From a virus: a stretch of DNA of 46,959 bases. Of the stretch, positions 1-46,959 are shown in pieces (the stretch's first letter is position 1; each line of letters starts with the position of its first letter). The stretch lies in the IMG/VR virus record IMGVR_UViG_3300025132_000065, positions 1 to 46,959 of that record. The stretch is one strand, 5' to 3'. Made by a program: the position numbers and the translations under genes. The notes under the pieces are model-generated. The model worked only from the letters and a program-made list of their open reading frames with translations, searched no databases and had not been told where the DNA came from.

Positions 1-1
1 C

Positions 2-118
2 GGTGGAGGATTCATGACACAGAATGGATTAGCAACTCAAGATGAAGTCACTACAGGTGTTTCAGCAGTTGTTACTCTTGTTGGTGTTATATGGTCAATT
101 TTATCTAAAAAGAAGTAA
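2..118 (+). CDS. Holin, C-terminal part (cut by window edge)
   Basis: The window opens inside this gene: the frame is open from base 2 and ends at TAA 116-118. The visible 38 residues read GGFMTQNGLATQDEVTTGVS and continue into a hydrophobic stretch (AVVTLVGVIWSIL) with a basic SKKK end. A last transmembrane helix followed by a lysine tail, after a 'GLA..DEV' turn, is typical of small phage holins that make holes in the inner membrane at lysis. The spanin-like genes and amidase directly downstream support this. It is too short for the exact holin family to be certain. Confidence 0.72.
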   Translation, partial: GGGFMTQNGLATQDEVTTGVSAVVTLVGVIWSILSKKK

Positions 119-119
119 A

Positions 120-239
120 ATGCTTTTTAGTAAGTACTCAAAAAAGCAAAAAAAGTTAGCTTCTATAGAAGAACCAAGAGATAAAATAACCAAAGCTGAC
201 TTCATAAAACTCAATTCAAAAAAGAAAAATAAAAAGTGA
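120..239 (+). CDS. Small basic protein in the lysis cassette
   Basis: A 39-residue, very lysine-rich peptide. The ATG at 120 lies one base after the holin stop, and the TGA at 237-239 overlaps the GTG start of the next gene (GTGA), so translational coupling is likely. No signal peptide or membrane segment is visible. I do not recognise a family. The same frame is open further upstream, but that part lies inside the holin gene, so the ATG after the holin stop is preferred. Confidence 0.5.
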   Translation: MLFSKYSKKQKKLASIEEPRDKITKADFIKLNSKKKNKK

Positions 240-430
240 GGCATTTTTTCCGTATAATTGTATTAGCGTTAGAAGCTTACGTAAACTATACTAGGGGTAA
301 GCAACGCAGATACCTTTATGACTTGGAAGATAAAATTGATAAGCTTGCTGCTGATGGTAGCCCTGCTGCCAAGCTGCAACTTGAGCGACTTAGCGGGCGA
401 CTCCAGATTGAACGAAAGCGCAATATATGA
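236..430 (+). CDS. Putative i-spanin (Rz-like)
   Basis: 64 residues with a GTG start that overlaps the upstream stop. A short hydrophobic N-terminus (FFRIIVLALEAYV) is followed by a charged helical, coiled-coil-like segment (YDLEDKIDKLAADG to the end). That layout fits an inner-membrane spanin subunit that bridges to an outer-membrane lipoprotein. The case rests mainly on the lipoprotein gene nested in its 3' half in another frame, the classic Rz/Rz1 arrangement. The hydrophobic segment is short and contains a glutamate, so a true transmembrane anchor is not certain. Confidence 0.5.
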   Translation: MRHFFRIIVLALEAYVNYTRGKQRRYLYDLEDKIDKLAADGSPAAKLQLERLSGRLQIERKRNI

Positions 431-587
431 CCCTCCTACAATCAGCCTTATAAAAGGCTACGATTATCCTTTTGTAGAGGGTAATCTCATGGGTCGTGGT
501 CAGAAGTTCCATAGTGATTTTTCGTACAGACGTGCTATAATTATAGGTAATGATAGCAATCTGCGTGGGACACAGCCGACCAAATGA
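318..587 (+). CDS. Putative o-spanin lipoprotein nested out of frame
   Basis: 89 residues. The N-terminus MTWKIKLISLLLMVALLPSC is a lipoprotein signal: a basic start, a hydrophobic core and a cysteine at residue 20. The body contains YDPP, then EGNLMGRGQKFHSDFSYRRA, which resembles phage outer-membrane spanin-type lipoproteins as I remember them. The gene starts inside the i-spanin-like gene, in the +1 frame relative to it, and its last 38 bases overlap the amidase start. It should act at the last step of lysis, fusing or disrupting the outer membrane, which implies a Gram-negative host. Confidence 0.68.
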   Translation: MTWKIKLISLLLMVALLPSCNLSDLAGDSRLNESAIYDPPTISLIKGYDYPFVEGNLMGRGQKFHSDFSYRRAIIIGNDSNLRGTQPTK

Positions 588-1104
588 TTCAGGAGCAGCT
601 TCTGTAACTGGAGTCACTGAATGGGATTACAATTCGGAGCTTGCCGAGATGGTTGGCAAGGAATTAAAACAACCGTATAAGATTTATCACACCTATAAAG
701 GTGGAAGTTATGTCACTGCTATGCGGTGGTTAGCTAGGAAGCTAGATGAAGATCGTGTAGACACAGCCGTTGAATTGCACTTCAACGCAGCAACACCATC
801 AGCAACAGGCCATGAATGGTTGCACTGGCATACCTCTGAGAAAGGAAGATTACTTGCACGTACACTAAGGGATTCTTTTGAAGACTCTTTCCCTCTATTT
901 AGAAGTAGGGGAATTAAGCCACGTAAAAAAGGAAGTAGAGGAGCTTACTTTCTACGTGCGACCTCAATGCCAGCCTGTATCGCAGAACCTTTTTTTGGGA
1001 CTAATAAAGAAGATTGGGATTTAGCTGTAAATAGTAAACAAGGAATGGCCTCTGCTATAGCAGGAGGTATTACATTATACTCGGAGCTTGTGGAAAGGTG
1101 GTAA
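550..1104 (+). CDS. N-acetylmuramoyl-L-alanine amidase (endolysin)
   Basis: 184 residues of the Amidase_3 type, a zinc-dependent enzyme that cleaves the MurNAc-L-alanine bond of peptidoglycan. Expected metal ligands are visible: H8 in ICVGHS, the glutamate of TEWDYN near residue 24, and the histidine of VELHFNA near residue 78. The catalytic glutamate probably lies in ACIAEPFF near residue 147. There is no signal peptide, so release through the holin fits. The ATG at 550 has a short AGG upstream and overlaps the lipoprotein gene. A final lysine/arginine-poor helix ends at TAA 1102-1104. Confidence 0.88.
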   Translation: MIAICVGHSRPNDSGAASVTGVTEWDYNSELAEMVGKELKQPYKIYHTYKGGSYVTAMRWLARKLDEDRVDTAVELHFNAATPSATGHEWLHWHTSEKGRLLARTLRDSFEDSFPLFRSRGIKPRKKGSRGAYFLRATSMPACIAEPFFGTNKEDWDLAVNSKQGMASAIAGGITLYSELVERW

Positions 1105-1105
1105 G

Positions 1106-1408
1106 GTGGTACTCCCAAAAACAGTTTCTATTGCTGGCAGACGAGTAAAGATTGCCTTAGTTCCCTTTAATGGCGATAGCCCTGACTACGGATTATATCT
1201 ACACGACAAGAAAACTATTGAGATAAATAATACTCTCAAAGGTAAAGCCCTTATACACACCATAAGGCATGAAATGATGGAGGCTAGTTTATTACTGAGT
1301 GGTGTAGGTTGGTTAGAGAACTACGATCAAGAGGCTATTGTCCGTTGCATGGAGGAGATATTCTTCCCTGCATGGGAATCGTTCCTCAAACGAATAAACC
1401 AAGATTAG
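1106..1408 (+). CDS. Putative zinc metallopeptidase-like phage protein
   Basis: 100 residues from GTG at 1106, one base after the amidase stop and preceded by a GGTGG tract. A helix carries TIRHEMMEASLLLSG, which looks like the active-site helix of small SprT/ImmA-like zincins (HExxH). Here the second histidine position is glutamate (HEMME), so catalysis is doubtful. The N-terminal part (VSIAGRRVKIALVP, then DYGLYLHDKKTIEI) would form the beta strands usual before that helix. Its role is unknown. Its place behind the lysis genes suggests late expression. An upstream TTG at 1088 is possible but lies inside the amidase gene. Confidence 0.66.
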   Translation: MVLPKTVSIAGRRVKIALVPFNGDSPDYGLYLHDKKTIEINNTLKGKALIHTIRHEMMEASLLLSGVGWLENYDQEAIVRCMEEIFFPAWESFLKRINQD

Positions 1409-1409
1409 T

Positions 1410-1940
1410 TTGGCTAGAAATAAAAAACGATTCAAGGTCGAGGACAACTTTGTTGTTTACCGACCCACGAGCGAGGACTTAGTTATTGCTCACAAACGCT
1501 CTTGTAAATTGGGAGTGCTGCCTAACTCATTTACTCAGGGTTTAGGGCGCATGGCAGGATACTTAGGAGAGATAGCCGTACAAAACTATTTGAAGAGAAG
1601 TAAGTACGTAGGTGACTCCGTGTACACACACGACATTGAGTACAAGAAAAGGAAGATAGAAGTTAAATCAAAATCTTGTGCTACTCCTCCAAAGCCTCAT
1701 TACTCTGCTTCTGTTAATTGTAAGAAGCAGTTCATGCCAGACAACGACGTTTATTTTTTCACCAGAGTACGTAAGGATTTTATGATTGTTTGGATTGTAG
1801 GTTGGTTACCTACTACAAAACTATTGAAGGAAGCTGAGTACAAACAAAGAGGAGATAAAGATACTGATGGTTTTGTGTACAAAACCTCTGGTCTACATAT
1901 TGATATAGGTGATTTAAAATCACCTACGTTATTTCAATAA
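1410..1940 (+). CDS. PD-(D/E)XK-family endonuclease-like protein
   Basis: 176 residues starting at TTG 1410, two bases after the previous stop. The segment GYLGEIAVQNYL, then an acidic DIEY strand, then KIEVKSKSC gives the E...D...ExK pattern of PD-(D/E)XK nucleases (residues about 50-90). The rest (NCKKQFMPDNDVYFF, MIVWIVGW) fits the fold's later strands. Substrate is unknown. In phages such proteins act in recombination, repair or host DNA degradation. The gene converges with the leftward replication block and overlaps the 3' end of the 1934-2200 gene by seven bases, leaving no room for an intergenic terminator. Confidence 0.75.
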   Translation: MARNKKRFKVEDNFVVYRPTSEDLVIAHKRSCKLGVLPNSFTQGLGRMAGYLGEIAVQNYLKRSKYVGDSVYTHDIEYKKRKIEVKSKSCATPPKPHYSASVNCKKQFMPDNDVYFFTRVRKDFMIVWIVGWLPTTKLLKEAEYKQRGDKDTDGFVYKTSGLHIDIGDLKSPTLFQ

Positions 1941-2200
1941 GTTTCTTCAGGGGTAGATATAAAGATAGGATACCCTTCACCTCTTGCTCCCGCTACATTA
2001 ACCCAAAAATATTCTTCGGCTTCATCTGGTTTCATTTCTTCAGATAATATTTGTATACATCTTTCTATAGAATATACAGCTCTTGTAGGGTCTTCATCTA
2101 AAGCGACTCCAATAAAAGCTCCATCAAGACCATCAGGCACTATAACATCTTCACTTGGTACTACTGTTTCACAGAACTCGTTTATTTCATCTCTAGTCAT
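1934..2200 (-). CDS. Conserved-type small acidic phage protein, unknown function
   Basis: 88 residues from ATG at 2200 (a GTG three codons earlier is possible). It is acidic and contains GLDGAFIGVALDEDPTRAVYS and EEMKPDEAEEYFWVNVAGA. The 'GAFIGVA....RAVYS....I..L' layout resembles the small phage proteins of the 10631-11130 region (compare SGLEDAYIGTVEQYGRPPVA), so these may be distant paralogues. It is last in the leftward replication operon, and its start overlaps the end of the primase-helicase gene. No catalytic motif is visible. Confidence 0.68.
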   Translation of the reverse strand: MTRDEINEFCETVVPSEDVIVPDGLDGAFIGVALDEDPTRAVYSIERCIQILSEEMKPDEAEEYFWVNVAGARGEGYPIFISTPEETY

Positions 2201-4382
2201 CAAGAGCACTTATATCCCATTTCGGATCTAAATCAATGGAATAAATTTTGTTGTGTTTCTTGTACTGAGAAGTAACAGGTCTAATTGTAGGGTCTGCTTT
2301 ACAAGCTTCTTCTAATGACTGCATACTACGACGCATGAACTCTGTGTTTACCACTAGGTTATTCAATGGTTTACCCCCATTCAATTCTGTTACAAGTTGC
2401 ATAAAGTCTGTAGCAAAGCCTCTCCATACAGTTCTTTTATCATCATATTCTCTAAATTTACGTACAAAAAATTCTACTGTTTCTATTAGAATAGACCTTG
2501 TTGAATTTGCAAAGGCAACCTCTTCTATCTCAGGGTCAATGAAAGATTTAATACCAAACCTTGAATCCCCTTTTATGTGTTTAGGAATTTTAAATTCGTG
2601 TAATAACCATTGAGCAAAGTATGGAAGTTCTTCGGCTATCCTTGATTCTATAATAGTATTGCTTGCTTCTTCGACTCCTAATAACTTAGCAAAGTTACTT
2701 TCTGCCTCATCAGAAATACGGAGGGCTAATATTTTATCTCTGTTACTAGAGTCCAAAGCAGGAATAACCGATAAACTGGTAGGGTCCATGTTCAAAGACA
2801 TGATTACTCGACCTGCCCAACTGATAGTTATAGTGTCTTCAAACTTCGCTTGATATTCAATTCTTGGGTTAGCGGTTGCCTTTTTAATTAGCTCAGTGGC
2901 TCTACGTTGTTCTGCAAAAGAAGCAGCCGAAGTTGTATCATCAATAACCCAAGCAGCTACCCTACCTAATTCTTTGTTGAACTTACTATCCCCACTAAGA
3001 TAATCCGAAGCGTCGGCAAATCCACCAAGCAACCCACCAATTAATTTGTTAGATAGCAAAGACTTACCTTTGTTTGTTGGCCCTACCAATATAAGTGCGT
3101 GTCCTTGTTTAGACTCTTTTTCGTACAGAGCGGAATAGATTCTTTGTAGCCACCCATAAAAGTAGTCTAGCGATTCCTTATCTTTAAAGAATTGGGTGAG
3201 CCATGTATCTATAAACTTCCATTTATTTCTGTCAGCATCCCCCGCAGGTTGTACTGGTTTAAGTGTACTGGTGTTTAAAATTTTATTTGGACCTGACTCT
3301 ACTATCCTTCTTTCATCAAATATAATAGGGGCTACTTCATCTATCCTACTGTTTTGTTGTATTATTAAGATAGCGTTTTCTACTTCGGTTAGTGGTTGCC
3401 CATTCCTTGTTGTCCTAAAACCTGCTTGCCTCAGTTCTAGTTTAAGTTGATCCTTATCTAAGGTGCATGCTTTTCCGTTGATGAAAGTGTAGAAAGCTTT
3501 ACCTGTAAACCAATATTTATCTACTAGATGGTCTAGTTTTGCGTTCTCATATTCATCTACAAAAGTCTGCCCAAATATTTCTTTCCAAGTTAAGAAACCT
3601 TTACCTGCCCTATCTGAGTAACATACCATACCATCTAGAGTCACCTGACACCCATCTCTTTCTATACCATCATCTATCCAGAACAATGGTCCTCTATCCC
3701 CTACATTAAAGCCTGAAGTCCATCTACCTTTGTATTTCTCGTCCTCACGTACTTTTTTTTCAATAACCTCTAGTGGGATACTTAAAGCAGTCGGAGCTTG
3801 TGGTGGGTGTTTGATACTAGTTTTTATTAATAGCTTTTTATAAAAGTCTTTCTTTAGTCTTTTTCCAGTAACGTGAATAATCTCACCTAGAAACCAATAC
3901 TTAGCTGCATCCAAACAAGACTCATCGAAACCTGCAAACATACGCCTTACTCTTAACTTGTCTGCTAGTGCTTTGACAAAAGCGTTAAACATTCTGTAGT
4001 CTATCAGCAGCTTTCCTTCAAACTCCCATATAAGTCTGATACCACCAGAAGGAGTTCTAGTTATAACAGTTGGTGGGAAGGGTCCACATTTAGAAAGTAC
4101 TTCTTCTACTACCTTATCCCAATCAGGGTCAATATTATCATACTCAACAACGAAGCCATACATTGCTTCTACTTTGTTACCACCCCTTTTAGATATTCTT
4201 GTAGAGGCTATTGTTCCTTCATTCAGAGAATAGAATACGTAATCTGTATCTGGATGGTTCATCCATGCCCTACGCTTTTCTTTATCTGTAAACTTCTTCG
4301 GAGTTTTATTAAATGTTGTTAGTGTTTCGCAAGTGTTAGTGTGGTGGTCTGATAGGTTTTTTAAGTATCTATAATGGTGCAT
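2193..4382 (-). CDS. Primase-helicase (AEP-like primase plus SF3-type helicase)
   Basis: 729 residues. The N-terminal third resembles archaeo-eukaryotic-type primases: GFVVEYDN near residue 80 is a candidate metal-binding strand, and TPSGGIRLIWEF near 107-118 resembles the nucleotide-binding motif. The C-terminal half has a D5/P4-like superfamily 3 ATPase: Walker A GPTNKGKS near residue 435, then AAWVIDDTT as the Walker B region. It would lay primers and unwind DNA for the polymerase gene next door. I chose ATG 4382, right after the polymerase stop (TAACATG). An ATG at 4421 would overlap the polymerase by 38 bases and shows no ribosome site. Confidence 0.88.
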   Translation of the reverse strand: MHHYRYLKNLSDHHTNTCETLTTFNKTPKKFTDKEKRRAWMNHPDTDYVFYSLNEGTIASTRISKRGGNKVEAMYGFVVEYDNIDPDWDKVVEEVLSKCGPFPPTVITRTPSGGIRLIWEFEGKLLIDYRMFNAFVKALADKLRVRRMFAGFDESCLDAAKYWFLGEIIHVTGKRLKKDFYKKLLIKTSIKHPPQAPTALSIPLEVIEKKVREDEKYKGRWTSGFNVGDRGPLFWIDDGIERDGCQVTLDGMVCYSDRAGKGFLTWKEIFGQTFVDEYENAKLDHLVDKYWFTGKAFYTFINGKACTLDKDQLKLELRQAGFRTTRNGQPLTEVENAILIIQQNSRIDEVAPIIFDERRIVESGPNKILNTSTLKPVQPAGDADRNKWKFIDTWLTQFFKDKESLDYFYGWLQRIYSALYEKESKQGHALILVGPTNKGKSLLSNKLIGGLLGGFADASDYLSGDSKFNKELGRVAAWVIDDTTSAASFAEQRRATELIKKATANPRIEYQAKFEDTITISWAGRVIMSLNMDPTSLSVIPALDSSNRDKILALRISDEAESNFAKLLGVEEASNTIIESRIAEELPYFAQWLLHEFKIPKHIKGDSRFGIKSFIDPEIEEVAFANSTRSILIETVEFFVRKFREYDDKRTVWRGFATDFMQLVTELNGGKPLNNLVVNTEFMRRSMQSLEEACKADPTIRPVTSQYKKHNKIYSIDLDPKWDISALDD

Positions 4383-4383
4383 G

Positions 4384-6147
4384 TTATTTTTCGTATTTAT
4401 CCAGAACTTTACCTTCGGCATCTAGGGGGATATCGGGTAACCACTCTGGTGGGGTTCTCATTTCTTCTATGACAAGATCCAAAGTTTCCTCTGCATCTTT
4501 CTCATCCACTTCTATGACAACTTCGTCATGTACGTGGAAAATAATTTCCATCCCTCTATTTTCGAGGCGGGTGAGTATATCAGAAAATATGTCCCTTGCA
4601 AGTGCTTGAGATGCATTTTCTGTTAAAAGTCCTCCATAGAGTTTTACAGGAATCTTTTTAGCTCCTTTAGCAATCAAAGCTATGTAGTTCCTCCTACCAA
4701 ATTGCATGGCAGTTTGTATCTTACCGTAGTCCAAACTACGTCCAGATGGTAGTTCAATACTAAAATCATCCCCTAATGAATACGCTACATGCAACTTTCT
4801 TTGTAATTTGTTCCAAAGAGCCACAACTCGTTTCATTTTTGTTCTGTATAACTTTACAGCCTTGACAGCTTCGTCTTCATCCATACCCGATATCAGAGCA
4901 AACTTACCTGCTGATACAGAGTAACCACAACCAAGTACCATAGTTTTAACTAGGTGTCTTAGTGAAGGGTCTTCATCTTTTAACACCCCTTTTGATTTAT
5001 CCCATTTATCAAACCTGATAGCAAAGGCTTCGTAGATATCATCACTTGCTTTTATTTCATCTAAGGAGTCTTGATCTTCCGCTAACCAACATAAAGTTCT
5101 AACTTCAATTTGCGATAAGTCTACGACGACTAACTTCCTACCTTTCTTTGGAGATATCAAACTACGCAAGTTGACCCCAAACATTTCTCCTCTAGGTAGA
5201 TTCTGTAAATTTAAGTTACCACCACTACCACTAAATCTACCTGTATGCGCTCCATGATATAAGATACCTCCGTAGTATCGTTTATCGCCCATCGTAGCGT
5301 ATTCAAAAGCTTCTAACTTTCTTTTAAGTGAGTTGATCCTTCTGTAATCACGTACCGCAGAAATCCATTTATAATTGCCCTCATTTTCTTTTATCCACTT
5401 ATTAGCATCTTCATCTGTAAGAGCTAAACTTGCAGGAGGTTCTAGACCTTCTTTTTTACACTCATCATTAAATGCTTGTCTAGACAGTATAGGTCTATCA
5501 TCAATCCAAGGTATAGAGTTCTCTGCTTCAAAAAGTCTTTCATTGATCGTTACTAAAGATTTTTTAAGTAGATTAGTATTAATTGGAATACCTCTTTGTA
5601 CACACCTTCTATTCATCAAACTGATATCTCTCTCCATCTGAGGCCAATCTCCTTCCAAGTCTTGCCATAACTTCAAACAAAGTTCTGAGTCCTTCAGAGC
5701 ATACTCATCAACTTCATCTTGGAACTCTTTAGTCATGTCCTCCCATCGTTTACCTGACATGTTATCCCTTGTAGATTTATCGACTTCTAAATTGTATAGG
5801 GTGGTGGTAGCCCCCTTCAAAGATCTAGGTAACCCAGAATACGCTGCTAAGTCTGCGGTACACACCCATTCAGCATATTCATATTTTTTCCACCACCCTT
5901 TATCAACTCCATACAAATAAAGTGTTTCATCAAATTGTGCGTTGTGTGATAGGACTCTGTTATTTTCTATAACGCTCCAATCAAATTCTTCTTTAGGACA
6001 ACCAACGAAATTTGTCCCTTCATCCCCTACAGCACTAACTCTGTATGCATCAAAGTCGGTATGGCTGAAGTAGCCTAGTAGCCCAAGGAATTTTACCGAA
6101 CAGTCTTTGTCGTAGTAACTTTCAAAATCAATAGCGATTGTATTCAT
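4384..6147 (-). CDS. Family A DNA polymerase with 3'-5' exonuclease
   Basis: 587 residues from ATG at 6147. The exonuclease domain is N-terminal: IAIDFES (Exo I), VLSHNAQFDETLY (Exo II) and YALKDSELC (Exo III). Polymerase motifs follow in order: A, VVVDLSQIEVRTL near residue 340; B, RHLVKTMVLGCGYS near 400; C, FHVHDEVVIEV near 540. The protein is compact with no 5'-nuclease domain, as in T7-type replicative polymerases. A GTG seven codons upstream (6168) is an alternative start. The leader carries two hairpins (6165-6197 and 6210-6236), so expression may be controlled by RNA structure. Confidence 0.95.
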   Translation of the reverse strand: MNTIAIDFESYYDKDCSVKFLGLLGYFSHTDFDAYRVSAVGDEGTNFVGCPKEEFDWSVIENNRVLSHNAQFDETLYLYGVDKGWWKKYEYAEWVCTADLAAYSGLPRSLKGATTTLYNLEVDKSTRDNMSGKRWEDMTKEFQDEVDEYALKDSELCLKLWQDLEGDWPQMERDISLMNRRCVQRGIPINTNLLKKSLVTINERLFEAENSIPWIDDRPILSRQAFNDECKKEGLEPPASLALTDEDANKWIKENEGNYKWISAVRDYRRINSLKRKLEAFEYATMGDKRYYGGILYHGAHTGRFSGSGGNLNLQNLPRGEMFGVNLRSLISPKKGRKLVVVDLSQIEVRTLCWLAEDQDSLDEIKASDDIYEAFAIRFDKWDKSKGVLKDEDPSLRHLVKTMVLGCGYSVSAGKFALISGMDEDEAVKAVKLYRTKMKRVVALWNKLQRKLHVAYSLGDDFSIELPSGRSLDYGKIQTAMQFGRRNYIALIAKGAKKIPVKLYGGLLTENASQALARDIFSDILTRLENRGMEIIFHVHDEVVIEVDEKDAEETLDLVIEEMRTPPEWLPDIPLDAEGKVLDKYEK

Positions 6148-6164
6148 AATTTGCGATGAGTTGC

Positions 6165-6197
6165 CCACCTACGTGAAAACCTATGACACGTAGGTGG
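6165..6197 (-). promoter_or_regulatory. Perfect 11-bp hairpin ahead of the DNA polymerase gene
   Basis: CCACCTACGTG at 6165-6175 is exactly complementary to CACGTAGGTGG at 6187-6197, with an 11-base loop. It lies 18 bases before the polymerase ATG and partly covers the alternative GTG start at 6168. No U-run follows it, so it is less like an intrinsic terminator than like a translation-control hairpin or protein-binding site. Confidence 0.65.
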
Positions 6198-6209
6198 ACT
6201 CCCCCATTT

Positions 6210-6236
6210 CGTATTGCGGAACTCCTACCGCTTACG
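6210..6236 (-). promoter_or_regulatory. Second hairpin in the polymerase leader
   Basis: CGTA 6210-6213 pairs with TACG 6233-6236, and GCGG 6216-6219 pairs with CCGC 6228-6231, around an 8-base loop. It sits just after the stop of the 66-residue gene and before the 11-bp hairpin. The two stem-loops fill most of the 92-base gap. Confidence 0.45.
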
Positions 6237-6239
6237 AGA

Positions 6240-6440
6240 TTATATTAGTTCAGGTTGAGATGCCTTTATCTTTTCTAAGGTTTCGATTTGTGATCTAAAA
6301 GCCTCAGACGTTGCTGACATCTTTGCATCAGATAATTCAAGTTCTTCTATCTTAGAAAAAATTTCTTCTCTGATTTTATTAACTTGATCAAGTTCACCTA
6401 CAAGGTGGTTTATTTTTTCGTCTATAGTAATATCACTCAT
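6240..6440 (-). CDS. Small coiled-coil protein in the replication operon
   Basis: 66 residues, almost wholly helical with heptad-like leucine/isoleucine spacing (IDEKINHLVGELDQVNKI, then FRSQIETLEKIKAS). No catalytic motif. It lies two bases after the ssDNA-binding candidate and before the polymerase leader, so a partner or regulator in the replisome is possible but unproven. Confidence 0.7.
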   Translation of the reverse strand: MSDITIDEKINHLVGELDQVNKIREEIFSKIEELELSDAKMSATSEAFRSQIETLEKIKASQPELI

Positions 6441-6442
6441 AA

Positions 6443-7099
6443 TTAGGAAGGGATAATTCTAGATACGAAATCAACAACTTGTGGATCGGTATCAACCTTA
6501 GTTACAGTCATTTGTGGTATGTACCAACTGACTCTGTTAGCTGTAGCTTGATCAGCCTGAAACTTCCAGTGTTTTGCACACAGTGGAGATTCTGGATTCA
6601 TCGCTTGAAATAGTCCAAGTCTCTTGAACGTATTTCGGTATGCTGCTTTACGTACATGGATTTTACCCATCGCATAAGAGGTTTCTCCTATGGGGAAAGG
6701 AAATGCGTCGGCAGCGTCCTCTCCAATATCCTCTGGTTCAGGGATAAGAAGTGTTACATCAGCAAACTCAATCGTACCGAAGTCCGAATCCTCTGCTATT
6801 GCTTGTTTCTCATCTGCGGTGTAAGCAACTCTTGCTACTTCGTTTGAACCAAAAGGTACGTTTTCAGCCCACCCTTTTACTGCTGTGATTGGGATAACTG
6901 AAAGCGATCCTCCTGTTGGCATAATAGTGTGGGTTCTATTGATAACGAGCGCACCCTCGTCACCATCGATTTCCGAAGATCCTTGTATAACATTGAGTCT
7001 TGGAATCTCGATATCTTCTGCTGATATCGCAAGCCTTGGAGCAGCTACTGGAGCTGCGAGTTCTTCTTTTTTAGCTTCTACTAATTTAGTCTTGGGCAT
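6443..7099 (-). CDS. Candidate ssDNA-binding protein
   Basis: 218 residues. A flexible, alanine-rich N-terminus leads to a compact region with many beta strands and aromatics (GKIHVRKAAYRNTFKRLGLF, VSWYIPQMTVTKVD). Acidic stretches (EPEDIGEDAADAF) lie in the middle rather than at the C-terminus. I see no named family motif. The role is inferred from position between polymerase and nuclease genes, where phages often keep an SSB or annealing protein. The leader (7100-7138) is an unusual AC-rich repetitive tract on the coding strand with no Shine-Dalgarno site. Confidence 0.6.
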   Translation of the reverse strand: MPKTKLVEAKKEELAAPVAAPRLAISAEDIEIPRLNVIQGSSEIDGDEGALVINRTHTIMPTGGSLSVIPITAVKGWAENVPFGSNEVARVAYTADEKQAIAEDSDFGTIEFADVTLLIPEPEDIGEDAADAFPFPIGETSYAMGKIHVRKAAYRNTFKRLGLFQAMNPESPLCAKHWKFQADQATANRVSWYIPQMTVTKVDTDPQVVDFVSRIIPS

Positions 7100-7138
7100 G
7101 GTCTTAGTTTTGGTTTTGGTCTTAGTTTTATTTTAGTT
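7100..7138 (-). promoter_or_regulatory. AC-rich, low-complexity leader of the ssDNA-binding candidate
   Basis: On the coding strand the whole 39-base gap is built from A-runs split by C, CC or G (units like AAAACC and AAAACTAAG). It starts right at the upstream nuclease stop and ends at the ATG. No Shine-Dalgarno site is present. An unstructured A/C-rich leader can load ribosomes through protein S1, which would suit a highly made protein. That is inference. Confidence 0.4.
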
Positions 7139-8257
7139 TTAAGAAAGGGTAAACCTTTCCTCTGACGTTTCTATAATGCCATTGTTTTCAACAGCGTCAA
7201 GAAAAGATCTTGATTTTTCTCCTTTTTCTCCTTTAGGAGCATTATCCCCTACAGCATTAGCTACTTTTTTAAGGGGGATACTAATCAAATTAAGTAAATC
7301 TTCTTGTTCTAAATCGTACTCTTTTGCTATCTCGACGAGTTTTATGTTATCAGTACACTTACGAGTTGCTCCCATAGATCTAAGTTTCAAGTTCTGAAAC
7401 TCCATTCCATCTTTAGCTAGAGTAACTGCTTTTTCTTTTACCCGCTTTGCCCAATTCTCTACAACTTTTGCTACGATATAAAGATGCTCTACTGTGTTAG
7501 GGTCTGTAGGATCTTCTATATTTTCTTTAGGTAAATTATCTCCTGATATACGTTGTACTATTTCAACTGCTAAACCACCAAGTGAAGGGCAATACTCTTC
7601 GTGTTTACAGAATCGGCAGTTAACCGAAGGAGAAAGTGCGTCTGCTTCTGGGAAACCACCATCCCATTGAGGGCGCACTTTCTCCCCATTTCGTATTACG
7701 TCGGCTAGTTGCTTAACCAATAAGGGCAATTCCTCTCGTGTAAATGTTCCTTCCAGTACTTCATTGCGTACAGGTATATAGAACACAAAAGTGATTTCAT
7801 CAAGCTCTGGATATTTTTGAAAAGCTCCAACCGTGTAAGCCCTTGCTTGCCAGTTACTTCTAGGTGGGTCTATTTCACTGACTCCTGTTTTGTAATCTGC
7901 TAATATAGCTTTGTTACCAAAGGTAAGTAGTCTATCGCAAGTTCCCCACGTACTTGTAGAGTCAAGATCAACATCTAGTAAGATCTCATTCTCTTCCTTG
8001 TACTCCTGCCCTTTAGCATAATTCTTGGTATACTCATCCTCTTGCTTGACGATTGCTTCATAGATCATGACTTCGTCTTCATCGTGCAGGGCAGAGGGAT
8101 CACGAACTTCTAAGGCTTCGTGAATACGAGTACCTTTTTCAGCAGCAGCGTTTGTGCCTGATCGTCCTTCGTAACCAGAACAACCTGCTACGTACTTGAG
8201 ACTTGATGGTGAGAAAGGAGCGTGTCCTCTACTACTATGGTCTGGTTGGTTGTCCAT
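7139..8257 (-). CDS. Cas4/RecB-like PD-(D/E)XK exonuclease (DUF2800-like)
   Basis: 372 residues. The nuclease core is visible: GTRIHE (H46, E47), GTCDRL (D108) and ILADYKTG (D121, K123), then a Q-rich helix NWQARAYTVGAF. Three cysteines at 214, 217 and 223 (CRFCKHEEYC), with C26, could hold an iron-sulphur cluster as in Cas4 and AddB. It probably resects DNA for phage recombination with the nearby helicase and ssDNA-binding candidate. Its start overlaps the end of the homing endonuclease gene by 23 bases, so it is not interrupted. Confidence 0.86.
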   Translation of the reverse strand: MDNQPDHSSRGHAPFSPSSLKYVAGCSGYEGRSGTNAAAEKGTRIHEALEVRDPSALHDEDEVMIYEAIVKQEDEYTKNYAKGQEYKEENEILLDVDLDSTSTWGTCDRLLTFGNKAILADYKTGVSEIDPPRSNWQARAYTVGAFQKYPELDEITFVFYIPVRNEVLEGTFTREELPLLVKQLADVIRNGEKVRPQWDGGFPEADALSPSVNCRFCKHEEYCPSLGGLAVEIVQRISGDNLPKENIEDPTDPNTVEHLYIVAKVVENWAKRVKEKAVTLAKDGMEFQNLKLRSMGATRKCTDNIKLVEIAKEYDLEQEDLLNLISIPLKKVANAVGDNAPKGEKGEKSRSFLDAVENNGIIETSEERFTLS

Positions 8258-8810
8258 GATGGGTAAATTCTTTGTGTAGTGAGGCTCTTAACTCTCTGAG
8301 TGCCTGTATAGCCTTTACTTTTCCTTCTTCTGTATAAGGATATTTAGACGTACAGTATCTACTACCATTATAATCTACTACTCCAACGTACACTACATGG
8401 TAGGAGCCGTCTTTTCTTTTAAACCTTTGCACTCGTAGTCCTTTTACTCCTGTTTTGCTTTTTGCTTCCCAACGGTTTGCTTGGTTTTGGGCGTTGGTAC
8501 ATTCCCTTAAATTTTCTATTCTATCATCTAAAGTATTATTATTTATATGATCGATCATTTTTTCTGTATCTCCGTTAAATAAAGTCCACACAACTCTTGC
8601 TCTATAGTACTCCTTACCTTTAAATTTTAATCTCCATCTTGTTCTCCTACCCCTTTCGCTACTACCTTGAGATGGGCTATATAAACAACCTGCAACGTCT
8701 CCTTCTTTCTTTTTCACGCCACTTACTTTGTAATACAAAACTCCATCTCTATACTCAATTATATCTAAAAGATCTTGTGGTATAGATTTTGCTATTTTTT
8801 TACACTCCAT
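8235..8810 (-). CDS. HNH homing endonuclease with AP2-type DNA-binding domain
   Basis: 191 residues. The HNH core is IDHINNNTLDDRIENLREC and NAQNQANR, with D87, H88 and downstream asparagines. An AP2-like region follows (GVKGLRVQRFKRKDGSYH to about 175). Such free-standing enzymes cut a cognate site and spread themselves by repair copying. It lies between the helicase and exonuclease genes and overlaps both (11 and 23 bases), so it has settled without breaking either and uses their signals. The composition is like its neighbours. Confidence 0.88.
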   Translation of the reverse strand: MECKKIAKSIPQDLLDIIEYRDGVLYYKVSGVKKKEGDVAGCLYSPSQGSSERGRRTRWRLKFKGKEYYRARVVWTLFNGDTEKMIDHINNNTLDDRIENLRECTNAQNQANRWEAKSKTGVKGLRVQRFKRKDGSYHVVYVGVVDYNGSRYCTSKYPYTEEGKVKAIQALRELRASLHKEFTHHGQPTRP

Positions 8811-10095
8811 GTAACTCCGTTAGGTTATTTATTTTTCTTTCTATTGAGTCTATAACATTTTCTTCTATAGACCCTGACGTAACTAAAACTTTTTGTATAG
8901 CGTCAGACTTTGCACCATTACGGTGAATACGCCCTAAAGTTTGGAGGTAGTCTTTAGCATTGAAAGAAGGGCAGATCAAACTAACTCTTGGTCTATCTCC
9001 ATTACAATCATGTAATGATAGTCCAGTACCCCCTGCTGCAATGTTAGCGACCACAATAGTTGCTTCATCATTTTGAAATTCGTCTACGATTGCTTGTCGT
9101 TCTTCTACTGTCTGACCCCCCTCTATTGCTTTGCATTTCAGTTGATCACATAGTGTTACTACAGTGTCTCTGAAGTTAACAAACAACACTACAGAGTTAC
9201 CTTGTTCTTCTAAGTCTTGTGCGTATGTAACTAAGTCAGGGACTTTCATCGCTTCTGTTAGTTGTCTTGCACGTAGGATGTTAACGATCACATGGTCACT
9301 ATTTCCAACAGAACCGTTCTCGATAAGCTCTGTTATTATTTGTGGTGTTAGCCCTAACTTTTCATAAGTCTTTATGATCTTATTAGAATCAGCAAATTGC
9401 ATAGGTTCTATGAAAACTCTGTTATTTCTGAATGTATCAGGGAAATCTGCTACAGTTAACTTAGCCCCCATAACCCCATAGATCTTTTCGTGTATCTTTT
9501 TGAGGTTACTCTTTGATCCTAAGTGCCAACCATTCCACTCATCTTGGTAACACCCATTAACTTTCATCCAACTAAACCAGTTATATAAACCATTTTCTGT
9601 TTTAGCTAGGCTATGCAGTCCTAACATATAACCGATAGACCTCATCTCTGTAGGATCTTCACACGCTGTTGCTGACATTCCATGTACTAGAAACCCTTGT
9701 TTAACTAGGCTTATAACAAGTTGTGCGTTTTGTGTATATGGACCTTTACATTTATGGATCTCATCTACTAAGAACAAAGTGTTCTTAGGGACTTTCCAGT
9801 TCATTATCTTTTTACCCCTCTTAGACATATGTGGCGTATTACCAGTCCTTACCTTTTCAAAATTAAGTACGAATATAGGATCAATACCCACTTCCTTTAA
9901 CTCTCTTTCCCATGAAGGGATCACTGCTTTAGGACACATGACAGCTACAGGACGGTCTAAACGTAAAGCTAAATGGGATGCTACTACTGTTTTTCCAGTA
10001 CCAACAGAGCTAGAATCTAGAGTGTTTTTATTTTCTCTTAGTTTTTCTTCAAAGAAGTCAGCCACTTTGGACTGAGCGGGGAATAGGTTTTTCAT
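8800..10095 (-). CDS. SNF2-type superfamily 2 DNA helicase
   Basis: 431 residues. Motif I GTGKT (32-36), motif II DEIH (111-114), motif III GMSATA, a C-terminal lobe starting about SVVLFVNFRDTVV, and motif VI QTLGRIHRNGAKS near 390. It is a minimal two-lobe SNF2/helicase-like ATPase with no extra domain, the usual size in phages. It probably remodels forks or recombination intermediates. It heads a leftward set with the homing enzyme, nuclease and polymerase. A possible promoter lies just before it. Confidence 0.9.
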   Translation of the reverse strand: MKNLFPAQSKVADFFEEKLRENKNTLDSSSVGTGKTVVASHLALRLDRPVAVMCPKAVIPSWERELKEVGIDPIFVLNFEKVRTGNTPHMSKRGKKIMNWKVPKNTLFLVDEIHKCKGPYTQNAQLVISLVKQGFLVHGMSATACEDPTEMRSIGYMLGLHSLAKTENGLYNWFSWMKVNGCYQDEWNGWHLGSKSNLKKIHEKIYGVMGAKLTVADFPDTFRNNRVFIEPMQFADSNKIIKTYEKLGLTPQIITELIENGSVGNSDHVIVNILRARQLTEAMKVPDLVTYAQDLEEQGNSVVLFVNFRDTVVTLCDQLKCKAIEGGQTVEERQAIVDEFQNDEATIVVANIAAGGTGLSLHDCNGDRPRVSLICPSFNAKDYLQTLGRIHRNGAKSDAIQKVLVTSGSIEENVIDSIERKINNLTELHGV

Positions 10096-10102
10096 TTAAG
10101 AC

Positions 10103-10130
10103 ATAGTAAAAGAACTTGAATTGAAGGCAA
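10103..10130 (-). promoter_or_regulatory. Possible sigma70-like promoter before the helicase gene
   Basis: On the minus strand TTGCCT (10130-10125), a 16-base spacer, then TACTAT (10108-10103) precedes the helicase ATG at 10095. It matches the consensus partly. The gap between resolvase and helicase genes is only 45 bases, so this may be a second start within a longer operon. Confidence 0.33.
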
Positions 10131-10140
10131 GGAAAACTTT

Positions 10141-10647
10141 TTACAATTTATCATACCCTACTAAAGCATGACCTTTGCGTATGTATCTAGCTATCAGAAA
10201 AGCGTCTACCATACCATCGTGAGGTTTAGAACAGCGTTTACTTTTTAACCAACATTCTTCAGGAGCTAACATATTAGCAACTCCTAATGCAGCTTTCTTT
10301 GTATCATATGGTGGGGCTAAGTGGCCTAACATAGCCTTTTGCCAGTTACGTACTTTGACGCATTGTACATCCCACTGCCTACTTTCAGCTAGTCCTAACA
10401 ATTTTCCAAATGATATTGCCATAGATCGAACAGCTTGTGAACTCTTTGCATGGTGTAATGGCTCTTCGATAGCAAAGATAAAATCTGATTCAAGTGCCAT
10501 CACCCATTCATATACTTTACGAGTATCAGTTTCTCGTTTCTTACAACGATGAAGTGTAGGCATCACTGTCTTCTCAATGACAGCTCCTGTTTGTTTTGAT
10601 ATGGCGACTAACCCACCGTTGAGTCCGTTATCAACTCCTATAATCAC
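10141..10647 (-). CDS. RuvC-like Holliday-junction resolvase
   Basis: 168 residues with an RNase H fold. MIIGVDNGLNGGL carries D6, FIFAIEEP carries E61/E62, and KPHDGMVDAFLIARY near the end carries H143, D144 and D148. This is the order expected of RuvC-type resolvases, which cut four-way DNA junctions. In phages they clear branched DNA before packaging. The start overlaps the end of the next gene upstream by 17 bases. It was named from motifs, not from any database match. Confidence 0.85.
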   Translation of the reverse strand: MIIGVDNGLNGGLVAISKQTGAVIEKTVMPTLHRCKKRETDTRKVYEWVMALESDFIFAIEEPLHHAKSSQAVRSMAISFGKLLGLAESRQWDVQCVKVRNWQKAMLGHLAPPYDTKKAALGVANMLAPEECWLKSKRCSKPHDGMVDAFLIARYIRKGHALVGYDKL

Positions 10648-10900
10648 AATGTTCTATAGCTTTAGCAGAAAGTATTACGCCATCTCCTTCTTCTGGAATT
10701 AAGGCATCTACGTTTGGGACAAGCATCTGTATATAAAATACTTCTTTTGCTGAGTTAGGTATTACTCTGTAATAAGTACCAGACCTACGTTCTACAACGT
10801 ATGTAAAATCTTTACCCATTTCTTTACGTACCATGACACAGGGGTTTTCTTCAACCTTCCTGTCTTCAAACATTACTCCGATAGATCGTCTAAGAAACAT
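10631..10900 (-). CDS. Small phage protein, unknown function
   Basis: 89 residues from ATG 10900, chosen because GGGAGGG lies seven bases upstream. A more upstream start (10915) would lose that site. It contains TYVVERRSGTYYRVIP and VFYIQMLVPNVDALIP, which suggest a small beta-rich fold. No catalytic motif is seen. Its ends overlap both neighbours, as in the rest of this block. Confidence 0.68.
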   Translation of the reverse strand: MFLRRSIGVMFEDRKVEENPCVMVRKEMGKDFTYVVERRSGTYYRVIPNSAKEVFYIQMLVPNVDALIPEEGDGVILSAKAIEHCDYRS

Positions 10901-11130
10901 GGCGTACCCTCCCAAAAGTTTGTTTGTAGGTATTCATATTCATACCTTTCATAAGCTTGTTGCTTTGTAAGGTTATAATTTTTTTGTAGTAAATCTATTG
11001 TCATTTGCTTTGAGTAACAAGCAACAGGTGGTCTGCCATACTGTTCTACCGTACCTATGTAAGCATCTTCTAAACCACTAAATAGAAGTACAGGTTTATC
11101 TAAGTCTTCTTTTGTTTCAGGATTTATCAT
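10873..11130 (-). CDS. Conserved-type phage protein with an EGTPCFL motif
   Basis: 85 residues from ATG 11130. The body reads GLEDAYIGTVEQYGRPPVAC, then a helical part with many tyrosines (QQAYERYEYEYL), then FWEGTPCFLDD. I recall this pattern (A.IG.....G.PP.A.Y, ending in EGTPCF) in uncharacterised proteins of many phages, often near replication or terminase genes. Function is unknown. It overlaps the terminase small-subunit candidate by 14 bases and the next gene by 28. Confidence 0.74.
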   Translation of the reverse strand: MINPETKEDLDKPVLLFSGLEDAYIGTVEQYGRPPVACYSKQMTIDLLQKNYNLTKQQAYERYEYEYLQTNFWEGTPCFLDDLSE

Positions 11131-11737
11131 CGTCTGGCTCAACATCTATTATTTTATCTTTGTTTATTTTAACAGCACCATCACCACGGTCTGCCTTTGC
11201 GTTATTTAAAATACTAATGTCTATCTGCAACTTGCCTGAACCCCCTGCTGTACGTGCATTTAAACCTAAATTCCTACGTATTAACTGATCTAGCTCAGAC
11301 AGTTCTTTAACTGTACGTGGTCCTCTAAGGTTTTTCATGCTGTCTCGCAGGAGTTTTATAGCGGAGGCAGCTACATAAGATTGATACTTTTCTGCTGGAG
11401 ATGATTGTGATTGAGCAATCTCCATAAGTTTCTTGTCCTCATCTATACGAGCTTCCAGTTTAGCTTCTTTTATAGCCTCATCTGTTTTACCTTCTAGGTT
11501 ATCATCAAGTGTTGACTGTAAAGGATCTTTATTTTCTTTTACTTCTTCTACTTCTTTCAGAGATGGGTTATTTGCATGAGGATCTTTTTTTGGTTTTGCA
11601 CCCTCATCCCTTAACCATCTACGGAGAGTAGACACATTGATTCCTAACTCCTTCGCAATAGTAACAAGTTTATATTGCTGCTCGTACATTTCGAGAGCAT
11701 GTTTAAGCAGCTTAGATTTTTTAGATTTATAAGCCAA
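11117..11737 (-). CDS. Terminase small subunit candidate (HTH protein)
   Basis: 206 residues. A helix-turn-helix near residues 24-45 (LVTIAKELGINVSTLRRWLR) is followed by an acidic, charged linker and a helical region with AEKYQSYVAASAIKLLRDSM, perhaps for oligomerisation. A small terminase would recognise the packaging site and load the large subunit. The gene lies head-to-head with terL with 43 bases between them, which is unusual since the two are normally co-linear. A transcription regulator is the alternative reading. Confidence 0.6.
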   Translation of the reverse strand: MAYKSKKSKLLKHALEMYEQQYKLVTIAKELGINVSTLRRWLRDEGAKPKKDPHANNPSLKEVEEVKENKDPLQSTLDDNLEGKTDEAIKEAKLEARIDEDKKLMEIAQSQSSPAEKYQSYVAASAIKLLRDSMKNLRGPRTVKELSELDQLIRRNLGLNARTAGGSGKLQIDISILNNAKADRGDGAVKINKDKIIDVEPDDDKS

Positions 11738-11780
11738 AGCACTTAATATATACTATATATTTACATAGCTTTCAAATTAA
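11738..11780. promoter_or_regulatory. AT-rich divergent promoter region between terS-like gene and terL
   Basis: 43 bases, nearly all A/T in the middle (TTAATATATACTATATATTT). Leftward and rightward operons start on either side, so at least one promoter must be here or just inside the genes. TATACT and TATATT boxes are present, but no clear -35 element can be assigned. No ribosome site precedes the terL ATG. Confidence 0.4.
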
Positions 11781-13550
11781 ATGACGCAGACCTTACGAAT
11801 ATATGAACCACGGATAGATGAGAAGACATCTAAGATGGATGTGGGTGGGATGAGTATAGATGCAACGAACACAATAACAGGTTTGTTGTATGGGTTAGCT
11901 AACCATAAAAGTAATAAGGCAAGAGAGTATTACTTCTGGAGGTTGTGTGATGAACTATGGAATCATGACGAACTCCCTGAACCTCTGATGGTTAAGCATC
12001 CTTGGGCAGAGAGTATGATACAAGCTGTTATACAAAATAAGTATGTGTCTATTGGTGGTGCTGCGTCATCTGGTAAGTCACACACTATGGCTGCATGGGG
12101 AATCCTGAACTGGTTAGCTGCACCAAGAGATACTCTAGTTCTACTGACATCGACTACGTTACGTGAGGCGAGAAAAAGAATATGGGGTTCTGTCATCAGT
12201 TTACTAACAGTGTTAGAAGGCGCACCATTTAAGATAAGAGATTCTATTGGTAACGTCGCTTACGTAAATGAGAATGGAACACTGATAGAGAAAGCGGGTT
12301 TGAGTTTGATTGCAGCAGAACGTAGTAAGACTAGGGAAGCTGTCGGTAAGTTTATCGGTATCAAACAAAAGAATGTTATCTTGATTGCAGATGAGCTTTC
12401 AGAACTATCAACAGCAATACTACAAGCAGGTCTATCTAACTTATCAAAGAACCCATCATTTAGTTTAGTTGGTTTATCAAACCCTGCTTCTCGTTGGGAT
12501 GCTTTCGGTGAGTGGAGTGAACCAGCACAAGGCTGGGATTCTATTGATCCTAACATAGACGAAACTTGGAAAACAAAATGGGGTGGTCTTTACAAAAGAT
12601 ATGATGGAGAAAGATCTCCTAACATAATTGCTGGTGAAACAGTCTACCCTTGGTTACCTACAGAAGAAAAGATAGAAGAAGACAAAGCACTGCTGGGTCA
12701 AGAGAGTAGAGGTTACTATCGAATGGTACGTGCTGTATTCTTTGACTCTGATGAAACCGATGGAGTTTACACAGACGCTGAGTTAGTTAAGTCAGGAGCT
12801 ATGGGTAGTATAGAATGGGAGGGAACCCCCACACCTATTGCTGGCTGTGACCCTGCTTTTACCAATGGTGGTGACCGAACAATACTTTATACTGGGCATG
12901 TTGGGTATGATAAGTCTGGTCAATTTGTTTGCCAGCTAGATGAAGCGATATCTCTTACTGACGATGCCACCAACAAAGCCGTCCCCCGATCTTATCAGAT
13001 TGTTCAGCAGATAAAGGACGAGTGCAAGAAGAGGAAGATAATCCCAGCCAATTTAGGAATCGACTCCACAGGTGCTGGTAGCCCTTTGGCTGACATTCTT
13101 GCTGCTGAGTTTGGTGATGATATCCTTCGTGTTTCATTCGGTGGAAAAGCATCTGACAAGCGAGTCAGTACTAATAGTAAACTGATAGGTAATGAGCTGT
13201 ATGTCAATCGAGTTACTGAACTTTGGTTTGTGGGTAAGGAATTCTGTAGAACTAAACAGTTATATGGAATTACTAATGAGTTAGCTCAAGAAGTTGTAGG
13301 TCGTAAGTACGATATGGTTAAAGGTTCTACCCTTAGAATGAAGCTTGAATCCAAGCCAGATTATAAGAATCGGTTAGGAAAATCTCCTGACTTAGCTGAT
13401 GCTGCCTTTATCTGTATTGATGTCGCAAGACAACGTCATGGTCTTGTAGCTGTGGAGCCTCTTGATTTAGGAGACAAGGTACAGGGATCAAGGCGCAGGA
13501 GGTCTATGAAACAGCTTACAAATGTGCTAACAAACCAACCTCTTGCTTAG
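11781..13550 (+). CDS. terL: Terminase large subunit
   Basis: 589 residues. The ATPase half has Walker A GGAASSGKS (92-100) and Walker B VILIADELSEL near 200. The nuclease half (RNase H fold) shows AGCDPAFTNGGD near 354, GIDSTGAGSPLADIL near 427 and SPDLADAAF near 537 as metal ligands. It is the motor and headful or cohesive-end nuclease for DNA packaging. Gene order is odd: the portal is 24 kb away beyond an opposite-strand block, and internal virion proteins follow instead. A copy of the dispersed motif GGTACAGGGATCA lies near its 3' end (13478-13490). Confidence 0.94.
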   Translation: MTQTLRIYEPRIDEKTSKMDVGGMSIDATNTITGLLYGLANHKSNKAREYYFWRLCDELWNHDELPEPLMVKHPWAESMIQAVIQNKYVSIGGAASSGKSHTMAAWGILNWLAAPRDTLVLLTSTTLREARKRIWGSVISLLTVLEGAPFKIRDSIGNVAYVNENGTLIEKAGLSLIAAERSKTREAVGKFIGIKQKNVILIADELSELSTAILQAGLSNLSKNPSFSLVGLSNPASRWDAFGEWSEPAQGWDSIDPNIDETWKTKWGGLYKRYDGERSPNIIAGETVYPWLPTEEKIEEDKALLGQESRGYYRMVRAVFFDSDETDGVYTDAELVKSGAMGSIEWEGTPTPIAGCDPAFTNGGDRTILYTGHVGYDKSGQFVCQLDEAISLTDDATNKAVPRSYQIVQQIKDECKKRKIIPANLGIDSTGAGSPLADILAAEFGDDILRVSFGGKASDKRVSTNSKLIGNELYVNRVTELWFVGKEFCRTKQLYGITNELAQEVVGRKYDMVKGSTLRMKLESKPDYKNRLGKSPDLADAAFICIDVARQRHGLVAVEPLDLGDKVQGSRRRRSMKQLTNVLTNQPLA

Positions 13551-13596
13551 ATTTGAGCGGTTGCCTTTGTCTGAAATAGCTGTAAATTTATAGGAT

Positions 13597-15498
13597 ATGG
13601 CTACTGTAGACTATGATAAGATTTCCGCTAAAGATAAAGAAGCACTTATAAACAGGTATGTTCGTTCTTTTAAAGAAGCTTTTAAAGGTATAGGTACAAA
13701 AACAGGTCTAGCTGATGACTTAATTGAAGAGTTAAGAGCAATAGGATCTTCTGATTTGATTAATGATATAAATCAAAAATATAAAGATGAGCATGGTGAA
13801 ACTTTAAAAAAAGCTATTATAGGGGATTATTCAAAAGACGAAGAAGATGATGTCCTTAATGCTTTGGGTTTTGCTATGGACAAAATAGGTTTTGGTTTTG
13901 CAAGGGAGAATCCAGATAGGGATACACTTTTGAAAAACAATAGAGATCCAGAGGAATCTAACTTTAATTTAATTAATAAGCCAAATAGTATTAGCAAATA
14001 TGGTAAGTTAAAAGAAAAGGAATTACCTAGTGGAGTAACCAGCCTTATAAAAGGAATAGCTCAAAGTAAAAAACAACCTGAAAGCGCACCAGCTCCTGAA
14101 AGCGCACCAGCTCCTGAAAGCGCACCAGCTCCTGAAAGCGCACCAGCTTCTAAAGGATTTATGGACGTTGATCCGAGAGAGGCTCCAATGGGGGTAGATA
14201 ATGAAGGAAATCCTATAGTACCTACCTCACAAGGTGCAGTAGGTCCAGATGGGAAAACGTCAGGGGAAATTGAAGTTCCTTTGCAAACAATGGAAGTAAG
14301 GAATGAAAGACCTCAAAGGGGGAGTAGAGCTTTTAGAAAACAATCAGCAGAAGAAAGAAAGGCTCAGATTGAAGCAGATGATAAAAAAGCTGCTGAAATG
14401 TCAAAAGCTATTCCCAATATAATAAGATCTCAATTAAAGCTACCACGGACTAGAGGGACTAAAGAAGCCTCAACTGCTACACCAAGCAGAGGTGGTACTT
14501 CTGGTGGTTCAGGTTCTGGGTTAGGCTATCTACGTTCAAGAGAGGACATGATGGCAAGAGATAAAGCAGCGAAAGAAGCTATGGGTAAAGAAGCTTTAGA
14601 ACGTAGGCGAACAGGAGAACAAAGATTTGCTACGCTTAGACCTGAGATATTAGCCCAACAAGCTGAAAGGGCTAGACTAGCTGAAGAAAAAAGACAGGCG
14701 AATGAAATCAAATCAGGTTCAGGAGAGCTTTTAGGTAGGGTTATCAGAGATAAATCAGGTAAGATAATTGGTACATCAACAACAAAAGCAGGTAGGAGAG
14801 CGTTAGGTAGTGGTTATAAAGGAGCTACAGGTACTTTTGATTTTAGTAAACCAGCAGATTCCTTTGCTGAGTTAGATGCGAGAGATGCTGTAAAAGGACG
14901 TATGGCAAGTAGACAACAACAAGTTCTAGACTTAATGAGTGGTGGCCCAACTGAAGCTCAAGAAAAACAGATACGACCTTTTGATACAGGATTGGCAGTA
15001 AATCCTGATGCTGATGCTGCTGATATCCCCATAAACTTTACTGGTAAAGCATCCAGCCTAAATCAAATAAAAAACGAAATAGCTAAACCTAATATACCTA
15101 CAAAAAATTTAAGTGAAGGCTCATTAAGCCCAATAGGTAGAAGTACAGCATTACCAACACCAAGCACACCTTCATATGGAACAACAAACCAGCCGTTTTT
15201 AAGTATGCAACGTACTCCTGCTACAGAGGGTACTACAGATAGATTAATGCGAGAGGATACAGAAAGGCAACAGAGAGATAGACGAATTCAAGCTAATCAG
15301 TTTATGGACGCAAGAGGAGACGCAAAACAACAAGCTATTGATACAGCTAGACTCAGGGATACGGCAACTGGTGGTGCTAATTATTCAGGTAGTAATGTTA
15401 CTACAGGAGTAGAACCAGATGATTCGAGAATGCCTTCTACAAACCCGACAGCAAACGAGATTAAAAAGAAACTAAAGAAATTAAAAGCTAACCAGTAG
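13597..15498 (+). CDS. Large disordered probable internal virion protein
   Basis: 633 residues. A short folded-looking N-terminus (1-120, many helices) leads into a mostly disordered, highly charged body with a PESAPA repeat (about 161-184), basic helices rich in A, E, K and R (about 330-400), and low-complexity S/T/P regions. No enzyme motif is visible. It lies between terL and the giant gene with its 428-residue neighbour, where podoviruses encode ejected internal proteins. That role is inferred. The start is the ATG after the 46-base gap behind terL. Confidence 0.72.
   Translation: MATVDYDKISAKDKEALINRYVRSFKEAFKGIGTKTGLADDLIEELRAIGSSDLINDINQKYKDEHGETLKKAIIGDYSKDEEDDVLNALGFAMDKIGFGFARENPDRDTLLKNNRDPEESNFNLINKPNSISKYGKLKEKELPSGVTSLIKGIAQSKKQPESAPAPESAPAPESAPAPESAPASKGFMDVDPREAPMGVDNEGNPIVPTSQGAVGPDGKTSGEIEVPLQTMEVRNERPQRGSRAFRKQSAEERKAQIEADDKKAAEMSKAIPNIIRSQLKLPRTRGTKEASTATPSRGGTSGGSGSGLGYLRSREDMMARDKAAKEAMGKEALERRRTGEQRFATLRPEILAQQAERARLAEEKRQANEIKSGSGELLGRVIRDKSGKIIGTSTTKAGRRALGSGYKGATGTFDFSKPADSFAELDARDAVKGRMASRQQQVLDLMSGGPTEAQEKQIRPFDTGLAVNPDADAADIPINFTGKASSLNQIKNEIAKPNIPTKNLSEGSLSPIGRSTALPTPSTPSYGTTNQPFLSMQRTPATEGTTDRLMREDTERQQRDRRIQANQFMDARGDAKQQAIDTARLRDTATGGANYSGSNVTTGVEPDDSRMPSTNPTANEIKKKLKKLKANQ
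14077..14148 (+). repeat. Four perfect 18-bp tandem repeats encoding PESAPA
   Basis: Unit CCTGAAAGCGCACCAGCT repeated exactly four times (14077, 14095, 14113, 14131). The DNA units are identical, not just the protein, so expansion is recent and copy number may vary between isolates. The unit length keeps the reading frame. Confidence 0.95.
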
Positions 15499-15499
15499 T

Positions 15500-16786
15500 A
15501 TGGCATACGTTACACGATCAGCACAAGGGGTTAGGCAGATAACTCCTTTATCTAGTAGAATACTTCGAGAGTCTGAAAAATATAGCGGAAAAGCAAAGGA
15601 AGCTTTACAGTTAAAAGCTGCCGAAGAAGGGCTGTTTGAAGTAAAAAGAGGGATGTCAACACAGGCTACAAGGGATACTGAAGATGCAGCCCAACGTGCT
15701 ATAATGGCAGGACAGAAGATGGCTATACAGGGGGATTTTAATCCTGCTGATATAGTATCTCCACTAAGACAAGAATTTTTTGATAGTGCAAGTGGGTTAC
15801 CTCAGTTCAAACAAGCAGCTATTCTTGATAAGTTTACTCCTGAATTGAGGCAGCAAAGCTTACAGAATATGCAAGAGCAAAAAAGTTTTTTGCAACTAAA
15901 GGAAGCCCAAAGGAAAGCTCGTTTAACACAGGCTGCTGATGCTTTACAAGTCCCTGTATCTCAAAGGATAGAGCAGATAATGTCCTCTGGTGATAATAAT
16001 AAAATCAAATTTGATAATCTACAACAATCTCTTTTACAAAATCCTGAAGCCCTTGGCAATCCTATAGTAGCAACTTTGTACGATACAGCCTTTAAGAATG
16101 TTGGAGACAAACTTGAAGCAAGGCAGAAAAAGAAAACCATGCGCCAAGCTCAAGAGTCTAATATGATTGCTCAAGCTGTTTCTGCTGGTAATACAGATGT
16201 TATCAACGCTTTAAGGGGTGATAAAACTAAGGGGGGTAAAAGAGTTTATGATACTGCACTTACGTTAGCTGAAGCTACTAAGAAATCGAAAGAAGATCTA
16301 CAGAAAGCTAAAGAATTTGCTGCGCTTATACCTGATTTAAGGGGAGCTGACCCAAATAGTTTTAATGAAATAACAAGCCGTTTAACAGCCCCTACTCAAA
16401 TACAAGAAATGCAGCTTGGTTTACTTAAAATTAAAAAAGCGAATGAGCAACAAGGAATAACAAGTGATAGACAACTAGAAGCTTTGGAAGAATTTGCATC
16501 AAGAGCAGCTAGTTTATTAAGAACTGTAGACGAATTTGAAACAGCAGATGATGAAGATTTAACTGAGTTGATTCAACTTATAGTTAAGACAGGTATTACA
16601 GATGAGGACTTCGCAAATCTTCTCGGTGATGATATCCGTAAACTAGAAGACGTAAAAACTTACAACCAATTATTAAATTTACTAAAGGCTGCTTCCGCTA
16701 AATTAAGATTAAAAGGAGCTGCGGTAGATAGAGTAGCTCAAAAACAAGCTCAATATGGCTCTTATATGAGAAGACCAACAGAATAA
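15500..16786 (+). CDS. Helical probable internal virion protein
   Basis: 428 residues, predicted nearly all helical from composition (A, L, K, E, Q rich) with coiled-coil-like stretches, such as LQNMQEQKSFLQLKEAQRKA and the segment about 250-300. No transmembrane segment or enzyme motif. The ATG follows the previous stop by one base, so the two are probably made together. Long helical proteins next to a giant virion protein are typical of DNA-ejection complexes. That role is inferred from context only. Confidence 0.72.
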   Translation: MAYVTRSAQGVRQITPLSSRILRESEKYSGKAKEALQLKAAEEGLFEVKRGMSTQATRDTEDAAQRAIMAGQKMAIQGDFNPADIVSPLRQEFFDSASGLPQFKQAAILDKFTPELRQQSLQNMQEQKSFLQLKEAQRKARLTQAADALQVPVSQRIEQIMSSGDNNKIKFDNLQQSLLQNPEALGNPIVATLYDTAFKNVGDKLEARQKKKTMRQAQESNMIAQAVSAGNTDVINALRGDKTKGGKRVYDTALTLAEATKKSKEDLQKAKEFAALIPDLRGADPNSFNEITSRLTAPTQIQEMQLGLLKIKKANEQQGITSDRQLEALEEFASRAASLLRTVDEFETADDEDLTELIQLIVKTGITDEDFANLLGDDIRKLEDVKTYNQLLNLLKAASAKLRLKGAAVDRVAQKQAQYGSYMRRPTE

Positions 16787-16811
16787 CCTATATAACATAA
16801 CCCGAACTGCT

Positions 16812-19800
16812 GTGACAGGAGAACTTATAACTGATTCGTCAGGTGATGACGCATATTCTAATCCCTTACCTTTTTATAAATGGGGGGACTCTATTGGATC
16901 TAACATAACCGACGATAAGGATAAGCTTATTGGTTATGGTAATTACCTAAGAGAATTTGAATTTGAACGTGGGGCTTTAGATAGCGATGCGGAAGCAGCT
17001 ATTAGTGGACTTATTAATAATGAGATAGCTCAGATAGATCCAGAGTATAGACCAACATTAGATTCTGGAACTGTAGATACTGATGCTAACCTTTTGTTTG
17101 AAGCCTTTGGACAAGAAGCAAAAGATAATTATTACAACGCATTAGAAAATGGAGCTAAAAGAGAAGACTTCTCAGCAGAAGTTAATGAAGCGAAACAACA
17201 CTTAGTTGAACATGGTAGCCTAAGTCTTGCTTCATTAAGAAGAAAAGGTGCAGACGGATCTATAAGTTATGAACTTATAGGTGATTCAAATATTTTAGAT
17301 AGTAAGAAAGCAGTTGCTAGTGCTTTGAGTAGAGGAGCTATACGACATAGCGATATGTGGCAAGTAGCTAGGGGTATGAAAGAAATTTACTCTGGTGTTA
17401 ATTCTTTTAAAGCAATAAGAGATAATCAAGTAAGATCAGAGTTTTCTGCTGCTTCCCAAGCAGAAGATAAGGAACTCTATAATGAAGTACTTAAAGATGC
17501 TAAAGATTACTTCATCAATAACAAAGAAGAAACTGATCCCTCTGCCCTGATTACTAAAGCCCGAACTCTGTTAGCTAAAGGTTATTCAAGCAGCAGGGAT
17601 ATAGGGGAGAATGTTTCAAGGAACAGGTTTCAGGATTCAGATATCATGGATGCTCTGGAGCAGGTAGCTTCTTTTGAAGCCTACCAAAAAGGAGAAGTAG
17701 ATTTTATAAGTGATGTAAACAAGTTAGGAGAGAACATCAAAGTAACAAAGAATGGTGCAGTCATAGCACACTCAGAGTTGATTTTTGATAGGGGTAAGTT
17801 TGATGCAGCTTTAGAACTCCGTACGGATTTAAATACAAATCAAAAGACTTCTTTAAGAAACTACAGAAAAGATTTTTTTACAAGACAGTTCCCTCAATAC
17901 GATGAATTATTTAGAGATTCTACAGTGGAGAAGAAATGGGGTACTGCAAAGATAGATGGCAAACAAAAAGGTTTATCTAATGGTCAAATACTAGAAAGAT
18001 TTATAGCCGACCCTAAAAATTATAGCGGGGCTAAAAATCGTTTAGGTGCAATCGGTGATTCTATTGCTGATTCGTTCACTGGTCTAGCGTTTGTAATACC
18101 TGCTTTGTTTGAAAACCAAGCTGCTATTGATGCTTTGGTTGAACAGGACGAGGACAGACAAAACCGTAGAGCTGTAGCTGAAATATTTGGTGACAAGTTT
18201 GGTTTAGGTATGGATGTATCTACTGCGATTGCGCCTATGGTTGTGGATATTACAGCTACTGTTTTACTTAGTACAGGTACATTGGGAACTGGTGGTGCGC
18301 TTTATATAGCAGGTAAACAGGGTGTTAACTTAACAGCCAAAGGAGCTATTAAAACCGTAACAGGTAGCGTACTAAAGAAAAGGTTTGGAGAAACTACGGA
18401 ACAAGCAGCTAAGAGACTTACCGACGCTGGTATTTTTACAAAGGGTAGTAATGCAGCCGACGTACAAAAAGCTATTGATGGTTTCAATAGATCACTAACT
18501 AGAACTGTTACAAAGAAGAAAGGTAAAGAGACTATTGAAAGACAAGCATCTTCTTATTTAGTAAGTGGCGTTCAGACATCTGCTCTATTTGTAACGGCTG
18601 CTAATAGGTCGGCTGGTGCTACTTATGCTACAGTGTACGGCAACTTGGAAGGTACACATGAGGAAAAACATGATGCCGCTTTTGGAGCAGCGATGATGGC
18701 AGGAACTGCAACAGGTCTTATTACAGCAGGTTTCAGTAGTGTAGGAGCAGGTGGTTTTGAAGATGTTTTCCTTAGAGGTATTACTGCCAAGCAACATAAG
18801 TCCCTTTTGGAAAGGATGCTGAGAACTAAGATTGCTCAGTCTCAATATGGAAACTTAATGAGGGAGTACTTATCCAAAAGGATTAAGGAAGTTGTACCCC
18901 AAAGATTTACTGGTTTGTACAGGCGATTCCTTCAAAGTGGTACACAAGAATTTTTCGAGGAAGGTGTAGATGAGTTTGTAAATTCATTCATTGTAGACGC
19001 TGCTCTAAATGAAGATACCCCTATGATTGATAGGGTAACTGGTGCTATGTACGCAGGTTTAGTTGGTGGTATCATCGGACAAGGTGCTGCTGGTGTGCGT
19101 TCTATTGCAGAAAAACAAGGGGCTTTTTCAAAAGGTCAGTTGGAAATGGTACGCCAAGACGAAGAACAACAGCTCATAAAATTTTTAAAAGATAATAATT
19201 CTCCCTTAACTGCGGAGGTCATGGAGAGAATAACATTAGCGCAGTTGAGAACTCCTGCTTCTAAAGCTACGGACACTGAGTATGAAACTTTTATAGGCCA
19301 AGCTATAGCTGCGACTGAAGAAATAGCTAGAAGAAAAAAAGCAGCGGAAGATACAAAAATAAAAATAACTGAGAATACTAAAGATACTTCAGGAAAGTTA
19401 GGAAGTACTCCAGCAGTATCAACTAAAACTACTGAGTCTATTGATGGGGAGCCTACGACAGAAGCTGAAGCAGAAGTTGTTTTATACACAACCAATATAG
19501 CAAATGATTTTAATGCGAAAGAACCCCTCCCTTATTTATCTGGAAAGATAGATAGTCCTACTTCGGAACAAAAGAAAAAAGTTTTTGAAGAGGTTGACTT
19601 AGCAAAATTTAAAAAAGCTTTAGGTTCTGTTGAAAGATATATTGAGTTTATCAAAGAACATGAGAAAGCTCATATCAAATTAGGGCATAATGTAAATTAT
19701 CCAAAAGATGAAAATGATAACCCTGATCTGACTAATGAAATAGCTATTGAATATGAAAAGGAAGCTAACATAGAAGCAGCAAAAGCTCTTGATATTGATT

Positions 19801-22800
19801 GGGGTTCTTTACAGAAACGTAAAGATACTGCTGATATGCCAACAGCTCCAGAAGGAGCAGATTTAGATGCCCAAAATGAACAGCTCATAGAGGACATGGA
19901 TAACCTTGATAAGCAGAGCATTGCTGAAAACTATGGGTTGGAACTTGAAGAGGAAGCTCAACAAAAAGCTAATAAATTAAATATATCAAAAGCCGAAGCT
20001 AAAACCCCGACAGAGAAGTTTGATACAGAAGGAGAGCCTATACTAGAAGATACTTATTTCCCAAGCGGTGAGGAATTGAATGATATATTATCTGCTGTTA
20101 GAGATGAAAATGGCTTTGATGAAGTTAGTGAAGATGACTTTGATTCTGTGGCTACAGAGGATGACAAATATGATAAAGTAGAAGTCTACAGAATGGCTAT
20201 AGAGGATTATGGGGGAGGTGTAATGGATCTTACGGAAGAAGAAATACAGGCGATGAAAATCGAAATCAATAAGCTGATAGCTAAGTATGAAAAGTATGAT
20301 CCTGAAACAAGAAATGAAGTATTTGCTGAGATTGGTGGTGATGTAATTATAGAAGCCTATAACGAAATAGTTAAAAGGAGAGGACAGTTTATACAAAATG
20401 GCTATCAAGAATATGATCCGACAGAGGATGAGGAAGGTTTAACTGAAAAAATTGCATACGATCAAAGAGCAAGAAAAAACTTTGAAAGATTTGAAAAGGA
20501 ATTCGCAGTTGAGGAAGAAAGGAAGGTAGAGTCTAAAGATGATACAAAGGAACCACTCAGAGCTAGTGATGTATATATAACATATAGTTATATAAACTAC
20601 GATAATGAGCTTTCAAAACGAGCTGTCCGACTAGTTGATGCTAACAGTCGTATAAAAGAATTAGAAGAACAGATAGAGAATTTTGATGCTTCTGTAAGAG
20701 ACGACAGCGTAGAGATTTTAGAGTCCCAAATAAGGGCAATAAAAGAAAGTATAGATGCCCATCTAGAAACTGTCCCACTTAAAACTAAACCAGTTTTAAA
20801 ACAAGTGGGGTATGCTAAAGAAGTTCCTGAAGGACAAGGAGATACCTTTGAGGTTTCATCAGAAGGAACCTCTGTTGGTAAAACATTCTCCCCTAAGAAT
20901 GCAACTATAAAATATAAACAAGCGATAGAACTTTTAAGAAGTTTAGGCATACCCATATCAAGAAAATTAGGATTCCTACAAAAAGATGGTAAAGCTAATA
21001 AAGGAATTGCAACAATAGAAGATCTTTACCAAGCTGCTAAAGGAACAGGCAAAGGTCAAAAAGCAGAGAGCGATAAATTTAGGTACTACGAAGTATATAA
21101 AGGGTTATGGAAAATATACTTTGATAATAATGAAGAACAATTAGGAGTCATTGGAGAAGCTAGTTCAGGTAAAATACTTACTGATAAGTTTGCACAAAAA
21201 CCTACGAGGGCGAACAACTTTGGTATAAATGTTAACTCACAAGCAAGAGCTATCCATGATATCTTAGTTGAGAAAAAACTACGTGACCCCTACACTTTGA
21301 AGTATGTAGGAGATACTACGCCAGATAACCAACAAAAATCACCAGAGGTTGTTTATAAAAAAGGGCCAGCAGCAGTTAGAGCAGCAGCAGCAAAAGGAGA
21401 AGGCATTAACACACTCAGGCAAGAAGGTGAACAACATTTTGGAAATCCATTTAGCGATCTTCCGAAAGCTAAAACTCGTGATACCATAAAGACAGGAACT
21501 TTAGATGAGACTTTAAGGTTCTACAAAATGTGGTTAAGGGGTGTTGATTTTGAGGTAGAAGTGGAGGGTGGTGAAAATTATAAAATTAATGAGGTTAAGC
21601 AAGAGCGTAGGAAATGGGTACTTGATCAAATCAATCAAGGTAAGTTAGACGGACAAAAACTTTTGTATCACAAAGCGGGTGGTTTGAACCATGCCCAAAT
21701 ATTGAGAGACTATGTACTTGAAGTAAGAGGGTTTGCTTTAGAACAAGAAACAACTGAGGCTTCTAAACCTTTAAATATTAATATAAGATATACTTGGGGG
21801 GAAAACGATCCAGAGACTAACACTACAGAAAGTACAGATTCTGTTAAGTTAAATGATGCTGATGCAAAAATTAAAGAGTTAAAAGAAAAACTTGCATCAG
21901 ATACAGAAGCTTATGATGTAGGTTCTGACTTTGGTACTGATCGTTTTATAGATAGAAATTACTTAGAAGATTCTAAAGCACGTATTGCTTCTTTAGAAAA
22001 AGCAGTTGCTGAAGTAAGGGGAAGGGGTTCAGACTTTTCTTTAGAACAAGAAACAACCGCCCCCTCTAAACCTGTAGATAGTACACTAAGATATAAATAT
22101 ACGTATACAAGTGTAGATGGTACTAAAGAAATAACTTCTGATATTCAAAATATTCAAATAGAAGAAGCGAGTAAGGTGCTTGAACAACTACGTAAAGATG
22201 TTGCACAAATTGATCATACTCTTGAGTTCTATGGAGGTTTCTACAATGATAATGATTTAACAAGAGAGAAGATACAAAAGCTAGGACACATTGAAGGATT
22301 ACAACAAGCTATAAATGAATATGACCAAGCTATATTTGAGCCAGAGATAGGACAACCTATAACTTATTCATACACTTTTTTCGATCCAGAAGTTGGCTTT
22401 AGTGAAAGAACAACAAAAACATTAAGTTTCCCTGAAGCTAAAGCTCGACTTGAAGAATTAGATAATATCGATGCACCAACTGATATAGCTGTAGCACAAG
22501 CTAATGAACAAGAAGCCCAGAGCCTTCGTCCTTTAGTAGAGATATATGAAAATAAAATACTACAAAGAGCTACAACAAAAGATATAGAAACCTTCTCTAA
22601 TGTAAGTGCTAAACGTCACGTCCCTAAAGAACAAGTTAAAACAAGGAAAGCTACTCAGTTTATTGGTGATGGTGCAGCAGGTTCTTCAACTGATAACTAT
22701 CGTAGAATGTATGAGATTAGAGGACGTGCTAATACAGGTAACTACAAGTCTTCTGATGTTGTCTTTGTAGCGTCTAATGGCCTACGGAAAGATGCAATCA

Positions 22801-25800
22801 TACCAGTAGAAGATGGCGAATTGGATGGTAAGTACAAACTTATAGATGGTGCGATGGAAGCAGGAGCTACCATCATCATGGATGAGCTATCACATATCAC
22901 GAATAAAAGATATAGAAATTATCTTAGTAAAGGTGAAGTAGCACTTGCAGATTATGTAGAAAATAATGGTTATGTAAGAGTAGGGAAAACAGGTGAGTTT
23001 GTTCCTAAAACAAAACAAGAAAAAGATGTAGAACTTTCATATAGTTTTATACCCGACTGGTCGAATGGTAATGTCATCACAAGAAAAGTTAAATACAAAG
23101 ATATCAATAAACTATTAGATACTCTTGATAGTAAGATTGAGTTCAATGATGAACTAAGGAAGGGAGACACTGAGGGTGTTGGTTACACTTTAAGTGTGGA
23201 ATTAGAAGCTGTAAAAGCTGCCAAAGAGCAACATGAGTTAAGTTTAAAACTTAACGATATTAATGATGAGACTACTGAATCCCAAATAAGAAGCTTGTCA
23301 CCTGAAAAAGCTTTTGAATCCTTGGATGATATTAGTCAGGAAGACTTATTAAAACTACAAAACCTCTTGGCAGATCTTAGTTTAATAGGACAGCTATTTG
23401 GTGTTGATGTCAGACTAGTATCTGATGAACAAAGGAAAGCAGCTCAAGAGTCAGGACAAGAAATAAAACCTTTTAGTTTTGTTACATCTGAGAGCGGAAG
23501 TTTTGTTCAGATAGAACCTAGCGAACTAGGTAATTTAGTTGATGGCTTATCAAATAGAAATGCAAAAGCATTAACATCTTCTGTAATGATAGAAGAGATA
23601 ATACACGCAGCCACTTTCGCTGACTTCACTACAGAAGAGATCTCTGCTTTGTATGGGGAGATGCCTCAGTCAGAAGTTAATCGTGTTATAGATAACTACT
23701 ACCTAACGGAAGCAGATAAGCAAGCTGCAAGAGCAAGGCTCACAAGTGAAGATCCAGATGTAGTAGCTAATGAACAAAGAACATTAGGTAAAGAGGCATT
23801 GCGTATGTATGCACAACGTGCCTTAAAAGGATTTACTACAGAGCAAGACAGAGCATTCTATTTAGAGAACCCTAATATCTTTGCAGCAATTCTTAGATAC
23901 TTAAAAGGAGTTGTAAACAGAATAACTTTTGCTCTGAGAAGAGATTCAGAAAACCCTTATATGTCAATGGCAGTTAACAGGGTTGTCCAAGCTTACAACG
24001 ATATGAAAGCTGGTTATCAAGTAGAGCCTATACCTATGTTTGATCCAGACAATCCTTTAAGGGTAGTGAAAGCTTTTACAGGACACACCGAAACTTCAGA
24101 AGCAGATGCTGATATAGCCCCAGAAGTTGGTACTATAATTGAAGTCACCGAATCTCAGACAGAGGGTAACACTACAACAGAAGTTAATACAAATAGAATA
24201 TTCAAGCATGGTAACCTGACAGGTATGTTAACAATACCTGTTATGAAAACAGGTAAGTATCGTGGTGCTTACAAAGGCATAATGTCTTGGATGAATGCGT
24301 TAGTCGGGTCACCAGACCCAAGATTGCAAAGGCTACACCAGCAATCAGTCTCTCTTCGTAATGCTGTATTTAATGAAATACAAAATTACAAAGATAGACT
24401 AGACCAACTAGTTGCTAAGTTATATCCAGATGGGGATGCTCCTGTAGATTTATTTAGAAGTATAACAGGAGACGCTGAAGTTTTAAGACTTGATCCAAAG
24501 ACTACTGACTTTCTTAATAAATTTTTTGATACTAAATTGAAAAGAATGACTCAAGTCTTGGCAGCTCTTAATGAGCAGAGGGTTCAAGAACCAGACAACA
24601 AAGAGCTACAGGCTAATATAAAAAGATTAACAGAGGATATTAAGGATTTAGATAGTCAGAAATCTACAGCTTTTAATAGGGCTTATCAAAATAAAAGAGC
24701 CTTGCTTGAACAGAGAAGAGAATATGCTATCGAACAACTCGGTGGTTATGATGAAAACGGAAACCCTAAATCTGAAATAGTTAGGCATCTACTTGCCCTT
24801 CGTGGGAAGACAGATGAGTTCTCTAAAAAGATAGGGGAGTTATTCCCTAACGATCCAGAAATTAAAAAACAATTAAGTGCTACCATTGATGCAAATCTAG
24901 AAGTGTATCTGACAAGATCATATAAGTTATTTTCAGATGCAGGTTTTGCTGATCAAGTAATGTACGATAGTAAGTACACTGAAGTACGTAATGAAGCTGC
25001 TGCATTCTTTGCGGAAGAATATAAAACCCACAGAGCTACGCAAATTATTTTAAATAAAGAACCAGATGCCCAAGGTAATCTTGTCACTAGAATAGAAGAC
25101 GCAAGAAAAATAGCTGAAGAAGAATTGGTAGCAGACCGAACTAAGTCTCCTTCTGATCAACCACCACTCATACACAATATGATGGCTTCTTTCTTAAACT
25201 CGTTTTCAAACAAGGATAACTTGTTTACAAAGAACAGAGGGTTGCAACTAGTAGAAGGGGAAGATCTTGCTAGGCGTATGGGCTTTGCACATATATTAAA
25301 AGAGCGTCTGTTAAAAAGGAAAGATATCCCACAACAGTTGAGGGCTTTGATGGGTGAAGAAGGTGATGCCACTGGTTATGATGCAATCATGCGTACATAT
25401 ATGCACGTTGGTATTATGGCATCTCACCAAGCCTACTTGAAAAACGTATTAGACTTTGGCTTGAAAGAAAAGAATGGATGGATAATTGAAGAGGATGTTC
25501 TTCTAAACCTACCAGATGACGAGAAGTTTGAGATCGTCAATGGGCAGCAGGTAAACCGCTGGGAACAAATCTTTGCAGACGGGGATGCTCGCTTCGACCC
25601 TTGGGTAAACGTGACTACAGGTAAGAAGTACTACGCCACTAGAGATCTGAATGAAGCTTTAAAACTTTTAGGTAACAGTACTAAGGTAGCTTTAAATGAA
25701 TCTGAGATTGTCGCCACTCAATTAAATAGGATGGCTTTTAATCTGACAGGTCTTTCAATGGCAACTAAGACTTTAGGTTCTATAGGATTCTACCTAAGAA

Positions 25801-27515
25801 ACATTCTAGGTAACGTAGTCTACTTTGGTTTGTCTCAAGGAATGATAGCACCTATAAGGTATACAAAGAATATGGGTAAAGAACTCTTACGCCATAGAGG
25901 TATATACTCAGGTGAAAGGTTCAAAGCCAGCCAAATTAAATTGGATGAGTATTATGCTGAACTAGATTCTTTAGATATTATTGGTGACGAGATAAGACCT
26001 AAAATGCTTGATGAAATATTCAGAGGGGAGACTACTCCAAATGAATTGATGGATGAGGTCTACAGAAAAACAAAACAGATAGATGAATTAACTGATGAGA
26101 ATACAAAAGAAAGTGACCTAAAGAAAATAGGATCACCACTTAACAAACTATATACTTCTCTTAAAGAACTATCTGCTGTTGTTGATACTTTCTACAAGAT
26201 ATCTTACTACGAAAATGAATTGTCTGTTTTAAATAAAGCAAAGGAGAGAGGCGAAGGTAAGTATGCTACAATGACAGATTATGAAATCAAAAGGGAAGCT
26301 GCTGATAAAGTTCTAAGGACTGCTCAATCATATAGTAGATCTTCACCTTTAGTAAGGGGTTGGACTAAGTCTTCCGTTGGAGTTATGTTCGCTCCGTTCA
26401 TTCGATTCAAGGGAGAGATAGTCAGGATATCTATAAATACAATCCGCCTCGCTGTAGAAGAGATGAAGGATCAAAGCCCTACTATAAAAAGGAGAGGTGC
26501 TTTGAGGCTTTCAGGTTTCCTCGGAACAACAGTTGGTCTATCCGCAGTTGGTCCGTTGATAGCTCGTATGATAACTGATGTAGATGATGAAGAAGAAGCT
26601 GCCCTTAGAAGAACTTTAGTCGAGTACTTGAGGGGGCATACTTTCATAATGTACAGAGAAGATGGTGAGCTAAAAACTTTGGATCTAACATACGTAAACC
26701 CATACGCTATGTTAGCTGATCCTGTACTACGTTCAGTTGAGAAAGGATTCAGAGGGGAAAGCCCAGCATCTATGGCAATGAGTTTTATAGAAGGTTTGAT
26801 ATTTAACGAATACTTAGATGACCAAATCTTTGCAGGGGGATTGTTAAGTTTAAAAGCAAACAGAGATCCTCAAACAAATAAAAAGATATGGGAGGAGAGA
26901 GACGAAGCTGAAGATGTATTTATCAAAGGGGCTTCATTCCTACTTAAAGAAGCTTTGGAACCAAGGACAATAAAAGCTGGTCGGGAAGTCGCTAAGATGA
27001 TTGGCACAAACCCTGTCGAAGAAATCTTTGAGCGTATAGCAAAAGAATTTTATCCTGCTAAACCATACACAGTAGATATCTCAAACAACATGAGGAGATA
27101 TCTATTTGATGTAAGAAGAGAAACACAGAACATATCGTTAAGGAAAAACAAAGTACTGAGTGATAACCCAATCACTGATGCTGAAATGAAAGCTCTCGTG
27201 ATCGATGAGATAGATCATCGAGTCAGGCTAGATAAAGAGGTAGCTCATACACTTAAAAACTTAGCGTCTCTTGGTGAACTATCAGATCAAGATGTTAAAA
27301 AAATAGTATATGGATCACAGTTTGGAAAAAGAAGATATGGGTTTTTATTGCAGGGCAAAACAGAAACCCCAAGAGAAACTCACAAAGGTTTGAAAAAGAA
27401 ACTAAGAGATAAGTACAGACTTACCGAGAACAAAGAGTTCCTCAGAAGGGAACGCTTGCTTGATGCTTACTTTAAAAACTTACCTAGATTCTACTATCAC
27501 AACAGAGAAGATTAA
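16812..27515 (+). CDS. Giant multidomain virion (polyvalent-type) protein, 3567 aa
   Basis: GTG start at 16812. About 400 kDa. Visible regions: hydrophobic segments near 477-502 and 735-765; a zincin-like HEKAH (950-954) followed by a KLGH; a DUF4326-like domain with HFGNPF (1542-1547) and YKMWLRG, then NHAQILRDYV; a SLOG-like (LOG/molybdenum-carrier-type) nucleotide-binding region with ANTGNYKSSDVVFV (from 1973) and EAGATIIMDE; a degenerate second zincin motif EEIIHAAT (2261-2265); and a C-terminal part with NILGNVVYFG and FAPFIRFKGEIVRI, common in such giants. Five copies of an 80-100-residue module lie between 1250 and 2150. It is probably injected with the DNA. No RNA polymerase motifs are found. 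Confidence 0.86.
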   Translation: MTGELITDSSGDDAYSNPLPFYKWGDSIGSNITDDKDKLIGYGNYLREFEFERGALDSDAEAAISGLINNEIAQIDPEYRPTLDSGTVDTDANLLFEAFGQEAKDNYYNALENGAKREDFSAEVNEAKQHLVEHGSLSLASLRRKGADGSISYELIGDSNILDSKKAVASALSRGAIRHSDMWQVARGMKEIYSGVNSFKAIRDNQVRSEFSAASQAEDKELYNEVLKDAKDYFINNKEETDPSALITKARTLLAKGYSSSRDIGENVSRNRFQDSDIMDALEQVASFEAYQKGEVDFISDVNKLGENIKVTKNGAVIAHSELIFDRGKFDAALELRTDLNTNQKTSLRNYRKDFFTRQFPQYDELFRDSTVEKKWGTAKIDGKQKGLSNGQILERFIADPKNYSGAKNRLGAIGDSIADSFTGLAFVIPALFENQAAIDALVEQDEDRQNRRAVAEIFGDKFGLGMDVSTAIAPMVVDITATVLLSTGTLGTGGALYIAGKQGVNLTAKGAIKTVTGSVLKKRFGETTEQAAKRLTDAGIFTKGSNAADVQKAIDGFNRSLTRTVTKKKGKETIERQASSYLVSGVQTSALFVTAANRSAGATYATVYGNLEGTHEEKHDAAFGAAMMAGTATGLITAGFSSVGAGGFEDVFLRGITAKQHKSLLERMLRTKIAQSQYGNLMREYLSKRIKEVVPQRFTGLYRRFLQSGTQEFFEEGVDEFVNSFIVDAALNEDTPMIDRVTGAMYAGLVGGIIGQGAAGVRSIAEKQGAFSKGQLEMVRQDEEQQLIKFLKDNNSPLTAEVMERITLAQLRTPASKATDTEYETFIGQAIAATEEIARRKKAAEDTKIKITENTKDTSGKLGSTPAVSTKTTESIDGEPTTEAEAEVVLYTTNIANDFNAKEPLPYLSGKIDSPTSEQKKKVFEEVDLAKFKKALGSVERYIEFIKEHEKAHIKLGHNVNYPKDENDNPDLTNEIAIEYEKEANIEAAKALDIDWGSLQKRKDTADMPTAPEGADLDAQNEQLIEDMDNLDKQSIAENYGLELEEEAQQKANKLNISKAEAKTPTEKFDTEGEPILEDTYFPSGEELNDILSAVRDENGFDEVSEDDFDSVATEDDKYDKVEVYRMAIEDYGGGVMDLTEEEIQAMKIEINKLIAKYEKYDPETRNEVFAEIGGDVIIEAYNEIVKRRGQFIQNGYQEYDPTEDEEGLTEKIAYDQRARKNFERFEKEFAVEEERKVESKDDTKEPLRASDVYITYSYINYDNELSKRAVRLVDANSRIKELEEQIENFDASVRDDSVEILESQIRAIKESIDAHLETVPLKTKPVLKQVGYAKEVPEGQGDTFEVSSEGTSVGKTFSPKNATIKYKQAIELLRSLGIPISRKLGFLQKDGKANKGIATIEDLYQAAKGTGKGQKAESDKFRYYEVYKGLWKIYFDNNEEQLGVIGEASSGKILTDKFAQKPTRANNFGINVNSQARAIHDILVEKKLRDPYTLKYVGDTTPDNQQKSPEVVYKKGPAAVRAAAAKGEGINTLRQEGEQHFGNPFSDLPKAKTRDTIKTGTLDETLRFYKMWLRGVDFEVEVEGGENYKINEVKQERRKWVLDQINQGKLDGQKLLYHKAGGLNHAQILRDYVLEVRGFALEQETTEASKPLNINIRYTWGENDPETNTTESTDSVKLNDADAKIKELKEKLASDTEAYDVGSDFGTDRFIDRNYLEDSKARIASLEKAVAEVRGRGSDFSLEQETTAPSKPVDSTLRYKYTYTSVDGTKEITSDIQNIQIEEASKVLEQLRKDVAQIDHTLEFYGGFYNDNDLTREKIQKLGHIEGLQQAINEYDQAIFEPEIGQPITYSYTFFDPEVGFSERTTKTLSFPEAKARLEELDNIDAPTDIAVAQANEQEAQSLRPLVEIYENKILQRATTKDIETFSNVSAKRHVPKEQVKTRKATQFIGDGAAGSSTDNYRRMYEIRGRANTGNYKSSDVVFVASNGLRKDAIIPVEDGELDGKYKLIDGAMEAGATIIMDELSHITNKRYRNYLSKGEVALADYVENNGYVRVGKTGEFVPKTKQEKDVELSYSFIPDWSNGNVITRKVKYKDINKLLDTLDSKIEFNDELRKGDTEGVGYTLSVELEAVKAAKEQHELSLKLNDINDETTESQIRSLSPEKAFESLDDISQEDLLKLQNLLADLSLIGQLFGVDVRLVSDEQRKAAQESGQEIKPFSFVTSESGSFVQIEPSELGNLVDGLSNRNAKALTSSVMIEEIIHAATFADFTTEEISALYGEMPQSEVNRVIDNYYLTEADKQAARARLTSEDPDVVANEQRTLGKEALRMYAQRALKGFTTEQDRAFYLENPNIFAAILRYLKGVVNRITFALRRDSENPYMSMAVNRVVQAYNDMKAGYQVEPIPMFDPDNPLRVVKAFTGHTETSEADADIAPEVGTIIEVTESQTEGNTTTEVNTNRIFKHGNLTGMLTIPVMKTGKYRGAYKGIMSWMNALVGSPDPRLQRLHQQSVSLRNAVFNEIQNYKDRLDQLVAKLYPDGDAPVDLFRSITGDAEVLRLDPKTTDFLNKFFDTKLKRMTQVLAALNEQRVQEPDNKELQANIKRLTEDIKDLDSQKSTAFNRAYQNKRALLEQRREYAIEQLGGYDENGNPKSEIVRHLLALRGKTDEFSKKIGELFPNDPEIKKQLSATIDANLEVYLTRSYKLFSDAGFADQVMYDSKYTEVRNEAAAFFAEEYKTHRATQIILNKEPDAQGNLVTRIEDARKIAEEELVADRTKSPSDQPPLIHNMMASFLNSFSNKDNLFTKNRGLQLVEGEDLARRMGFAHILKERLLKRKDIPQQLRALMGEEGDATGYDAIMRTYMHVGIMASHQAYLKNVLDFGLKEKNGWIIEEDVLLNLPDDEKFEIVNGQQVNRWEQIFADGDARFDPWVNVTTGKKYYATRDLNEALKLLGNSTKVALNESEIVATQLNRMAFNLTGLSMATKTLGSIGFYLRNILGNVVYFGLSQGMIAPIRYTKNMGKELLRHRGIYSGERFKASQIKLDEYYAELDSLDIIGDEIRPKMLDEIFRGETTPNELMDEVYRKTKQIDELTDENTKESDLKKIGSPLNKLYTSLKELSAVVDTFYKISYYENELSVLNKAKERGEGKYATMTDYEIKREAADKVLRTAQSYSRSSPLVRGWTKSSVGVMFAPFIRFKGEIVRISINTIRLAVEEMKDQSPTIKRRGALRLSGFLGTTVGLSAVGPLIARMITDVDDEEEAALRRTLVEYLRGHTFIMYREDGELKTLDLTYVNPYAMLADPVLRSVEKGFRGESPASMAMSFIEGLIFNEYLDDQIFAGGLLSLKANRDPQTNKKIWEERDEAEDVFIKGASFLLKEALEPRTIKAGREVAKMIGTNPVEEIFERIAKEFYPAKPYTVDISNNMRRYLFDVRRETQNISLRKNKVLSDNPITDAEMKALVIDEIDHRVRLDKEVAHTLKNLASLGELSDQDVKKIVYGSQFGKRRYGFLLQGKTETPRETHKGLKKKLRDKYRLTENKEFLRRERLLDAYFKNLPRFYYHNRED
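21732..22078 (+). repeat. Duplicated linker and module inside the giant gene
   Basis: The linker reads ALEQETTEASKPLN near 1645 and SLEQETTAPSKPVD near 1746, each followed by an R-Y-x-Y/W strand and a coiled-coil segment. At DNA level TTTAGAACAAGAAACAAC is shared (about 21737 and 22041). This marks a fairly recent internal duplication of one repeat module of the giant protein. Confidence 0.7.
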
Positions 27516-27739
27516 GCCATCGCAAAACTTCTGAAAGGAATAGTAGCAGATAACGCCCCATGCTTATGGGCGAGATACTTGAAAGTATCTATGCTCTTTT
27601 GTTTGTCTTTGTTTCTATACAGAAGGACTCTTGAATCTTTGATGCTTCCAACAATCTCGTATGAGTTTTGTTTTTCCAACATCGCAATCCAATCATATCT
27701 ACTATCTGCATCCGTTTGTATGTAGCTTTTAACACTCAT
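27512..27739 (-). CDS. Small protein, unknown function
   Basis: 75 residues from ATG 27739 (MSVKSYIQTDADSRYDWIAM). An alpha/beta mix with KQKSIDTFKYLAHKHGALSA. Its ATG overlaps the end of the upstream gene by 11 bases. Its stop shares TTAA with the stop of the giant gene on the other strand, so the two operons converge with no spacer. It is not recognised. Confidence 0.64.
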   Translation of the reverse strand: MSVKSYIQTDADSRYDWIAMLEKQNSYEIVGSIKDSRVLLYRNKDKQKSIDTFKYLAHKHGALSATIPFRSFAMA

Positions 27740-27935
27740 GGAAATATTGCTTCGGCAGAATTGCCTTGGCTGCTCCCAGAGGCATGAAGATCTCAGCCCC
27801 AACTTTGGGGTTGTTACCATGTTCATCCCTAAAGATAGGGTAAACTTTAAATGTCTCTGGCATTACTTTGCGGTTCTTTGTTTGCATGGACATAAGGAGT
27901 TCATACTCTTCAAAGTATATTCTCAAAATATTCAT
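27729..27935 (-). CDS. Small protein, unknown function
   Basis: 68 residues from ATG 27935. It contains FKVYPIFRDEHGNNPKVGAE and then FMPLGAAKAILPKQY, which suggests a small beta-sheet domain. A weak promoter-like pair (TTGCTT, 17 bases, TATTGT) lies upstream on the same strand. It follows the structured element at 27983-28108. No family recognised. Confidence 0.62.
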   Translation of the reverse strand: MNILRIYFEEYELLMSMQTKNRKVMPETFKVYPIFRDEHGNNPKVGAEIFMPLGAAKAILPKQYFHEC

Positions 27936-27982
27936 GGTCTTTAACAATATTTCTAAAATGATTTAAAAGCAAGGCAGAAAAT

Positions 27983-28108
27983 ACCCTGACCCCTGTAGTC
28001 TGAACTAGGTGTTCATCAAAGACGCATTGAACAACTATGCAAAAAATAACGCCTCATCTAGAGTTCTCCTCTAGCTTTATTCCTAGTCCAGAGTACAGGA
28101 GTCAGGGT
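27983..28108 (-). ncRNA. Three-way-junction-like structured element
   Basis: Outer arms 27983-28009 and 28082-28108 pair at 24 of 27 positions. Inside are two hairpins: TGTTCA 28010-28015 with TGAACA 28028-28033, and CTAGAG 28058-28063 with CTCTAG 28069-28074. Together they fill the gap between two leftward genes and end seven bases from the 563-residue gene's stop. The strand is set by that reading-through operon. It may be an RNA (processing or stability element, or small RNA) or a DNA palindrome. The outer arm contains GTACAGGAGTCAGGGTTCA, related to a repeat family at 36.9 and 38.1 kb. Confidence 0.5.
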
Positions 28109-28115
28109 TCATGGT

Positions 28116-29807
28116 TTAGTCGTCGAGGTTTGCAGCGATTAAATCTTCTAAAGTTGGACCAGCACTTTTTACTTTTGGTACAATATGACCTATCAAGACA
28201 CGCTCTTCTGGTATATTTTTTCTTTTATTTAACCTATAGTTTTCGTAATCCTTATTTTTCTTTATATGTTCTGCTCTAATTTTGTTAGCCTCATTATTAA
28301 TATCAGAAAACTTTGGGGCAAAACTATCTAATATATCACTGATTTTATTTTTAAGTGGTGAAGGCTTCATTACAATAGTTTTAGAGTTTATTAGTTCACG
28401 TATATGACGCTCCAAAATAATTACACGAGGTGCTATTATAACATTACCTTTTTCATCAGTTATACTTTGATCTATTCCTTTCTTTAGAAGAAGTTCACAA
28501 AGTTTTTCTGCCATAAATATTTTTATGTTTTCAATTTTATGTTGGTTAATATTATCTAATTCTTCTTTAGAGGGAACCTCATTACCTTCAAAGTGTTTAA
28601 GTATATTTATGTATTGCTGTGAAGTTAGATCTATAGCACTACCTAAAGAAGAATGTTTATACTTACTGCCTAAAATCATTTTGTAAATGTATTGCTCGTC
28701 TGATGGGTCACCATAAAACCTCCCAATCAAATCTCCTTTTTCTGGAACTTCTTCCGTTTTTTGTTGGAGACTATACGTCCTATTTTTATACATACATAAA
28801 TCATATATAACTGTAGGTAGTTCAATAGGATCAGCATTTGAAAAAGCTAAGAAAGGTAACCTTACAGTTAAAGGTTCTTTTGGTTTTTCAGATGAGTATA
28901 TGTGCGAACCAGAAGCACTAAATATTTCTACTAAAACAGAAGGTCCATTGAACTCACTAAAAGTATCACTCCTAAGATAGTCATCGACAATTTTTACGTA
29001 GCCCAACCTCTTTATAAAGTTATCAAAAAATAATTTACGATAGGATAAGCCATGTTTTTTTGCTATTTCATCTATACGACATACACTACTAGCTATTGAT
29101 TCTTTACCTAGCCAACGGGCTCTTGGCTTGAGTATATTTGTAGTCTTAATTTCTCGCACTATACTTGATGCGTTTATTGACTGATTACGTACCCCCACTC
29201 TAGAGTCAACATCAATATCAATTTTTAAATCTCTTAGCTTCTGTGTTATTTGTTCTATAGTCTCTATATGTACCTCTTTTGTAAGAAGTAAATGACTGTC
29301 TGTTTTAAATAATTCAGATATGTAATCTATATTTAGATCATTTACTTTAAAAATTTCTCCGTTTTTAGGTAGAGCTACTTTTCTAAATACACCTCTTCTG
29401 TTTTCGTCTTTTACACACCAATTAAGATTATATGTACGTCTCCTCTGATAAACTAAATTTTCTAGTACAGCTATGTTCTTTTTAGCTTTATTGAATATCT
29501 TTTGTTTTTCTTTTGAGATTAAATTATCTAGTCGTTCAGTTTCTTTTTCTATATTCTTATATAGATCTACAAAACTTTTTTTAGAATCTACTTTCTTGTT
29601 ACCTCCCTTGATACGTATAAAAAACTGTCGATAAGTTTCATCATCCTCATCAAACATTTTATAAATTCTTTTCTCATATTCCGACTTCTCTTTTCGGTAT
29701 CCTAAATCAGTTTCCATCAAGGGTATTACTCCTTTAGGTTCTCCTTCAGGAAATTTTATTCTTTCAAAGTTCCCTTTTTCTTCCAGAATTTCACTTATGT
29801 TGTTCAT
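28116..29807 (-). CDS. Large protein of unknown function
   Basis: 563 residues, lysine- and isoleucine-rich, encoded by notably AT-rich DNA. Helical N-terminus (IEKETERLDNLISKEKQKIF), a middle with NLNWCVKDENRRGVFRKV and a mixed alpha/beta centre (about 150-350), then a charged helical C-terminus. No Walker, nuclease, methylase or HTH signature that I can defend. It is by far the largest gene in the leftward accessory block. The composition and lack of kin suggest late acquisition. A host-takeover or anti-defence role is possible but only by location. Confidence 0.75.
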   Translation of the reverse strand: MNNISEILEEKGNFERIKFPEGEPKGVIPLMETDLGYRKEKSEYEKRIYKMFDEDDETYRQFFIRIKGGNKKVDSKKSFVDLYKNIEKETERLDNLISKEKQKIFNKAKKNIAVLENLVYQRRRTYNLNWCVKDENRRGVFRKVALPKNGEIFKVNDLNIDYISELFKTDSHLLLTKEVHIETIEQITQKLRDLKIDIDVDSRVGVRNQSINASSIVREIKTTNILKPRARWLGKESIASSVCRIDEIAKKHGLSYRKLFFDNFIKRLGYVKIVDDYLRSDTFSEFNGPSVLVEIFSASGSHIYSSEKPKEPLTVRLPFLAFSNADPIELPTVIYDLCMYKNRTYSLQQKTEEVPEKGDLIGRFYGDPSDEQYIYKMILGSKYKHSSLGSAIDLTSQQYINILKHFEGNEVPSKEELDNINQHKIENIKIFMAEKLCELLLKKGIDQSITDEKGNVIIAPRVIILERHIRELINSKTIVMKPSPLKNKISDILDSFAPKFSDINNEANKIRAEHIKKNKDYENYRLNKRKNIPEERVLIGHIVPKVKSAGPTLEDLIAANLDD

Positions 29808-29824
29808 ATTTTTATATTTTTATA

Positions 29825-29917
29825 TTAATCTTTATCTATCTCAGAAGAGACAGCGAAGAACTTTAGCACAAGGTAGATCAACACAAACCAGATAACTATT
29901 CCTGCTAGTATTGTCAT
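29825..29917 (-). CDS. 30-residue single-span membrane peptide
   Basis: ATG 29917 overlaps the stop of the upstream gene (ATGA), so translation is likely coupled. The sequence starts MTILAGIVIWFVLIYLVLKF, one clear transmembrane helix, followed by an acidic tail ending in EIDKD. It is too short for usual gene calling. The coupling and the clean hydrophobic pattern make it a credible gene. Role unknown; single-span phage peptides may be lysis inhibitors or superinfection-exclusion factors. Confidence 0.6.
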   Translation of the reverse strand: MTILAGIVIWFVLIYLVLKFFAVSSEIDKD

Positions 29918-30249
29918 GATGTGAATTTGTTTAAAAGATTCACTACAGATTCTTGAGTACTTAAATAGTGATGGGCTTCACACTCCGCTTCTCCATCAGG
30001 TAAACACCCATATTCCTCAAGGAACTTTAGGCGTAAAGCTTTAAGAATTTCAGGAGCCTCTACCCCAAAACTTTCTGTAGTTGAATGGAACTTACGTTCT
30101 CGTTTCTTTAGTTTTATAAACTTGCTATTGAACTTATCTACGTGGCGAGTCGCTTCGTATTTATTCTTATACCATATGGTTTGTCTACCTTCTGTTGGGT
30201 AGTTATCCCCATCTATTTGGCTAGTTGTTACTTTATATATCGTGTTCAT
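29914..30249 (-). CDS. Small basic/acidic mixed protein, unknown function
   Basis: 111 residues. N-terminal half is basic (NKYEATRHVDKFNSKFIKLK), the second half acidic with EYGCLPDGEAECEAHHYLST. C and H residues there are not arranged as a clear zinc site. Start overlaps the upstream gene by four bases and the end is coupled to the membrane peptide. Confidence 0.66.
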   Translation of the reverse strand: MNTIYKVTTSQIDGDNYPTEGRQTIWYKNKYEATRHVDKFNSKFIKLKKRERKFHSTTESFGVEAPEILKALRLKFLEEYGCLPDGEAECEAHHYLSTQESVVNLLNKFTS

Positions 30250-30506
30250 AAACTTATATCTATCTCAGGTTCTATTGTCTCTGTGTGTTCTAATGCTTCT
30301 TTAAAACACCCTGCCTCTCTAGCTTCCTTGATCCTTTTGAATAGGTAAGCTACTAATACTTCATCGTCTATAGTCCAAGGATCAAGGTGCAGGGAATCAA
30401 CGGAGAACGAGATGTTGAAGTCATGCGTAAACAGTTTTGGTTTGCTACTAATAACATCCCTCAACCATTCATGGTAGGGTTCATTTGATATGTGATCGCT
30501 CGGCAT
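30246..30506 (-). CDS. Small acidic protein, unknown function
   Basis: 86 residues with EPYHEWLRDVISSKP at the N-terminus and a helical segment VLVAYLFKRIKEAREAGCF. Overlaps upstream and downstream genes (26 and 4 bases), as in a tightly packed operon. No motif recognised. Confidence 0.64.
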   Translation of the reverse strand: MPSDHISNEPYHEWLRDVISSKPKLFTHDFNISFSVDSLHLDPWTIDDEVLVAYLFKRIKEAREAGCFKEALEHTETIEPEIDISL

Positions 30507-30678
30507 CGTTTAGTTCCTCCATTCTTTCTGATAGTGAATTGATTCTTCTTTTGTATTCTAAGATACGTTCGTTGTGTATACGTATCTCATCTGCCTGTTC
30601 ATGCAACTTCTGTAACAGTCGCAGACAGATGAGAACGATACCAACATACACTCCTATGATTAAAATTGCGTATATCAT
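30481..30678 (-). CDS. Membrane-anchored coiled-coil protein
   Basis: 65 residues. MIYAILIIGVYVGIVLICL is one transmembrane helix, and the rest (LQKLHEQADEIRI, ILEYKRRINSLSERMEEL) is a cytosolic or periplasmic coiled coil. This looks like an i-spanin, but it lies far from the lysis cassette in an early-type operon, so a membrane regulator is as likely. ATGA overlap with the upstream stop. Confidence 0.68.
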   Translation of the reverse strand: MIYAILIIGVYVGIVLICLRLLQKLHEQADEIRIHNERILEYKRRINSLSERMEELNDAERSHIK

Positions 30679-31064
30679 TCTGGTCTAATTGCTATTTCTA
30701 TTGAGCCGTCTGTATGCCACAGGATATCAGCTAGTTGTGCCTTCCTCACAACGGACTGGTACTCATTCCATGCGTCGTTAAACTTTGGATAGCTGTACTT
30801 CGCCCACATCTTGAGATCACTCGGATGAATGTAATCTATATCAGATGGTTTGTAATCACCGATTGAATCCCAATCCCTTTGAGTCATCTGAGTTTCTCTT
30901 TCATCTGCCTCCAGTAAATCTGCAAGGGCGGTTTCACTGGCTAAGTTCTTATGGCGTTTCTTTCGGAGCGTCACCCTTGGTGGGTTCGGCTCCAATGAAA
31001 CAATATAAGATTCACCATTTAATTCTACAGCTCTGTGTATTGCTTTGTTTAAATCTGTAGCCAT
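30675..31064 (-). CDS. Small protein, unknown function
   Basis: 129 residues. An N-terminal beta part (GESYIVSLEPNPPRVTLRKK) is followed by a helical, tryptophan-containing part (DYIHPSDLKMWAKYSYPKF, then ADILWHTDGSIEIAI). A strong ribosome site, AGGAGG, lies seven bases before the ATG at 31064. It is not recognised. Confidence 0.7.
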   Translation of the reverse strand: MATDLNKAIHRAVELNGESYIVSLEPNPPRVTLRKKRHKNLASETALADLLEADERETQMTQRDWDSIGDYKPSDIDYIHPSDLKMWAKYSYPKFNDAWNEYQSVVRKAQLADILWHTDGSIEIAIRPE

Positions 31065-31249
31065 TATGATTCCTCCTTAATATAATCTTCCCATTGGGAT
31101 GCTTCTTCTACTTTATAAATCAAATCATCTATAACATCTCCGATAGTAAAACCAGATCCGTTATTATCCTTTGGTTCATCCATCAACTTGCGTAGCTCTA
31201 AGAACTCCTTGATGTCATTTAAATCACATAGGGTTTCTGATACGTTCAT
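31064..31249 (-). CDS. Small acidic helical protein
   Basis: 61 residues from ATG 31249, chosen because GGAGGT lies six bases upstream. Contains DIKEFLELRKLMDEP, then GDVIDDLIYKVEEASQWEDY. The upstream part of the open frame has no ribosome site and overlaps the previous gene fully. Function unknown. Confidence 0.68.
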   Translation of the reverse strand: MNVSETLCDLNDIKEFLELRKLMDEPKDNNGSGFTIGDVIDDLIYKVEEASQWEDYIKEES

Positions 31250-31431
31250 TCTGATACCTCCTCTAACTTGAGTTTGTACTCCTCCACTTCTAGCTCCTTG
31301 AGGATAGTCATCGATTGACAAGACCAGATAGCATCATCAACTTCTTCAATTAGATCTGCCTTAGTTCTGTTAGCAGACATCGGGTGTACACATCCGTAGA
31401 ATGTGAACTTATATACTTTAGGTTTTTTCAT
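31246..31431 (-). CDS. Small protein sharing an MKKP..Y.FT start with its neighbour
   Basis: 61 residues beginning MKKPKVYKFTFYGCVHP, with GGAGGT seven to eight bases upstream. The next gene upstream starts MKKPIYYSFTNDLYW. The shared N-terminal MKKP..Y.FT pattern suggests the two came from a duplication of the first part. The rest (KADLIEEVDDAIWSCQ) is an acidic helix. No known family. Confidence 0.7.
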   Translation of the reverse strand: MKKPKVYKFTFYGCVHPMSANRTKADLIEEVDDAIWSCQSMTILKELEVEEYKLKLEEVSE

Positions 31432-31622
31432 TTTGATACCTCCTTACTTGCAAAATGTTTACCTTCCTCAACTTCTTTCTGACAGCTATCAGGCATATCT
31501 TCTTCACAGTATCCGCAGATATTGCATTCAAGTGACTCAGATTTTTTGTGGATATAGTTGTTAGGGCATTCACAGTCCCAATACAAATCATTTGTGAACG
31601 AATAATATATAGGTTTTTTCAT
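31428..31622 (-). CDS. Small zinc-ribbon-like protein, first gene after the promoter
   Basis: 64 residues. Cysteines at about 17, 19, 33, 36 and 39 (DCECP, then LECNICGYCEE) with a nearby histidine can hold zinc, as in small zinc ribbons. It is the first gene after the strong minus-strand promoter at 31721-31749, so it is probably made early and in quantity. Early phage zinc ribbons often bind host proteins or nucleic acid. That is inference. Confidence 0.72.
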   Translation of the reverse strand: MKKPIYYSFTNDLYWDCECPNNYIHKKSESLECNICGYCEEDMPDSCQKEVEEGKHFASKEVSK

Positions 31623-31647
31623 AGTTATTTTATTTTGAGTTAATGCC

Positions 31648-31684
31648 CCCTCAGATAGAAGCCGTATAAGAAACTATCTGAGGG
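31648..31684 (-). promoter_or_regulatory. Perfect 11-bp hairpin in the early leader
   Basis: CCCTCAGATAG 31648-31658 pairs with CTATCTGAGGG 31674-31684, loop 15 bases. It sits between the promoter and the first gene, about 30 bases after the predicted start of the transcript. Without a following U-run it is not a clear terminator; an RNA-stabilising 5' hairpin or attenuator is more likely. Confidence 0.65.
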
Positions 31685-31720
31685 AGCTGTGTTTCATTAC
31701 TGTTCGAGTAACGGAAATTC

Positions 31721-31749
31721 ATTATAGCATCGAGTGAATATTGAGTCAA
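31721..31749 (-). promoter_or_regulatory. Strong sigma70-type promoter (leftward)
   Basis: On the minus strand TTGACT (31749-31744), a 17-base spacer, then a perfect TATAAT (31726-31721). It drives the small-gene operon that starts at 31622. This is the best promoter match in the window and implies use of the host sigma70 RNA polymerase for this operon, as for early genes. Confidence 0.85.
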
Positions 31750-31794
31750 GATATTTTCTTCAATTATTTTCAATTAGTATATACCTTTTTTTCA

Positions 31795-31836
31795 TGACTC
31801 ATGCCCACTAAAAACTATCTCCCTATTCATGAGTCA
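31795..31836. repeat. Inverted repeat TGACTCATG / CATGAGTCA
   Basis: TGACTCATG 31795-31803 and CATGAGTCA 31828-31836 are exact complements, loop 24 bases. The right arm runs into CAGGGTGCAGGG. It resembles the palindromic family at 28.1, 36.9 and 38.1 kb (TCATGA.TCAGG). Confidence 0.55.
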
Positions 31837-31852
31837 GGGTGCAGGGCGCAAG

Positions 31853-31925
31853 TCTCAGATGCCTGTTTGCCCCGCTAAATTCAAATCTCTATTGGAACTT
31901 TAAATCTCAGATGCCTGTTTGCCCC
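31853..31925. repeat. Two perfect 21-bp direct repeats, 52 bp apart
   Basis: TCTCAGATGCCTGTTTGCCCC occurs at 31853-31873 and exactly again at 31905-31925, with 31 bases between them that are unlike either copy. It lies in the 406-base gap (31623-32028) between two leftward operons, upstream of the promoter. Candidate operator or iteron pair. No third copy seen. Confidence 0.85.
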
Positions 31926-31976
31926 CCTCCAAAACCAATGCGAGCGATAGCGAGCGTAGATTTTGTGCATTAGTAT

Positions 31977-32011
31977 AAAAAAACCTACTAAGAAATTAAT
32001 CTTAGTAGGTT
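31977..32011 (-). terminator. Rho-independent terminator after the GP88-like gene
   Basis: On the minus strand an 11-bp perfect stem (AACCTACTAAG 31982-31992 with CTTAGTAGGTT 32001-32011), an 8-base loop, and a T-run of seven that begins in the last stem bases and ends at 31977. It lies 18 bases after the stop of the leftward 32029-32724 gene and closes the 36.3-32.0 kb operon. Confidence 0.88.
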
Positions 32012-32028
32012 CTGTAATATTGTATTGG

Positions 32029-32724
32029 TTATATGTTGACTGTGAATCCTGATTCATCTTTGATAGCGTCTCCTTTTGCTTTTAGTGCTACTACTCTGTT
32101 TGGTTTATCTAGGAATCTTAGGTCATGTTGATCACCGTTGATTGTTATCATGTCTTCCCATCCTCCTCCTCCGTTTTCTTGTAGGTCTTTGTTGAATACG
32201 ACTGCTACATTTACACCTAAGTTTACCATACTTTGTATGAAACTTATTTTGTGATTCTCGGATCTTGAGAATGTTAAGTGGTAGTTGTCAGGTAGTTCTT
32301 TGTTAGCAAACTTTATTGCTCTCACATGGTTTTTTGTGTAGTCATAGAACTGTACATCTGGATTGTTTTCTATGATTCCATATCTTTCCCATGAGATGTC
32401 GCTTGTTAGGTTTAGTCTGAAACATGGTTGAAGACCTTCTTTATCAGCCATGCGTTTAGCTGAGTATATATCTTTTTGTAAGAAGTGTAGGAAGTTTGCT
32501 CTACCTTCTTTGAACATGATAGTTTTTTTGATTCGTGCATCTTGTACCATATTCATACGTCCTCTTCCTGAAGTATTTAGACAGGCTTTTATACATCCTT
32601 TACTTGCGAATCCACATACATTGTAGCCTGATAATTTGTGTGGTGCTAAGTGTAATCCGAATGTCATCCATCCGAATTGTTTGCTTTTGTCTATTTTTGC
32701 GTTGTTGATTGTGAGTAATCTCAT
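32029..32724 (-). CDS. GP88-like phage protein (Cys-rich)
   Basis: 231 residues from ATG 32724. The cysteine cluster CGFASKGCIKACLNTSGRG (C-x6-C-x3-C) followed by a helical part and FRLNLTSDISWERYGI is typical of the phage 'gene product 88' family, as I recall it (found in mycobacteriophages and many others). Biochemical role is unknown; the cysteines suggest metal or iron-sulphur binding. A GTG start at 32745 would place the start inside the leader hairpin, so the ATG is preferred. The gene ends at a strong terminator. Confidence 0.75.
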   Translation of the reverse strand: MRLLTINNAKIDKSKQFGWMTFGLHLAPHKLSGYNVCGFASKGCIKACLNTSGRGRMNMVQDARIKKTIMFKEGRANFLHFLQKDIYSAKRMADKEGLQPCFRLNLTSDISWERYGIIENNPDVQFYDYTKNHVRAIKFANKELPDNYHLTFSRSENHKISFIQSMVNLGVNVAVVFNKDLQENGGGGWEDMITINGDQHDLRFLDKPNRVVALKAKGDAIKDESGFTVNI

Positions 32725-32732
32725 TTTGAAAT

Positions 32733-32749
32733 GGGGGACTTTCACCCCC
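32733..32749 (-). promoter_or_regulatory. G5/C5 hairpin just before the GP88-like gene
   Basis: On the minus strand GGGGG TGAAAGT CCCCC (32749-32733), only eight bases before the ATG at 32724. The similar GC hairpin at 33091-33110 precedes the next gene upstream. Such hairpins in short gaps can stabilise or process the operon mRNA or tune translation. Confidence 0.55.
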
Positions 32750-32755
32750 TAAGTA

Positions 32756-33070
32756 TTAGTCTTGTATTAGGTATTCTAGTTTGTATCCATTAGCATCTGC
32801 TTCTTCGTCTCCGATTTCTGCAAATGTTTTGAATGAGTAACCATCTTCGATGAATTCTTCCCAATCTTCTGGGTAGTCTCGCATTACTTCTTTTAGTGAC
32901 TCATAGTGTGACCAGTAGACTATACTGTCATGTAGGTCTACAGGTCTTCCTTCATGTCTTTCCCATTCTGCTTGGAATAGATATAGTAGTGCATACTCTT
33001 TCCAATCTTTGGCTATATGCCATTCTTTTACTATTTTGTATGCGTCTTGTGGTGATATGTTAGTTAACAT
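32756..33070 (-). CDS. Small acidic phage protein, unknown function
   Basis: 104 residues with DAYKIVKEWHIAKDWKEYAL and ESLKEVMRDYPEDWEEFIED, acidic and aromatic-rich. A helical fold is likely. Leader carries a GNRA-capped hairpin (33091-33110). No family recognised. Confidence 0.72.
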   Translation of the reverse strand: MLTNISPQDAYKIVKEWHIAKDWKEYALLYLFQAEWERHEGRPVDLHDSIVYWSHYESLKEVMRDYPEDWEEFIEDGYSFKTFAEIGDEEADANGYKLEYLIQD

Positions 33071-33090
33071 AGTTTTTATATTTAGAATGT

Positions 33091-33110
33091 GGGGGGAGTT
33101 GCCTCCCCCC
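33091..33110 (-). promoter_or_regulatory. 8-bp GC hairpin with a GCAA tetraloop
   Basis: On the minus strand GGGGGGAG GCAA CTCCCCCC. GCAA is a GNRA tetraloop, so as RNA this is extremely stable. No T-run follows, so it is unlikely to end transcription efficiently. It separates the membrane peptide gene from the 104-residue gene. Confidence 0.72.
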
Positions 33111-33117
33111 TTGGTTG

Positions 33118-33195
33118 TTATTCTGATTCAATTATTATGAATGCAATACATACTATTACTAGCCACATGAGTGACCATACTATGACTGCACCCAT
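33118..33195 (-). CDS. 25-residue single-span membrane peptide
   Basis: The ATG at 33195 shares one base with the DUF932 stop (TAATG), so coupled translation is likely. The peptide starts MGAVIVWSLMWLVIVCIAFI: nearly the whole length is one transmembrane helix, with an ESE end. It is too short for usual gene calling. A similar micropeptide is coupled to the gene ending at 29914. Confidence 0.6.
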   Translation of the reverse strand: MGAVIVWSLMWLVIVCIAFIIIESE

Positions 33196-34361
33196 TATGC
33201 TTTGATCATCTTAGGGTTGAAGTATGTTGCAGGAAGTGTTTCATGCTTAGTTGATAATAGGTTGTGTCCTATCTGTGCATGATAGTCTAGTTCTCTGTCA
33301 TCAACTACTTGTGACAGCCACTTTGCGAATCCTGCTTTTGCATCTGCACCAGCTCCGAATTCACTTGATGTGTACTTCTTCCATGATCTAGATTCTGTAC
33401 CATCATCATGTCCTGTACCTTCTCCACTTGTGTAGTATTGAGTAACTGCATTGAAGAGATCGTATAGTGTTTCTCCTTTGTTACCGATACCATTTTCGTG
33501 TAGATATGCTACGTCTACAATTTGATTGAAGGCTCTAGTAGACATGATTGTGTCAGCACTTACTTTGATACCTTTGTATGCTGATATTAGTGCTTCAGCT
33601 TTTTTGTTATCGCATGCTACTTCAGCGAACTTATTCATCATATGGACGAATTGATCTCTACCTTTGTAGATGTTAGCAATGGTACGTCCTGCTTCATCAA
33701 GTCTAAGATCTGCATTAGCAGTTTTCTTTATCTTGATTGACAAGTCACCTTGATCTGATAGTGCATACTTGAATGTATTTGCACATACAACTCTTGTGTT
33801 TGAATCAAACATTGTCATTGCATATGAACCATCGTGTGACTGTAGTAGGTTTAGATAGAACTGGAAGATATCTCCATTGATCAATCGGTCTGCATCATCT
33901 GCAATTTCTATTGATGAGAAGAATAGTTTTGCGTTCTTTAGTGTACCTAATGTTTGTATACTGTAATCGATACCTTCATCATCTAGTGAGTTGCATACTG
34001 CTTGCACTAGCTTTTGGTTAGGTATTGATTTGTATCGTGTTGATGGTACTCCAAGTCCGTATCGGATGCCTTCAAATTCTCTGGTGAGTATCTTGTTTTC
34101 AGGACACTCTGACCATGTATTGATAAGCTCCATGATGGAGGAATGTGGGAGTCCACCTTGTCTTGCTGAGATGTCTAAGATTTCTTTTCTTAGATCTGGG
34201 TTTACATCTGCATATGCAGTACCTTCATCTATGTTGAAGTATACATTGCGGTGATCACTATCAATGATTTCTTTTGATAGTTCTGGCTTTATGACTTGTA
34301 GGTCATGCCATTCTTTTTTAGTGGATATTACTGTATCAGTATGTTCGATTTGATGTGACAT
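33195..34361 (-). CDS. DUF932-family protein
   Basis: 388 residues. The region with FDSNTRVVCANTFKYAL matches the R.VCANT core of DUF932 proteins (phage/plasmid-like), together with GIRYGLGVPSTRYKSIPNQ near the N-terminus and KAGFAKWLSQ near the end. DUF932 proteins are common on plasmids and phages. Some act against host defences or in replication control, but the function is not settled. It lies in a dense leftward operon. The leader holds an 8-bp hairpin (34401-34423). Confidence 0.82.
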   Translation of the reverse strand: MSHQIEHTDTVISTKKEWHDLQVIKPELSKEIIDSDHRNVYFNIDEGTAYADVNPDLRKEILDISARQGGLPHSSIMELINTWSECPENKILTREFEGIRYGLGVPSTRYKSIPNQKLVQAVCNSLDDEGIDYSIQTLGTLKNAKLFFSSIEIADDADRLINGDIFQFYLNLLQSHDGSYAMTMFDSNTRVVCANTFKYALSDQGDLSIKIKKTANADLRLDEAGRTIANIYKGRDQFVHMMNKFAEVACDNKKAEALISAYKGIKVSADTIMSTRAFNQIVDVAYLHENGIGNKGETLYDLFNAVTQYYTSGEGTGHDDGTESRSWKKYTSSEFGAGADAKAGFAKWLSQVVDDRELDYHAQIGHNLLSTKHETLPATYFNPKMIKA

Positions 34362-34400
34362 AGTATTTATTTTTTTATTTTGTATTTATATGTTGTTGAT

Positions 34401-34423
34401 TATGATGAAGTTGTATCATCATA
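34401..34423 (-). promoter_or_regulatory. Perfect 8-bp hairpin before the DUF932 gene
   Basis: TATGATGA 34401-34408 pairs with TCATCATA 34416-34423, loop of seven. It follows the stop of the 189-residue gene and has no T-run on the minus strand just after it. It may be a weak terminator or a leader structure. Confidence 0.45.
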
Positions 34424-34431
34424 AAATTGTA

Positions 34432-35001
34432 TTAGTATTCTCTTGCAAGTTCTTGTAGTAGATCAGCGACTCTGCTTGATGTTTTCTTTAGCTTTTCAGT
34501 AGATAGCTTTACTTCTTCATACATTAGATCTTTTAGTTCTAGTATGTTTGAATCAATTCTATTGAGTTCTTCTTGCATTGATTCTTGATCTGTTTCTGGC
34601 ATGCGTTCATATACTAGCTCAGCTATGTCAGATGTATCAAAGTGTTCTGCAATTTCGCTTGGTGAGAATTGATCAGCTACTTGATATGATAGATCGTTAA
34701 GGTCTATTTTGTTTGCGAGACTTTCATGATCAACTTCGTACGCAAGTTGATCGTAGTTGATACCATCTGCAATGGTTTCAAGTGCTGAGTCATTGTCTAG
34801 TATGTTGTCTGCAACTATTTGAACAGTTGTTTCACAGAAGTCTTTGTCTTCTGATATTTCATCTGTGACATCTTTTATGATGTCTTGTTTCATAATAAGT
34901 TCTTTTGTAATATTTTTTACAGTGATGTTTGCTCTGTTGATGATTGCATCAAGGAGTTTGTTTTTGATTGCTCTGAATAGAGCTATTAGTTTATTTTTCA
35001 T
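34432..35001 (-). CDS. Helical repeat-like protein, unknown function
   Basis: 189 residues, very acidic in the middle, with repeating short units of the form '..YEVDHESLANKIDLNDLSYQVADQFSPSEIAEHFDTSDIAELV' type (about 85-130; pieces: YEVDHESLANKI, DLNDLSYQVADQF, FDTSDIAELVYERM). N-terminus basic (MKNKLIALFRAIKNKLLDA), C-terminus a coiled coil. No known family. The repeats look like a register of amphipathic helices. Confidence 0.7.
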   Translation of the reverse strand: MKNKLIALFRAIKNKLLDAIINRANITVKNITKELIMKQDIIKDVTDEISEDKDFCETTVQIVADNILDNDSALETIADGINYDQLAYEVDHESLANKIDLNDLSYQVADQFSPSEIAEHFDTSDIAELVYERMPETDQESMQEELNRIDSNILELKDLMYEEVKLSTEKLKKTSSRVADLLQELAREY

Positions 35002-35019
35002 AGTTGTTCTTTGTTGAAA

Positions 35020-35340
35020 TTAATCTTCGTTAAGTGGATCGAGTTTGAATTTTTTAGCTACTTCTTTTTTGAGTAGTGGACTGAAGTAATGTGAACCTTC
35101 GTTGCTGAAGCGGATACCTACGTCAATGGTGTGTTGGTAGTTTGGATTATAGAATCTGTATGCATCTACTTCTTTACCAAATTGTGTGTAGTGTTTTAGA
35201 TACTTTTCTATAGCGTCTTCTGTTAACCTCCTTTCTGGTTTGAGGTGCATGTTTGATTGGTACGCTAATGCTTTTATAAGTTCATAAAAGTCAATGGGTA
35301 CTGCATGTGGGTAGTGTTCTGTTGTCCAGTATGTTTTCAT
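35020..35340 (-). CDS. Small protein, unknown function
   Basis: 106 residues starting MKTYWTTEHYPHAVPIDFYE, with TEDAIEKYLKHYTQFGKEVD in the middle and SHYFSPLLKKEVAKKFK at the end. Start overlaps the next upstream gene by four bases. No motif recognised. Confidence 0.68.
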   Translation of the reverse strand: MKTYWTTEHYPHAVPIDFYELIKALAYQSNMHLKPERRLTEDAIEKYLKHYTQFGKEVDAYRFYNPNYQHTIDVGIRFSNEGSHYFSPLLKKEVAKKFKLDPLNED

Positions 35341-35654
35341 ATTAAGTTGATAGTGTCAGGATTGTTTTTTAGGATGTGTTTGATGTGTTCTGCTATGTAT
35401 ACACCGAAGTCATCGATGTTATTGAGATGTACATTTCTTTGATTGTGTGCCATTGCGAATGCATTGGTATCCATTAGAGCATCTTTGATGGGGTCATCAT
35501 CTTGTGGATAGTAGTCCCTACCATGAAATGTAGATGCTTTGATTTTTTCTTTTAGTGCTTCGATAGATACTGCTATCTCGTAGTATTCACGTAGGAGTAC
35601 TTGATCTGAAGTACCGTTGGGATGTATTGTTGGTAGTATTGTGTCGTTAGTCAT
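35337..35654 (-). CDS. Small protein, unknown function
   Basis: 105 residues. A helical segment LLREYYEIAVSIEALKEKIK, then a loop with DYYPQDDDPIKDALMDTNAF and a C-terminal helix. No catalytic motif that I can defend. Overlaps neighbours by four and eight bases. Confidence 0.68.
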   Translation of the reverse strand: MTNDTILPTIHPNGTSDQVLLREYYEIAVSIEALKEKIKASTFHGRDYYPQDDDPIKDALMDTNAFAMAHNQRNVHLNNIDDFGVYIAEHIKHILKNNPDTINLI

Positions 35655-35835
35655 TTTTTTTTGTCTCAGATGCTAATTGATTGTAGACTTTGGCGTAGTG
35701 CTTCCTGAGTCTTGTGTATTTTGATTTCTCTTGCTTATATTTGAGGCGATTTGTAATCGCCTCAGTAATTGCAATGGCAGTGGTAACTAGGATTAGTAAC
35801 GTGACTATGTCGTGTGTGTCTAGGTGGATGTTCAT
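35647..35835 (-). CDS. Small membrane-anchored protein
   Basis: 62 residues. A transmembrane segment at about 10-27 (IVTLLILVTTAIAITEAI) is followed by a basic helix (NRLKYKQEKSKYTRLRKHYA). Layout like the 30481-30678 gene. Leader carries the 11-bp hairpin at 35863-35890. Confidence 0.68.
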   Translation of the reverse strand: MNIHLDTHDIVTLLILVTTAIAITEAITNRLKYKQEKSKYTRLRKHYAKVYNQLASETKKND

Positions 35836-35862
35836 AAGTTATTGATTTTGAATTTAAGTTGT

Positions 35863-35890
35863 GGGAGCCACTGGATTGCCAGTGACTCCC
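35863..35890 (-). promoter_or_regulatory. Hairpin between two leftward genes
   Basis: GGGAG 35863-35867 with CTCCC 35886-35890 and CACTGG 35869-35874 with CCAGTG 35879-35884, one C/A mismatch and a 4-base loop. It sits in a 63-base gap with no T-run. RNA processing or stability element is more likely than a terminator. Confidence 0.6.
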
Positions 35891-35898
35891 GATTAATA

Positions 35899-36276
35899 TT
35901 AGCTGTTGACTCCAATGTATTTGGAGATGTCTGTCCCTTCAGGTAGCTTTTCTGAAGTATTGGTTTCCTTGAGTTCTGTGAGGTTGCCACAGAATGGAAG
36001 CAGATTATCATCCTTTTTCCTTTGATCTGCTTCTGCCTTTGTGATGTTGGGCAGGAGGCTGTGTGTTGACGACCTTCTGACTTGAGGATCATTACAGGGT
36101 GTGTATATCATTTTGAGCTTTACGGCTACTCGCTCCTGCCCCTGCTTGTCGGTGTATTTCTCAATTACGACTTTGTCGGCTGGGTATTTCGTGATGTCAA
36201 TTTCAACGTAGCCTCTGGTTGAACTGTAGTTGAACTTTGAGTTATCAGTGTCGTATGTTTCTCTTGTATCTTGCAT
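35899..36276 (-). CDS. First gene of the leftward operon, unknown function
   Basis: 125 residues. N-terminal half has beta strands (GYVEIDITKYPADKVVIEKY, ERVAVKLKMIYTPC). The C-terminal half is lysine/glutamate-rich with KAEADQRKKDDNLLPFCGNL. Possibly a small nucleic-acid-binding or structural domain, but no family is recognised. The palindrome-rich interval begins just upstream; promoters for this operon should be in it, but none is clear. Confidence 0.66.
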   Translation of the reverse strand: MQDTRETYDTDNSKFNYSSTRGYVEIDITKYPADKVVIEKYTDKQGQERVAVKLKMIYTPCNDPQVRRSSTHSLLPNITKAEADQRKKDDNLLPFCGNLTELKETNTSEKLPEGTDISKYIGVNS

Positions 36277-36313
36277 ATTATTTATTAGTTAAGTTTTTAT
36301 GAATACCAAATCC

Positions 36314-36336
36314 AAGGATAAGATATACTTATCCTT
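36314..36336. repeat. Perfect 9-bp hairpin AAGGATAAG / CTTATCCTT
   Basis: Arms 36314-36322 and 36328-36336, loop of five. It lies 38 bases before the first leftward gene and may be a leader hairpin for that transcript. Confidence 0.7.
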
Positions 36337-36348
36337 CTGCGAGCGATC

Positions 36349-36414
36349 TGGTTTGTCAGTGGGATGGAGGCGGGGGAAAGGCGGGGGAAGGGGTGGTGAA
36401 GGCTTGACAAACCA
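36349..36414. repeat. 10-bp inverted repeat enclosing a G-quadruplex-prone tract
   Basis: TGGTTTGTCA 36349-36358 pairs with TGACAAACCA 36405-36414. Between them 36361-36393 has four G-runs (GGG, GGGGG, GGGGG, GGGG) with loops of eight, six and two bases, including tandem AGGCGGGGGAA (36368-36378 and 36379-36389). Such a G-rich block stands out in an AT-rich genome. Confidence 0.8.
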
Positions 36415-36464
36415 AGGTTGGTGGATGAAGCTCGCCTGAATCCACTTCAATATAAAGGAGCGTA

Positions 36465-36615
36465 GTGTTCTGTTAGAATCGATGTATAAAACAGTGAAGA
36501 CTGTGAGCGAAAATCAAATTGGGCAGGGCTTTATAAGCGGACCCAGACCAATTTGATTTTTGTGAGCCAAGCTATCTTAACGGGTCGCTTTTATGCAACT
36601 ATTCTAACAGAACAC
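36465..36615. ncRNA. Long structured element closed by a 15-bp perfect stem
   Basis: GTGTTCTGTTAGAAT 36465-36479 pairs perfectly with 36601-36615. Inside are ACAGT/ACTGT (36491-36495 with 36500-36504) and a 13-bp perfect stem, AAAATCAAATTGG 36510-36522 with 36548-36560, which G-U pairs could extend outward by three. The pattern of one closing stem and inner hairpins is like a folded RNA or a cruciform DNA. Strand of transcription is unknown. Confidence 0.6.
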
Positions 36616-36623
36616 GCAGCGAC

Positions 36624-36692
36624 CAAGATGCGAGCGAGTATCTTGTCCCAACGTGGAATAACAATAGCCCATAGGCGCAGGGAGCACCGCCT
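36624..36692. repeat. Two short hairpins after the 15-bp structure
   Basis: CAAGAT 36624-36629 with ATCTTG 36640-36645 (loop ten), and AGGCG 36673-36677 with CGCCT 36688-36692 (loop ten). Each is modest alone; the clustering with the other palindromes is what matters. Confidence 0.5.
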
Positions 36693-36789
36693 GTACGAAT
36701 TACAAGTGATGTTTAAAATAGTTAGTACACTAGAGCTAGAGTGATGTAACCAATACCATTAAATACAGGGCAGGTGGTGCGTGTAGTTC

Positions 36790-36838
36790 TTCGAGCACTA
36801 GAGTGATGCCTAAGTTATTGCACGTTGTAGTGCTCGAA
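36790..36838. repeat. Perfect 11-bp inverted repeat
   Basis: TTCGAGCACTA 36790-36800 pairs exactly with TAGTGCTCGAA 36828-36838, loop 27 bases. The left arm runs into CTAGAGTGATG, also present 62 bases earlier at 36736-36746. Confidence 0.75.
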
Positions 36839-36877
36839 AGTTCTAGCGTGTGGATTCATGCATTATGTATAAGGAGT

Positions 36878-36965
36878 CCTGATTCATTAGTTATCAATCA
36901 TGGTACAGGAATCAGGGTTCAATGCAATGCGGGCAACATGAATCATTAATCATGAATCAGGATTC
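36878..36965. repeat. Cluster of GATTC/GAATC palindromes with the GGTACAGGAATCA motif
   Basis: CCTGATTC 36878-36885 pairs with GAATCAGG 36909-36916; GAATCAGGATTC at 36954-36965 is an imperfect palindrome; ATGAATCA recurs between. GGTACAGGAATCA lies at 36902-36914. Related short sequences occur at 28.1, 31.8 and 38.1 kb. Confidence 0.6.
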
Positions 36966-37159
36966 CGTAGCCGTGCAAAAGGGGCGTATGGTTCATGGAT
37001 CACGTGCCGTGTATCGCTTGCGTTGTGTTGTATTGGTTATGCCTAGAATGTATCGGATACGCTACGGGTGGGTGGTGCGTTTTTTGTGGGTCTTATACTT
37101 TATATATGAGGGCTTTGAGAAAAAATTTGACTTATTTTTGCCCGCTCATATTAGTAAAT

Positions 37160-37408
37160 ATGGCAGATCTTAAAAAACAAGAATATTACAAAAACAACAA
37201 GAAAAAAAGGCTAGAGTACCAACGTAAGTACTACGAAATGAACAAAACTAGTATCGCTGAAAAACGAGAAAGGGAGAAGGCTGAAGACCCAAAGTGGAGA
37301 GAAAAACAGAGGGCTTATAATCGAGCTTACTACCTACAGAACAAAGAGCGTATAATGGAGCAAAGAAGGCTCAAGAAACAGGGTACAGAAAACCGCTCAC
37401 AAGAATAA
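37160..37408 (+). CDS. Small highly basic protein, unknown function
   Basis: 82 residues from ATG 37160. Two similar stretches, EYYKNNKKKRLEYQRKYYEM and then QRAYNRAYYLQNKERIMEQR, form a charged helix rich in K, R, Y and N. This 'YY..NKE.I..+R' pattern occurs in N-terminal parts of some phage HNH or GIY-YIG nucleases, but no nuclease follows here. DNA binding is likely. The open frame extends upstream into the palindromic interval, where it looks non-coding. Confidence 0.62.
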   Translation: MADLKKQEYYKNNKKKRLEYQRKYYEMNKTSIAEKREREKAEDPKWREKQRAYNRAYYLQNKERIMEQRRLKKQGTENRSQE

Positions 37409-37441
37409 GCGGGTATTTGCCAAAGAAGCGGGAACAAAGAA

Positions 37442-37471
37442 TTGACCATATGGATTTTAAGCGTCTATATT
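37442..37471 (+). promoter_or_regulatory. Possible promoter for the portal-side operon
   Basis: TTGACC 37442-37447, 18-base spacer, TATATT 37466-37471. It lies in a 230-base gap upstream of the 37639 gene, and the transcript would carry the 16-bp hairpin (37507-37563) in its leader. Match is moderate. Confidence 0.4.
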
Positions 37472-37506
37472 ATTTCCCAAAACTTTTTCTAATAAATATG
37501 AAAATG

Positions 37507-37563
37507 TCTAATACAGTTTGTAATGTATGTATATACAATGTAAAGGCTACAAACTGTATTAGA
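37507..37563 (+). repeat. Perfect 16-bp inverted repeat
   Basis: TCTAATACAGTTTGTA 37507-37522 is an exact complement of TACAAACTGTATTAGA 37548-37563, with a 25-base spacer that itself contains the palindrome GTATATAC. It lies between two rightward genes. No T-run follows directly. It could be an operator bound by a dimer, a leader hairpin or a terminator for the upstream gene. Confidence 0.82.
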
Positions 37564-37638
37564 AGAAAATAACATTATCTATATTAATATATGTAATATG
37601 TATTGATTCAATTTCTTTTCTGTGCTACCTCTTTTGTT

Positions 37639-38103
37639 ATGGAAAATCTATTAGAAAAAACTGAAAGAAGACCTATTCCCAAAACAAACTATGAAATAGA
37701 CCAACATGGGTTTATTTACAACAAAGGTAGGCGTTTAAGATCTCAGTACCAAAACGGAAGGTGGTACAGCAGGATATACAGAAAGTCAGGCAAGCTTGTT
37801 ACGGTAGACACCGAAAGACTAGCTGAATTGATTTTCAGCGACGAGAACCCCCCAGAATTGACGAGAACCATGATTGAGGATCAGATGAAGGCTCGACAGG
37901 TTCCAGAGTATCCTCGCTACTCTGTGACTGAATATGGGGCAATCTACTGCATGGTCCCTCCCAAGAGGGGTCCAAACTCAGGGAAGATGTATCTTGTCAG
38001 CGAAAAAACAAATACAGCGGGTAAGCAATACGTAGCCCTGTACGACTACGAAGGATGCCGTCGTTATGTACAAGTTCAACATATCGTGGACTCTGTATGG
38101 TGA
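37639..38103 (+). CDS. Protein with two NUMOD4-like modules and no nuclease
   Basis: 154 residues from ATG 37639. Two similar halves: NYEIDQHGFIYNKGRRLRS then RLAELIF, and RYSVTEYGAIYCMVPP then VQHIVDSVW. The 'Y.I...G.IY.......G.....L.....' pattern is that of NUMOD4-like modules, which help homing endonucleases bind DNA. No HNH or GIY-YIG core is present, so this may be a remnant or a DNA-binding regulator made from such modules. An in-frame start at 37603 would add 12 hydrophobic residues. The stop lies in an inverted repeat. Confidence 0.66.
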   Translation: MENLLEKTERRPIPKTNYEIDQHGFIYNKGRRLRSQYQNGRWYSRIYRKSGKLVTVDTERLAELIFSDENPPELTRTMIEDQMKARQVPEYPRYSVTEYGAIYCMVPPKRGPNSGKMYLVSEKTNTAGKQYVALYDYEGCRRYVQVQHIVDSVW

Positions 38104-38142
38104 TCCCTGATTCATGATTCCTGACTCAAGGTACAGGGATCA
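38101..38142 (+). repeat. Inverted repeat spanning the gene end, with the GGTACAGGGATCA motif
   Basis: TGATCCCTG 38101-38109 (beginning with the stop codon of the previous gene) pairs with CAGGGATCA 38134-38142. Inside are TGATTCATGATTC and CCTGACTC. CAAGGTACAGGGATCA at 38127-38142 is identical to a 16-base stretch in terL (13475-13490). No U-run follows, so it is not a clear terminator. Confidence 0.65.
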
Positions 38143-38188
38143 GATTCACCCTTGTAGAAAGCTAAATTGGCCTTAAATTTATTGACTA

Positions 38189-40405
38189 ATGTATAATGAC
38201 CCAAAAGCCCTTCAGGAGTTGGATGGTTTAGCTGCTTTTGACGAAGACGGCAAACCGATGCAGAGCCGTATTAAAGATGTAAAAAGTGCGTTAAAAATAT
38301 TTGAAGGGCTTCGCAAAGCGGATGAGCAATCGTCTGTAAACAGAGCCAGAGTAGATGCGATGTTTGATGGGGCTAATCCCTACAATCAAGGGCAACTGAA
38401 TGCGAGCGGTCAGGGTCTTAAAACTAATTTGAATTTCGGAGAGGCTCAACGTCTTTTGGATATATCGCTATCTGCCTACGTAGACCTTTACTCTTCACTA
38501 GAAAAACTAGTGGAGGTAAAGGGTACGCAGGGAGAGCCTAGCGAGATTACTCAGCAGGAGGATATTGTTTCTGAGGAGATAACTCATTTGTTACGTAGTT
38601 GGCCTGATTTCCATTCCCACTACCTTCGTCTTTGTACGACGTTCATAAAACATGGTACAGGGATCACTTACTTTGACACGCCTGATGACTGGAAGTTTAG
38701 GGTGGGTAGTTTTGCTGATATTTTGATACCGAGGCAAACACCTGCATCTGAGTCGGCTATTGATGTAGCGATTGGTCGTAGGCAGTATCACATACATGAG
38801 CTATTTAATTTCATCAAAAACCCAAAAGCTGCTAGTAAGGTAGGTTGGAATGTTGAAGAGGTTAAGCGGGTTCTTTTGAAGAACGTGACTACACGGGGTC
38901 GTAGGAATCATAAGAATATTTATGATGATTGGGAGTCGTTACAGTCTGAGTTAAAAAACAACGACATACATGAAGGGTATCAAAACCCTACAGTATCTGT
39001 GTTACATTTTTGGGTACGTGAGTTAGATGGGAGTATATCTCATTACATATCTACGGAAAGCGATTGCAAAGATTTTTTATACAAGAAGATTTCCCGTTAT
39101 GAGAAGCCAGAACATGCGTATGTTATGTTTACGTATGGTGTAGGCTCGAATGGAACATATCATTCGATACGGGGGTTGGGGCATCGTATCTTTAACCACA
39201 TTCAGACGAGCAACCGCTTGCGTTGCCAAATGATTGACGGTGCGATGTTAGGATCGGCAGTTATGATTCAACCCGAAAACCAGAGGGCGTTAGATGAATT
39301 AGGGTTTACGTATTATGGAGCATATGCCGTCCTATCCCCCAACGTTAATATTATTGAGAAGGCAGCACCTAACTTGAGTACTGGTGTGCAGCCAGCACTG
39401 AACGACATATCAAATCAGTTAGCTTTGAATACTGATACTATTAGTACCTATGGACCTAATCAAAGTTCACCGTACAAGAATCAGATGCAGGTTGTTGCTG
39501 ACATGGATGTTAGTACTCGATTATCTGGTGCTTCCTTAAACCTGTTTTATGCTTCATGGAACAGGCTTCTTAAAGAGATTGTTAGGAGGATAGTAAACGG
39601 CAAGAAAGACAGAGAGCTTAACGAGTTTTATAGTAGGTGTGCAGACCGAGGGGTACAGGAATCATTTATCAAGACATTGGATTTGGCTAGAACAAAAGCC
39701 GTCCGATCTATTGGCAATGGCTCGTATGCGAATAGATTGGTTGCCCTTCGGGAGTTACAAGCTATATCAGGTTCGTTTGATGAGGTTGGTCGTAAGAACC
39801 TTACTCGTGATATAGTTTCTACTCGTGTCGGGCATGATTTAGCTGACAGGTATGCTCCTGTGGTAGAGGGTGCTCGCCCAACTGTTGATGGTAAGATAGC
39901 TTATCTTGAGAACCAACAGTTATCAGAAGGCATTTCTGTTCCTGTGGTTTCGACTGAATTACACGCAGCTCATTTAGCGGAGCATATTCCAGCTTTGACA
40001 GGGTTAATTGAGCGTTTAAATACGGGTCAGGCAGATCCGTTGCAGGTTTTACCTGCCTTACAAGCATTTTATGAGCATATTGCAATGACTGCGGAGCAGT
40101 TAGCAGGAGATCCTATGCAGCAAGGTTTGGTTGGTCAGGCTAAACAAGCCCTTCAATTTGCAGAGGAGATGATAAATAACACCTCAAAACAAGTACAAAA
40201 GATGCAGCGTGAGGCTGCTGAAGCGGGTGGTACTCCTGAAGGTGGTGAAGATCCTGCAATGACTGCTAAAATGCAGGAGCATCAGATGAAAATGCAGATG
40301 GCACAACAAAAAGCTGAACTTGACATGCAGTTAAAACAAGCCAAGTTTGAGCAAGAGCAAGCATTGCGTGATGCGAAGACCGCAATGGACTTGCAAAAAC
40401 AATAA
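38189..40405 (+). CDS. Portal protein
   Basis: 738 residues of the large podovirus-type portal. The N-terminal wing has EAQRLLDISLSAYVDLYSSLE, with DGANPYNQGQL before it; then VSVLHFWVRELDG, YVMFTYGVG and SIRGLGHRIFNHIQTSNRLR, a helical stem region; the C-terminus is a long Q/K/M-rich helix (about 670-738). It forms the dodecameric ring at the head vertex to which terminase and tail bind. Identification rests on overall pattern, size and its place ahead of scaffold and capsid genes. Two copies of the GGTACAGGRATCA motif lie in it, in different codon frames. No ribosome site precedes the ATG. Confidence 0.84.
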   Translation: MYNDPKALQELDGLAAFDEDGKPMQSRIKDVKSALKIFEGLRKADEQSSVNRARVDAMFDGANPYNQGQLNASGQGLKTNLNFGEAQRLLDISLSAYVDLYSSLEKLVEVKGTQGEPSEITQQEDIVSEEITHLLRSWPDFHSHYLRLCTTFIKHGTGITYFDTPDDWKFRVGSFADILIPRQTPASESAIDVAIGRRQYHIHELFNFIKNPKAASKVGWNVEEVKRVLLKNVTTRGRRNHKNIYDDWESLQSELKNNDIHEGYQNPTVSVLHFWVRELDGSISHYISTESDCKDFLYKKISRYEKPEHAYVMFTYGVGSNGTYHSIRGLGHRIFNHIQTSNRLRCQMIDGAMLGSAVMIQPENQRALDELGFTYYGAYAVLSPNVNIIEKAAPNLSTGVQPALNDISNQLALNTDTISTYGPNQSSPYKNQMQVVADMDVSTRLSGASLNLFYASWNRLLKEIVRRIVNGKKDRELNEFYSRCADRGVQESFIKTLDLARTKAVRSIGNGSYANRLVALRELQAISGSFDEVGRKNLTRDIVSTRVGHDLADRYAPVVEGARPTVDGKIAYLENQQLSEGISVPVVSTELHAAHLAEHIPALTGLIERLNTGQADPLQVLPALQAFYEHIAMTAEQLAGDPMQQGLVGQAKQALQFAEEMINNTSKQVQKMQREAAEAGGTPEGGEDPAMTAKMQEHQMKMQMAQQKAELDMQLKQAKFEQEQALRDAKTAMDLQKQ

Positions 40406-40413
40406 TTTTATAG

Positions 40414-40722
40414 ATGCCAAAAAAAGTTGCCTTACCTATTCCAATAGATAGGTGGTTCAAAGATGTTAAACGAATTGAAGAATTACGAGCGGTCTTGGAT
40501 TCTGAGGCTTTCCAAACGGCAGTCGCAATTCTCAAAGACACAGCAGGACCAACTTTCGGATCAGTTGCTGGAGACGAGAAGGTTAACAGCAACCGTCACG
40601 CATGGTACGCAGGATATCGTGATGCTTTCAGTGATTTACATAAACTAACTAAATTAAAAGGGGACAACCAAACAAACGTAACACCTGAAGAATGGAATCA
40701 CATACAGACACCGCAACAGTAG
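40414..40722 (+). CDS. Small protein between portal and scaffold genes
   Basis: 102 residues: PIPIDRWFKDVKRIEELRAV, a helix, then GPTFGSVAGDEKVNSNRHAW and YAGYRDAFSDLHKLT. It lies eight bases after the portal stop and overlaps the scaffold gene by 31 bases. In related gene orders this spot often holds a small head-assembly protein. The role is not shown. Confidence 0.74.
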   Translation: MPKKVALPIPIDRWFKDVKRIEELRAVLDSEAFQTAVAILKDTAGPTFGSVAGDEKVNSNRHAWYAGYRDAFSDLHKLTKLKGDNQTNVTPEEWNHIQTPQQ

Positions 40723-41876
40723 AAGCACCAGTAGCCGAATCAACAGAGGCTGTTGAAAGTTTACCACAAGAAACTACTCAAGATAGTTTCCTTGATGCTT
40801 TGGATTCTGCTTTGAGTAACATTACTGAGTCACCTTTAGAAAATGTTGAAATAGAAGAACCAAAAGAAGAAGCAAGTCCAGAACCAGAAGCCACTGAAGA
40901 ATCTGCTGATAAAAAAGAGAGTACAGAAAAACCAAACACTGACGAGCCGTTAGAAGCTTTATCTGAAGATATTGAAGATGAGTGGACACCTAAAGCAGCT
41001 AACAGGTTTAAACAATTAAAAGACGAACTTAAAACTAACCGATCAGAACTTGATACTCTTAGACAAACTGTAAAAGAACAAGCATCTAAAATGGAAGAGC
41101 TTAACGCTATGGCAGAAAGCCGTGACGTTGATGCGTTGAAAGAAACTTTACAGCAGTACGAGCTTGAAAAGTCTTTTAGTGATTTAGAAAACACAACTCA
41201 ATATCAAGAAGCGGTTACTGAGCCTTTGAATCGTTTGATGGACAAAGCTTCTGTTATAGCAGATAAGTATGACGTTGATTACGATAATTTAGTTGATATT
41301 ATTGCTTTAGATGATTCTGAAGAACAAGACCTTAAACTAGGTGAGCTATTGCCTGATGCTTCTGATAGGGATAAGTCATCAATTTACAGGATTATTGAAG
41401 ATATAGACCCTATCATGGATAGGCGTAATCAGTTGTTTGAAAATGCCGATGCTGCGTTACAAGAAGCTCAATATTTAGAAGAGCAGAAGCAACAATCTGA
41501 ATTAGCTGAAAAAGTTGAAATACGTAAAGCGATTACTCGCAATGTAGTAAAAAGAGTCGGTGAAAAACTACCTTTCCTTTCTGGAGTAGAAGGTTTAGAC
41601 ATGGCTTCTATAGAAGCAAAAGCTTCAGATCTTGATCCATCAGTAGTACATCCTGTAGATTTTGCTTATAATTCTGTAGCATCTCAAATTTTACCTACAA
41701 TAGTTCGTGAATACCTATCCTCTCGTGCTGAAGCTGAAGTCCTTATGAATAAATTAGCTGAGTACGAAAACGCAGAGCCTACAGTATCAGGATCTCCAAA
41801 AGCGGATAGTTCCTCTAGTAGACCTTCAGATTTATCCTTTGAAGAGGCTATTAGTGCAGCCTTGAGTGGTGCGTAA
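40692..41876 (+). CDS. Capsid scaffolding protein
   Basis: 394 residues. A disordered, very acidic N-terminus (EEPKEEASPEPEATEESADK) leads to a long coiled coil (FKQLKDELKTNRSELDTLRQ and on to about 160) and more helices, with an S/P-rich tail at the end. This is the usual make-up of phage scaffolds, and its place between portal and capsid genes fits. It would shape the procapsid and leave before DNA packaging. No protease domain is seen. Confidence 0.8.
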   Translation: MESHTDTATVEAPVAESTEAVESLPQETTQDSFLDALDSALSNITESPLENVEIEEPKEEASPEPEATEESADKKESTEKPNTDEPLEALSEDIEDEWTPKAANRFKQLKDELKTNRSELDTLRQTVKEQASKMEELNAMAESRDVDALKETLQQYELEKSFSDLENTTQYQEAVTEPLNRLMDKASVIADKYDVDYDNLVDIIALDDSEEQDLKLGELLPDASDRDKSSIYRIIEDIDPIMDRRNQLFENADAALQEAQYLEEQKQQSELAEKVEIRKAITRNVVKRVGEKLPFLSGVEGLDMASIEAKASDLDPSVVHPVDFAYNSVASQILPTIVREYLSSRAEAEVLMNKLAEYENAEPTVSGSPKADSSSSRPSDLSFEEAISAALSGA

Positions 41877-41895
41877 AAGTAGTTTATACTAGCCT

Positions 41896-42189
41896 ATGGC
41901 TAGGGCAAAATTCAAACGACTACCTTCAGGAAAGATCCTATGGAGAGGTGAGAAGTTTGCTGGGTTTAATAAACCAAAGAAAGCTCCTGCGGGGAGTAAG
42001 AAGAAGTTTATTGTGCTTGGTAAGCAAGGGGACAAGATTAAAAAAGTAGGGTTTGGTCATAGAGACTATCAAGATTTCAGACAACATAAAGACCCTAAGA
42101 GACGTAAAAACTTTAGGGCAAGACATAATTGTCAGACCGCAAAAGATAAAACAACCGCTCGTTATTGGGCTTGTAGAAAACTTTGGTGA
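41896..42189 (+). CDS. Basic protein with a conserved-type HNC...DKTTARYWACR end
   Basis: 97 residues, strongly basic (KFKRLPSGKILWRGEKFAGF, then KPKKAPAGSKKK). The C-terminus HNCQTAKDKTTARYWACRKL resembles a motif I recall in uncharacterised basic proteins of marine phages, with two cysteines. It may bind DNA in the virion. The gene overlaps the next by one base (TGATG). Confidence 0.74.
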   Translation: MARAKFKRLPSGKILWRGEKFAGFNKPKKAPAGSKKKFIVLGKQGDKIKKVGFGHRDYQDFRQHKDPKRRKNFRARHNCQTAKDKTTARYWACRKLW

Positions 42190-42368
42190 TGGCTAAGAAA
42201 AAATCAACAGTTAACAAAGCAGGTAATTATACAAAGCCTACGATGCGTAAGCGGTTGTTTCGTCAGATTATGGCAGGTACTAAAGGAGGCAAAGCAGGTC
42301 AATGGTCAGCACGTAAAGCTCAGTTACTTGCTATGATGTACAAAAAAAGAGGTGGGGGTTATAAGTAA
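42189..42368 (+). CDS. Small basic protein
   Basis: 59 residues from ATG 42189, coupled to the previous stop (TGATG). Composition is K/R/G-rich with KPTMRKRLFRQIMAGTKGGK, QWSARKAQLLAMMYKKRG. It is part of a run of three basic genes before the capsid; DNA-condensing or DNA-binding virion components are plausible. Confidence 0.72.
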   Translation: MAKKKSTVNKAGNYTKPTMRKRLFRQIMAGTKGGKAGQWSARKAQLLAMMYKKRGGGYK

Positions 42369-42652
42369 TGGCTTTAAAAAAGTCCCAGAAGTCCTTAAAA
42401 GATTGGACTAAACAAAAGTGGCGTACTAAATCTGGTAAGAAGTCCTCTGAAACAGGAGAGCGTTACTTACCTGAGAGGGCTATTAAAATGTTATCATCTG
42501 CAAAATATGCAGCAGGTACACGTAGGAAAAGGAAAGCTACAGCGGAGGGAAAACAAAACGCTAAGTATACAGAAGCGGAGAGAAAAGCATTTATCAGAGC
42601 AACTGGTAGGAAATACAAACCTAAAAAACTAAAAGAAAAAAATGAAAGGTGA
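42368..42652 (+). CDS. DUF5872-like basic phage protein
   Basis: 94 residues. LKDWTKQKWRTKSGKKSSET, GERYLPERAIKMLSSAKYAA and GTRRKRKATAEGKQNAKY match the pattern of DUF5872, a short basic protein family in phages and giant viruses, as I remember it. ATG overlaps the prior stop (TAATG). Nucleic-acid binding is likely. Confidence 0.74.
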   Translation: MALKKSQKSLKDWTKQKWRTKSGKKSSETGERYLPERAIKMLSSAKYAAGTRRKRKATAEGKQNAKYTEAERKAFIRATGRKYKPKKLKEKNER

Positions 42653-42887
42653 ACCACATTACTTAAAAGATGGGACTATTTATAAAGGAGAGTCGCATAA
42701 AATGCCTAATGGCGAAGTCCATACAGGGGAAGAACACAATGAAGATAGTGAAAAACTATTTCATTTTGACAACCTTAGTGACGAAGCAAAGAAAAAAGCA
42801 AAGGAATCTAAAAAAGAAGATAAAAAAGGAACCGCAGTTGTTATATCTTTTATGGATGCTGTGGAAAAAGGTATAAAGGAAAAATAG
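42642..42887 (+). CDS. Small protein with a HYLKDGT..KGE..KMPNGEVHTG motif
   Basis: 81 residues. It begins HYLKDGTIYKGESHKMPNGE, then VHTGEEHNEDSEKLFHFDNL, then a lysine-rich helix (DEAKKKAKESKKEDKKG). This opening is one I recall from other phage small proteins next to capsid genes. Function is unknown. Start lies within the end of the previous gene. Confidence 0.72.
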   Translation: MKGEPHYLKDGTIYKGESHKMPNGEVHTGEEHNEDSEKLFHFDNLSDEAKKKAKESKKEDKKGTAVVISFMDAVEKGIKEK

Positions 42888-42890
42888 CTC

Positions 42891-43184
42891 ATGGATACTA
42901 AAACGATACTATCTTTAGGGATAGGTCTTGTAGTACAGGCTGCTGGTATAGTGTGGTGGGCTTCTAAACTACAATCCGAAGTTCAACACAACGATTTTCA
43001 AATCCAGATGATTGCTAAAGATGTTAGTGAGAATTCAGAGTTTGTTAAACTTTGGCCCGCAGGTAAGTGGGGTTCTGGATCTTTACCTTCTGACGTAAGG
43101 CAAGATTTAAAAATAGGAATGTTAGAAATGGATATGGACAAAGTAATGTCGAAATTATACAACGGAGTACCGAAGGAGCCTTAA
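42891..43184 (+). CDS. Small membrane-anchored protein
   Basis: 97 residues. One N-terminal transmembrane segment (ILSLGIGLVVQAAGIVWWAS) and a soluble helix (VQHNDFQIQMIAKDVSENSE) then a short domain with LPSDVRQDLKIGMLEMDMDK. Role unknown. Confidence 0.7.
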   Translation: MDTKTILSLGIGLVVQAAGIVWWASKLQSEVQHNDFQIQMIAKDVSENSEFVKLWPAGKWGSGSLPSDVRQDLKIGMLEMDMDKVMSKLYNGVPKEP

Positions 43185-43185
43185 T

Positions 43186-43554
43186 GTGAAATGGCTGTTA
43201 ACAGCCCTGCTATTTTGCCTTCCCACAACAATTAGAGCAGATGATCATTGGGGAACTACACCACCAGTACCTGAAATAACTATAGAACATGACATCTATA
43301 GTGGGTGGATAACCCTTGGTTGGGTATCAGACTCTACTTTTGACCTCCCTATTTGGTATATTGTAGAAGTAAAACAGGTAGATGAAGATGGTGTTATAGA
43401 CCCAGAGTTCCTTTGGCACAGACCATTTGTACCAATACGCAGTAATTTCAACGAGTATATCTCGTTTAGATTACAATACAAAGATCTTAATGGTAAGATC
43501 TATGATTGGTTTCGGTCAGAAATGTTTAGGGTCAGGGTAATGTGGGGAGCTTAA
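43186..43554 (+). CDS. Secreted beta-rich protein
   Basis: 122 residues from GTG 43186, with GGAG upstream. MKWLLTALLFCLPTTIRAD is a signal peptide. The mature part is beta-rich, with fibronectin/Ig-like tryptophan-tyrosine strands (YSGWITLGWVSDSTF, PIWYIVEVKQVDEDG, EYISFRLQYKDLNGK). It should be exported to the periplasm, or be a virion surface decoration. It overlaps the convergent lipoprotein gene by four bases. Confidence 0.7.
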   Translation: MKWLLTALLFCLPTTIRADDHWGTTPPVPEITIEHDIYSGWITLGWVSDSTFDLPIWYIVEVKQVDEDGVIDPEFLWHRPFVPIRSNFNEYISFRLQYKDLNGKIYDWFRSEMFRVRVMWGA

Positions 43555-43739
43555 TCCTCAACAACATCAAGGCCAACACAAATTTTAGGTGGTAGTGGTG
43601 TAACCTGTGTTTCAAGATTAACCCTTACTGCTGGATTTGTGAATGGAATTGGCAACCCTACTTTAGCATTAGTTGTGTCACAAGCGACGTTGGCGAGTGC
43701 TACAAAAGCTAGACCGAGTAATACAATTATTTTCTTCAT
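43551..43739 (-). CDS. Small lipoprotein, on the opposite strand
   Basis: 62 residues. MKKIIVLLGLAFVALANVAC looks like a lipoprotein signal, with cysteine at 20. The mature part is short and proline-rich (GLPIPFTNPAVRV). The only leftward gene within the capsid block. It may act in superinfection exclusion or at lysis. The -3 position of the lipobox is not ideal, so a plain signal peptide is possible. Confidence 0.55.
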   Translation of the reverse strand: MKKIIVLLGLAFVALANVACDTTNAKVGLPIPFTNPAVRVNLETQVTPLPPKICVGLDVVED

Positions 43740-43807
43740 ATGTTAATCTAAGCATGAAGCTTAAAAATTTCCACTGTAAAAAAATCAAATAAGCTATATA
43801 TTTTAAA

Positions 43808-44041
43808 ATGCCTAATTACGATAAAAGTAAGAAAAAAATGTTACAATCTTATAAAGGTAAAGGTATGGGTGGTAAAACTGAACTCCCAGCACCTAGAGCT
43901 TTAAAGTTACATGAAGGTATTTCTGACAAAGAGTTAGAAAAATATCGTAAAGATTTAGATAAGTTTAAACAAAGGAAGTTTGAACTTGAACAAAAAAAGA
44001 AAAAAGAAGCTATAGAGTTCTATAAAAGTTTACGAACATAA
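43808..44041 (+). CDS. Small basic coiled-coil protein
   Basis: 77 residues, lysine-rich: MPNYDKSKKKMLQSYKGKGM, then DKELEKYRKDLDKFKQRKFE, one long helix. Resembles small basic proteins of capsid operons. No known family. Confidence 0.66.
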   Translation: MPNYDKSKKKMLQSYKGKGMGGKTELPAPRALKLHEGISDKELEKYRKDLDKFKQRKFELEQKKKKEAIEFYKSLRT

Positions 44042-44044
44042 TTA

Positions 44045-44140
44045 ATGTATAATTCTAAAAAAACACCAAAACAAAAAGTTTTAGCTCCTTATAAGAAAGG
44101 GGCTAAAAAACCTAAGAAACCTACTAGTAAAAAGGGGTGA
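44045..44140 (+). CDS. 31-residue lysine-rich peptide
   Basis: ATG 44045 three bases after the previous stop; TGA at 44138-44140. Sequence begins MYNSKKTPKQKVLAPYKKGA and ends KKPTSKKG. Start looks like that of the preceding gene (MPNYDKSKKK), so it could be a small paralogue. It is too short for usual gene calling. A nucleic-acid-binding basic peptide is plausible. Confidence 0.5.
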   Translation: MYNSKKTPKQKVLAPYKKGAKKPKKPTSKKG

Positions 44141-44218
44141 GGTTAATTTTGGCACTAGGGTAGTGCTCTAAAAATACCCTGTTGCATATATTAAAAATAA
44201 GATTATTTTATATATGTT

Positions 44219-44342
44219 AACAACTCATATGGTTGCTCTAGCCATGAATAGTTCTAGTGAGAAGTTATCAATGGGCTGTGTTCCGTTCCATAATCAATCT
44301 ACTTGGTTGCTCTAGCCATAAATAGTTCTAGTTCAGTAGATT
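44219..44342 (+). ncRNA. Tandem structured element in the capsid leader
   Basis: Two copies of a 28-base core, GGTTGCTCTAGCCATRAATA and on to TTCTAGT, at 44231-44258 and 44305-44332, differ at one base. Each is closed by its own stem: copy one AAC/GTT and CTC/GAG around an AA/AA internal loop (44219-44226 with 44259-44266); copy two a perfect 8-bp stem, AATCTACT 44296-44303 with AGTAGATT 44335-44342. Within the core GGTT pairs with AGCC around GCTCT. Stem sequences differ but pairing holds, as for a functional RNA. They lie 84-207 bases ahead of the major capsid gene. Confidence 0.68.
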
Positions 44343-44357
44343 CCAATAACTTTACTT

Positions 44358-44389
44358 AGATCGTCTCCAGAACGAAACAGGAGAGGTCT
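44358..44389 (+). promoter_or_regulatory. Bulged hairpin before the major capsid gene
   Basis: AGATC 44358-44362 and TCTCC 44364-44368 pair with GGAGA 44380-44384 and GGTCT 44385-44389, with one bulged G and a loop AGAACGAAACA. It is the third stem-loop of the capsid leader. GGAGAGG in it is a Shine-Dalgarno-like string but lies about 40 bases from the ATG. Confidence 0.6.
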
Positions 44390-44425
44390 GTACTACTATA
44401 ACTTAACAATTAGAAAACAAATAAA

Positions 44426-45799
44426 ATGGCCTTTGGACCTCCAAACAGTCTGTCAGCCCCCGCATCGGGATCGGCTGCGGATCAAACTATTAACACAATA
44501 TTGACCCAAGAAGCGGGTAGAATTGGTGCTGATATACATAAAGCAACTCTTCACACCAGCCCTTGGATTGACCTTATTAAACAAGCTACATTCCCAGAGG
44601 GAATGGGTTATACACTCAACACTTTGATTTATGACCGTGCTCTCCCCGTGTCTCCTCTCGACGCAGATCTTGATGAATCTGCTGCTCTTGTAGGTACTAA
44701 CTGGAGTGCTCTAGGAACTACACAAGGATCAGCAAGTGCTGGTTTCATCGCTAACTCAACTGAGTCTACAACAGGAGCACCTACAGGTGGAGACAATGTT
44801 AACCACATTGACTTCTCTAAAGTTCTCAAAACATACAGCCTTAGTAGAGCAGTTATTGAATCTCCACGTATCAACGTAGAGGAACTTCGTTATGCAGCCC
44901 ACCGCACAGAGCAACTCCGTGCGATTATGGATTTGCTTAAAGAGTCCACTCGTTCTTCTTGGGAGAATCGTTACCGTCAACAGTACGACAAGCAGTGTAA
45001 CAATGTTGTTTACGCTAAAACTGCTTCTTCTATCTTTGCTACTGGTGCTGAAGGTAAAGCAACACACTCTACTGACTCATCTGAGCTTTTAGATGTAGAT
45101 GCTGCTGCTACCGCTGGTGGTGATGGTGGAACAAGTGATAATGTTGTAGATGCAACTGCAAACATCTCTAACGCTCTTTTGGATAAGATTTACTTCCAAC
45201 TTGTGCGTAAAGGTGCTGGAAACAATGCACATGGAGTTGAGAATGGTAGACCAGTATTTACATTGGTTTGCTCATCAGAAGCATCTTATCAGTTGATGAC
45301 TGAGTCTGGATTCCGTGATGATGTACGTTACAACAATTCTAGAGTGAGTGATCTTATTGCTCCTTTAGGTGTTGAGAAGTCTTTCAGAGGTTTCTATCAC
45401 TTGATTGATGACATGCTTCCACGTTTCAACGCAGCTCTAACTGGTGGAAATGACAACCTTGTTGAAGTACCTGTCTACGACGTAGACCACTCAAACAAGA
45501 AAGTTGTAATGAACACAGCTTACGATAGTGCTGCTATCGAAGTAGCTTACATCTTACACCAAGATGTAATGGAGTCCTTGATTCCTGCGCCTGTCACTAA
45601 TGTAAGTGGTCTTTCATTTGATCCAGTCAGCTATAAAGGTGACTTCAAGTGGACTAACATTCCTGATATCGTGCGTAACCCAGATGGAAACATTGGTTTC
45701 TTCAGGGGTATCATGGCTTCAGCTTCCAAGCCTATTAAGACAGACTTTGGTTATGTGATTCTCTTCAAGAGAGATTCCGCTACACCTGCTGCTGTTTAA
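44426..45799 (+). CDS. Major capsid protein
   Basis: 457 residues, probably of the HK97-like fold. Recognised from context (after scaffold, isolated with its own leader and terminator) and pattern: N-terminal NSLSAPASGSAADQTI and helix, DLIKQATFPEGMGYTL, SLSRAVIESPRINVEELRYA, KIYFQLVRKGAGNN and a C-terminal ENGRPVFTLVCSSEASYQLM and KTDFGYVILFKRD. The codon use is richer in preferred-type codons than elsewhere, as in highly expressed genes. No ribosome site: the ATG follows an A-rich tract (AGAAAACAAATAAA). Confidence 0.85.
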   Translation: MAFGPPNSLSAPASGSAADQTINTILTQEAGRIGADIHKATLHTSPWIDLIKQATFPEGMGYTLNTLIYDRALPVSPLDADLDESAALVGTNWSALGTTQGSASAGFIANSTESTTGAPTGGDNVNHIDFSKVLKTYSLSRAVIESPRINVEELRYAAHRTEQLRAIMDLLKESTRSSWENRYRQQYDKQCNNVVYAKTASSIFATGAEGKATHSTDSSELLDVDAAATAGGDGGTSDNVVDATANISNALLDKIYFQLVRKGAGNNAHGVENGRPVFTLVCSSEASYQLMTESGFRDDVRYNNSRVSDLIAPLGVEKSFRGFYHLIDDMLPRFNAALTGGNDNLVEVPVYDVDHSNKKVVMNTAYDSAAIEVAYILHQDVMESLIPAPVTNVSGLSFDPVSYKGDFKWTNIPDIVRNPDGNIGFFRGIMASASKPIKTDFGYVILFKRDSATPAAV

Positions 45800-45809
45800 T
45801 TTAATGTGG

Positions 45810-45826
45810 GGTTCTTAAAAGGAACC
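45810..45826 (+). promoter_or_regulatory. Small hairpin after the capsid gene
   Basis: GGTTC 45810-45814 with GAACC 45822-45826, loop of seven, directly after the capsid stop. It may protect the mRNA 3' end or pause polymerase before the main terminator at 45847. Confidence 0.45.
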
Positions 45827-45846
45827 TTACATAAATACTTCACAAT

Positions 45847-45889
45847 AACCTCGATCCTCTTGCAAAAATGGGGATCGGGGTTATTTTTT
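45847..45889 (+). terminator. Rho-independent terminator after the major capsid gene
   Basis: AACCTCGATCC 45847-45857 pairs with GGATCGGGGTT 45872-45882 (one T-G pair), loop of 14, then ATTTTTT. This is a textbook terminator and would limit expression of the next gene relative to capsid. Confidence 0.9.
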
Positions 45890-45897
45890 AATACATT

Positions 45898-46272
45898 ATG
45901 GCCGAAGTAGCAGAACAACCAATGGAATCAACTGAAGAGACTAGCACAGATGCTATGCTCGATGAGCTTGTAAGTGTACTACCCGAAGAAGGAGATGATC
46001 TTTCTGTAGAAAAAATGACTGAGGATGGTGTAGAGGAAGAAATGAATTCTGAGTCGCCAGAAGTTGCAGCTCCTAGTGATGAAGTTTTTGTAGATTTATA
46101 CGAAACAATATATGGAGAATCTTTAGATGAATCTGAACAGTCTGAAGAACAAATGCAGGACTTGCAGGAGTTAGTTATGATGATGCCTGAGTTAGCTAAT
46201 GCACTAGCCTCTGGAGACATCGGAGCAACTGAAGCTGCCTTGATGATATTTAGAGAAGCTTCCTCTATGTAA
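45898..46272 (+). CDS. Small acidic protein after the capsid gene
   Basis: 124 residues, very acidic (TDAMLDELVSVLPEEGDDLS, VDLYETIYGESLDESEQSEE). The C-terminal half is helical (MQDLQELVMMMPELANALAS). It lies beyond the capsid terminator, so it is either made by read-through or from an unseen promoter. A head accessory is possible; the role is not known. Confidence 0.74.
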   Translation: MAEVAEQPMESTEETSTDAMLDELVSVLPEEGDDLSVEKMTEDGVEEEMNSESPEVAAPSDEVFVDLYETIYGESLDESEQSEEQMQDLQELVMMMPELANALASGDIGATEAALMIFREASSM

Positions 46273-46275
46273 GGG

Positions 46276-46959
46276 TTATTCTTTCCCTACCAAAGATTCA
46301 ATTAAAGCCCCACTAAATAATCTTGAACCACAATGAGTAAGCTTTGCGTGGGCATCACAATATATTTTACCACCTATTTTTGTCCATAGGTTACAGAAAG
46401 CTAAGTCTTCACCTACACCTGAGTGTCCATTTTCTGAAGTACTACAATCAAAGTATGTGTAGTAGTTTGGTTCTTCTGTCACTACCCCTTCAATAAGGTG
46501 GCGTATAAAAACTTTTTTCTCAGGATAGGCTTCGTGTAGTTTTTCAAAAACTTTTCTATCTATCATCATAAAACCTGCTGGACCTGCTTCTATCTCGATA
46601 AAACCTTGTTCATCGACGGCTATGTTGCTTGGATCTTTATAGTGAACAACAAAATTATTATTTTCTTCACCTGAATAAGTTTTAACTACATAAGGAGCTA
46701 AGACTACATCTTCATTTTTTCTTAAAAGCCTCCAAATGTTTTCGGGTTCAAATCCTATATCGGAGTCTATAAATAGAAGTTTTGTACAATCCGTCTTTAA
46801 AAATTCAAGAACACAGTTATTTCTAGCGTGTGTGACTAGGGAAGATCCAGAGTGTAGGTGTAAAGACGTTTCATATTCTAGATCTTCTGGGGGTGTGCTA
46901 GTCACAAAGTTAATCAAACCGTGCATATAATCTATAAAGGCTTGATATCCGTATGTTGG
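46276..46959 (-). CDS. Glycosyltransferase-like protein (GT-A fold), start outside window
   Basis: The reading frame stays open past the ATG at 46926 to the window edge (upstream codons give PTYGYQAFIDY), so the true start is probably outside. The visible part has the GT-A pattern: LVTHARNNCV, then KLLFIDSDIGFEPE with a DxD-type metal site, VVLAPYVVKTYSG, GPAGFMMIDRKVF, and SGVGEDLAFCNLWTKIGGKI near the end. In phages such enzymes may glycosylate DNA, virion proteins or host envelope. Target is unknown. It converges with the capsid block (stop codons three bases apart). Confidence 0.8.
   Translation of the reverse strand, partial: PTYGYQAFIDYMHGLINFVTSTPPEDLEYETSLHLHSGSSLVTHARNNCVLEFLKTDCTKLLFIDSDIGFEPENIWRLLRKNEDVVLAPYVVKTYSGEENNNFVVHYKDPSNIAVDEQGFIEIEAGPAGFMMIDRKVFEKLHEAYPEKKVFIRHLIEGVVTEEPNYYTYFDCSTSENGHSGVGEDLAFCNLWTKIGGKIYCDAHAKLTHCGSRLFSGALIESLVGKE

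Follow-up and report, generated by a model that had tools for sequence, protein, structure and literature searches.

A conserved, promoter-like core beside a lineage-specific palindromic spacer in the divergent gap of an uncultured marine phage

The 883-bp non-coding gap at positions 36277-37159 of the virus record IMGVR_UViG_3300025132_000065 is probably a regulatory region between divergent operons. Its functional core, at 37055-37159, appears to be a single-copy, rightward promoter of the sigma70 type that probably gives rise to a leaderless mRNA. The original prediction, in which the gap was a replication origin, a packaging signal or a set of structured RNAs, had not proposed a promoter, although the conserved part of the gap looks like one when the sequences of relatives are aligned. 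The window, i.e., the whole stretch of 46,959 nucleotides analyzed here, is a fragment of a genome of probably about 60 kb. It belongs to a phage group whose portal-like and terminase proteins have no match among about 50,000 named phage records. The late-type promoter proposed here is testable and would provide a route to the gene-expression programme of this uncultured marine group and to more of its members.

Results

Relatives, Host and Neighboring Genes

Relatives were fetched with a 738-aa protein (38189-40405, + strand), which is portal-like by its position and served as the anchor. About 67 IMG/VR loci were obtained at 50-99% identity, and the protein itself had no PHROG or Pfam match. 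The DNA of one of these loci, L003, was 92% identical to the window. No relatives were found among the named phages by tblastn with the portal-like protein and with the terminase, nor by a DNA similarity search, and the DNA polymerase gave only distant matches. The 738-aa protein also matched two MAG contigs, both labelled Verrucomicrobiota, and on the strength of these two bins the hosts of the group are probably Verrucomicrobiota. A K/R-rich protein of 82 aa (37160-37408, + strand), the first gene of the rightward operon with a probable leaderless start, was present in most relatives and was used to anchor the alignments. Farther along the same strand lies an HNH endonuclease-like gene (37603-38103; PHROG 959 and 6086).

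Some other features of the window were recorded as well. A multi-gene block at 41896-43554 was flipped in L010, L020, L061, and L062 relative to the window, L003, L006, and L047, and in other relatives the first gene of this block was located after the terminase gene and a nested palindrome. The 3567-aa ORF at 16812-27515 had no Pfam match, and its only PHROG match was weak and to a family of unknown function. At 33500-36300 the GC skew of the leftward accessory genes was positive, which sets them apart from the window's other leftward blocks.

Bounds and Palindromes of the Gap

The gap contains no coding ORF. On its left a leftward ORF (35899-36276, minus strand) starts at 36276, and on its right the rightward ORF begins with a conserved ATG at 37160, so that both the bounds and the position at the divergence point of the two gene blocks were correctly predicted. 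The accompanying remark that the genes of this phage otherwise overlap holds roughly, but further gaps exist, e.g., at 37409-37602. All of the perfect stems that had been named (15, 13, 11, 10, and 9 bp) were found, six stems of 9-15 bp in total, and their density was indeed above chance. Counting stems of at least 9 bp with a loop of at most 120 nt, there were 5 in the gap, whereas 200 dinucleotide-shuffled versions averaged 0.29 and never exceeded 2; the 15-bp stem (36465/36601) has a loop of 121 nt and lies outside this count. RNA folding of the gap gave z-scores of -5.1 on the + strand and -4.5 on the - strand. The similarity of these values indicates that the signal is carried by DNA palindromes rather than by one RNA strand. 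Moreover, in 41 relatives stems of at least 10 bp were enriched throughout the region between -1.8 kb and +1.2 kb relative to the conserved core, and the palindrome richness is thus not limited to the gap.

The palindromes, none of which is assigned to a strand, were compared with L003 one by one. The perfect 9-bp hairpin AAGGATAAG with a loop of 5 nt (36314-36336, arms at 36314/36328) was unchanged. The 10-bp stem TGGTTTGTCA (36349-36414, arms at 36349/36405) surrounds a GC-rich tract at 36368-36396, which had been noted in the original prediction and is real in the window; in L003, which alone among the relatives retains the interval, the tract is gone and the stem is shifted (TTGTCAAGGC, loop of 14 nt). 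In the nested palindrome at 36465-36615, which combines outer perfect arms of 15 bp (36465/36601; 27 nt at 89%) with inner 13-bp arms at 36510-36560 (36510/36548), every pair was the same in L003. An 11-bp stem TTCGAGCACTA with a loop of 27 nt is located at 36790-36838 (arms at 36790/36828). Finally, an imperfect inverted repeat of 33 nt with a perfect 11-bp core (36870-36969, core at 36877/36952) doubles as a direct repeat, and 26 of its 27 pairs were the same in L003.

The Palindromic Spacer Is Found in One Relative

The palindrome-rich spacer at 36277-37054, which has no strand assigned, was present in the window and L003 only. A search with the gene to its left (35899-36276) gave the L003 contig as the sole match. 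In L047, L004, and L006, which are also close, the DNA shared with the window begins at about 37060-37100 and the spacer is absent, while the remaining relatives carry palindromes, tandem repeats or genes of their own in its place. The expectation that relatives would keep the stems was borne out by L003 and by no other. Between the window and L003, substitutions affected 5 of 218 stem positions (2.3%) and 40 of 536 non-stem positions (7.5%; p = 0.006), and the same comparison within 36277-36870 gave 3/152 in stems vs. 38/417 in the others (p = 0.003). The proposed check for covariation turned out negative, with 0 double changes over the six gap stems in the one comparison possible, window vs. 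L003. These results suggest that the spacer palindromes are specific to a lineage and under some constraint in the lineage of the window and L003, where some structural role for the stems is possible.

About as much speaks for as against regarding these palindromes as by-products of the turnover of an accessory region, i.e., terminators, slippage repeats, and the remains of decayed mobile DNA caught between two operons. The set of palindromes and tandem repeats differs in each relative, and the stem density is also raised across the neighboring kilobases. The lower rate of change in stems than at non-stem positions (p = 0.006) argues against such an origin, but palindrome-directed repair could do likewise. 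This explanation of the spacer is compatible with a promoter in the core. It is unlikely, on the other hand, that 36277-37054 encodes one or several structured non-coding RNAs of the GOLLD/ROOL kind. The low fold z-scores and the slower evolution of the stems relative to L003 agree with this part of the original prediction. Against it, the stems lack compensatory change, the two strands fold to a similar degree relative to shuffles, and the interval was not found in relatives other than L003. Furthermore, an Rfam scan of 35000-38500 at E ≤ 5 returned nothing relevant, GOLLD and ROOL included, and no match was obtained in three relatives at gathering scores.

An attenuator in which the duplicated GGTGGTGCGT would pair with GCACCGCCTG was considered and rejected, since the first copy and its partner fall in the non-conserved spacer. 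Short tandem repeats were also seen directly upstream of the core in L044, L038, L039, and L025, or at the contig end in L111; the repeat words, among them (GTGACAGC)n, (ACCAG)n, (GGGTTCA)n, and the CAGGATTC/CAGGATAC type, differ per phage.

A Conserved Core With a Rigid Layout

The core at 37055-37159 (+ strand) is deeply conserved, with 0 of 105 substitutions vs. L003. It came to light as a block in the last 110 nt or so before the ATG when the relatives were aligned on the start of the K-rich gene. From left to right on this strand, it consists of an upstream CGCYAC box (37060-37065; CGCTAC in the window and CGCCAC in most relatives), a T-run (37080-37085), a TATATAT block (37101-37107), a UP-element-like A-tract (37120-37125) adjoining a -35-like TTGAC (37127-37131), and a -10-like sequence TATTAG (37149-37154) 17 nt past TTGAC. 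The layout was measured in 49 sequences that were selected for the presence of TTGAC and a CGC-like box and are non-redundant at 90% identity of the K-rich protein. With positions counted from the end of TTGAC, CGCCAC starts on average at -73 (sd 1.9), while the T-run is centered at -49 (sd 0.8) and TATATAT at -27 (sd 1.5); 14 of the contigs stem from the motif search itself, and these figures describe sequences that bear the element. A less biased measure was provided by 53 loci fetched by the portal-like protein and not by the motif, of which 42 contained ACGCCAC in the 450 nt preceding the K-rich gene, with 46 occurrences compared to 3.5 expected from the loci themselves. When the gapped pattern was searched over all viral contigs, with gaps free by 50 nt in total, 39 contigs were found and their spans were 73-74 bp only. 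Of 35 contigs, most contained each half of the motif just once. The information content was about 0 beyond -100 and 0.2-1.3 bits in the core, and the element was also found in the Opitutae MAG contig L109.

The positions of the -10-like hexamer and of the start codon were similarly regular. TATAAT-like hexamers peaked 17-18 nt after TTGAC, in agreement with the 16-18 nt of a sigma70-type promoter; 35 of the 49 sequences matched at at least 4 of 6 positions, no shuffle was as high, and the mean best match was 3.94 vs. 2.63 in shuffled sequences. The hexamer is variable, with 14/49 sequences below 4/6, and is weak in some phages. A simple consensus promoter scan gave the core site no score. The ATG was 28-33 nt past TTGAC in 48/49 sequences. 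No conserved hairpin was found in the core. The T-run was also tried as a hairpin loop or terminator and rejected, as upstream stem lengths equaled chance and the flanks of the T-run paired only slightly above shuffled partners.

From this layout we infer that the core would fire rightward into the operon of the K-rich, HNH, portal-like, and capsid genes. CGCCAC, the T-run, TATATA, and the A-tract lie about 20-22 bp apart, approximately two helical turns, and would form a rigid upstream module that probably bends the DNA and seats the alpha subunits of the polymerase together with a putative activator. Transcription would start at or beside the ATG, in which case the mRNA of the first gene is probably leaderless.

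Origin and Packaging as Alternatives

A rigid, AT-rich, single-copy element beside a promoter could equally be expected of a replication origin that is primed by transcription. The core and the repeat-rich spacer together would then be the origin, in which CGCCAC serves as initiator box, the T-run and TATATA as unwinding region, and the transcript of the promoter as primer. The single copy, the rigid spacing, the AT-rich blocks, the repeats and palindromes upstream, and the central, divergent position are all in line with this, but we consider it improbable. The upstream repeats are not conserved, and the conserved part runs on through the -35 and -10 to a fixed ATG. GC skew, which the original prediction had named as a check, switched from - to + at the core in just 13 of 30 loci and not at all in the window, and AT skew simply tracks gene direction; a skew switch is not shown by all phage origins.

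That the gap holds a packaging site or the physical end of the genome (cos/pac) is very doubtful. The ends of nine long contigs fall at 0-1.5 kb on the upstream side of the core, which is above the expectation for random ends, and the HNH and portal-like genes come next. These ends, however, scatter from 3 to about 1450 nt, several lie in tandem repeats, two contigs show self-overlaps of 98 and 130 nt like circular assemblies, and other near-full-length contigs continue through. The pile-up was rejected as a sign of a genome terminus, as repeats and circular overlaps account for most of it, and the suggestion of a packaging signal was not supported. A promoter at the core is the preferred reading.

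A Fast-Evolving Palindrome Downstream of the Promoter-Like Core

A hairpin with perfect 16-bp arms at 37507-37563 (no strand assigned) is the window's counterpart of a nested palindrome of about 72 bp in the relatives. Compared to L003, 17 of its 57 positions were substituted, whereas the remainder of the spacer in which it lies had 5 substitutions at 137 positions (p = 1e-6), and the changes in the hairpin included three double-compensatory pairs. In many relatives the nested inverted repeat lies between the K-rich and HNH genes (e.g., L043:5431-5503 and L241:3287-3359). Its commonest form is 73 nt long, and its outer arms AAAACTTTTCT/AGAAAAGTTTT and flanks of 9 nt enclose an AT-rich dyad of 14-16 bp. 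Among 27 ungapped sequences, 95% of cells were paired and 80 double-change cells were counted vs. 28.7 in shuffled sequences, while pairing fell to 47-59% in controls with slid partners. These 27 sequences were chosen by their outer arms and, mostly, by an inner stem of 8 bp or more, so that the count leans toward pairing; the pair of the window and L003 provides an independent check on compensatory change. Since a dimeric DNA-binding protein also makes both half-sites change together, the covariation does not prove an RNA hairpin. No Rfam match was found for the core element or the downstream hairpin.

A second nested copy was located directly 3' of the terminase gene in 12/12 relatives read, and some relatives have a third one in their accessory block. 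Two copies of one genome share the inner dyad (97.7% identity) and also the flanks, in either orientation, whereas between genomes the inner part had a mean identity of 66%. The copy of the window at 37507-37563 is single and reduced, and its outer right arm is not kept; no second copy was seen in the window, itself a genome fragment, including the gap of about 46 bp that follows its terminase gene. Host chromosomes from the MAG's order gave a single match, which had no inner palindrome, and otherwise lacked the element. Judged by these comparisons, the downstream hairpin belongs to an ancient dyad-symmetric element that evolves in concert with the post-terminase copy in relatives. The concerted change of distant copies would fit either a co-evolving recogniser or gene conversion. 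We tentatively suggest, as an idea with more against it than for it, that the nested palindrome is a new kind of phage cis-element, of which each genome keeps two to three near-identical copies in either orientation that are rewritten as a set from one genome to the next by gene conversion or by a protein of fast-changing specificity (a recombinase, repressor or nuclease). The hairpin offers a clean natural case of concerted evolution in paired cis-elements, whose variable part is legible from sequence, and the nested palindrome could point to a protein whose DNA specificity changes quickly.

Two more nested palindromes with other inner dyads occur in small Opitutae MAG contigs (L254:3436-3508 and L253:4123-4195), one near a primase-like gene and one near an HNH-like gene. 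The window also encodes a Holliday junction resolvase-like protein (10141-10647; PHROG 1770), a possible actor on cruciform-forming palindromes, and an HTH protein (11117-11737).

Discussion

The core resembles a sigma70 promoter with a UP element (phased A-tracts or alpha-CTD sites) in its TTGAC, its spacing of about 17 nt, its -10-like hexamer, the A-tract directly upstream of the -35, and further AT blocks at steps of about two turns. It differs in the fixed extra CGCCAC box about 40 nt beyond a normal UP element, in a start apparently at the ATG, and in its one copy per phage. As to the gap, the origin of Lactococcus phage c2 likewise lies in a non-coding stretch where divergent blocks meet, and it includes a strong promoter; here, however, the spacer is not conserved and a replication reading of the gap found no support. 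GOLLD and ROOL are similar as long, structured non-coding stretches in phages, but the gap has no Rfam match and is conserved in one relative only.

The nested palindrome can be compared with the lambdoid put/nut antitermination sites, which are also structured, two per genome, and near operon starts. The nested copies of one genome, however, hardly differ from each other, and both orientations are found. Among the systems compared here, the closest in behavior are the stoperators of Cluster A mycobacteriophages, a genome-specific motif that shifts between phages, 13 bp long, asymmetric, and found in up to about 30 copies (PMC6550527). The copies of the nested palindrome similarly share a motif within a genome that shifts between phages, but they are about 72 bp long, dyad-symmetric, and two to three in number.

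Follow-up and report, generated by a model that had tools for sequence, protein, structure and literature searches.

The 5′ stabilisers of the ompA, papA, and aprE messages are plain hairpins. To our knowledge, these leaders have neither a conserved pseudoknot core nor tandem copies of a motif. A pseudoknot of ~28 nt forms the 5′ terminus of the T4 gene 32 operator, where it is followed by a less structured, A/U-rich start region containing UUAAA/UAAA repeats (PMC535899), and the protein encoded by the gene, an SSB, binds the operator and represses it. Two or more pseudoknots in tandem make up the STAXI RNAs (RF01728; PMC2864571), which are found in Enterobacteriales close to genes for proteins that manipulate DNA (SSB, topoisomerase, and integrase) and often carry UUCG tetraloops. 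The put RNA of phage HK022 (~70 nt; PMC9378689) consists of two stem-loops located directly after the promoter of early operons, and suppresses terminators. Flaviviral xrRNAs (PMC5760640), which often form a tandem pair on the 5′ side of the RNA they protect, are three-way junctions that form a ring around the 5′ end. Lastly, the pan motif and tandem glnA RNAs (PMC2864571) are short conserved leader RNAs of cellular metabolic genes that are usually, or sometimes, tandem.

We analysed a viral stretch of 46,959 nucleotides (hereafter the window; the features placed on it below lie on its + strand), in which an initial annotation had proposed two copies of an RNA-like element ahead of the capsid gene. 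Inspection of the sequence at 44218-44342 bore this out: both copies are present and share a 28-base core that differs at a single base, while their closing stems are unrelated in sequence. Element A (44218-44267), assigned from its sequence, the statistics of its closing stem P1, and covariation of its inner stem P2 and pseudoknot, reads TAAC-AA-CTCA-TAT-GGTTGCTCTAGCCATGAATAGTTCTAG-TGAG-AA-GTTA. Its P1 pairs TAAC with GTTA (44218-21 with 44264-67) and CTCA with TGAG (44224-27 with 44258-61), P2 pairs GGU with GCC (44231-33 with 44241-43), and the pseudoknot pairs CUA with UAG (44238-40 with 44249-51); the invariant GCU and UUC lie at 44235-37 and 44252-54. Element B (44296-44342; AATCTACT-T-GGTTGCTCTAGCCATAAATAGTTCTAGTTC-AGTAGATT) was assigned from its sequence, folding, P1 statistics, and covariation. 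In this copy, P1 is formed by AATCTACT and AGTAGATT (44296-44303 with 44335-44342), P2 by GGU and GCC (44305-07 with 44315-17), and the pseudoknot by CUA and UAG (44312-14 with 44323-25), with GCU at 44309-11 and UUC at 44326-28.

A sigma70-like promoter is predicted at 44182-44209 of the window (-35 TTGCAT at 44182-44187, a 16-nt spacer, and -10 TATTTT at 44204-44209), and its sequence would place the +1 near 44216. The two copies are separated by a middle hairpin, GGG-CUGUGU-UCC (44273-44284; consensus GRG-CNNNGN-YYC), and are followed by a third hairpin at 44358-44389 (AGATC/GGTCT and TCTCC/GGAGA), for which the MFE and centroid structures agree and which, judged by eye, is visibly retained in near relatives (AGRCCGCT..AGCGGTCT). 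An A/U-rich start region with no Shine-Dalgarno motif (44390-44425) leads to the ATG at 44426 of a 457-amino acid protein, probably the major capsid protein (MCP; 44426-45799). Directly 3′ of this gene is a terminator-like hairpin (AACCTCGATCCTC..GGGGATCGGGGTT plus T6; 45847-45889). A search for tRNA or tmRNA returned none; the largest open reading frame in the window, of 3567 amino acids, is located at 16812-27515 on the + strand.

Folding of the single sequences gave no significant signal (z of about -1.0 and -1.9), and the structural case therefore rests on the comparison of relatives. Across 141 distinct elements, the mean duplex energy of P1 is -9.86 kcal/mol, compared to -5.00 kcal/mol (standard deviation of the mean 0.17) for elements that had exchanged their 3′ flanks. 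Within this variable stem, the hairpin loop GCU-NNN pairs with a downstream NNN-UUC to form the pseudoknot. Complementarity of the two NNN triplets was not a requirement of the parser, and they are fully complementary in 183 of the 184 elements judged real. Seven forms occur: CUA/UAG (145) and CUG/CAG (18), totals that each include two elements with the GUU/UCC change described below, CCG/CGG (8), CCA/UGG (6), UCG/CGA (4), UUG/CAA (1), and UUA/UGA (1). The exception, copy B of L033, is a real element with CUC/UAG and two of the three pairs; in copy B of L063 and L070 (GGCUGCUCUGCC) the third pair is missing. Four elements (from L200 and L214) have GUU/UCC in place of GCU/UUC, so that the middle C.U mismatch becomes U.C, in keeping with a helix of six positions, two of which are pyrimidine mismatches. 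Eleven further anchor matches of the automatic parse, with none to two of the three pairs, join unrelated leader or coding sequence and were rejected as spurious.

Covariation supports the same fold. On 70 cores, 97.6% of the cells of the pseudoknot and P2 are paired and 18 cells carry double changes, compared to 2.4 in shuffles; the covariation score was matched by none of 500 shuffles, and sliding the register led to a sharp loss. By parsimony on a quick MCP tree, the three pseudoknot pairs require at least 4, 3, and 6 joint changes in copy A and at least 0, 1, and 6 in copy B, or ~20 independent paired changes. P2 covaries as well (GGU/GCC, GGU/ACC, GGC/GCC, and GAG/CUC), and some 15 core bases are invariant. 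The comparison thus shows, with very high confidence, that both copies form a compact H-type pseudoknot, GGY-Y(1-2)-GCU-NNN-[RCC]-L3-NNN-UUC-UA, clamped by a P1 of free sequence and usually present twice per MCP leader. It has a P2 of 3 bp, a first loop of 1-2 nt, a second helix of six positions (G-C, C.U, and U.U, then three Watson-Crick pairs), and an A-rich third loop, L3, within which a distant subgroup has an extra hairpin, P3, that is otherwise usually absent. The initial annotation had described a conserved core within pairing stems. The stems do pair, and the P1 energies and the covariation uphold its claim of selection on RNA structure, but the picture was incomplete, given that the conserved core is itself the pseudoknot and P1 no more than its clamp. 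As the fold is kept while the letters change, the RNA almost certainly has a job.

An exact search with the core among viral contigs found five stretches, four of them with two exactly matching copies, and a looser pattern found 100, with pairs in most. An independent search with the downstream protein recovered 38 relatives, and in nearly all of these the pair directly precedes the gene; a deeper profile search gave the best 80 of 166 relatives. In an automatic parse of 113 distinct leaders of this gene, the element is immediately upstream of one MCP family in 105: two elements were found in 88 leaders, one in 16, and three in a single leader, where one of them is spurious. One of the eight leaders in which none was parsed (L036) has an irregular copy recognized by eye (GGUUUGCUCUAUCC..UAGUUCUA), and the other seven form one clade. 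When 40 whole contigs were scanned with a covariance model, 38 were positive, 37 with exactly two copies and the remaining one with a single copy. The same MCP is the next gene at every real locus whose downstream region could be inspected, and no element was found before any other kind of gene; a second exact scan, for a variant of P2, yielded no loci beyond the known ones. These collection scans used exact patterns, which very divergent copies elsewhere could escape.

In cellular genomes, 12 stretches matched. The tandem matches (L143, L145, L146, L148, and L151) carry the MCP and resemble phage contigs in MAGs, whilst the single-copy matches (Methylophaga, Amphibacillus, etc.) look like chance; outside phage-like contigs the element was not found in cellular genomes, nor was it found before any metabolic gene. 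The same tandem pair thus precedes the same gene in dozens of contigs, which argues that the tandem copies are not a product of chance and places them, as first claimed, in the leader of the capsid gene. The two-copy arrangement is the normal state of the predicted 5′ end of the MCP transcript, and the pair is ancestral in a phage lineage. Recent tandem duplication was considered and rejected, since a comparison across 36 non-redundant phages showed A and B flanks to be no more alike within the same phage (0.305) than between different phages (0.293); the pair is consequently ancient, and the identity of the cores reflects constraint.

Some related leaders appear to use other pseudoknots. A distant MCP clade (L029, L030, L032, L036, L180, L181, L187, L192, L195, L196, and L209) has one canonical pseudoknot with P3, followed by a second, unrelated H-type pseudoknot, GAAGC..GGCCUAUGCGCC..GUCGC..GCUUC.GCGAC, which covaries by eye (GUUGC/GCAAC, GUCGC/GCGAC, GCCGC/GCGGC, and AUCGC/GCGAU). 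In a third MCP clade (L176, L179, L183, L184, L186, L191, and L197), there is no canonical element; these leaders have the hairpin GNCC-UGC-CAGUA-GGNC, and pairing between its loop and a downstream UACUG (CAAUG with CAUUG in L176) is possible, apparently giving another pseudoknot. The occurrence of unrelated pseudoknots in the same MCP leader suggests that what is needed is a knotted fold, rather than one motif.

The window MCP matched no PHROG or Pfam family, and a tblastn search for its relatives in 50,697 records of named phages returned no match and so pointed to no isolate or host. Its AlphaFold model is of low confidence (pLDDT 58), and the best PDB structure matches of this model are phage capsids (Pan3, E=1.8e-3, and Pam1, E=0.05); a profile search of PDB sequences with the protein found no capsid. 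With moderate confidence, we regard the downstream gene as probably encoding the MCP. It was from this name, rather than from data, that the initial annotation called its product the most highly made protein. The MAG bins of the five tandem cellular contigs (Acidimicrobiaceae, Opitutae, Blastopirellula, and Verrucomicrobiales) may hint at a host or reflect a binning error, and are a weak indication of host. The marine MAGs and the spread of the contigs, rather than sample records, suggest that the phages are aquatic.

At gathering thresholds, Rfam 15 (including STAXI, riboswitches, and ribozymes) gave no match in the window and six related loci; at E up to 10, the only match in the window was mir-4904 (E=5) on the opposite strand, which is meaningless. 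We found no description of the motif in a literature search that touched few subscription journals or preprints. The element is a new RNA family, although its general kind, the tandem pseudoknot leader, is already known. The initial annotation had likewise recognized no known class, and had named the Rfam comparison and the stem pairing of homologues as checks that could overturn it; neither did. What the comparison of relatives adds is the pseudoknot in each copy, the predicted promoter upstream, the hairpins between and after the copies, and the ancestry of the pair.

Like the T4 gene 32 operator (PMC535899), the leader belongs to a phage mRNA and combines a compact pseudoknot, 5′-terminal if the predicted promoter is correct, with a slightly open A/U-rich start and a presumably abundant protein; unlike that operator, it has two copies, each clamped by P1, of another sequence and much further from the start codon, and the gene encodes not an SSB but the MCP. 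With STAXI it shares pseudoknots in tandem, here two per leader; however, it occurs in viral metagenome contigs before the MCP and is not matched by the STAXI Rfam model. As in HK022 put, it is a phage cis-acting RNA of two folded modules that would directly follow the promoter, although here the modules are pseudoknots before one gene with its own terminator-like hairpin. Flaviviral xrRNAs are also pseudoknotted viral RNAs, but in our element the pseudoknot strand lies inside the closing stem and P3, in most cases, is missing. The pan and tandem glnA RNAs are likewise short, conserved, and often tandem, yet have other structures. A paired 5′ end on an abundant message would be shared with the ompA, papA, and aprE leaders (cited in PMC3997798).

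Promoters predicted for 52 non-redundant leaders are of the TTGACA/TTGCAT type, and the GG of copy A mostly lies 8-20 nt past the predicted +1, with larger distances arising from a few weak promoter calls. In contrast, the distance from copy B to the ATG varies (67-161 nt), and the pair therefore seems anchored at the 5′ end and not at the ribosome site; A-B spacing is 52-90 nt. A 5′-terminal stem-loop stabiliser would have its stem within ~3 nt of the 5′ end; P1 begins at +1 to +3 in 39 of the 52 leaders, a figure that in part follows from truncating the analysed sequence at +1. The middle hairpin, a conserved hexaloop structure of the form GRG-CNNNGN-YYC, is found in 37 of 79 two-copy leaders, compared to 0.2% of shuffled intervals. 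The start-codon region is slightly more open than expected from shuffles (0.52, versus 0.46), and UUAA repeats are visible in some leaders only. A Shine-Dalgarno-like motif precedes just 6 of 31 inspected genes in the window, which suggests that translation in the host mostly starts without one. Of 18 loci inspected by eye, nearly all have a terminator-like hairpin after the MCP, and long runs of co-oriented genes lie 3′ of the MCP.

Our best guess, held tentatively, is that the pair is a cis-acting stabiliser of the 5′ leader, or decay roadblock, for the MCP mRNA. Starting from the fold, position, gene specificity, and copy number as observed, the predicted promoter and transcription start would allow P1 of copy A to pair the first nucleotides of the transcript and so deny access to 5′-end-dependent decay (RppH, RNase E, or RNase J), and the rigid pseudoknots might act as two successive roadblocks to 5′-to-3′ decay, so that the MCP message would outlive its neighbours and yield the excess of capsid protein that the phage needs. 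Precedents exist, as RppH requires unpaired 5′ nucleotides (PMC3997798) and knotted xrRNAs stop bacterial RNase J1 (PMC5760640). We favour stabilisation because of the 5′-end position, the specificity for the MCP, the separate unit closed by a terminator-like hairpin, and the unrelated pseudoknots of other clades. Against it, a simple stabiliser would have no need of the ~15 invariant core bases, which point to a specific partner or to a tertiary fold with strict demands, and a generic stabiliser could serve other abundant proteins, yet the element is not reused. In addition, the outer edge of P1 does not track the predicted +1 (Spearman -0.07), and the pseudoknot strand lies within P1, unlike the xrRNA ring. 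Nearly as likely as stabilisation is an operator that controls translation, as in T4 gene 32, at which the MCP itself, a different phage protein, or a conserved RNA-binding protein of the host would bind the pseudoknots, spread into or act on the open A/U-rich start region, and tune MCP synthesis to assembly. The constant association with the MCP, the many invariant core bases, the likeness to the gp32 layout (PMC535899), and the two copies, which suit a dimeric or cooperative binder, all speak for an operator. Against one, the core remains unchanged as MCP identity drops to about 52%, other pseudoknots serve in some clades, and 67-223 nt separate the copies from the start codon.

Two folded modules directly after a promoter, here a predicted one, also bring to mind HK022 putL (PMC9378689), and the long co-oriented gene runs after the MCP would give a nascent pair, bound to RNA polymerase and rendering it pause- and terminator-resistant, something to reach by reading through the MCP terminator. 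We think this unlikely, as such read-through would make the widely kept hairpin after the MCP pointless, the A-B spacing is awkward for one joint binding surface, and the element was not found before other operons. Ligand sensing, to which the initial annotation gave a place beside RNA stabilisation and capsid or scaffold feedback, has lost ground, while the other two remain candidates. A tandem riboswitch, in which each pseudoknot would bind a small molecule and a steep response would time MCP expression, would fit the invariant core, variable clamp, and tandem layout familiar from glycine and glnA RNAs (tandem glnA: PMC2864571). Such a switch is nevertheless improbable: we saw no expression platform, be it an attenuator or a masked RBS, terminator-like sites being present in 2 of 105 leaders, which are near-identical in sequence, and absent from 103; the start region is open; and the element was found neither ahead of metabolic genes nor, phage-like contigs aside, in cellular genomes, and has no counterpart in Rfam. 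That the copies are a chance repeat or an element acting as DNA, such as a protein-binding site, with no role as RNA, is hardly credible. Strong primary conservation would suit a DNA site too, but the complementary double changes in the pseudoknot and P2, the retention of P1 with free sequence, and the failure of the slid-register control refute it. The remaining probability is shared among further roles, for instance that of a ribozyme, to which nothing in our results points.

The pair thus defines a well-supported family of structured RNAs with a small, strictly kept core, tied to a single gene, that of the capsid, across a large set of uncultured phages, at a step, the post-transcriptional control of phage capsid genes, about which little is known. 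Related clades whose MCP leaders hold different pseudoknots allow the function to be tested comparatively. If the element stabilises or gates the capsid message, it would explain how the most abundant protein is made without Shine-Dalgarno sites, and a portable stabiliser or operator of 50 nt would be useful. It is rather doubtful, but conceivable, that the tandem pseudoknots represent an undescribed nuclease-blocking (xrRNA-like), or otherwise mechanically resistant, class in DNA phages, placed at the very 5′ end of the capsid message. Were this true, the capsid message would outlive other phage and host messages, and the element would be a bacterial-virus counterpart to the flaviviral xrRNAs, built on a different fold.
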